Shown here: one piece after another, positions 1 to 32,344 of the stretch
Layout of the letters: each line of letters begins with the position of its first letter
How positions within the stretch are numbered: the first letter of the stretch is position 1
From: Synechococcales cyanobacterium GL140_1_metabinner_5_sub
GTDB taxonomy: Bacteria > Cyanobacteriota > Cyanobacteriia > Cyanobacteriales > Chamaesiphonaceae
Assembly (NCBI GenBank): GCA_025359065.1
Contig: JANYHM010000117.1
Span: 1-32,344 of the forward strand
Direction: 5' to 3'
DNA: 32,344 nt
The notes under the pieces: model-generated
Databases searched by the model: none
What the model was told of the DNA's origin: nothing
The model's input: only the letters and a program-made list of their open reading frames with translations
Position numbers and translations under genes: made by a program

Positions 1-276
1 TGGCGATTCGTCACCCACCCCACTCACTCTTTGAGCAGTGGTCAAAATTGTTCGGGGGTGGGATTCCTCAACGCCCTGCTATCCCCCTCACCGCCAACCG
101 CTAAGAGCGGTCTGGCGGGAGTACCACGCAGTTTAGATGGCCTTTTTTGGATTTCAAACTAAATGTGCACCGACAATAGTTGATAACTTTTCCAAGCTCC
201 ACTGGATGCGTCGAACTTGAGATAATACTGCGCAGTGTAGAATTTGCTGTTGAGCTGACAGTAAGCGCGCACTGAA
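1..276. other. Left-edge non-coding region with a strong hairpin and a possible CDS tail
   Basis: No complete gene lies here. A strong hairpin occupies 91-118: CCGCCA (91-96) pairs with TGGCGG (113-118), and inside it CCGCT (98-102) pairs with AGCGG (106-110) around a three-base loop. No T-run follows on either strand, so it is not a standard intrinsic terminator. On the plus strand a frame open from base 3 reaches TAA at 102-104, inside the hairpin. It could be the last 33 codons of a gene entering from the left, but I do not recognise the peptide. Frame 1 and one minus frame are also open over part of the stretch, which weakens the coding case. Bases 165-276 show nothing I can name. Confidence 0.3.
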
Positions 277-1629
277 CTAATTCTTTTGGATCCCGTGGCA
301 GACCCGGGCGATCGTCACTGGTTTGGCTTTGGTGAGGGTAGAGACTCCCACAGCTAAGCTGTCTAAAAATTCTTTGAGTCCTGCTGTTTTTGCCCCATCA
401 TTTTGGCTGCCATGCCAGCTATCCCATTGACTGGGTGTTTTCAGCGCTACTACCTGAACATCGGTGGTGGCAAAGTAAAGACCATTTTTAAAGCCGTCAG
501 GATTGATATCGATACCCACATCTATTCCCTGGTCTTTGATGGTGTGTTTGGCCTGAAAATCGGCTGATTTGACGGTGGGATCCATCACAAAACTGGTTTG
601 GGTGTCGTCTAACTTTTTCACTGTGGTAGTAGTTTGAGTGACCCAAGAGCTACCTTGATCACCCGATACTTTGCTGCTCAAAGAGTAGTCTAACTTGCTT
701 TTTTCCGCCCGACCACCGAGTTCAATCATCCCGATCGGCTGTCCACCATCTTTGAGAGCTACTCCATTGAATAGTAGTGAAGAAGGAGCCGAGAAACCGC
801 TGGGCATGGCTTTGACATCGCCCTTTAGGTAGGCTACTTCTTCGACGAGGCTGTCGGAGCTGAGCAGCGAAAACTGCTGAGAGCTATCGCTCAGAATGGT
901 GCTGCCCTGGGTACGCATTTGCTTGATAAAATCGTTCAGATGTTCGATTTTGCCGACCATTAGTACATAGAAGGGATGGCCTTTGGCTAGAGTTGTAGCT
1001 TGATATGGGTAGGGTGCGGTGCTGTTAGGGGGATAGATCGAGCCATCAAACTCGCTTTTGAAGCCCCAGATAGCTACCCCGTAACCAGGAATCTTGAGAT
1101 AATTGTCTACTAGTTTTTTGGTAGCTTGCTTAGTGTCTCCGTCATCTTGCTGCAAGTCGGTGACAATCATCACCAACTTTTCGGTTTTGGGAGCGCTAGA
1201 CTCTAAGACATCGGCAATTTTGTTAGTTTTGCCGGTGTAGAATGCCGGGGTTTTGGACTGTTGAAAGCCCGCTCGATCGAGTTTTTTCACGGTTTCATCA
1301 AAACGGAAGTATTCGACCTGCCCCGGGTTCACTAAGCTGATGTTGTCTAAAATTTCTAGGACTTTGCCGTAGCGGGCGCTGCTATTTTTCACAAAACCAG
1401 CCATGGAAGCAGATCCATCGATCGCAAAACTTATCAGGTACTTACCGCCAGAGTTCTCAGCTTTGGCGGCGAGCTGGCAAGGCAATCCTATTTGTTTACC
1501 ACTGACGCTTTTTCCTTCGACGATGCCTACTGCTTCTTGCCCAACAGGCTTACAGCCGTTTAGGACAACTGCTACAACTGTCAAAATTACAAGCTGAGGG
1601 GCAAAGAGGCGGCTGATAATGGGCAGCAT
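277..1629 (-). CDS. vWA-domain lipoprotein
   Basis: A 450-residue exported protein. The N-terminus has a basic residue, a hydrophobic stretch (about 12-23) and a lipobox ending LNGC at Cys26, so it is predicted to be a lipoprotein outside the plasma membrane. A von Willebrand factor A domain follows: the metal-ion-dependent adhesion site is D71-x-S73-x-S75, with a likely Thr135 in a GKTN segment and Asp158 in the IVTD strand. This motif binds a divalent cation and mediates protein-protein contact. The region after about residue 260 is beta-rich by appearance and unassigned. The gene is divergent from the membrane/tubulin-like/actin-like gene set starting at 1752, with 122 bases between them, so it is probably the external component of that system. 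The partner it binds is unknown. Confidence 0.85.
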   Translation of the reverse strand: MLPIISRLFAPQLVILTVVAVVLNGCKPVGQEAVGIVEGKSVSGKQIGLPCQLAAKAENSGGKYLISFAIDGSASMAGFVKNSSARYGKVLEILDNISLVNPGQVEYFRFDETVKKLDRAGFQQSKTPAFYTGKTNKIADVLESSAPKTEKLVMIVTDLQQDDGDTKQATKKLVDNYLKIPGYGVAIWGFKSEFDGSIYPPNSTAPYPYQATTLAKGHPFYVLMVGKIEHLNDFIKQMRTQGSTILSDSSQQFSLLSSDSLVEEVAYLKGDVKAMPSGFSAPSSLLFNGVALKDGGQPIGMIELGGRAEKSKLDYSLSSKVSGDQGSSWVTQTTTTVKKLDDTQTSFVMDPTVKSADFQAKHTIKDQGIDVGIDINPDGFKNGLYFATTDVQVVALKTPSQWDSWHGSQNDGAKTAGLKEFLDSLAVGVSTLTKAKPVTIARVCHGIQKN

Positions 1630-1658
1630 ATTTGAGATGAACTGTACGATTATGATAG

Positions 1659-1664
1659 ATTATA
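1659..1664 (-). promoter_or_regulatory. Candidate -10 element for the vWA gene
   Basis: On the minus strand TATAAT occurs 30 bases before the vWA start codon at 1629. No good -35 hexamer stands 17 bases upstream, so it would have to be a -10-only or activator-dependent promoter. The 122-base gap must also hold the promoter of the divergent gene at 1752, but no convincing consensus is visible for that direction. Confidence 0.35.
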
Positions 1665-1751
1665 GTGTCTGTGAGTTGGGTTTCCCTAAAATTTTTCTCA
1701 TTCAATAAATTAATCATTGAGACAAGCAGTTTTTACTAAAATACCAACAGA

Positions 1752-2240
1752 ATGATTATAACCACCGTTGAAATTATCCGTCTCTTTGTTTTCCCAATCA
1801 TGGGACTGTTGTTGATGTTTGTGCTTCAGCCCGCCCTGTATCAAAGTCAAATTATTCGTTTAACCGATGTGACTGTAGAGAAATGGTTGCCAAATGGTTA
1901 TTATCCCCAAGCTAGCTTGGTGTTTGGCTGTGCTATTTTCGCAGCTTTGGCTTGGTGTGTATGGAATACCATGTCACCGCCCGGTGCCATGTCGGTGCGC
2001 AAGAGCCGATCGATCGCCTGGTGGATTTTGAGCTTGGTGCCGATTTTAGGGGCGGTGGGAGCGACTATTTGGTCACGGAAGGCGGTGTTGGGTGATAAAT
2101 TCGGCAGTGACGTGGCGACGTTATCTTTGGTAGCTTTGTTTAGCTTAGATATTTTGTTTTTGTATTGGTTGACCACAGCTACCACCACGCCAGGAAATGC
2201 GCGAGATTTACCGCCCGGTGCTAGATTGTTCGGTCGCTAA
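1752..2240 (+). CDS. Four-helix integral membrane protein, unknown family
   Basis: A 162-residue hydrophobic protein with four likely transmembrane segments (about residues 8-28, 56-74, 90-107 and 121-142) and a short Pro/Gly/Arg-rich C-terminal tail. Between helices 2 and 3 is a basic loop (VRKSRS), and another basic patch (WSRKAVLGDK) follows helix 3. I do not recognise the family and see no catalytic motif. It is the first gene of a plus-strand set and ends 34 bases before the tubulin-like gene, so it is a reasonable membrane anchor or channel for that system. The start has no obvious Shine-Dalgarno sequence, which is common in cyanobacteria. Confidence 0.75.
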   Translation: MIITTVEIIRLFVFPIMGLLLMFVLQPALYQSQIIRLTDVTVEKWLPNGYYPQASLVFGCAIFAALAWCVWNTMSPPGAMSVRKSRSIAWWILSLVPILGAVGATIWSRKAVLGDKFGSDVATLSLVALFSLDILFLYWLTTATTTPGNARDLPPGARLFGR

Positions 2241-2274
2241 AGTTTAATTAAGTTTACCAGGGAATACTTCTTTC

Positions 2275-3735
2275 ATGTCTAGTAAGTTATTCGTGATTTG
2301 TATTGGTGGTTCGGGGGCTAAGTGCTTCGAGGCGATCACTCAGCTAGCGGCGGCAGGGCTTTACAGCGAGCAGTCGATCGAGGTGCTGTTTGTAGATCCC
2401 GATGAGGCCAATGGCAGTATGGAGCGGGCTAGACGCAGCCTGAATACCTATCAGCAGTGTCAAAAGCTAATGAGCGGTGAGCAGCGGCAGGCCAATGTGT
2501 CTTGGATGCAGACTCCAATTAAGTCTTACGATTTGTGGTCGCCTTTTGCCGATCAGCCTTTTAACCGGGAGCTGTCCAGCTTTTTTCAGTACAACAGCAT
2601 TAAAAATGACAGTCCTAGCTTGGCTAACTTTTTTGACGTGCTGTATAGCCCAGAAGAACGGGTACAGCAGTTAGATGAGGGGTTTAGAGGACGGCCTTCG
2701 ATCGGCGCAGCAGTAATGAGCCAAATCAACCTAAATCAGCTCGATAAAGCTCCTTGGGGCAGCATCATTCAAGAAATTAAGAACGCTACCGGGGGTGGTA
2801 ATAATCCTCGGGTGTTGCTGTGTGGATCGATTTTTGGCGGAACCGGAGCTTCGGGGATTCCGACGATCGCCCGGCTGTTGAGTAACAAGTTTGAGAAAGA
2901 AGGTATTCGCAAGTCGGTGCGTTTAGGTGGTCTGTTTTTACTGCCATATTTTAGTTTTACGGTGCCGCCAGGAGCTAATACCAATGGTATTTATGCTTCG
3001 GCAGACCAATTTTTGCTGAATACAGAAGCGGCGCTACGTTACTATGTAACTCAAGCCAGCAGTTTATTTGACACGGTTTATCTGTTAGGGAATGAAGATA
3101 CGGCCAAGGTGGATTTTAGCGTGGGCAAAAAGACCCAATCAAACCGTCCGCACTTTATTGAGTTATATGCGGCTTTGGCAGCGCGAGATTTTTTGCTGCA
3201 AGATCGTCAGGATGCTTTGATGCTAGTAGCGCGAGCTAGTGGTGGGGTGTTGAATTGGGATGATTTGCCAGATGGCGCTGTGGTGCGACGGGGTTTGGTG
3301 AATGCTGCTCGCACGGCCTATTTGTGGTTAAGTGATATTCAAGGTGAGCTAGAGGCAATCCGCACTAGTCCCGGAAATCTGCCTCCTTGGACGAAGCCTT
3401 TCTATGATGCCAAAGACCCAGTATTTCGGTTAGATGCTGACTCTCAGCAAAATGAGATCAAAATCATCAGTAGCTGGTCGGCAGATTATTTGCGCTGGCT
3501 GCGGGATGTCCATCAGTGTGATACCGACCAGGTACGCTTTTTCAATCACCAGATGTTTAGCACTAAAGAAAAATTAAGCGAATTGGTAATTGATGATCCC
3601 CGTGATCCTAAATCGAAGCAAAGGCAAGATGGTATTCCTTGGATTAAAGAAGAGCTACGCCGCCAAAAAAGCACTGATAATCGACGGGGCGGCGTGGGTT
3701 TAGCCACTTCGTTGTACCTCAATACCAACATTTAG
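2275..3735 (+). CDS. Tubulin/FtsZ-superfamily (Tub_2-like) GTP-binding protein
   Basis: A 486-residue cytoplasmic protein with the two glycine signatures of the tubulin/FtsZ superfamily: an N-terminal GGSGAK loop at residues 11-16 after a hydrophobic strand (VICI), and the tubulin signature GGTGASG at 188-194 after the strand VLLCGSIF. An acidic loop after the second strand (FVDPDEAN, about 39-46) is also typical of the nucleotide pocket. From these motifs it should bind GTP or another NTP and may polymerise. Its length and sequence are unlike cell-division FtsZ; it belongs with the tubulin-like families described from bacterial operons with vWA and membrane proteins. It lies 34 bases after a membrane protein and 44 bases before an actin/Hsp70-like ATPase gene. 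What it moves or shapes is not visible from sequence. Confidence 0.85.
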   Translation: MSSKLFVICIGGSGAKCFEAITQLAAAGLYSEQSIEVLFVDPDEANGSMERARRSLNTYQQCQKLMSGEQRQANVSWMQTPIKSYDLWSPFADQPFNRELSSFFQYNSIKNDSPSLANFFDVLYSPEERVQQLDEGFRGRPSIGAAVMSQINLNQLDKAPWGSIIQEIKNATGGGNNPRVLLCGSIFGGTGASGIPTIARLLSNKFEKEGIRKSVRLGGLFLLPYFSFTVPPGANTNGIYASADQFLLNTEAALRYYVTQASSLFDTVYLLGNEDTAKVDFSVGKKTQSNRPHFIELYAALAARDFLLQDRQDALMLVARASGGVLNWDDLPDGAVVRRGLVNAARTAYLWLSDIQGELEAIRTSPGNLPPWTKPFYDAKDPVFRLDADSQQNEIKIISSWSADYLRWLRDVHQCDTDQVRFFNHQMFSTKEKLSELVIDDPRDPKSKQRQDGIPWIKEELRRQKSTDNRRGGVGLATSLYLNTNI

Positions 3736-3779
3736 TAGTTTGTTTTTCTCCTTAATAGATATTAATTAGGTGTAATTTC

Positions 3780-6700
3780 ATGACTGTGCCAATTTTACCC
3801 AAGCTCAAAACCGATGATTCATCTGTACAGTTGCCCGAAAAAGGGGGTGAGTGGAAGGTCTATCCGAAGGCCACTTTTGAGGATGTGGCTAAAAGTTTAG
3901 ATTACGCTGCACCCGGTGAAAACAAGCGAATTAACTCGGTACCAAATATGTGGGCTTTGCCCATGACGTTGGAAATCCCGATATTTAATAATGTCCATCC
4001 CCTGCGCCAAGATGCGATCGGGCAGTGGCAGGGCATGTTGGCGGCGATCGCTTTTGCTAAAATTCGTAACTTTCCGCTGGTGGTGCAGCGCCTAGATATC
4101 GACGAAGTGCGCCGTCGTCATCCTTTTGCCGAAGCTCTGTGGCAGCTTAAGCCAGACAGTGATAAGAGTCTGTATAAGATTGATAACAAGGAAGCTTGGC
4201 AAGAAATCTATATCTGGACCTGGAACGGTGAGCCGGTGGGGATGACTAGCCCAACGACGATCGTGGTGCCAGCTCCTGAGGGGATCTGGAGTGGTTTGCC
4301 CTGGTGGAATCAGGATAATCGGAAGTTAATGTTTCCTCAGCCTTATTTGAGTGACGAAGAAAAGCCGCTGTTTGGGGGCTGGTTGAGCAATTTGTTGCGG
4401 GAGACTAATAACCCAGAGTATGGTGGTCATCCCCAGACGGTAAATAATGTAGTGGGGTTGCTGGGCAATTTTCAAACCAGCATGGGGCGTAGCGCTGCTG
4501 AGGCAGATATTTTCGATCAAGATTCACCCCAGTATTTTGGAGTAGCGCTGAATCGCGGTGTGCTAAAGGGATTAAATCGCCCGATTAAGCTCAAAGAAAT
4601 TGGTTCTGCTGATTCTTATGTAAAAGTAGTAAACAGCACTAGCAAAACTCCGGCGAAGCCTTTAATTTTGATTGATGCCGAAGTAGCTACAGTATGGGGT
4701 GTTGCTCCCCAAAATATTCGGGTTCACAAGGATAAAACTTTGGCTTCGTTGAATATCGAAGATCTGCGAGCAGGGCGGATTGCGGGCTGGGATGATGTGA
4801 GGTGTATTGAGCCTCGGGATTTGTTTTTGCCAGAGCTGACTTTTATTGATGTAGATGATGCTTTACCCGGTGGCTTTCCAGTGCAGTCCAATCAGCCACT
4901 GCTATTTAATAACAACAAAATTACGCCACTGCTGCCTTTTAATCCGCTGTTGCTGGAGTACTTTACCCCAGAAGATTTAATGGGGCGGGTGCGCTTCATG
5001 CAGAATGGCTCGATGGTGCGGGTGGTGTTGAATTTGCCATTGGCTGGGATGAATGCAGGCCGCCCAGAAGAATATCAGCTAGTGCGGGAATATACTTTAA
5101 ATGAGCAAAATGTGATCGAAGACGTTCCAGTATTAGAGCTATGGCCAAATCTAAAGATTCCGAACTGGCAAGATTACTATGCTTTTTACTTTGATGCTAA
5201 TGATACTTTTAAAGTAAGCTTTGGCGATGCGCAAGAGCCACACACTTATAGCGATCGCAATGGTGACTACATTATTACTCGCCTCAGTAATTTCCCGACC
5301 CATATCAACTGTCAGCGGCGAGGCTGCCCGGTGGGCTTTATTTTACTAAAGACTCCGATCGAGCAGAAGCTGTCTGATACCTGGGTGGTGGGCGTAGATT
5401 TTGGCACTTCGTTTACCAATGTGTATGTGAATCGTAAGGGTAAGGTGGAGCCGCTGAAACTAGAGAATTTGCACCTGAAAATTACGGCGGCTAACGTAGA
5501 AACCCGCCAGCCGGTGTTATTTGAGAGTTTTATTCCCGAGGTGTTTGTGCCCGCTGACAAGCCGCTTCCTTTGGCCAGCGTGCTGACGCGGTTGGGGCAA
5601 ACGGGCAATGAAAAAAAGAAAGTGCTGTACGATGGGCGGATTTATGTGCCCGATCGGATTAACTTTCACCCAGAGTCAAATCATATTGAGACAGACTTGA
5701 AGTGGAAAGATCCTGGCAAGCTAAATCGGTTGTTTTTAGAGCATCTGGGCTTGATGGTGAGTGCTTTGGCTGCCAAGGCCGGAGTGGGCGAAATTCAGTG
5801 GTCGGTGTCTTATCCTTCGGCTTTTTCCCGAGCAGATATTAATGCTTATGCCAAAACTTGGCGAGATTTAACCGAGGAGTTGCAGAAGCGCACGGGTCTG
5901 AAGCATGTTTGCCCAGAACCGGGTGAGAAGTCTTTCCGCACCGAGAGTTTGGCTTTGGCGCAGTATTTTGCCGATCAAGAGGACTGTAACTTGGTGCGCA
6001 GTGCCTGTATCGATTTGGGCGGTGGTACTTCCGATATTTCGATTTGGCAGAACAATAATTTAATTCACCAATGTTCGATTCAGTTGGCTGGTCGCCATTT
6101 GCTGTCGCAGTTTTTAGAGCAGCGCCCGGTGCTAATTGCGCGGTGGTTTAAGCGTCCTACAGAGGAGTGGTCAGATTTAGCAGAGGATAAGTTCAAGGCT
6201 AAGATTGATTCGCTGTTGCGGCATGAGAGTGAGCGGTGGTTGAAGGACGATCGACCGGAGCTAGAAGATGATAAGGATTTTCAGGGGTTGATTCGGTTGA
6301 TGGCGATCGGGACTGCTGGGATCTATTACTATGTAGGGCTGATTTTGGGGACGTTGACTGCCGAGAGTAAGTATACAGAGGGCAAAACGCCTTCGGTATA
6401 TATTGGTGGCAATGGTTCACGACTGTTGCACTGGTTAGATCATGGGGGTGTGTTTACTCGTCGATCGGGCATTAACGAGCTGTTCCGCCGGATGGTCGCA
6501 GATGGTTCTGATCTGCAAGAAACCACCGGTAGTGATACCCAAATTAGTCAGCGTCCGAAGGATGAAGCGGCCTGTGGTTTGGTGCTAGAAAAGAGCAAGC
6601 TGCAAGGTTTGGATCGCAAGGCCAAAGATCCGCTGATTGCGGGGGAAAATTGCCGCATCAATGGCCAAAATGTGGGCTTTGATCAGCGGATGAGTGCCAA

Positions 6701-7013
6701 TGGTGACGATATTACTTCGATCGAAGCGCCTCCTCAACTCGATCGGCTGATTGACTTTATTAATTCTTTTAATGAGGGCATTAAAGATCTGGGCATTGAG
6801 GAAGAAATTAAGCCTTTTAGTCAGTATCGTAAAGGTTCTGGATTAGAAGCTGGTTATGCTGAGGAGCTGTTTGACAAAACTATGACTGAGCTGCGCAGTA
6901 TGTTGATTAATATCAACAATGGCGATGGTGAACAGTTACGGGTAGAGCCGCCGTTTATTTTGGGGCTAAAGGCTCTGATGAAGGTGCTGGCGAGAGAGTG
7001 GGCTGGTAAATAG
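3780..7013 (+). CDS. Large protein with C-terminal actin/Hsp70-type ATPase domain
   Basis: A 1077-residue soluble protein in two parts. Residues 1 to about 530 match no family I know and contain many Trp and Pro residues. The ATPase part starts near 535 and carries the actin/Hsp70/sugar-kinase motifs in order: phosphate-1 loop VDFGTS (Asp540), phosphate-2 loop DLGGGTSD (Asp745) and adenosine motif YIGGNGS (Gly876). It should bind and hydrolyse ATP. The Hsp70 substrate-binding domain is not evident, so it is an actin-like ATPase with its own N-terminal module, not a DnaK chaperone. An AGGTG element precedes the ATG. It sits in the same gene set as the tubulin-like protein, so one operon encodes both an actin-fold and a tubulin-fold NTPase. 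Confidence 0.88.
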   Translation: MTVPILPKLKTDDSSVQLPEKGGEWKVYPKATFEDVAKSLDYAAPGENKRINSVPNMWALPMTLEIPIFNNVHPLRQDAIGQWQGMLAAIAFAKIRNFPLVVQRLDIDEVRRRHPFAEALWQLKPDSDKSLYKIDNKEAWQEIYIWTWNGEPVGMTSPTTIVVPAPEGIWSGLPWWNQDNRKLMFPQPYLSDEEKPLFGGWLSNLLRETNNPEYGGHPQTVNNVVGLLGNFQTSMGRSAAEADIFDQDSPQYFGVALNRGVLKGLNRPIKLKEIGSADSYVKVVNSTSKTPAKPLILIDAEVATVWGVAPQNIRVHKDKTLASLNIEDLRAGRIAGWDDVRCIEPRDLFLPELTFIDVDDALPGGFPVQSNQPLLFNNNKITPLLPFNPLLLEYFTPEDLMGRVRFMQNGSMVRVVLNLPLAGMNAGRPEEYQLVREYTLNEQNVIEDVPVLELWPNLKIPNWQDYYAFYFDANDTFKVSFGDAQEPHTYSDRNGDYIITRLSNFPTHINCQRRGCPVGFILLKTPIEQKLSDTWVVGVDFGTSFTNVYVNRKGKVEPLKLENLHLKITAANVETRQPVLFESFIPEVFVPADKPLPLASVLTRLGQTGNEKKKVLYDGRIYVPDRINFHPESNHIETDLKWKDPGKLNRLFLEHLGLMVSALAAKAGVGEIQWSVSYPSAFSRADINAYAKTWRDLTEELQKRTGLKHVCPEPGEKSFRTESLALAQYFADQEDCNLVRSACIDLGGGTSDISIWQNNNLIHQCSIQLAGRHLLSQFLEQRPVLIARWFKRPTEEWSDLAEDKFKAKIDSLLRHESERWLKDDRPELEDDKDFQGLIRLMAIGTAGIYYYVGLILGTLTAESKYTEGKTPSVYIGGNGSRLLHWLDHGGVFTRRSGINELFRRMVADGSDLQETTGSDTQISQRPKDEAACGLVLEKSKLQGLDRKAKDPLIAGENCRINGQNVGFDQRMSANGDDITSIEAPPQLDRLIDFINSFNEGIKDLGIEEEIKPFSQYRKGSGLEAGYAEELFDKTMTELRSMLININNGDGEQLRVEPPFILGLKALMKVLAREWAGK

Positions 7014-7081
7014 GGTTGAATTTGATTGTGAATCTCTACAATCAGATTTAATTGTTTGGGGTGAACTTTGTTGAGGGTGCC

Positions 7082-8092
7082 ATGAAAAAATGTCCGGTAT
7101 GTAATAGCAGTTCTAATATAGAACAAATACCTTATTGCCGAAAGTGTTGCTGGCCAACTGGCATCGTAGAAGCGATGCCTAAGCATCCAGAATTGTGCCA
7201 AGCTATTCTAGACTGGGCCAGTCAGGCTTACAAAGAAAATCTTCAGCTAAAAAGCAGCACCTCTGCTTCGGCAATGAATGTTGAGCTGCAAGAAACGGTG
7301 AATCTGAATCCGTTGCTAGCTAATTTAAGCGACAGAATAAAGATTTTAGAAGATGGTTATAGTCAGAGGTCTGCTGAAACAAATTCGATGGTGGACATTG
7401 CCAAGATAGTTGAAGATATTCAGGTTATTAAGAAAAAAAATCGAGATATTTTCACTTTTTTAGAACAGCAAAACTTACAAAATCAAAAGCTTGATGATCA
7501 TAAGCAACATAGTGAAAAAGTCTTGGCAGAGTATCAGCGACTATTACAGAGCTTAATCAATGAGCAAAAACGGCAAAGTGAAGAAATTAGACTTATTAAA
7601 TCTTCTCCATCTGCCCGGAATGTTAATCAGTTACTTGCTCCGACAGAGATGAGCAGTCCACTGATGAGCAGTCCGTTGATCAGTAATAATTTGGGTATCG
7701 GCAGTTCTGGCTTAGGAGAATCTGGCTTGATCAGAGAATACAATGTGAGTTCTCAAGAAGTGCCAAAGTCTTTGCGAGATGGTTCTAAGAATGTTTCGAT
7801 CGCCGATGAAGCCATAGCCAGAATTTGGGATGGTAATGTATCTAATATTACTTTCAAGCTTAGTCGCAACGGCAATTTTTTGATTATTTCCCGTGGTGGC
7901 TACTGTTATTTGGTGCCCAATAAACAGCGCAGAATTATTTCTCAGATGTATACATTAGCTCAGGCCCTGTATAAATGTGATGGCTACAGCGAAAATTATA
8001 AAGATTTTCGCTTAGTTAAGCCTGCCTTGGTAACAGAAGAGTCAAGCGACTGTTGGAAACTAAGTCAACAGGGCACTTTAGAATTTATTTAA
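7082..8092 (+). CDS. Zinc-ribbon, coiled-coil protein with a C-terminal domain shared with its neighbour
   Basis: A 336-residue protein. The ATG at 7082 is preferred because GAGGG precedes it; the open frame extends to a TTG at 7052 without such a site. The N-terminus has two Cys pairs, CPVC and CRKC, spaced like a small zinc ribbon. The middle (about 80-180) is rich in Gln, Glu, Lys and Leu and likely a coiled coil. A Ser-rich linker follows with a short duplicated peptide (SSPLMSSPLIS). The last 90 residues (about 246-336) form a domain also found at the end of the next protein: GNF near its start, YLVPN, then RLVKPALV and WKLSQQGTLEF. There is no signal peptide, so it is cytoplasmic. It lies 68 bases after the actin-like gene and 9 bases before the membrane-anchored paralogue. 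Function unknown; probably an adaptor of this system. Confidence 0.8.
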   Translation: MKKCPVCNSSSNIEQIPYCRKCCWPTGIVEAMPKHPELCQAILDWASQAYKENLQLKSSTSASAMNVELQETVNLNPLLANLSDRIKILEDGYSQRSAETNSMVDIAKIVEDIQVIKKKNRDIFTFLEQQNLQNQKLDDHKQHSEKVLAEYQRLLQSLINEQKRQSEEIRLIKSSPSARNVNQLLAPTEMSSPLMSSPLISNNLGIGSSGLGESGLIREYNVSSQEVPKSLRDGSKNVSIADEAIARIWDGNVSNITFKLSRNGNFLIISRGGYCYLVPNKQRRIISQMYTLAQALYKCDGYSENYKDFRLVKPALVTEESSDCWKLSQQGTLEFI

Positions 8093-8101
8093 ACTATTTT
8101 T

Positions 8102-9151
8102 ATGAAAACCAAGCATCTATTTACTCTCTGTGTTCTTTTGGCTTTAACTAGTTCTGGATTGTTACTGACTGATGTGCCTTTGAGTATCGCTCAGTCAAAC
8201 AATTCCAAGCTCAGTAATGCTAAAGACCCCCAAAAATCATCAAATAAGCCTGAGAAAGAGCCTCCGGGAAAAGATTCTCCGGGAGCAGCACCAAAAACTA
8301 TTGAACCAGGCAGCACAGAGACTGATCAGACAAAAACAAATTCTGAGACAGCGCCAAAAGATCCTAAAGGTGATTCTACTTTATCTGGTAATGCTGTTAA
8401 GGGCGCTAGCAAAACCGATGGTGATGATTCATTAACTTCTTTGCTTCTTAGCGGTCTGAGCGGTTTACTACACTTATTAGAGATTGCTGGGTTGGTTTGG
8501 GCTTATTTTAAAATTCAGCAGCTTACTGAGAAAAGCCGTGATGGTAGAAACCAAATTAAGAGTTTAACAGATAGATTAAGTGCTTCTGAACAGAAACAAA
8601 AAACTCAAGGAGATCAGCTAAAATTGATTGGTTCTGAGGCCACCAATGCCCGCAAGCTGACATCTAGGATGAATGCGATCGAACAGGCTGCTCAGCAAAA
8701 ATATAGCGATGTGGGCTATGCTGATCCTGGCTACATACCAAACCCTGAAGCTGCCAAGACTGCTCCCACCCCGTCGGAATATCCGTTTTTGGACACTTAC
8801 CGCCAAAGCTCGGATAACTTCAAGAATAAATATGCGCCCAAGGTTGTTTCAGAAGATGCTGATAATCTCCAGAAACGACGATCTGGCGATTATCAAGAAA
8901 TTATTTTAGGCGAAGATCGTCAGGGTAACTATTGGTTATTCAATGATGGCAGCACTACTTATTTGATTCCTAGCCCTAAATTAAAAGTTAATGACCTAAA
9001 TATCCGCACTGCTGGAGGCTTATTTACCTGTGAAAACTATACTCCAGGCTATCAGCACGTCACCATTGTTCGTCCGGCCATCGTTTCTGCTCAACTGGGA
9101 GGCAGTGAACGCTGGAAACTAGAGCAAAAAGGGGTTCTGGAATTCACCTAA
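8102..9151 (+). CDS. Membrane-anchored coiled-coil protein with the shared C-terminal domain
   Basis: A 349-residue protein. It has a signal peptide (1-30, likely cleaved near SIAQ-S), a disordered external region rich in Pro, Lys, Ser, Thr and Asp (32-110), one transmembrane helix (about 111-137) and a coiled coil (about 138-200). The C-terminal domain (about 256-349) resembles that of the preceding gene: GNYWLF, YLIPS, IVRPAIV and WKLEQKGVLEF. Acidic residues before the helix and Lys/Arg after it favour a cytoplasmic C-terminus. The two related domains of the neighbouring genes would then lie in the same compartment, one soluble and one tethered to the membrane. Start and stop of the two genes are 9 bases apart and a terminator follows, so it is the last gene of the set. 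Function unknown. Confidence 0.8.
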   Translation: MKTKHLFTLCVLLALTSSGLLLTDVPLSIAQSNNSKLSNAKDPQKSSNKPEKEPPGKDSPGAAPKTIEPGSTETDQTKTNSETAPKDPKGDSTLSGNAVKGASKTDGDDSLTSLLLSGLSGLLHLLEIAGLVWAYFKIQQLTEKSRDGRNQIKSLTDRLSASEQKQKTQGDQLKLIGSEATNARKLTSRMNAIEQAAQQKYSDVGYADPGYIPNPEAAKTAPTPSEYPFLDTYRQSSDNFKNKYAPKVVSEDADNLQKRRSGDYQEIILGEDRQGNYWLFNDGSTTYLIPSPKLKVNDLNIRTAGGLFTCENYTPGYQHVTIVRPAIVSAQLGGSERWKLEQKGVLEFT

Positions 9152-9196
9152 AGTTCAAAGCATCATTACTTTCTATTCTGCTGCTAGAAATAGAAG

Positions 9197-9226
9197 ACGG
9201 GTAGCCCTGATGAGTTACCCGTTTTT
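9197..9226 (+). terminator. Intrinsic terminator of the tubulin-like/actin-like gene set
   Basis: ACGGGTA (9197-9203) pairs with TACCCGT (9216-9222) across a 12-base loop and the stem runs into TTTTT. It stands 45 bases after the last stop codon. Confidence 0.75.
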
Positions 9227-9256
9227 GGATGAGACAGAAATCTTGCCCAGAGATTG

Positions 9257-9294
9257 CGGTAGCACTTGATGAGCGTGAAAAACAAGCGCTACCG
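9257..9294 (-). terminator. 3' stem-loop after the DUF92 gene
   Basis: On the minus strand a 12-base-pair stem forms between 9283-9294 and 9257-9268 around a 14-base loop. One position is G-U on the minus strand but A-C on the plus strand, so the minus RNA folds better. No U-run follows, so it may be a 3' end-stabilising hairpin instead of a classic terminator. Confidence 0.4.
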
Positions 9295-9332
9295 AAATCT
9301 AGAACCATTGCTTAACTGGACTAGCCGATCGT

Positions 9333-10142
9333 CTACGTTGTTCCTAAAGATTGCCACAAGCTGCCCAAACCGATCGCCACCGCCGCCCCGATCGCCGTAT
9401 TAATAAAATTCACCAGCTCATTGGTCAGCCAGGTGTTTTTATCTTGAAAAGCCGCCCCAATTAAGCTTTCAGCCGTCGTGGCCACCAAAGCCGCAATCAA
9501 ACAAATCACTACACCTACCCCCGAAATCATCCCCAAAACATTAGCCACGATCGCCAATATCAAACTACCCACAATCCCAGCAATGCTTCCCTCCAAACTC
9601 ACTGCTCCCTCTGTGCCTCTGGGCACTAATTGGAGAGTAGTAATCAAATAAGTCGTCTTACCATAGGCTTTGCCTACTTCACTGGCGCTGGTATCAGCTA
9701 ACTTGGTGGCAATGCTAGCCACATAGCCCAATAGTAATGGGGGCAGCCAGAGATGATCTGTGGATTTCCCCGTTAAAAAGTAGGTCAACAGTGCGCAGAT
9801 CGTCGCTGTAGCAGCCGAACCCCAAACATTTTCTGGCCCTCTGGCTCCCGATCGCTTTTCGGCAATACCCGCAGCTTCTTTTTCAGCCATGCCAATGCGG
9901 GTGACTAATGACCCACAGAGAAAATAGACCATCATTACCATATAAGCCCGCCACCCCAAAGTAGCCCACAAAATAACCCCCAAAGCCCAGGCATGAAGAT
10001 GCCCAGCGGGGGTCAAAAGCTTTTTGGGTAACACATAGGCCACGCCCAGCAAAACGCCATTAAGCAAGGCTCCACAAAGCCAGGGCTGCCACCAGGGAAT
10101 ATCGATCATTAATTCTGGGCGGGCAAAGAAAAATTCAAGCAT
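9333..10142 (-). CDS. DUF92/VTE6-like membrane protein, probable phytyl-phosphate kinase
   Basis: A 269-residue polytopic membrane protein of the DUF92 (TMEM19-like) family. The best signature is RGPENVWGSAA at residues 101-111, with several Gly/Ala-rich hydrophobic helices before and after it. In plants and Synechocystis, members of this family (VTE6) convert phytyl phosphate to phytyl diphosphate with an NTP, salvaging phytol from chlorophyll breakdown for tocopherol and related quinones. That role is inferred here from family membership and the photosynthetic host. The gene begins 6 bases after the UPF0016 gene on the same strand, so the two are probably cotranscribed. No functional link between phytol salvage and cation exchange is obvious. 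Confidence 0.85.
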   Translation of the reverse strand: MLEFFFARPELMIDIPWWQPWLCGALLNGVLLGVAYVLPKKLLTPAGHLHAWALGVILWATLGWRAYMVMMVYFLCGSLVTRIGMAEKEAAGIAEKRSGARGPENVWGSAATATICALLTYFLTGKSTDHLWLPPLLLGYVASIATKLADTSASEVGKAYGKTTYLITTLQLVPRGTEGAVSLEGSIAGIVGSLILAIVANVLGMISGVGVVICLIAALVATTAESLIGAAFQDKNTWLTNELVNFINTAIGAAVAIGLGSLWQSLGTT

Positions 10143-10148
10143 CCCAGC

Positions 10149-10475
10149 CTATTCCTCGATCGCTGTGGTGGCTACCGGACTCAAGTTAGACCAGAGTAAT
10201 CGACCAGCCATGATAAAAAAACCGAGAGCAGCCAAGCCTTTCAGAATTCTAGGTGGAAATAAAACTGTAATGGAACCGCCCGCTAAGACCCCGATCGCGC
10301 TGGCTAGTATTAACGCTGCTACCGAACCGAAAAACACTGCCTTGGGATGCTTAGAACTACCGCCAATGGCGATCGCTGCCAACTGACTCTTATCACCAAT
10401 TTCAGCAATAAAAACCGTGGCGAAAGTCACTCCAATAAGCTGCCAATCTATTTCCAAAACTGCACCAAACCGCAA
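10149..10475 (-). CDS. Single-repeat UPF0016 (Gdt1/Mnx-type) cation exchanger subunit
   Basis: A 108-residue membrane protein with one copy of the UPF0016 repeat: the signature EIGDKSQLA at residues 25-33 lies at the end of the first helix, followed by two or three further helices. Family members exchange Mn2+ or Ca2+ against protons (plant PAM71, yeast Gdt1, Synechocystis Mnx). Canonical members carry two repeats and so two E-x-G-D motifs. This gene encodes one, so it must act as a homodimer or pair with a second half-size protein; no partner is in this window. The frame opens directly after an in-frame stop and the only upstream start is TTG at 10475, with no clear ribosome-binding site. 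A structured region precedes it (10501-10624). The DUF92 gene follows at 6 bases. Confidence 0.8.
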   Translation of the reverse strand: MRFGAVLEIDWQLIGVTFATVFIAEIGDKSQLAAIAIGGSSKHPKAVFFGSVAALILASAIGVLAGGSITVLFPPRILKGLAALGFFIMAGRLLWSNLSPVATTAIEE

Positions 10476-10500
10476 TATTTAAAATGAATGGAAAACCACA

Positions 10501-10624
10501 GCGCCGTCTTACCTCAGTTTATGACCTGGCGAAAGCCAGGTGGGCGCATTTGGCTCTGGCTGCTGAGTTTCTAGGTACTTGCCTAGTATACCGCAGCGAG
10601 AACAGCTCAGCTCCCGAGTAAGTC
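10501..10624. promoter_or_regulatory. Structured intergenic RNA candidate upstream of the UPF0016 gene
   Basis: The gap between trpB and the UPF0016 gene can fold into a compact multi-arm structure. ACCTGGC (10524-10530) pairs with GCCAGGT (10535-10541) around GAAA, flanked by GCGCC (10501-10505) and GGCGC (10543-10547). GCTGAG (10562-10567) pairs with CTCAGC (10606-10611) and encloses CTAGG/CCTAG (10571-10575, 10582-10586). CTTAC (10508-10512) pairs with GTAAG (10618-10622) and would close both arms; it competes with the GCGCC/GGCGC pairing. On the minus strand this is the 5' leader of a likely Mn exchanger gene, suggesting a cis-regulatory element. The GAAA tetraloop exists only on the plus strand, which would instead suggest a free small RNA. 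I do not see the yybP-ykoY manganese riboswitch core. Confidence 0.4.
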
Positions 10625-10711
10625 AAGCATAGATCAAAAAACATTATTGGCAGTCACCAACGCCGCAGTCTGTCCATTCATAACCTTATTATTACCAGAT
10701 TTCTCCAAAAA

Positions 10712-11956
10712 TCAACCAAGATCCATAAATTTTGCCACAGTGTTCACATCTTTGTCGCCCCGACCAGAACAATTAATCACTAGCTTCGGGCTACCGCTCA
10801 GTGACGGACAAAGGGTTTCCAAATAGGCCAAAGCATGAGCAGTTTCTAAAGCCGGAATAATCCCCTCAAGCTGGGAAGTGAGCTTAAAGCCCGCCAGTGC
10901 CTGCTCATCGGTCACACTGTAATACTCCGCCCGCGCCATATCTTTCAAGAAACTATGCTCGGGCCCCACACCCGGATAATCTAAGCCCGCACTGATCGAA
11001 TGTGCTTCAGTAACTTGGCCATCACTGTCTTGCAACAGATAGCTCATTGCCCCATGTAAGACTCCTGGCTTGCCCATGGTGAGAGTAGCAGCATGTTTAT
11101 CGGTATCAGTCCCAGAACCAGCCGCTTCTACACCAATCAACCGCACTGATGGTTCATTCATAAACTCATGGAACAAGCCCATGGCGTTGGAGCCACCGCC
11201 TACGCAGGCCAACAAAATATCTGGCAAACCATTCCATTTTTCCTGGGCCTGCCGCCGAGTTTCTACTCCAATCACAGCGTGGAAATCTCGCACAATCATT
11301 GGATAAGGATGGGGGCCAGCTACTGAACCCAAGATGTAGTGAGTTGTTTCTACATTCGTTACCCAGTCCCGAATCGCTTCGGAAGTAGCATCTTTCAGAG
11401 TCCCAGAACCAGCCGTAACCCCCCGCACTTCGGCACCCATCAAACGCATCCGAAAGACATTTAGAGACTGGCGCTCCATGTCTTCTACGCCCATGTAAAC
11501 AATGCACTGCAAACCAAAACGGGCACAGACTGTCGCGGTGGCTACGCCGTGCTGACCAGCCCCGGTTTCAGCGATCACCCGTTTCTTATTCATCCGCCGA
11601 GCTAGCAATACTTGCGCCAAGGCATTATTGATTTTGTGGGCACCAGTATGATTCAGGTCTTCGCGCTTGAGATAAATCTGGGCACCACTGCCATCGGGTT
11701 TGGCATAGTGCTGAGTCAGGCGTTCGGCGAAGTAAAGTGGGCTAGGACGACCAACATAGTCATGGAGCAAACCATTCAGTTCTTTTTGAAACTCCGGATC
11801 CTGAGTGTGCTGATAATATGCGGCTTCTAGCTCGGCCAAAGCTGGCATTAGAGTCTCGGGAACGTATTTGCCACCAAATTTACCAAAGCGTCCAAGTTTA
11901 TCTGGTTGGGCTGAAGCTTGGAAACTGGTTTTGGGAGAAAGAGGAGTTTGAGTCAT
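10712..11956 (-). CDS. trpB: Tryptophan synthase beta subunit
   Basis: A 414-residue cytoplasmic enzyme that joins indole and serine to make tryptophan, using pyridoxal phosphate. The PLP lysine is Lys108 in HTGAHKINN, the catalytic glutamate is Glu130 in AETGAGQHG, and the phosphate of PLP is held by GGGSNA at 253-258. The N-terminal [16 protein letters not shown] and the C-terminal GRGDKD segment are also typical. Length is normal for the family, so the gene is intact. It stands alone: trpA is not adjacent, as is usual in cyanobacteria where trp genes are dispersed. It is divergent from the SUI1-like gene. A weak stem (TTGG/CCAA) followed by TTTTTT on the minus strand near 10635-10660 may end its transcript. 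Confidence 0.97.
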
Positions 11957-12020
11957 AATATTTGCTAGGCCGAGTCCAGAGCAGGCTTAAAATTAATTGT
12001 TCCTCATTCTACTGAAAATT

Positions 12021-12359
12021 ATGGCTGGCAAGAAACAAGAAGCTGGAAAAGTTGTCTATCGGGAGTTTGGCGTTAACGAAGCAGAGGAGGAACTCGAAGC
12101 AGTAGATTTACCACCTCAGCAGCATAACCTGAAGATCCAGGCTACTCGCAAAGGCAAGGGAGGCAAAACGGTAACAGAGGTAACTGGCTGGCAGGTGAGT
12201 GATGAGACGCTGCAAAAAATTGTGAAGCAGTTAAAAAATCAGTGTGGTAGCGGCGGAACGGTAAAAGATGGATCGATCGAAATCCAAGGCGATCATCGCC
12301 CCAAGATTTTGGAGGTGTTGGTGGGTCTGGGCTATAAGGCTAAAACCAGCGGTGGCTGA
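12021..12359 (+). CDS. SUI1/eIF1-like translation factor (YciH family)
   Basis: A 112-residue protein of the SUI1/eIF1 family. The N-terminal half is charged and variable; the second half carries the SUI1 core with the basic [11 protein letters not shown] loop, a GW pair, and the terminal [20 protein letters not shown] segment followed by a [12 protein letters not shown] helix. In archaea and eukaryotes this fold guards start-codon choice on the small ribosomal subunit; bacterial YciH has been linked to discrimination against non-canonical initiation. The ATG at 12021 is chosen over a TTG at 11997 that would add eight hydrophobic residues not seen in the family. It is divergent from trpB (64 bases apart) and converges on dnaE. 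Confidence 0.9.
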
Positions 12360-12437
12360 CCAGAAAATTTATCTAAAAATTGTCATTACACGGCTATTTG
12401 TTAGACATGAAAGCCCCTTTGGAATCATAGTAAATCG

Positions 12438-15101
12438 CTAATGATCAGCTCGGTAGAGATCTAGTCCTTGCTCAAAAATCTCTTGAATTGATCGCATCTC
12501 ACCATTAATCGTCATGAATTTATGATCGATCGTTGCTTTAATTTTTGATCCATCTTCTAACAAGTACTCTATTACTTCTTGCTGGCCTCGCTGATGCCAT
12601 TGTGTGATCGGCTGAGTATAGACATGACCTTTTTTATCTATGCTAAACACCGAGCACTGTAGTTTTTCTGAGACTATTTTATTGATCGACACTGCTCCAT
12701 ATTCTACTGTCAAAATCTCAGTATCCCCACTCAAGCAATACTCGGCAAACAGCACCATTTGGTCAAACAATTTATCAGCAATTTCTGTAGAAATGCCATT
12801 TTTTGCTGAACCATCTAAGAAATTAGTGCGCTGTTTCTGCATTTCATCGGCTTTCTTTTTCCCCATTGCCCGTCGCAGCAAATCGGCCTGACCCAGCGAA
12901 TAACCCGCCAAATCCTGCGCCATTTTCATGATCTGTTCTTGGTAACATAATGTCCCGTAAGTCTCTTCCAGTATGGGTTTAAGCAATGGATGATCATAGA
13001 CGATTTCTTCCCGGCCATGTTTTCGATCGATGAAGTGTGGAATTAACCCTGCATCCAGAGGCCCTGGACGATACAGCGCCAAAATCGAAGAAATATCTTC
13101 GATACAAGAAGGACGCAGCTTTGATACCACATCCAACATCCCCGATGACTCTAGCTGAAAAACTCCTTCTAGATCGCCTGCACTGACCATTTTGTAAGTT
13201 TTATCCACCATGGGCGGACGTTTTTTGGCACCAGGTTTTCCCTCATTTTTGCGTTGGATAGAAATTGCTCGACGTTCCTCAAAAGTAATTTCATCAGGAT
13301 CAATTACATCTCCTTTATTTTGTAGAATTAGATCTACGGCATTTTGAATAATAGTTAAATTTCTCAGACCCAAAAAGTCCATTTTCAATAGACCTAAAGC
13401 ATCGAGATCTTCCATGTAATACTGCGTGATCACCGAGCCATCATTGTTGCGTTGCAGCGGCACAATCTCATCCAAAGGCTGCGCTGAAATTACCACTCCA
13501 GCCGCGTGAACTCCAAAGGTTTTGTTAGTACCTTCAATCCGCATGGCCATATCAATCCACTGCTTACCCGAGATCGTAATACCGGGCACATTGGTTTCAA
13601 AAGAAGCTGTTTCATAAGCTTGTTTAAACTCGATCGCCGGCGTTTTATCTGAAATCATCACTGCCAATTTGGTGGGCTTACCCCGTACCGTTGGGATATA
13701 TTTCGCCATCTTGTTGGAGTCAGCAAAAGAAATATCTAGCACTCGTGCCACGTCTTTCAACACCGCCTTAGAAGTCATGCGGTTGAAAGTAATAATCTGC
13801 GCTACTCGCTCAGTGCCGTATTTTTGAGTCACATACTGAATCACCTCATCCCGCCGTTCAATGCAAAAATCAGTATCAATATCGGGCATGGATTTACGCT
13901 CGGGGTTCAAGAAGCGCTCAAACACCAGGCCATGATGTACTGGGTCAATATTGGTAATGCGCATGGCGTAAGCTACCAGCGAGCCTGCTGCGGAGCCACG
14001 CCCTGGCCCCACTGGAATGCCTCGATCGCGCGCAAACTTGATGTAGTCCCACACCACCAAAAAATAGGCCGAGAAACCCATCTGCTCGATCATCTTCAGC
14101 TCGTAATCTAGCCGATCGCGATATTCTTGGCTGATGTCTTGAAAGCTTCTGACTTTCTGTAGGGTTTTCAGACCGTTGCGGGCGATTTCTTCTACAAAGG
14201 TAGCCTGAGTATGACCAGGGGGCAGAGGGAAATCGGGAATGCGGGGTTCACCCAACACATTGTATGGCTGAACTTTATCGGCTACTTTGAGGGTGTTGGC
14301 GATCGCCTCGGCAATTACGTCTTCTGGTAAATGATCTCGGAACAGCAGCGCCATTTCTGCGGCAGATTTTAGGTACTCTGTGCCGCTGTAACGCATCCGC
14401 TTGTCTTCGCTGATCAGTGTATTTGTCTGAATACAGAGCAGAGCATCATGGGCTTCTACGTCTTGACAAGAAATAAAGTGAGAATCGTTGGTGGCAATAA
14501 TCTCAATATCTAGTTCTCTGGCAATTCGCACAATCTCGACGTTCACAATCCGGTCTTCCCGCGAGCCGTGATCTTGAATTTCTAGATAAAAATCTTCACC
14601 AAACACTTTTTTGTACCAAGCCGCCGCCTTGCGGGCATAGTCTAAACTTCCCGCCATAATCGCCTGGGGAATTTCACCCCCCAAACAAGCACTAGTCACC
14701 ATCAAGCCTTCTTTGTACTTCTCTAGCACCTCCCGGTTAATGCAGGGACGAGCAAAGATGCCTTTACCCTGAAAGCCTTCTAAGTGGGAGATGGTGGTGA
14801 GCTTAACTAAATTTTTATATCCTTGGGTATTTTTGGCTAATACTACTTGGTGAAACTTCTGGCGGCGCTTTTGCTCTCGATAGTCTCCATCAATCACATA
14901 CATTTCGTTGCCGATGATTGGCTTAATGCCCTTGTTGCGGCAGACTTTGATCAGTTCGATCGCCCCATACATTACGCCGTGATCGGTCAGGGCAATAGCA
15001 GGCATTCCCAAAGCCACCGCTCGATCGGCCAGTTCTGGCAGTTGACTAGCTCCGTCGAGCAGGCTGTAATCACTGTGAATATGTAAGCCAACAAAGGTCA
15101 T
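12438..15101 (-). CDS. dnaE: DNA polymerase III alpha subunit, N-terminal part fused to split intein N-half
   Basis: An 887-residue protein. Residues 1-788 are the N-extein of replicative polymerase III alpha: a PHP domain starting at [11 protein letters not shown], then the polymerase palm with catalytic Asp407 and Asp409 (PDIDTDF) and Asp575 (KMDFLGL). At Cys789 (codon 12735-12737), after FAEY, begins a 99-residue split intein N-fragment, [14 protein letters not shown], with the block B histidine in ATIDHKF. The stop follows directly. The fragment is spliced in trans to a C-terminal DnaE half made from a distant gene, as known for cyanobacterial DnaE. The open frame extends 24 codons upstream to 15173, but the family N-terminus [13 protein letters not shown] fixes the start at 15101. 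The C-half gene is not in this window. Confidence 0.97.
12441..12737 (-). other. Split DnaE intein, N-terminal fragment
   Basis: 99 codons from Cys1 (TGC at 12735-12737) to the His codon before the TAG stop. Block A is [14 protein letters not shown] and block B contains T69-x-x-H72. There is no homing endonuclease domain. By comparison with remembered Npu and Synechocystis DnaE-N inteins it is clearly the same allele, with its own substitutions (for example GD at positions 4-5 and AVSIN at 15-19). Confidence 0.95.
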
Positions 15102-15362
15102 AGAAAGTCCAGAAGTCAAATGCCTACATTTCTTATAGTACCCAAGAACTAAGTCACTTTGCTCTATGTACAAATAATGCGGGTGTTTTCAAGATTAGCA
15201 TCAAGACCTTAAATTGCCATCAAAGAATATTTCGTTAACTGGTATTAATTGATACCATTGGCCGTTGATCACTATGTCAATCCCCAAATCTAGCGTAGAA
15301 GAACCAAGTAAATCCTAAATCGGCACACTATATTCTTTTCGACTATTGAGTTCGATGGAATA
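15102..15362. other. Intergenic region between dnaE and the AAA ATPase gene
   Basis: The gap separates the dnaE start from the stop of the ATPase gene, both on the minus strand, and must hold the dnaE promoter. It is AT-rich. I see no RNA gene, repeat or clear promoter. Confidence 0.5.
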
Positions 15363-16913
15363 CTAGGCTCGAATGACGGTGATTTGCTGTCCAGAGTTGG
15401 TAGTAGCGGCTTCTGTGCTAAGTCGATCAACCAAGAGCGGAGCATTTTGCCGCCGATCGAAGATCACCAACCAGCCACTGCTTTGTTTGAGGCGACTGAG
15501 GTAGCCTTCTAGTTGTTCTAATCCTTTAGCTAGAGGATCGGGGCGACCTGTGCGCCACACTTTCAGTTCAATCCCCAAGATCACGGCTCCATAACTTAAG
15601 CAAAGATCCATCCGATCGCGACCCAAGGCATATTCCCGCTCCAAAGTGCCCCCACCATTCACCACTCGGTGCAAAAAAGCCATCAGCACTAGGTGGGGAG
15701 CAATTTCTGGATAGGAAGCACTTTTTAACAGTGCCTCCCCGTGTTGGAGCCAGAAATCTAGGAAAGCATGAAGTAATCGATCGACATCCAATTCTCCTCC
15801 TGCCGTCAACCAACTTGGCGCAATCTGAGGCAGTGAGGCCATCGGAGTAACGGTGAGCACACGGGGCAGCACCTCGCGATAAATAGGATTAGCGATCGCT
15901 AAGCCACCTTGGGGATCCATGCGGCAAAGTCCCAAGTCTTGCACAAATTGAATATCTTCATTCGGCACATTGCCCAGATCTAAACCTGCTAGCATCGGTT
16001 CAATAATGGCTTTGATTCTATTTTCTCGCAGTCGTTCGGCAAGGCTATCGAGATGGGTATCTTGACGACGAATCAAAATTTCCTTGGCTTCTGCCACCAT
16101 TACTGGAGTGATGTTGATAGTGGGTTCTGGCGCAATTACTGTGGTTAATTGACGAGCTAAGGCGTTGACTAACCATGGTTGACATTGGGTAAGGTCGAAG
16201 GCTAGCTGCACAGCTTCTGGGGTAAAAATTTGTCCAGTATCATCAGTATGTTGTTGATATAAATTTGTTACATCAGCATGACTGAAATTACTCAGTGTCA
16301 AAGATTCAGCTTTGATATTGAAAGGGCTGGAAGTATTGAGTCTGTCACTACCACCAGAAACGACCTTATAGTCCCGCACATCCCGCAGACCAATCAGGCC
16401 GATAGAGACCGGAAAACCCTTAGGGCGATTGAAGTAACCGTCGCGTAACTGGCGCAGGACGGACAAGAGAGTTTGATCTCGCAGGGCATCAATTTCATCG
16501 ATTAGCAAGACTAGGGGCAGAGGAGAAGCTTTTGTCCAGCGTTGCAGGGCGTGGCGGATGCGTTGGCCGGGAGGAGCTTCACCCCAATGGGGCGGTTGCA
16601 GTTCGGGGGGTAAAAAGATTTCGCAGGTGTCTCGCCAAGTAGCAAGGATGGCGGCTTCGGCGCTGCCAATATCTTCAGGAAAAGGAGCACCAATTTCTAC
16701 GGAGAGGACAGCAGAAACATATTGGCCGCTGCGGGTGAGGCGATCGGCGAGGGTAAGGATAGCGGTGGTTTTGCCAATCTGTCTGGGGGCGTGGAGTACA
16801 AAGTAGTTTTCTTGCTGGATCAGGAGATCGATCTGAGGTAGCCGCGCCAGTGGGGGCAGCATGTAATGCTTTTCTGAGCGGCATGGGCCAGCGGTGTTGA
16901 ACCAGCGATTCAT
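15363..16913 (-). CDS. AAA ATPase with C-terminal PD-(D/E)XK-like domain
   Basis: A 516-residue protein. Residues 1-20 form a short lead with CRSEKHYMLPPLARLP, common in AAA-type ATPases of this class. Walker A is HAPRQIGKTT (Lys48) and Walker B is LLIDEID (136-142). A helical middle part with winged-helix-like features covers about 210-360. The C-terminal part (about 420-486) has the layout of a PD-(D/E)XK nuclease fold: Glu426, Asp436 in RMDLCL, the E449-L-K451 motif, then Gln467 and Tyr471. Proteins of this design are widespread and poorly understood, with suggested roles in DNA processing or mobile-element defence. The ATG at 16913 is preferred; the open frame runs to 17090 but the extra 59 codons look non-coding. 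No partner gene is adjacent. Confidence 0.8.
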   Translation of the reverse strand: MNRWFNTAGPCRSEKHYMLPPLARLPQIDLLIQQENYFVLHAPRQIGKTTAILTLADRLTRSGQYVSAVLSVEIGAPFPEDIGSAEAAILATWRDTCEIFLPPELQPPHWGEAPPGQRIRHALQRWTKASPLPLVLLIDEIDALRDQTLLSVLRQLRDGYFNRPKGFPVSIGLIGLRDVRDYKVVSGGSDRLNTSSPFNIKAESLTLSNFSHADVTNLYQQHTDDTGQIFTPEAVQLAFDLTQCQPWLVNALARQLTTVIAPEPTINITPVMVAEAKEILIRRQDTHLDSLAERLRENRIKAIIEPMLAGLDLGNVPNEDIQFVQDLGLCRMDPQGGLAIANPIYREVLPRVLTVTPMASLPQIAPSWLTAGGELDVDRLLHAFLDFWLQHGEALLKSASYPEIAPHLVLMAFLHRVVNGGGTLEREYALGRDRMDLCLSYGAVILGIELKVWRTGRPDPLAKGLEQLEGYLSRLKQSSGWLVIFDRRQNAPLLVDRLSTEAATTNSGQQITVIRA

Positions 16914-17218
16914 TGTGATACCTGAGAAGATAATGTCTGTGGAAGTGATTGGGTTGGTATCGCTGGCTAGCTCTATAGATATCAGGAAAAATGCGGGAGG
17001 CGGTTTCTTTACTATTTTAGTCTTCTTCGCTGCTGTCGTCTTTATTCTTTTCTGGCATAAAATCACCGTCCCGGATACCGCTTTTATCACTCAGATAATA
17101 ATTGCAAACATGAGAGCTTAGATGTGGTATAAGTTAGTATGTTTTCGTGGTGCTTGCAGATCTGATGTTTCCTTTGACAGTTGATAAACTATCCCTCGAA
17201 CTCATGGAGATTTGCTAA
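16914..17218. other. Divergent intergenic region, ATPase gene and first Tic22-like gene
   Basis: 305 bases between two divergent starts. Open frames exist on both strands but look like extensions or shadows. GGAG at about 17203-17206 is a plausible ribosome-binding site for the plus gene at 17219. TTGACA occurs near 17175 but has no matching -10 at normal spacing. Nothing else is recognised. Confidence 0.4.
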
Positions 17219-17959
17219 ATGAAAAGCTGGAAATTAGGTGTGATGGTAAGTTTAGGCAGTACGCTATTGGCAGTAACTCCCGTCCAGGCATTACCCGAAT
17301 CACAAATTGTAGATAAGCTTCAAGGTATTCCGGTATTTGTACTGACCGACTCTGATAATTTGTTACTAACTGCTTCGGTGTCTAATGAGCAGGGCAGACC
17401 AGCCAAAGGTGGCGCTTTTTTTAGTCAAGCTGATGCCAAGATTTTTCTACAGAAGCTCCAGAAAGAAAATCCAAGCTTGGCTAAACAAGTATCAATCCGT
17501 CCCGTCTCCCTTAGTGAAGTCTATAAGGCTCAGATGAACCTTGACCCCAAAAAGCGGGTTGATGTTTTGTACGTGCCTAATCAAAATCAAGTAAAAACGG
17601 CTTTAAACCTTGTACAGAAATCGGAACCTAGCTTGAAACAGTTCAATGGGGTACCCATGTTTGTGGCAAAAAATAGTAGAAAGGGGACTTTCATCACCAT
17701 CACCGGCAAAAATAACCAGTCAATGATTCCGGTGTTCTTCGATCGAGATCAGCTCCAGCCATTGATCGATAAGTTTAAGCAACAGCAGCCCAGCGCTACG
17801 ATCGAAGTACAGGTTTTCACTCTAGAAACACTGTTGGACGGAATGCGGATCAAAAACGATCCACTCTATGAGAGCTTAGTATTTAGCCCCTCACGGGAGG
17901 GCTTGGAGGTTCTGCGCAATCGCACTACGACTAGCTCGATTCGCGGTGCATCCAACTAA
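17219..17959 (+). CDS. Tic22-family secreted protein, copy 1
   Basis: A 246-residue protein with a signal peptide cleaved near VQA-L (residue 24). The mature part has the Tic22 layout: KLQGIPVFVLTD near its start, an FFSQADAKIFLQKL helix, a PVSLSEVY segment, then a second half that repeats the pattern (FNGVPMFV, IPVFFDRDQLQPLIDKF, VFTLETLLDGM). Tic22 in chloroplasts is an intermembrane-space import factor; the cyanobacterial homologue is periplasmic or lumenal and needed for outer-membrane biogenesis. This is the first of two adjacent paralogues, separated by a terminator at 18015-18054, so they are probably expressed separately. Confidence 0.88.
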   Translation: MKSWKLGVMVSLGSTLLAVTPVQALPESQIVDKLQGIPVFVLTDSDNLLLTASVSNEQGRPAKGGAFFSQADAKIFLQKLQKENPSLAKQVSIRPVSLSEVYKAQMNLDPKKRVDVLYVPNQNQVKTALNLVQKSEPSLKQFNGVPMFVAKNSRKGTFITITGKNNQSMIPVFFDRDQLQPLIDKFKQQQPSATIEVQVFTLETLLDGMRIKNDPLYESLVFSPSREGLEVLRNRTTTSSIRGASN

Positions 17960-18014
17960 TCTAAAAAATTAGTGATTTCGCTGAATTCCGAACCAAGCAC
18001 TAAATAAGACCACT

Positions 18015-18054
18015 GCACAGGACATGTTGATGCAATCCAGTCCTGTGCTTTGTT
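18015..18054 (+). terminator. Terminator between the two Tic22-like genes
   Basis: GCACAGGAC (18015-18023) pairs perfectly with GTCCTGTGC (18040-18048) across a 16-base loop, followed by TTTGTT. Confidence 0.65.
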
Positions 18055-18096
18055 GTAGCAGTTTGTAGCAGTTTAAGCAGCCAAAGCGTGGTATAA
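18053..18096 (+). promoter_or_regulatory. Short direct repeats and candidate -10 before Tic22 copy 2
   Basis: TTGTAGCAGT occurs twice in direct succession (18053-18062 and 18063-18072), followed by a partial TTTAAGCAG. A TATAAA at 18092-18097 lies about 55 bases before the start codon. The repeats could be an operator, but this is only position and pattern. Confidence 0.35.
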
Positions 18097-18148
18097 AAAG
18101 GAGGCGTTTAAGCATTCAAATAAAGTAAACTGCATGGAGGATTTAAAA

Positions 18149-18931
18149 ATGAAACATCTAGGACTAGGAGTTGCGATAGGTTTGGTCAGCAGCGCTGTCT
18201 TAGCGATTCAACCAGCCCATGCTCTAACTGACGCACAAATTATTGAAAAACTGCAAGGTATTCCGGTAATTGCTCTCACAGATAAATCTGGAGCGCCTTT
18301 GGTAGCCCAGCTTAACGACAAGCAAAAAGGCTTGTTTACCGAAGTTTATCTAGGGCAAAAAGAAGTTAGCACCACCCTGCAAAAACTAAAAGTTTCTAAT
18401 CCAGCAGTTGCTAAACAGTTACAAATTAGAGTCGTGACCCTGGGGGATGTATATAAAAGCCAAATAGCTAGTTCTAGTGATAAAAAGCTGAATGTTTTAA
18501 TTGTGCCAAGTGAGGTGCAGGTTAAATCTGCCATTAGTCTGTTGAAAAAAAATGATCCGAATAAAGCTCAACAATTCAATGGTGTTCCACTGTTTGTTGG
18601 TATTGCTGGCAAACCCAGAGGTTATGTTTCCATCAACTCTGCTCAAGACAAAAAACGTATTATTCCCATCTTTTTTGATAAAGAGCAATTGCAGGCAGTA
18701 CTAGATAGATTTAAAAAAGATCAGCCCAACCTAGCACCTACTACCGAAATTCAGGTAATTTCACTAGATAGTTTGCTAACTCAAATGCGATCAAAAAATG
18801 AGCCATTTTATGGCCAAATAGTTTTGGCTCGCTCTAAAGAAATGGCTGAATATGTGGTAACTCCAGCCGGACAGGCCAAGCCAACAGCAGGAACTAAGCC
18901 AGCAGCCAAGCCCAACAGCACTAAAAAATAA
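18149..18931 (+). CDS. Tic22-family secreted protein, copy 2
   Basis: A 260-residue paralogue of the preceding protein. The ATG at 18149 is chosen because a strong GGAGGA lies ten bases upstream; an in-frame ATG at 18134 overlaps that site and would add MEDLK before a clean signal peptide. Cleavage is likely at AHA-L (residue 25). The mature part keeps the family segments LQGIPVIALTD, VVTLGDVYKSQ, FNGVPLFV, IPIFFDKEQLQAVLDRF and ISLDSLLTQM. Unlike copy 1 it ends in a Lys/Pro/Ala-rich tail of about 20 residues, likely disordered. It converges on htpG with a shared terminator. A role in outer-membrane protein biogenesis is inferred from the family. Confidence 0.88.
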   Translation: MKHLGLGVAIGLVSSAVLAIQPAHALTDAQIIEKLQGIPVIALTDKSGAPLVAQLNDKQKGLFTEVYLGQKEVSTTLQKLKVSNPAVAKQLQIRVVTLGDVYKSQIASSSDKKLNVLIVPSEVQVKSAISLLKKNDPNKAQQFNGVPLFVGIAGKPRGYVSINSAQDKKRIIPIFFDKEQLQAVLDRFKKDQPNLAPTTEIQVISLDSLLTQMRSKNEPFYGQIVLARSKEMAEYVVTPAGQAKPTAGTKPAAKPNSTKK

Positions 18932-18941
18932 ATTATGCAGT

Positions 18942-18982
18942 AAAAAGCGAGGTCTGGGAATATTTCCAGACCTCGCTTTTTT
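18942..18982. terminator. Bidirectional terminator, Tic22 copy 2 and htpG
   Basis: A 16-base-pair perfect stem (18942-18957 with 18966-18981), eight-base loop, A-run on the left arm and T-run on the right. It therefore works for both convergent genes. Confidence 0.9.
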
Positions 18983-18990
18983 AGGAGGTG

Positions 18991-20940
18991 CTATCGATCG
19001 GTTAACTGAGTCAACACCTGATTAGATCGATCGACGAAGGCATTCATGGTATCGGCATTAAAGCCTTTCTGTGCCATTAGCGCCAGGTCATAAACATGCT
19101 GACAGATGAGGTTCACTAATTCCTCTTTGCCTGCGCCCTGAGACATTGTTGCTAAGTTCTGAATCAGTGGATGGGCAGTGTTCACCATCAAAATATGGGC
19201 TGCGGGGAATTCGGGCAACTGCTGCTGCATCATCGCCATCATTTCCTGCATCCGACGCTGTTCTTCAGGCAGCAACACCATTGCTGGCGGCACCGACGAC
19301 GGATTATCACTTTTCAGCGATTCAGTGCGAATGGTGATTTGTGGCCGATCTAAGGCTGCCGTAAACACATCCTTCATCCGATCGCCCAAGGTTTTGTTAG
19401 TGACAGGATCCACTACTTCAGAGATATCTTTTTCGATCAGCGATTCATCCAAATCTGAGTCGATACGAGAGAATTTGACTTCGCTGAATTCTTGCTCTAA
19501 AAAAGTAGCAAAGTGGTTGTCAATAAAAGAATCTAAGAACAATACCTCGATGCCCCGGTTCTTGTACAGACTGACGTAAGTAGCCTGTGTGACTTCATCG
19601 GTGCAATAGAAAACCCGGTTTTCTTGCTTTTCTTTGTTGCGCTCTAAGTATTCTTTCAGAGTAGTGAAGTTCTGGCCGTTAACGGTACTTTTGCCCGTCT
19701 CAGATTGCCAAGCGTCACCATCAGCGGTTTCTACTTCTACTTTGGGTTCCCCCTCAGGCTCATTGGTATCACCAGCCCAAGTGGTGCGGAAAATAGTGAT
19801 GTCTTCAGCTTGCTTTTTGAACTTGTCATCGTTCATCATGCCAAATTTGACAAAAGTACCCAGATCTTGCCATGCACTAATATAGGCTGCCCGATCTTCT
19901 TGGTAAATTTCTTTCAGTCGATCGCCCACTTTTTTGGCAATATGATCACCAATGCGTTTCACTGTGCGATCGTTAGTCAAAGCACTGCGCGAAACGTTCA
20001 AGGGCACATCTGGACTGTCGATTACACCCCGTAAAGGAGTCAGGAACTTAGGAATTACTTCCTCACAGTTATCGCTGACAAACACCTGATTACAGAATAA
20101 TTTAGCCTGACTTTTGGTTACATCAATTTCGGGTTTGAGCTTAGGGAAAAACAAAATTCCGTTGAGCAAAAAGGGATAATCGGTGTTTAAATGCACCCAG
20201 AGCAAAGGCTCAGCCTCAAAAGGATATTGATATCTATAGAATTCTAAATAGTCTTCTTTAGTCAGGTTTTGAGGAGATTCCTTCCAGAGCGCCCGCTGTT
20301 TGTTGATCTGTTCATCATTTAGTTCAATTTTGACCGGCATGAAGTCGCAGTAGGTTTTCACGAGCTGCTTGACCCGTGCTTCTTCGGCGTATTCTAGTTC
20401 TTCTTCTTGCAGGGTGAGGGTAATGGTGGTGCCTCGGGTGGTGCGATCGGAGTCGCTAATAGTAAACTGCGGTGAGCCGTCACAAGACCAATGCACCGGA
20501 GTCGCACCTTCTTTGTATGAGAAAGTATCGATTTCTACTAGGCTAGCGACCATAAAGGCTGAGTAAAAGCCCAAACCAAAGTGACCAATAATTTGCTGGT
20601 CGGCACTCTTTTGATATTTTTCAATAAATTCTTCGGCGCTAGAAAAGGCTACTTGATTAATGTATTTTTTGACTTCATCGGCAGTCATCCCAATACCGGT
20701 GTCGGTAATCGAGAGGGTTTTCTTTTCTTTATCTACTGCTAGGGTAATTTTGGCTTCGCCTAGTTCGCCGGGAAGTTCTCCGGCCATTGCAACCATTTTG
20801 AGTTTACCAATGGCATCCACGCCGTTGGCGATCAGCTCCCGCAAAAAGATCTCATGGTCGGTATACAGAGATTTTTTGATAATCGGGAAGATATTCTCGG
20901 TATGAATCGTGATGTTGCCTTGTTCGAGGATGGTGCTCAT
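18991..20940 (-). CDS. htpG: Molecular chaperone HtpG (bacterial Hsp90)
   Basis: A 649-residue ATP-dependent chaperone acting as a dimer in the cytoplasm. The GHKL ATP-binding domain is complete: ELIANGVDA with Glu35 and Asn39, DTGIGM (Asp80) and GHFGLGFYSAF from 119. The middle domain contains the catalytic-loop region around LNVSRSALTNDRTVKR. The C-terminal dimerisation domain follows and there is no eukaryotic MEEVD tail. In cyanobacteria HtpG protects against heat, oxidative and light stress and acts on phycobilisome linker and tetrapyrrole enzymes. Length is normal. The gene stands alone, with a strong bidirectional terminator just past its stop. No CIRCE-type operator was noticed upstream. 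Confidence 0.97.
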   Translation of the reverse strand: MSTILEQGNITIHTENIFPIIKKSLYTDHEIFLRELIANGVDAIGKLKMVAMAGELPGELGEAKITLAVDKEKKTLSITDTGIGMTADEVKKYINQVAFSSAEEFIEKYQKSADQQIIGHFGLGFYSAFMVASLVEIDTFSYKEGATPVHWSCDGSPQFTISDSDRTTRGTTITLTLQEEELEYAEEARVKQLVKTYCDFMPVKIELNDEQINKQRALWKESPQNLTKEDYLEFYRYQYPFEAEPLLWVHLNTDYPFLLNGILFFPKLKPEIDVTKSQAKLFCNQVFVSDNCEEVIPKFLTPLRGVIDSPDVPLNVSRSALTNDRTVKRIGDHIAKKVGDRLKEIYQEDRAAYISAWQDLGTFVKFGMMNDDKFKKQAEDITIFRTTWAGDTNEPEGEPKVEVETADGDAWQSETGKSTVNGQNFTTLKEYLERNKEKQENRVFYCTDEVTQATYVSLYKNRGIEVLFLDSFIDNHFATFLEQEFSEVKFSRIDSDLDESLIEKDISEVVDPVTNKTLGDRMKDVFTAALDRPQITIRTESLKSDNPSSVPPAMVLLPEEQRRMQEMMAMMQQQLPEFPAAHILMVNTAHPLIQNLATMSQGAGKEELVNLICQHVYDLALMAQKGFNADTMNAFVDRSNQVLTQLTDR

Positions 20941-21015
20941 CTATCAATATCTGGTGTGGGAACCTCTCGAAGGTATCATAGGCCATGACTAATCTCATGG
21001 CGAAATTTCCGCACT

Positions 21016-21750
21016 TTATCTACCATGCAGTCTTTCCTTCAGTGCCAACAGCATAAACTGAGGAAGCACTAACATCCTGCGCCAACGACTAGGCTCTTGT
21101 CCCAACCGGTATAACCATTCCAAATTCAGCTTTTGGAAGATTTTGGGCGCACGCTTTTTAGTTCCAGACCACACGTCAAAGCTACCGCCAATACCAATCC
21201 AAATTGCCTGGGGACAGATATGGCGGTTTTGAGCGATCCAAACCTCCTGACGCGGAATACCCAAGGCCACCATAATAACTTTGGGCTGCTGCTGCTGAAT
21301 TTGAGCAATCAATTCCTGCTGTGCCGACTCCGAAATATAACCATCAGCCTGAGCCACGATCAACAGCCCAGGCAACCTATTACGCCAAAAAGCCACAGCC
21401 TTGAGCAACACCTCTGGCCTACCACCATACAAAGCCACCGGACAAGCCGCTCCTCGCTCACCGGCCAACTCTAACAGCTTGGCTCCCAAATCTATCCCCG
21501 CACAGCGCTGCTGATTAATACCATGAAACTTCAGCGCCAACACAATGCCTGCACCATCAGCAGCAATCAGATCAGCCTGCTGCAAAATTTTGGCTAATGC
21601 TGGATTCTGATTAGCCTGCATCACCATCTCGGCATTCATGGTTACGACATGGGTGTTGATGCCCCGATCAAGCCTATCGACCAACCAGCCCCAATAGTCC
21701 GGCGAAAGGTTCACAGGCTGACCTAAAATTTGATGTTTGCTCAGAGTCAC
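21016..21750 (-). CDS. WecG/TagA/CpsF-family glycosyltransferase
   Basis: A 244-residue enzyme of the GT26 family, which adds a sugar such as N-acetylmannosamine to a lipid-linked undecaprenyl-diphospho sugar during surface polysaccharide or teichoic acid-type synthesis. Family marks are T37-x-N39 in HVVTMNAEM, the AADGAG segment (Asp65, the position of the proposed catalytic base), GIPRQEVW, GIGGSFDVWSGTKKRAP, and a C-terminal EWLYRLGQEPSRWRR appendage rich in Arg that binds the membrane. The start codon is GTG at 21750, the only start compatible with the conserved N-terminus. No polysaccharide cluster surrounds it, so the exact acceptor and donor cannot be inferred. Confidence 0.9.
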   Translation of the reverse strand: MTLSKHQILGQPVNLSPDYWGWLVDRLDRGINTHVVTMNAEMVMQANQNPALAKILQQADLIAADGAGIVLALKFHGINQQRCAGIDLGAKLLELAGERGAACPVALYGGRPEVLLKAVAFWRNRLPGLLIVAQADGYISESAQQELIAQIQQQQPKVIMVALGIPRQEVWIAQNRHICPQAIWIGIGGSFDVWSGTKKRAPKIFQKLNLEWLYRLGQEPSRWRRMLVLPQFMLLALKERLHGR

Positions 21751-21926
21751 AAGATTTCGAGATAGAAAGCTACCAACAGCTTACAACAAGGCTTGCACCA
21801 AGATCAGGGGTGACTAAAGTAACAGGCTTGGTTGCAGAGACATTACTTTAGCGCGATGTTCTCAAAGGTTGCTGGATATATCTTTAAGCAAGAACCACTC
21901 ATTTTCATTCCAAAAGGATTTATCTT

Positions 21927-22307
21927 ATGTTAAAAATCGCTCCCTTGGCACTCGGCCTCCTGACAATTTTATCGATCGCCCCCACTGCCCAAGCTTATCC
22001 TTTGCAGCAACCCACCTCTCAACCACAATTAGCGATCATCATTGGTGGTCAGCAACCTGTATACCGGGGTCAACCTAGTTATCGTGGACATTCCCAATAT
22101 AACTATCGAGCTGCTGAACTACGTCGTTTAGAGCTAGCAAGAGAGCGCCAAAGAGAGCTAGAAGCAGAGCGCCGTCGTCGCCAATATCTCTCTCACCACA
22201 ATACCGGCAATTACAGCAACGGACACTACAACACTGGAGTCTATCGCGCACCAGTAAATGACCGAGATGGCTACAATAACAATAATAGTTATCACCACAA
22301 CCGTTAA
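21927..22307 (+). CDS. Small secreted protein, Arg/Glu helix and Asn/His/Tyr tail
   Basis: A 126-residue protein with a clear signal peptide (cleavage near AQA-Y, residue 23) and an AAAGGA ribosome-binding site. The mature part has three zones: a Gln/Pro/Tyr segment with PVYRGQPSYRGHSQYNYR, a strongly charged helix (ELRRLELARERQRELEAERRRRQ), and a tail rich in Asn, His, Tyr and Gly. I do not recognise a family. The composition suggests a periplasmic or wall-associated structural or metal-binding protein, but that is a guess. It is a single-gene unit ended by a strong terminator. Confidence 0.7.
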   Translation: MLKIAPLALGLLTILSIAPTAQAYPLQQPTSQPQLAIIIGGQQPVYRGQPSYRGHSQYNYRAAELRRLELARERQRELEAERRRRQYLSHHNTGNYSNGHYNTGVYRAPVNDRDGYNNNNSYHHNR

Positions 22308-22327
22308 TCAATCAGTTACTTAGCCAA

Positions 22328-22363
22328 CAAGAGACGATCAAATGTGATCGTCTCTTGATTTTT
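22328..22363 (+). terminator. Intrinsic terminator of the small secreted protein gene
   Basis: A 13-base-pair perfect stem (22328-22340 with 22345-22357), four-base loop AATG, then ATTTTTG. It lies in the gap between convergent genes. Confidence 0.85.
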
Positions 22364-22379
22364 GTCCATCACCCACAAA

Positions 22380-23282
22380 TCAAGTCCGAGAATTCTGCAT
22401 TACTGCCGTAGCCGCGATCGCATTAGCCACACTAAAAGACCCCACCACCGGCTGATAAGCACCAGCCCAAGTCGCCATCAACCGATCAGCAGACTGAATT
22501 AACTGGTCAGCACCCCGACTACCATTAGCATACCAACTAGTCGGAATACAACTCAACCCCCGATAAGTACCCACTAATACCCCCGTAATCGCCAAAGTCA
22601 AAGAAGGCTGACCAGGAATTTGGGCAGCACGTTGCACAGCCAACTGCAAACTGTGGGGTGTAGATAAAAAACAATAGGTAGCCATCGCCACCGGAAGCAA
22701 ATAAGACTGGTTACTGAGGGCAATTTTAGCAATCAGCTCATTAATGTTAGTAGGCGTTGGCGCACCGTCAACAGTAAGAGCCAAATATTCCTGAATACAC
22801 AACAACTGTTCAGACAAAGCATCTTTGCGACTGGGCAAGGTGTCTAATACAGCGGGAATCAATCGATCGAGTGTAACTCTTTCGCCCAGCAACATAGCAA
22901 TCATCGTACCCAAAAATACCAAAGTAGCAGTGTTCTCAGGGTCTAACTCATTGCGCCTACCAATTAAACGTAGAGTTTGTTGAAGCTGAGGCAAATCTTC
23001 TTGCAGATACATCGCCACCGGTACAATAGCGATCGGCAGTCGATCGGGAGTAGTAAGCCGACCCGTAGTCGTCAACCAGTCTTCTAATCTCAAACCTCGA
23101 CAGTGAATCAAGCTTTCCATACTGGCTTCTGCCAGCAGCGCATAACTTTTAAAAGTTTCCCGCTCCTGCTGTCGCAGCTCATCACCATTGTTACTGTGTT
23201 CTACCATGGCCAATCGCACCTGCTGGGAAATATACATTCCCGCCAAGCCGCCCTGAATTTTGTCGAGTACAGATTGCTGCAT
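22380..23282 (-). CDS. ADP-ribosylglycohydrolase-fold protein, apparently degenerate
   Basis: A 300-residue all-helical protein. Its N-terminus (LDKIQGGLAGMY) and C-terminal segment SLTLAITGVLVGTYRGLSCIPTSW resemble the start and the GAL-x-GA...G...IP-x-W end of ADP-ribosylglycohydrolase (DraG/ARH) proteins. The acidic residues that bind the two Mg/Mn ions in active members (the TDDT-type motif and the DG-D loop) are not visible, so it is probably an inactive or divergent member. The ATG at 23282 has AGGTGG just upstream and is preferred to GTG at 23291. The start lies only 9 bases after the stop of the GH116 gene, so the two are translationally close and likely work together. Function unknown. 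Confidence 0.6.
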   Translation of the reverse strand: MQQSVLDKIQGGLAGMYISQQVRLAMVEHSNNGDELRQQERETFKSYALLAEASMESLIHCRGLRLEDWLTTTGRLTTPDRLPIAIVPVAMYLQEDLPQLQQTLRLIGRRNELDPENTATLVFLGTMIAMLLGERVTLDRLIPAVLDTLPSRKDALSEQLLCIQEYLALTVDGAPTPTNINELIAKIALSNQSYLLPVAMATYCFLSTPHSLQLAVQRAAQIPGQPSLTLAITGVLVGTYRGLSCIPTSWYANGSRGADQLIQSADRLMATWAGAYQPVVGSFSVANAIAATAVMQNSRT

Positions 23283-23291
23283 TACTACCAC

Positions 23292-25751
23292 CTATTTTTT
23301 GCTCTGTTTTTTGGTATCTAACATCAAATACACCCCCCAAATAGCCATAGCTCTGAGGTAGTGACTAGCACGAAACGTGCCGCTGGCAGTAATGGCTTCT
23401 GGCGTGCGAAACTGTAGACCGTTATTGTAGATCTGATTCACCACGGTTTCTGTTAGTCGCATTGCTTCATCGGTCATCCCCATTTGAGCCAAGAAAGCCG
23501 CAATCCCAAAATTGATTCCTGTCCAGACCTCTAGGGGATGAGTATCCTGAGCATTTACTGGAGAACCATCGATCAATACGCCATTAGCCGCACCAATTTT
23601 GCCCTCATTAAAGTTCAAAAAACAGGATTGATAAATAGTTTGCAGGGCAGTCTTAGCGCAGTCGATCGGCACCACATCTGGCAACCCCACCAAAGAGGCA
23701 CAGAATTGACCACAGAGCTGGTCGGCCATAATTACAGCAGAACCGCTCTTGGTATCAATTTTATAGTAACTACCATTCCATAACTGTTCTTGATACAAAG
23801 GCTTGGCAGCAGTGAGCCACTCTTGATATTCGGTAAGAATTTCTTGGTCTTTAATCCGGCCAGCATTTTGTAGGATTTTACCGATCGCCAAAGCCGCTTC
23901 TAGCGCCGCAATCCACAGCCCCCCACAGTAAGCGCTAATTCCCTGTAACCGCCAATCATCAAAGGTCTGATCTGGGGCACCACTATTTTCGGGAATACCA
24001 TCGTTATCTAAGTCAAAACGCTTCAGATAATCCAAAGCCGAAACCATCGCTGGCCAGCAATCTACCAGAAATTCAACGTCTTGTTCACCCGTAAACACGT
24101 AAGCCCGATGCACCTGCAAGACAAAATCACTGCCTAAGTCTTTCCATAAGTTACAGTCTTGATAACAAGTATAGTTAGTTTTGATCCAAGGATGCTCATT
24201 AGGTGCCCCTAGGTCATGAGGCGTAGCATCAGCGATTTTACGTGGGGCAGACATCGCTGCCCGGTCACTAACTTCTGGTCGATCAGCGTAACCAAAAGCA
24301 GTTTGTACATAGTAACCAATCAGCCGCAGTTTGTCGTCACTAGTAGGAATTGCTCGGGCAAAGTCCATCAAAATTGCTTTTTCTAATTTTGGCCACAGCA
24401 GTAAAGGCGCGAAGCCCCCATAGAGCCGTACATCCAAACTCTCATACCAGCGATAATCCAAACATTCCAACACCCCAAAGTGCCCCACCGGGTTATCTTC
24501 GTCTGCCGCTGTCCACAAAGTGCCACCGTCGGTCATCAGATACAGTTCGTTGAACAAAGCCATCTTGAACCAGTCTGGCAAATCTGATCGATCTAAAATA
24601 GGCTGCTGCCACTGGACAATTTGCGCCTGCCAACTATCGTAGTGTTTGAGGGCAGTACGGACTATCGACCATACATTGCGACCATTGCGACCAAAAAAGT
24701 CGGTATAGCGACGATAGTAGTTAATATCTTTGGCAAACTCCGTAACCGGTAGATCCCAAGCCAAAATAAAGGGAATCTTTTTGGTTTTGCCCGGTTTAAG
24801 AGTAAAACGCACCGCGATCGCCGCCCCAATCTGTTCGCCAGGGGCTGCCGCAGTCTCATCATCTCGATCCAGCAGGGAGCCGTTAGCCGCAAAGCTGTCC
24901 CACACTTCCGATCCATCACTGTTGGGGTGCCAGCGACTGTCATAGAAAATATCTAGAGATGGGTTAGTAACTGTGGCGATCGCCCATTGGCCTTCCCCTT
25001 CTCGAGGCATATTGTCATCCATTCGCACCCGATCAAGTAAACATCCGACTCTAAAATTATCCGAAATCCATTGGTTATAGTTGCCAGTGCTATCGCCCCA
25101 GCGGGGAGTATAGTCATAAACTGGGCTACCATCATCCCGCACGGTGATTTCGCTGCTGACGGTGCTATTGGTAAACCAGCCTGCAATATTTTGCCAAGTA
25201 AGCATAATGCTGACGGTAATTTCTTGGTCAGTGGGGTTGTGGGCTGTCCACTCAAATACGGCCACCGGATAAGAAGTTTCTTGATAACTATGCGCCCAAA
25301 CCGGAGATAGTTGTTCACAGGTAAGCTGAGTGGCAAAGACATTATTGTAGCTATACCAACTGCGAGGATAAAGCGCCTCGTAGTTGCCAGTTGATTGACC
25401 ATCTTGAGTGGCCGGATACCATTGCCAACGCTGTAAACTGCCATCGGCAGGTGGATTGGTGGAGAGGGCGTAGGCGGTAGCCTGATCGACAGTCTGCTCA
25501 AAAATACTGAATTGACAGGCGGGTAAATGGCCAAAGGTGTGTTCACCGCCATCTAAGTGCCAAAGATTAAAGTCGCCCTGGTGCGATCGACCAATACAAC
25601 CCGCGCCAAATCCCCCCAAGGGCATTCCATGAAAAGGGCCATCGTCAATGTTACTGGGATAACGGACAGTGTAAGGGTTTTCCCAGGTTCGATCGAAGGG
25701 GCGTTGCCAAGTGGCGCTGGGAATATGGGGTCGAGCAGGAGGATTAAGCAT
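23292..25751 (-). CDS. GH116 family beta-glucosidase (GBA2/glucosylceramidase-like)
   Basis: An 819-residue soluble protein of glycoside hydrolase family 116, which includes human bile-acid beta-glucosidase GBA2 and bacterial beta-glucosidases. The N-terminal beta-sandwich contains GMPLGGFGAGCIGRS and GDFNLWHLDGGEH. The C-terminal (alpha/alpha)6 barrel has FNELYLMTDGGTLW with the candidate nucleophile Glu402, and PDQTFDDW with candidate acid/base Asp594, followed by SAYCGGLWIAALEAA. Both catalytic motifs are intact, so it should be active. No signal peptide is present, so it is cytoplasmic. The natural substrate in cyanobacteria is not known; glucosylceramide is not expected, so a beta-glucoside, sterol-like or glucolipid substrate is possible. 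It precedes the ADP-ribosylglycohydrolase-like gene directly. Confidence 0.92.
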   Translation of the reverse strand: MLNPPARPHIPSATWQRPFDRTWENPYTVRYPSNIDDGPFHGMPLGGFGAGCIGRSHQGDFNLWHLDGGEHTFGHLPACQFSIFEQTVDQATAYALSTNPPADGSLQRWQWYPATQDGQSTGNYEALYPRSWYSYNNVFATQLTCEQLSPVWAHSYQETSYPVAVFEWTAHNPTDQEITVSIMLTWQNIAGWFTNSTVSSEITVRDDGSPVYDYTPRWGDSTGNYNQWISDNFRVGCLLDRVRMDDNMPREGEGQWAIATVTNPSLDIFYDSRWHPNSDGSEVWDSFAANGSLLDRDDETAAAPGEQIGAAIAVRFTLKPGKTKKIPFILAWDLPVTEFAKDINYYRRYTDFFGRNGRNVWSIVRTALKHYDSWQAQIVQWQQPILDRSDLPDWFKMALFNELYLMTDGGTLWTAADEDNPVGHFGVLECLDYRWYESLDVRLYGGFAPLLLWPKLEKAILMDFARAIPTSDDKLRLIGYYVQTAFGYADRPEVSDRAAMSAPRKIADATPHDLGAPNEHPWIKTNYTCYQDCNLWKDLGSDFVLQVHRAYVFTGEQDVEFLVDCWPAMVSALDYLKRFDLDNDGIPENSGAPDQTFDDWRLQGISAYCGGLWIAALEAALAIGKILQNAGRIKDQEILTEYQEWLTAAKPLYQEQLWNGSYYKIDTKSGSAVIMADQLCGQFCASLVGLPDVVPIDCAKTALQTIYQSCFLNFNEGKIGAANGVLIDGSPVNAQDTHPLEVWTGINFGIAAFLAQMGMTDEAMRLTETVVNQIYNNGLQFRTPEAITASGTFRASHYLRAMAIWGVYLMLDTKKQSKK

Positions 25752-25886
25752 GACGAAGCATCACAAGGGCGGTTTGCGGCTTGATCATTGTACCTTATAC
25801 TGTTAAACCAGCCTGAACTGATCTCTAAAAATTGGCTCTCTGTAAGCTACCGCACCTGAAAATTCGATAAACTTTTAAGTTTAATA

Positions 25887-25901
25887 TGATAATCATTATT
25901 A
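25887..25901 (+). promoter_or_regulatory. Zur-box-like palindrome upstream of the ZnuA-like gene
   Basis: TGATAATCATTATTA matches the Zur operator pattern TGATAATNATTATCA at all but one defined position. It lies 28 bases before the start codon, where a bound repressor would block transcription. A Fur-type operator looks similar, but the gene product points to zinc. Confidence 0.7.
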
Positions 25902-25929
25902 TTCTCGTAACTTGGGTCGGTATTAAATC

Positions 25930-26910
25930 ATGGCAGCGATCGATTCATTCTTCCCCATGCAACAGCTCTACCACAAGCGAGGGGAAATAGCATCATGCTT
26001 GCTATTCTGCCTAACAGTGGGTGGTTGCACGACCACATCTACACCTCCAACCAGCAAAACTCCTTTAGTAGTAGCGACCACCGATGTACTCTGCAACTTA
26101 GCAAAAACCATTGCCAAAGAAACCGTCGAATTGAGGTGTTTAGTGACAGCCGGGACTGACCCCCACACCTATGCCGTGACCCCCGCCGATCGACGGGCAC
26201 TTGAAACAGCAAGCTTGCTACTCTATGCTGGGCACGGTTTTGAGCCGACAATCATCAAGGCGATCGAAGCCACCAAAAACACGTCACCAAAAGTGGCTGT
26301 CAACGAAGTGGCTGTCCCCAAACCGTTGCAAATAGTCGAAGACGGCAAAACCGAAAGCGATCCACACATTTGGCATGACGCTCAAAACGGAATTAAAATG
26401 GTGAACTCTTTACAGGCTGCCCTGAGCAAAGCTTTCCCAGCTCATGCAGCAACTTACGCCACCAATTCCAAAACTCTCACCACCGAACTTGCTCAAATTG
26501 ATCGCTGGATTAAAGTTCAAATGGCGACGATTCCAGCGAAATCGCGCAAGCTGGTGACTACTCACGATGCCTTGGGCTACTATGGCAAAGCTTATGGCAT
26601 TCCGATCGAAGGCGCTCTCCAAGGACTGAGTACCGAAGAAAAACCCACGCCTACCCAGGTCAAAAAGTTAGTCACCGACATCAAATTATCTGGGGTACCA
26701 GCTATCTTTGCCGAGTCTACAGCCAGTTCTAAGCTACTAGAAACGGTTGCTAACGAAGCAAAGGTGAAGATTTTTACTAATCCCTTATTTGCCGATGGTT
26801 TGGGCGAAGCAGGCAGCGCCGGAGATACTTATCTCAAAATGCTGGTTGCTAATACTAGGGTAATTGCGGAAGGTTTGGGTGGAAAGTTTGAGCCTTTTGT
26901 TCCTAATTGA
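25930..26910 (+). CDS. Zinc ABC transporter substrate-binding lipoprotein (ZnuA-like)
   Basis: A 326-residue protein of the cluster A-I metal-binding family. The N-terminus has a hydrophobic stretch ending VGGC (Cys33), a lipobox. Likely metal ligands are His79 (DPHTY), His146 (DPHIWH), His212 (TTHDALGYY) and Asp289 (FADGLGE). Manganese-type members such as MntC carry Glu where this protein has His212, so zinc is more likely. The usual His-rich loop of many ZnuA proteins is absent; the corresponding segment is short. The protein captures metal in the periplasm and passes it to a ZnuBC permease/ATPase, but no such genes are adjacent. A second in-frame ATG lies at 25957. Zinc repression through the upstream palindrome is inferred. 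Confidence 0.88.
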   Translation: MAAIDSFFPMQQLYHKRGEIASCLLFCLTVGGCTTTSTPPTSKTPLVVATTDVLCNLAKTIAKETVELRCLVTAGTDPHTYAVTPADRRALETASLLLYAGHGFEPTIIKAIEATKNTSPKVAVNEVAVPKPLQIVEDGKTESDPHIWHDAQNGIKMVNSLQAALSKAFPAHAATYATNSKTLTTELAQIDRWIKVQMATIPAKSRKLVTTHDALGYYGKAYGIPIEGALQGLSTEEKPTPTQVKKLVTDIKLSGVPAIFAESTASSKLLETVANEAKVKIFTNPLFADGLGEAGSAGDTYLKMLVANTRVIAEGLGGKFEPFVPN

Positions 26911-27180
26911 ATGGTATCTACAAATTTCTGATATTTGAGATCCATCGTCTTTAAATATCAGTAGCTATGCAATCAGTTTTCTTTGTCAATCTTCAGACCT
27001 TCTAACACAGCAGAATAATCACCATCAGCCCACCCAGCCGCGATCGCCATTTTTAAAGACGTACCAGATATGGCGGGAAACTATTTTTCCTAGAATATTT
27101 GCTATTTCCTTTAGATTGCTTTATTCTCATACATTAGTTTTTCTACATGAAAATTCCATCCGCTTCACTCCAAAGCAGTG
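26911..27180. other. Intergenic region after the ZnuA-like gene
   Basis: A stem-loop follows the ZnuA-like gene: CTGATATTT (26928-26936) pairs with AAATATCAG (26953-26961), without a T-run. On the minus strand a 25-codon frame at 26973-27050 encodes MAIAAGWADGDYSAVLEGL plus six residues and looks protein-like. It may be the leftover C-terminus of a lost gene, since the same frame is open for only eleven codons upstream. Otherwise the stretch is AT-rich with no recognised feature. Confidence 0.35.
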
Positions 27181-27915
27181 TTAGGCATTGCTATCGCCCC
27201 CTAGCTCTCGTTCAATAATTTCCTTGACAAACTCAGGGATAGCTTTTTCCAGATTGAGTGCTCTTTGCTTTAATGTTTCATAGATTTCAACATCATCTCC
27301 TTCCCATAACAGATCTACTCTCCTAACTTGACGCATTGCAATATGGGCATAGTTTTCTGGGTATGCCCAGTAGCATGATAAGCAAATAGATTTATCTTTA
27401 ACACCACTCCAATTGTCGCAGTGTTCGCAAGACCAAGATTTTGCTCTATTTGCTGAACCGCAAAGTAACATGAAGTTTTCTGGCTCTAAATCTGGTTCGC
27501 CGTCAACTTCAAAAGGAACACGGTGATCGATTTGCAATTCACGTTCACTAACTTCCTCCAGATAAATAAAGCATTTGCATCCGTACTGCCGAATCAATTC
27601 ATCTTTAATTTGTTTTGACAAACCTGTTCTACCAGCAAATCTAGAGAATCTAGCTTTGCTGACATCTCCAAATCTATAAGCAGCTATTTTTCTACCGTCG
27701 CTTCCTGTTACTCGAAAAGTTTCTAGAGGAATGCCATTTTCTCGAACATCTCTAGCAGCCCTTGGAGGATGGTTATAGCCATATGTTTTCTTTAAGTCTT
27801 CAGTAGTAATAAAACCATATTGCAAAATATGATCGATAACCGCTTTTGGTCTTTTTGCGGTCACTGACTGACAAAGTTGCACGAAATCATCGGGTAGCTG
27901 TTGAGAAGTGTCCAT
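27181..27915 (-). CDS. HNH-type restriction endonuclease
   Basis: A 244-residue protein. The N-terminal part (about 20-85) looks like a small helical DNA-binding domain with ITTEDLKKTYGYNHPPRAARD. The HNH nuclease module is ELQIDHRVPFE (Asp130-His131), PENF (Asn147) and SANRAKS (Asn156). Cys113/Cys115 and the pairs C163-x-x-C166 and C178-x-x-C181 could form a structural zinc site. It overlaps the 3' end of the adenine methyltransferase gene by 29 bases, the usual sign of a type II restriction-modification pair in which the methyltransferase is made first. The recognition sequence cannot be read from the protein. No truncation is seen. Confidence 0.85.
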   Translation of the reverse strand: MDTSQQLPDDFVQLCQSVTAKRPKAVIDHILQYGFITTEDLKKTYGYNHPPRAARDVRENGIPLETFRVTGSDGRKIAAYRFGDVSKARFSRFAGRTGLSKQIKDELIRQYGCKCFIYLEEVSERELQIDHRVPFEVDGEPDLEPENFMLLCGSANRAKSWSCEHCDNWSGVKDKSICLSCYWAYPENYAHIAMRQVRRVDLLWEGDDVEIYETLKQRALNLEKAIPEFVKEIIERELGGDSNA

Positions 27916-28825
27916 GCTTTTCTAAGAGAGTCAATTGCTTTGGTGCTTTGATAATATAGCTTGTCAGATCTAAAAATTGTCGGCTTATTAAATTTGGAGA
28001 CAAGTACAAAGACTCTATAGTTGTTTCCTCTCTACCTAGTAGTGTTGACTGTGAAGATCGCCCAACTTCAATTTCGATTCTCTTGAGTTCTAAGCTTTCG
28101 GGTAATACTTGGCCGAAAGTTTTACTGCCTAATCTGCCATCATAACTAATTGCAAATGCTATTCCTTCTTGATTTAGATGCTTAAGAGCTAAAACGAAAT
28201 CTTCAAAGTCAATTCCAGAGAAATATCTTGAATCTTTATTTCCACACACACCTTGATAAGGGGGATCCATATAAACAAAATCATTCTTTTGGACTTTGGT
28301 TAATACCTCCCTATAATCTAAGCATGTAAACTGGCATTTTCCTTTCAGAAGTCTGGACACCCCTTCTATATTTTTTCTCATGGTTGCAGGCTGCGTTCCT
28401 TTTCGTCTTTTGTCAGGGCTTTGATTAAATAAACCTTCAGAATTATAACGAACAGCCCCCTTGACACATCTTGCAAGTAAATATAGAAATAACTTTGGAT
28501 CGTTTGTTTCATTGAATTTTTTTCTGACTTCAAAATAATGACCGATCGAATCAGAATGTTGTTCGCCCCATATATCTGCATATGCGTCTGCTATGTCATC
28601 TGGATTCTCTATAATCAGATTGAACAATTCAATAAGCGGCTTATTTAAATCATTTAACCAAAAATTTCCAGCACTTTGCTCGGCAGCAGTAGCGATACTA
28701 ATTGCCGCAGTTCCAGAGAAAGGCTCCACCAAGCGTCCTACTTGGTTAGGCAGAAATCTGAGAATATGTGCTGCAAGGTTTCGCTTACTACCCTGATATT
28801 GAACTGGATGAGGTAGGTTAGCCAT
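27887..28825 (-). CDS. D12-class DNA N6-adenine methyltransferase
   Basis: A 312-residue enzyme that transfers methyl from S-adenosylmethionine to adenine N6. Motif X is VQYQGSKRNLAAHI near the start, motif I is VEPFSGTAAIS (33-43), and the catalytic DPPY is at 187-190, the order of the alpha (Dam/D12) class. The start is placed at the ATG at 28825, giving MANLPHPVQYQGSK; the open frame extends to 28942 but would then begin inside the psbA terminator. It protects host DNA against the HNH endonuclease encoded by the overlapping downstream gene. The pair sits between the ZnuA-like gene and psbA, so it may be an insertion, although no flanking repeats or integrase were found. Confidence 0.92.
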   Translation of the reverse strand: MANLPHPVQYQGSKRNLAAHILRFLPNQVGRLVEPFSGTAAISIATAAEQSAGNFWLNDLNKPLIELFNLIIENPDDIADAYADIWGEQHSDSIGHYFEVRKKFNETNDPKLFLYLLARCVKGAVRYNSEGLFNQSPDKRRKGTQPATMRKNIEGVSRLLKGKCQFTCLDYREVLTKVQKNDFVYMDPPYQGVCGNKDSRYFSGIDFEDFVLALKHLNQEGIAFAISYDGRLGSKTFGQVLPESLELKRIEIEVGRSSQSTLLGREETTIESLYLSPNLISRQFLDLTSYIIKAPKQLTLLEKHGHFSTATR

Positions 28826-28899
28826 CGTAATAGAAGAACAAATGTGCTTACATGAGTTTACCATGAGATTTAAAATATGTTGCTCAACCATTAGGCAAC

Positions 28900-28921
28900 A
28901 AAAAACCCCTCTCGTGAGGGG
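28900..28921 (-). terminator. psbA terminator
   Basis: On the minus strand CCCCTC pairs with GAGGGG around a four-base loop (28906-28921), followed by TTTTTT (28900-28905), 25 bases after the psbA stop. Confidence 0.9.
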
Positions 28922-28945
28922 ATTCTGTTTATCAGAAGTCAAAAA

Positions 28946-30028
28946 TTAACCGTTGATGGAAGGAGCAGTTAAAGCTACAGGAGTTGCTTCACCAGCAGCC
29001 AAGTCTAGTGGGAAGTTGTGAGCGTTGCGCTCATGCATTACTTCCATACCTAAGTTGGCGCGGTTGATGATATCAGCCCAAGTGTTGATCACGCGTCCTT
29101 GAGTATCAATTACCGAAGAGTTGAAGTTGAAACCGTTAAGGTTGAATGCCATGGTGCTTACACCTAGAGCAGTGAACCAAATTCCAACTACAGGCCATGC
29201 ACCCAACAAGAAGTGCAAAGAGCGAGAGTTGTTGAAAGAAGCATATTGGAAAATCAAACGACCGAAGTAGCCATGAGCTGCAACGATGTTGTAAGTTTCG
29301 CCTTCTTGACCAAACTTGTAACCGTAGTTTAAAGATTCAACTTCAGTTGTTTCACGAACCAAAGAAGAAGTTACCAAAGAACCGTGCATAGCAGAGAACA
29401 AAGAACCACCAAATACGCCAGCTACTCCCAACATGTGGAACGGGTGCATCAAAATGTTGTGCTCAGCTTGGAATACGATCATAAAGTTGAAAGTTCCGCT
29501 GATACCCAAAGGCATACCGTCAGAGAAAGAACCTTGACCGATTGGATAGATTAAAAATACTGCGGTGGCTGCTGCTACAGGAGCAGAGTAAGCAACACAG
29601 ATCCAAGGGCGCATACCTAGACGGTAAGAAAGTTCCCACTCACGACCCATGTAACAGAAGATTCCGATCAAGAAGTGGAATACTACTAGTTGGTAAGGGC
29701 CGCCGTTGTACAACCACTCGTCTAAGGAAGCTGCTTCCCAGATTGGGTAGAAGTGAAGACCAATTGCGTTAGATGAAGGAATTACTGCGCCAGATATGAT
29801 GTTGTTTCCGTACATCAATGAACCTGCTACAGGCTCCCGGATACCGTCGATGTCTACTGGAGGTGCTGCGATGAAGGCAACGATGAAGCAGATGGTTGCT
29901 GAAAGCAAGGTTGGAATCATAAGTACGCCGAACCAGCCTACATAAAGGCGGTTCTCTGTGGATGTTACCCATCCGCAGAAGCGATCCCATGCGTTGGCGC
30001 TTTCGCGCTGCTGTAAGATTGTGGTCAT
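28946..30028 (-). CDS. psbA: Photosystem II reaction-centre protein D1
   Basis: A 360-residue thylakoid membrane protein that binds P680, pheophytin, QB and the Mn4CaO5 cluster. All key residues are present: Tyr161 (redox-active), Asp170, Glu189, His190, His198, His215, Ser264 and His272 in the QB pocket, and the cluster ligands His332, Glu333, Asp342 and Ala344. A 16-residue C-terminal extension after Ala344 is removed by CtpA. Residue 130 is Glu, the form found in high-light (D1:2-type) copies, which speeds charge recombination safety compared with Gln130. A consensus promoter lies upstream and a terminator downstream, so it is a single-gene unit. Cyanobacteria usually carry several psbA copies; only one is in the window. 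Confidence 0.99.
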
Positions 30029-30086
30029 TTAATAATTCCGGTATGTATGTGTTTCTTGCGAAACGGGTTTGTCTTTATACTTCCTC

Positions 30087-30115
30087 ATATTAGAACCTTA
30101 ATTACGGTATGTAAA
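30087..30115 (-). promoter_or_regulatory. psbA promoter
   Basis: On the minus strand TTTACA (30110-30115) and TAATAT (30087-30092) are separated by exactly 17 bases, a sigma70-type promoter. Transcription would start near 30080 and give a leader of about 50 bases before the ATG at 30028. Confidence 0.7.
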
Positions 30116-30267
30116 GAAAACCGCCATTCGATAAAAGTATCACTCTCATCAGTTTTAGTTATACATTGAGATGGTCGGGTCAACATTGAACAAGTGCAAT
30201 CCATTTTGCTTAGCTACTTGGAACTGGACTTGATCGATTCTAGCGAAACAGTAATTGATGATTTCAA

Positions 30268-31617
30268 CTAAACTGCTACGGCTTCTCGAGTACCAGCAAC
30301 TTCATCGATCGCCGCCAAAGATCTATCCCGATAGGCACCATAGCGCTCTGGCTTGCCCTTAATTTTGACCGGCAGCTCTGGCAAGATGCCAAAATTAGGC
30401 GGCATGGGCTGAAAATACTTAGGAGCCGCCGAGCTAATAAACTCAAACAGCGCACCCATCATTGCATGAGCTGAAATAGTCAAAGTCTCTTTGCCCAAAG
30501 CCAAACGTGCGGCATTAGTTCCGGCTAACCAGCCACCTGCTGCTGCCGCAGTATAGCCTTCTGTACCAGTAATTTGCCCTGCCGCCAACAGCGTCGGACG
30601 AGTTCTAAATTGCAGTGAAGGCTGCAATAAGTTGGGTGAGTTAATAAACGTATTGCGGTGCATCACGCCCAAGCGCACAAACTCGGCATTTTCCAAGCCA
30701 GGAATCAGCCGAAAAATTCGTTTCTGCTCACCCCACCGCAAATTAGTCTGGAAACCCACCATATTCCACAATTGCCCAGCCTTATCTTCTTGACGGAGTT
30801 GAATTACCGCATAGGGACGTAGAGCCTGGTTTTCGGGGGCACGGAAGTCACCGTGACGGCTATCAAACAAGCCCACCGGTTTGAGGGGGCCGTAGCGCAT
30901 GGTTTCTTCACCGCGCTGTGCCAATTCTTCGATCGGCAGGCAAGCTTCAAAAAACTTCGCTGTATCTCGATCGAAGTCTTTTAATTCGGCTTGCTCGGCG
31001 TTTTTCAATTCATGCCAAAAGTTCACGTACTGCTCTTTATCCATGGGGCAGTTTAGGTAGGCCGCCTCGCCCTTGTCGTAACGAGAGGCAAAGAAAGCCT
31101 TGGTTTGATCGATCGAATCTCCCACAATAATTGGACTGGCGGCATCAAAAAAGCTCAAATATTCCATGCCGGTAATGGTTTGAATATCTGCTGCTAGCTC
31201 TGGAGTGGTCAGGGGACCAGTGGCTAGGACCACAATGCCATCCGCTGGAATTTTGGGCAGCATTTCTCGCTTTAGTTCAATGAGTGGATGTTGAGCGAGG
31301 GTTTGGGTGAGGTCTTGGCTGAAGCGGCCTCGATCGACGGCTAAGGCTCCGCCAGCAGGCACAGCATGTTGATCGGCTTTGCTAATCACGATCGAACCTA
31401 AGCGGCGCAGTTCTTCATGGAGTAATCCGGCAGCTCGATCAGTGGCCTGGGCACCAAAAGAGTTGCTGCACACCAGTTCGGCTAATTCTTCGCTGTGGTG
31501 GGCAGGACTGGTGCGAGTGGGGCGCATTTCATAGAGAGTTACGGGGACTCCGGCTTGGGCGATCTGCCAAGCTGCTTCGGTGCCTGCGATGCCGCCGCCA
31601 ATTACTGTAACTCGCAT
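30268..31617 (-). CDS. trmFO: tRNA (uracil-54-C5)-methyltransferase, folate/FAD-dependent
   Basis: A 449-residue flavoprotein that methylates U54 of tRNA to ribothymidine, using methylenetetrahydrofolate as carbon donor. The FAD-binding Rossmann motif is at the N-terminus, [16 protein letters not shown], and the conserved cysteine is Cys50 in LVCSNSFGA. The C-terminal FAD contact region is [24 protein letters not shown]. Length is normal for the family. The ATG at 31617 is chosen since it begins the Rossmann strand directly (MRVTVIGGG) and AGGT precedes it; the open frame extends 21 codons further to 31680. It stands alone, with psbA downstream on the same strand after its own promoter. Confidence 0.97.
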
Positions 31618-31917
31618 ATTCTGACCTGCCGCTGTGATGTCTAAATATCTGTTGGTACTGCCCATCTCAAAATAACGCACTTTTGGGTACTCAGAGCGTA
31701 TTTGAATTGGCGTTTCTTAATGTTGATATGGCAAGCGCCAAAGTGGTTAAGAGAGAGTAAGGAGATAATCGATCAAGCTTTAACCATAGCAACTGCCAAG
31801 TGTCTTAATTGCTTTGGCGGCTGCTATGACTGGGTTCTTCAGCTATAAAGTGCAGGCGTAGTATGAAAATGTTATGCTACGATCCGAGGGTAGGAAAAAG
31901 TGGCTTAGTTCAACATC
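31618..31917. other. Divergent intergenic region with a perfect-arm hairpin
   Basis: 300 bases between trmFO and the right-edge gene. A symmetrical hairpin spans 31785-31828: CATAGCA pairs with TGCTATG and, after a three-by-three internal loop, GCCAA pairs with TTGGC around a 14-base loop. It lacks a T-run. It could be an operator, a small mobile repeat or an RNA structure. Promoter elements are not clear on either strand. Confidence 0.4.
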
Positions 31918-32344
31918 ATGGTTACAAACAAATTTCTGGTATCAATCGTTGCATTTATCACAATTGTTCCGATAGTTAATAGTATTTATATTGATCGGGC
32001 TAATGCTAATCCAACAAAGCAAGAATCTGATGCCGAAATCGATCAACGCAAAGCTCAAGAAGTGTTTAGAACACCACTGAGCGAATTTCAAAGATCCCAA
32101 TATGGAGATTCAGACGAGACAAGACTAAAATTAATCACCAGGAAATGGGAGAACATTGTTGATGCGGCTGGGCTACATACTCTTCTGAATAAAAACAAAC
32201 AAGCTTATACCCGCTTGGAATTTCATTTTGAAACTGGGATGAGTAGTTCTTCTATTAAAGAATTGTTTGCGCCAGAAAACCGAACAGACCTGCAGCGGAT
32301 ATTGAGGTGTAATGTAGTTCCATTGGCACTTTCGAAGGCTAACA
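31918..32344 (+). CDS. Secreted protein of unknown family, cut by the right edge
   Basis: The frame opens with ATG at 31918 and runs without a stop to the end of the window, giving 142 codons. The N-terminus is a signal peptide with a Lys near the start, a hydrophobic stretch (about 6-22) and likely cleavage at ANA-N (residue 31). The mature part is hydrophilic, with segments such as LITRKWENIVDAAGLHTLL and YTRLEFHFETG. I do not recognise it. The C-terminus is missing, so no family should be assigned from this fragment. Confidence 0.7.
   Translation, partial: MVTNKFLVSIVAFITIVPIVNSIYIDRANANPTKQESDAEIDQRKAQEVFRTPLSEFQRSQYGDSDETRLKLITRKWENIVDAAGLHTLLNKNKQAYTRLEFHFETGMSSSSIKELFAPENRTDLQRILRCNVVPLALSKAN

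What the first reader, a model, noticed from the sequence alone, without database searches (positions are those of the whole stretch)
277..9151. Locus encoding both a tubulin-like and an actin-like NTPase with vWA and membrane parts
Seen: GGTGASG tubulin signature (2275-3735), actin/Hsp70 phosphate motifs (3780-7013), a vWA lipoprotein, a four-helix membrane protein, a zinc-ribbon protein and a membrane-anchored protein, all contiguous with small gaps. Known: Makarova and Koonin (2010) described FtsZ/tubulin-like families next to vWA proteins, proposed to remodel membranes. Inference: this cyanobacterial version adds an actin-fold ATPase plus paired adaptor proteins, and could be a transmembrane force-generating or surveillance device. 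I know of no experimental description of this gene set.
Basis: partly seen in the sequence, partly recalled or inferred. Interest (0 to 1): 0.82.

Follow-up and report, generated by a model that had tools for sequence, protein, structure and literature searches.

The report
Paired tubulin-actin operon at cell envelope
A cyanobacterium carries an uncharacterised operon that pairs its own tubulin relative with its own actin relative and several membrane proteins; the same set turns up in distant bacteria and on plasmids, which suggests an unstudied envelope machine, perhaps a defensive one.

Summary
In detail: all six ORFs are where stated (E more likely starts at ATG 7082). AlphaFold2 models give a tubulin/FtsZ GTPase fold for 2275-3735 and an actin/MreB/Hsp70 fold for residues ~532-949 of 3780-7013. 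The pair is real: of 386 cyanobacterial-phylum genomes 25 have the tubulin family and all 25 also have the actin-like family. The order vWA lipoprotein, 4-TM protein, tubulin, actin recurs in Bacteroidota, on cyanobacterial plasmids and in IMG/VR contigs. The Makarova-Koonin link needs correcting: the protein only just passes Pfam Tubulin_2 and is not the ~1100-aa FtsZl1 seen in other cyanobacteria, which lacks this actin partner. New here: the downstream genes are an exchangeable module. Proteins sharing one ~80-aa C-terminal domain (zinc-ribbon and signal-peptide/TM types, a few with WD40) had about 2- to 38-fold higher dN than the tubulin in 20 of 21 comparisons; in 4 of 8 uncut Bacteroidota loci a ZorA/ZorB-like pair follows instead. 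Best reading: an envelope-spanning, NTP-driven assembly switch with exchangeable adaptors, possibly sensing invasion or envelope damage. Folds and gene linkage are computed; mechanism and purpose are inferred. Nine searches of the held library found no paper describing this set.

The parts
277..1629 (-). Gene A: vWA-type lipoprotein, 450 aa (lipobox LNGC, MIDAS-like DGSAS at residue 71); divergent from the operon
   Evidence: ORF; Pfam VWA sub-threshold 12.1 bits; loose lipobox pattern in 44 of 48 and DxSxS in 28 of 48 family ORFs of 380 aa or more (a few from duplicate contigs)
1752..2240 (+). Gene B: small membrane protein, 162 aa, four hydrophobic segments
   Evidence: within 400 nt of the tubulin gene on the same strand in 45 of 48 cyanobacterial loci
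2275..3735 (+). Gene C: tubulin/FtsZ-superfamily GTPase, 486 aa; GGSGAK (T1), DPDEANG (T3), GGTGASG (T4), candidate T7 WDDLP (residues 328-332)
   Evidence: Pfam Tubulin_2 31.4 bits (cut-off 27); AF2 pLDDT 84.5, pTM 0.89; CetZ1 Z 16.3, FtsZ Z 16.1; invariant columns; loop names assigned by position and recalled
3780..7013 (+). Gene D: 1077 aa; N-terminal ~530 aa of untested fold (beta-rich at ~400-530) followed by an actin/Hsp70-fold ATPase domain (~532-949) and a largely helical C-terminus
   Evidence: AF2 pLDDT 85.9, pTM 0.74; MreB Z 20.5, DnaK Z 19.2, FtsA Z 18.6; invariant D540 F541 G542 T543, D745 G747 G748, G877 over 29 sequences
7082..8092 (+). Gene E: double CxxC zinc-ribbon-like start + coil + shared C-terminal domain (ORF opens at 7052 TTG; ATG 7082 likelier)
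   Evidence: domain copy at 7853-8086
8102..9151 (+). Gene F: signal peptide + Pro/Ser-rich extracytoplasmic stretch + TM + coil + the same C-terminal domain (topology inferred)
   Evidence: domain copy at 8903-9145
9196..9226 (+). Hairpin with U-tail, probable terminator of the B-F operon
   Evidence: fold (z -2.5); not listed by the consensus scan

Best explanation
An envelope-spanning, nucleotide-driven assembly switch. Inferred steps: the vWA lipoprotein and the extracytoplasmic part of F meet a ligand or a disturbance at the envelope. The 4-TM protein B and the TM helix of F carry this to the cytoplasmic face. There the tubulin relative (GTP) and the actin relative (ATP) assemble together on the membrane, much as FtsA tethers FtsZ filaments (recalled). 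The assembly gathers or releases proteins bearing the shared C-terminal domain (E, F and, elsewhere, WD40 or soluble versions), which are the exchangeable recognition or output parts. In some Bacteroidota (4 of 8 uncut loci) the output slot is filled by a ZorA/ZorB-like ion-driven motor. Shown by computation: folds, conserved nucleotide loops, the conserved four-gene core, co-occurrence, and fast evolution of the adaptors with one likely replacement. Inferred: polymerisation, complex formation, sensing. The purpose I think likeliest is response to invasion or envelope attack.
For: Folds. Co-occurrence: tubulin family in 25 of 386 genomes, all 25 with the actin family; of the other 361, 2 have a credible actin-family hit (Fisher p 3e-37 on these counts). 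Same core order in 9 Bacteroidota loci from 8 genomes (one cut inside D), 4 IMG/VR contigs (weak scores in L183) and the 3 plasmid records inspected (profiles; 5 cyanobacterial plasmids carry the tubulin gene). The shared C-terminal domain on E and F also occurs in natural fusions with a truncated actin-like protein in L055 and L124. Adaptor dN exceeds tubulin dN in 20 of 21 comparisons over 8 pairs (L053 used twice; best matches, orthology not checked); vWA dN exceeds it in 7 of 7. In L064/L130 the core dS is 0.02-0.07 but the adaptor dS is 0.42, which points to replacement by recombination. ZorA/ZorB-like pair: 34.9 and 42.6 bits against PADLOC ZorA2/ZorB1 in L077; homologous pair in 4 of 8 uncut Bacteroidota loci and, weaker, in cyanobacterial L040 and L136. 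Patchy distribution and two Microcystis species on separate starred branches fit horizontal movement.
Against: No experiment on any part was found. None of the six proteins matches a PADLOC family convincingly (best E 0.0048, a coil match to JetC), no nuclease or toxin domain passed a cut-off, and the flanks I read look mostly like housekeeping genes; the PADLOC flank test was inconclusive. The core is under very strong purifying selection (dN/dS 0.01-0.02 in the window's pair), which also suits a housekeeping machine. Coils and linkers evolve fast anyway, so adaptor divergence is not proof of an arms race; the WD40-bearing adaptor of L047/L049 is not fast, and in L064/L130 gene B also has a high dN/dS (2.9, 160 codons). 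The candidate T7 acid of C is not kept in both Bacteroidota proteins aligned. The ZorA-like proteins are just below (22.5) or well below (14.3) the Pfam MotA_ExbB cut-off of 22.9 bits. The window locus has no ZorAB-like genes. In the tubulin-ascertained set 14 of 17 genomes, not all, have tubulin and actin together.
Confidence: 0.45

Rival explanations
1. A dedicated cytoskeletal or membrane-remodelling apparatus (shape, vesicles, polar structure), as Makarova and Koonin proposed for FtsZl1 systems: the tubulin and actin relatives form filaments that bend or organise membrane, and the coil proteins are tethers and spacers.
For: Tubulin and actin folds; membrane and lipoprotein partners; strong purifying selection on the core; coil-rich adaptors (coil-type Pfam matches below cut-off).
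Against: Patchy presence in 25 of 386 genomes, plasmid carriage, a decayed copy (G040) and fast-changing adaptors are unusual for morphogenetic machinery.
Confidence: 0.25
2. A chaperone-like or secretion-related system: D acts as an Hsp70-type ATPase on clients handed over by the zinc-ribbon/C-terminal-domain proteins, and C is a nucleotide-sensing platform rather than a filament.
For: DnaK and BiP rank near MreB by structure (Z 17-19); two CxxC pairs on E-type proteins; the domain is also found with WD40 (5 of 92 proteins scanned) and with an FGE-sulfatase domain elsewhere in the genome.
Against: No DnaJ- or GrpE-like gene among the six proteins and no substrate-binding domain recognised after the ATPase domain (not searched separately); MreB and FtsA fit about equally well or better.
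Confidence: 0.15
3. A DNA-partition system (TubZ- or ParM-like) that stabilises plasmids or islands.
For: Actin and tubulin homologues drive plasmid segregation elsewhere (recalled); five plasmid-borne copies.
Against: In at least nine genomes the locus lies on a contig of 3.6-6.4 Mb; the Gloeothece plasmid has its own ParA/ParB; partners are membrane and lipoproteins; no centromere-binding candidate was seen.
Confidence: 0.05

Closest known systems
FtsZ-like 1 (FtsZl1, Pfam Tubulin_2) / vWA operons, Makarova and Koonin 2010 (PMC2875224)
   Same: FtsZ-like GTPase beside a vWA protein and membrane proteins; their OmpA-family partner resembles the OmpA-domain ZorB-like protein of the Bacteroidota loci
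   Different: C is ~490 aa without the extended coiled coil that paper describes and scores 19-39 bits against Tubulin_2, against 85-382 for the strong cyanobacterial members; no kinase or P-loop GTPase among the six proteins; a large actin-fold ATPase is a constant partner, and word searches of that paper's main text show no actin-like partner
GTPase-centric (DO-GTPase/GAP1) conflict systems with tubulin, vWA or HSP70, Kaur et al. 2020 (PMC7159879)
   Same: Predicted membrane-proximal systems using tubulins, vWA domains, zinc ribbons or HSP70; one summary sentence there speaks of GTPases combined with tubulin homologs and an HSP70 protein
   Different: Those systems are built round a DO-GTPase and GAP1, and the detailed section puts tubulin and HSP70 in non-overlapping themes in firmicutes and actinobacteria; here no such GTPase or GAP1 was seen and tubulin and actin/HSP70 occur together
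FtsZ-FtsA divisome pair
   Same: A tubulin homologue working with an actin homologue at the membrane (recalled)
   Different: Different families, large N-terminal extension on the actin partner, no division genes beside it, sporadic distribution
Zorya (ZorA/ZorB)
   Same: ZorA/ZorB-like pair beside the core in 4 of 8 uncut Bacteroidota loci and in cyanobacterial L040 and L136
   Different: No ZorC, ZorD or ZorE match among the L077 proteins scanned; absent from the window locus; scores are moderate to weak

Membership tests
Tubulin/FtsZ superfamily | Tubulin-type GTPase fold and T1/T4 loops | tested here: met
   Z 16.3 to CetZ1, 16.1 to FtsZ; GGSGAK and GGTGASG; Tubulin_2 above cut-off. Foldseek alone also ranked Rossmann dehydrogenases at similar E
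Tubulin/FtsZ superfamily | Catalytic T7 loop | tested here: inconclusive
   W-x-D-[LI]-P invariant in 15 cyanobacterial sequences at the expected place, but not kept in both Bacteroidota sequences; assignment by position
FtsZl1 (Makarova-Koonin) | ~1000-aa protein with extended coiled coil and helical C-terminal domain | tested here: not met
   486 aa; no long coil in the model; strong cyanobacterial Tubulin_2 frames are mostly ~1050-1170 aa
FtsZl1 (Makarova-Koonin) | Strong match to Tubulin_2 profile | tested here: not met
   31.4 bits against 85-382 bits for the other group in the same phylum
FtsZl1 (Makarova-Koonin) | vWA neighbour | tested here: met
   Gene A and homologues
FtsZl2 (Makarova-Koonin) | ~300-aa mixed alpha/beta C-terminal region; no conserved neighbours | tested here: not met
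   C-terminal ~150 aa mostly helical; strong gene linkage
Actin/Hsp70 superfamily | Fold plus phosphate-1, phosphate-2 and adenosine motifs | tested here: met
   sequence-only evidence is weak (FtsA 25.0 bits, cut-off 31.8; PDB profile best E 0.016)
FtsA | FtsA family score and divisome context | tested here: not met
   below Pfam and NCBIfam cut-offs; no division genes beside it, read by eye
Hsp70 chaperone | Substrate-binding domain after the ATPase domain | tested here: inconclusive
   C-terminal ~130 aa largely helical in the model; not searched as a separate domain
DO-GTPase/GAP1 systems (Kaur 2020) | DO-GTPase and GAP1 genes | tested here: not met
   no P-loop GTPase or GAP1 family among Pfam hits of the six proteins at E<=1 (this Pfam copy holds other models of that paper's set, e.g. 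fvmX7); further neighbours read by eye only
Zorya | ZorA and ZorB with ZorC/D or ZorE | tested here: not met
   no ZorA/ZorB hit in the six window proteins; rest of the genome not searched; ZorA/B-like pair only in other loci
Zorya | Anti-phage activity | not testable with these tools
   needs phage challenge

The most novel reading that the evidence does not exclude
A previously undescribed immune or envelope-surveillance machine in which a private tubulin and a private actin co-assemble on the membrane under control of a lipoprotein sensor, with interchangeable output modules: fast-evolving adaptor proteins in cyanobacteria and a ZorAB-type ion-driven motor in some Bacteroidota.
Probability: 0.3. 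Interest if true: 0.92.

Novelty: new variant of a known kind. Interest (0 to 1): 0.72.

Why it matters
Bacterial tubulin and actin homologues are usually studied one at a time; FtsZ-FtsA is the pair best known to work together (recalled). A second pair, not tied to division genes, inherited as a unit across phyla and carried on plasmids, would show that the two cytoskeletal folds were recruited together more than once. It also gives a case in culturable strains (Picosynechococcus and Gloeothece plasmids) for asking why. The exchange of output modules, including a Zorya-like motor, links orphan cytoskeletal proteins to envelope signalling or immunity in a testable way.

Tried and rejected
Literature: nine searches of the held open-licence library (one search was about BeeR only) gave no paper describing this gene set. 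Papers used: PMC2875224 (parts 1-2 of 5 of the whole text, plus passages), PMC7159879 (outline and passages), PMC9871819, PMC11890865 and PMC11929497 (passages only). The supplement of PMC2875224, which lists unnamed associated families A1-A2 and B1-B9, could not be read; one of them may be gene D or the ZorB-like protein.

Plain PDB profile search with the tubulin alignment found nothing at E<=1, and with the actin alignment only weak FtsA/MreB hits among others, so structure models were needed. Foldseek for the tubulin model mixed FtsZ with dehydrogenases of similar E; in the second look all 50 rows shown are tubulin/FtsZ/CetZ, but that is a re-alignment of Foldseek's list.

Defence-island test: 150 of 157 flanking proteins (the 7 of L209 dropped for the 150 limit) against 131 of 138 control proteins (L229's 7 dropped to match) from 10 genomes, some closely related to each other; one control region, L218, was wholly masked and gave none. 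At E<=1e-15, 237 PADLOC models rang in the flanks and 29 in the controls, but only 25 rows each are shown and the flank list is filled by redundant kinase models (PD-T4-6) matching 3 proteins. Proteins cannot be counted from this, so I treat it as inconclusive; read at face value it would lean towards the defence reading. A motif check of the same sets saw no reverse-transcriptase motif in the flanks.

Actin hit G023 (53 aa, E 1.8e-4) was counted as background; likewise the best hits of 279 of 285 Bacteroidota genomes, at E 2e-9 or weaker. In one search adaptor pairs under 28% identity were dropped by the script. Loci L043-L074 were found through gene D, so they cannot test co-occurrence; and the tubulin-ascertained set do. 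Phages: no match to D in 50,697 records. The Lachnospiraceae hit L075 has a partial D-like ORF but no tubulin in 7.3 kb.
Full report
WHAT IS THERE. The window (G000:C107) is cyanobacterial: it carries psbA and a split-intein DnaE gene (recognised by eye). Its tubulin gene groups with that of a Chamaesiphon MAG (100/100 support). Gene A (277-1629, minus strand) is divergent; B, C, D, E and F form a tight plus-strand run with gaps of 34, 44, 68 and 9 nt, ending in a G+C-rich hairpin with a U-tail at about 9196-9226 (not flagged by the scan).

THE TWO NTPASES. Gene C passes the Pfam Tubulin_2 cut-off only narrowly (31.4 against 27 bits). An AlphaFold2 model from 25 sequences (pLDDT 84.5, pTM 0.89) superposes on CetZ1 (Z 16.3, rmsd 3.2 over 205 residues) and FtsZ (Z 16.1, rmsd 4.1 over 218) within residues 1-348. 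The T1 and T4 glycines are invariant in 25 sequences. A W-x-D-[LI]-P motif (residues 328-332), invariant in 15 cyanobacterial sequences, lies between helices 294-308 and 334-364, where FtsZ has its catalytic T7 loop; calling it T7 is my inference, and it is not kept in both Bacteroidota proteins aligned. The C-terminal ~150 residues are mostly helical. Gene D by sequence alone is weak (FtsA 25.0 bits, cut-off 31.8; FtsA chain E 0.016). Its model from 29 sequences (pLDDT 85.9, pTM 0.74) superposes on MreB (Z 20.5, rmsd 3.4 over 280), DnaK (19.2) and FtsA (18.6) across residues ~532-949. Phosphate-motif residues D540 F541 G542 T543 and D745 G747 G748, and G877, are invariant from cyanobacteria to Bacteroidota in 29 sequences. 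The first ~530 residues were not tested as a separate fold.

THE PAIR IS CONSERVED. Among 386 genomes drawn evenly from the phylum, the C family occurs in 25 and the D family in 28, of which one (G023, 53 aa) looks like MreB background. All 25 C genomes have D. Of the 361 without C, 2 (G291, G092) have a credible D (Fisher p 3e-37). In a separate set of 60 relatives searched with C, 17 have C, own genome included. In 14 of those 17 D lies beside C. In one (G035) D is on another contig; one (G046) has C near transposase-like ORFs (by eye) and no D in the 14 kb read; one (G040) is a broken tubulin gene. Over 48 non-duplicate cyanobacterial loci with a full-length C, the 4-TM gene is next to it on the same strand in 45, a D of at least 700 aa is within 6 kb in 43 and vWA within 6 kb in 39. 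Some absences are contig ends. The D figure is biased upward, because 23 of these loci (L043-L071) were found through D and 10 (L124-L142) were picked from the C and D hit lists. The same-genus genome G001 has C and D at 98% and 97% identity but lacks vWA and the 4-TM gene at that place.

NOT THE KNOWN CYANOBACTERIAL FtsZl1. Tubulin_2 hits 75 of 386 genomes. By my comparison of the lists, 19 of these are C-family genomes, whose C pieces score 19-35 bits (up to 39 with neighbours) in frames of about 490-530 aa. The remaining 56 have proteins with a best piece of 85-382 bits, mostly in ~1050-1170-aa frames, and none of the 56 has D apart from the G023 background hit. Nine genomes have both kinds at separate places. 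So C is a distinct family, and D goes with C, not with FtsZl1. The coiled-coil architecture of FtsZl1 is quoted from PMC2875224; I did not test it on the cyanobacterial members.

BEYOND CYANOBACTERIA. Of 296 Bacteroidota genomes 6 have a strong D match; the other 279 of the 285 reported are short background hits. In all 9 distinct Bacteroidota loci (8 genomes) vWA and tubulin lie in the same order and D follows (one is cut by a contig end). A protein with 3-4 hydrophobic segments sits between vWA and tubulin in 8 of 9. In the 8 uncut loci D is followed by a signal-peptide/TM protein family, directly or after one ORF, and in 4 of the 8 then by a MotA/ZorA-like and a MotB/ZorB-like gene. In L077 these score 34.9 (ZorA2) and 42.6 (ZorB1) bits against PADLOC; against Pfam the MotB-like protein passes OmpA (27.7, cut-off 27.2) and the MotA-like one just misses MotA_ExbB (22.5, cut-off 22.9). 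Cyanobacterial L040 has a weaker pair, 20.5 and 22.5 bits, and L136 a homologous pair. Four IMG/VR contigs carry vWA-like, TM, tubulin and D-like ORFs in order; two of the four are near-identical and L183 scores are weak apart from the tubulin. Five cyanobacterial plasmids carry C (Gloeothece 1, Picosynechococcus 3, Synechococcus NIES-970 1). In the three records inspected, profiles identify A, B, C, D and 2-4 domain-bearing ORFs in order (D 1029-1493 bits); their annotations are 'tubulin-like doman-containing protein' (Gloeothece C), 'TM2 domain-containing' (one adaptor), otherwise hypothetical or unknown.

THE EXCHANGEABLE MODULE. E and F end in the same ~80-aa domain (alignment). Loci with D hold 0-6 such proteins, most often 3 (zeros include contig ends). 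By CxxC and hydropathy alone, 22 of 121 have two CxxC near the N-terminus (E type) and 35 of 121 a signal-peptide-like segment plus a later hydrophobic one (F type). Five of 92 proteins scanned (90 of them domain-bearing) carry WD40 repeats. In L055 and L124 the domain is in one ORF with a truncated actin-like protein, which ties it to D. The window's genome has four more copies elsewhere, one in an FGE-sulfatase protein (181.9 bits).

EVOLUTION. In 8 related pairs (L053 used twice, partners chosen as best match), adaptor dN exceeds tubulin dN in 20 of 21 comparisons, by about 2- to 38-fold (exception: the WD40 adaptor of L047/L049), and vWA dN exceeds it in 7 of 7. For the window against G001: C 0.009, D 0.013, E 0.137, F 0.220. 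In L064/L130 the core dS is 0.02-0.07 but the adaptor dS is 0.42, so the adaptor gene was probably replaced; gene B of that pair also shows dN/dS 2.9 on 160 codons. Microcystis aeruginosa and M. viridis copies sit on separate starred branches. These facts suit a mobile system with variable recognition parts, but coils and linkers also drift quickly, and the flanks I read are mostly housekeeping; the PADLOC flank test was inconclusive.

INTERPRETATION. What is shown by computation is the anatomy: a private tubulin-actin pair, a lipoprotein and a 4-TM protein as a transferable core, and a swappable downstream module. What is inferred: co-assembly at the membrane, sensing through vWA and F, output through domain-bearing adaptors or a ZorAB-like motor. 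In Zorya the authors suggest that the motor responds to peptidoglycan pushed or damaged by phage (passages of PMC11890865), which is why I lean to envelope surveillance. Remodelling and chaperone readings stay open.

Noticed in passing
window 1-141: A ~140-bp repeat at the contig start recurs at or near the ends of six other contigs (C110, C87, C86, C120, C114, C75), probably an insertion element or repeat that broke the assembly.
   Followed up: no
window 12438-15173 (-): DnaE N-terminal half ending in an apparent split intein ([11 protein letters not shown]..., recognised by eye), the usual cyanobacterial arrangement (recalled).
   Followed up: no
window 15363-17090 (-): AAA-ATPase-like ORF (by eye) whose DNA matches eight longer places in the relative G001 at 65-75% identity: a multicopy family.
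   Followed up: no
window 27181-28942 (-): HNH-type ORF next to a D12-like adenine methylase ORF: possible restriction-modification pair beside psbA (28946-30028), recognised by eye.
   Followed up: no
L147 376-2130 (-): In the same genome the shared C-terminal domain of E/F occurs with an FGE-sulfatase domain; formylglycine-sulfatase (FGS) domains are among the effectors named in Kaur et al. 2020.
   Followed up: partly
L049 / L125: Three extra ORFs (603, 321, 404 aa) lie between tubulin and an enlarged 1353-aa D ORF; unexplained insertion.
   Followed up: no
L046, L051, L059: A second, ~730-aa D-family protein within the adaptor cluster; similar second hits align mainly to the actin half.
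   Followed up: partly
L027 16896-17912 (+): In the relative G001 a 338-aa ORF unrelated to the core sits among the adaptor genes; identity not searched.
   Followed up: no
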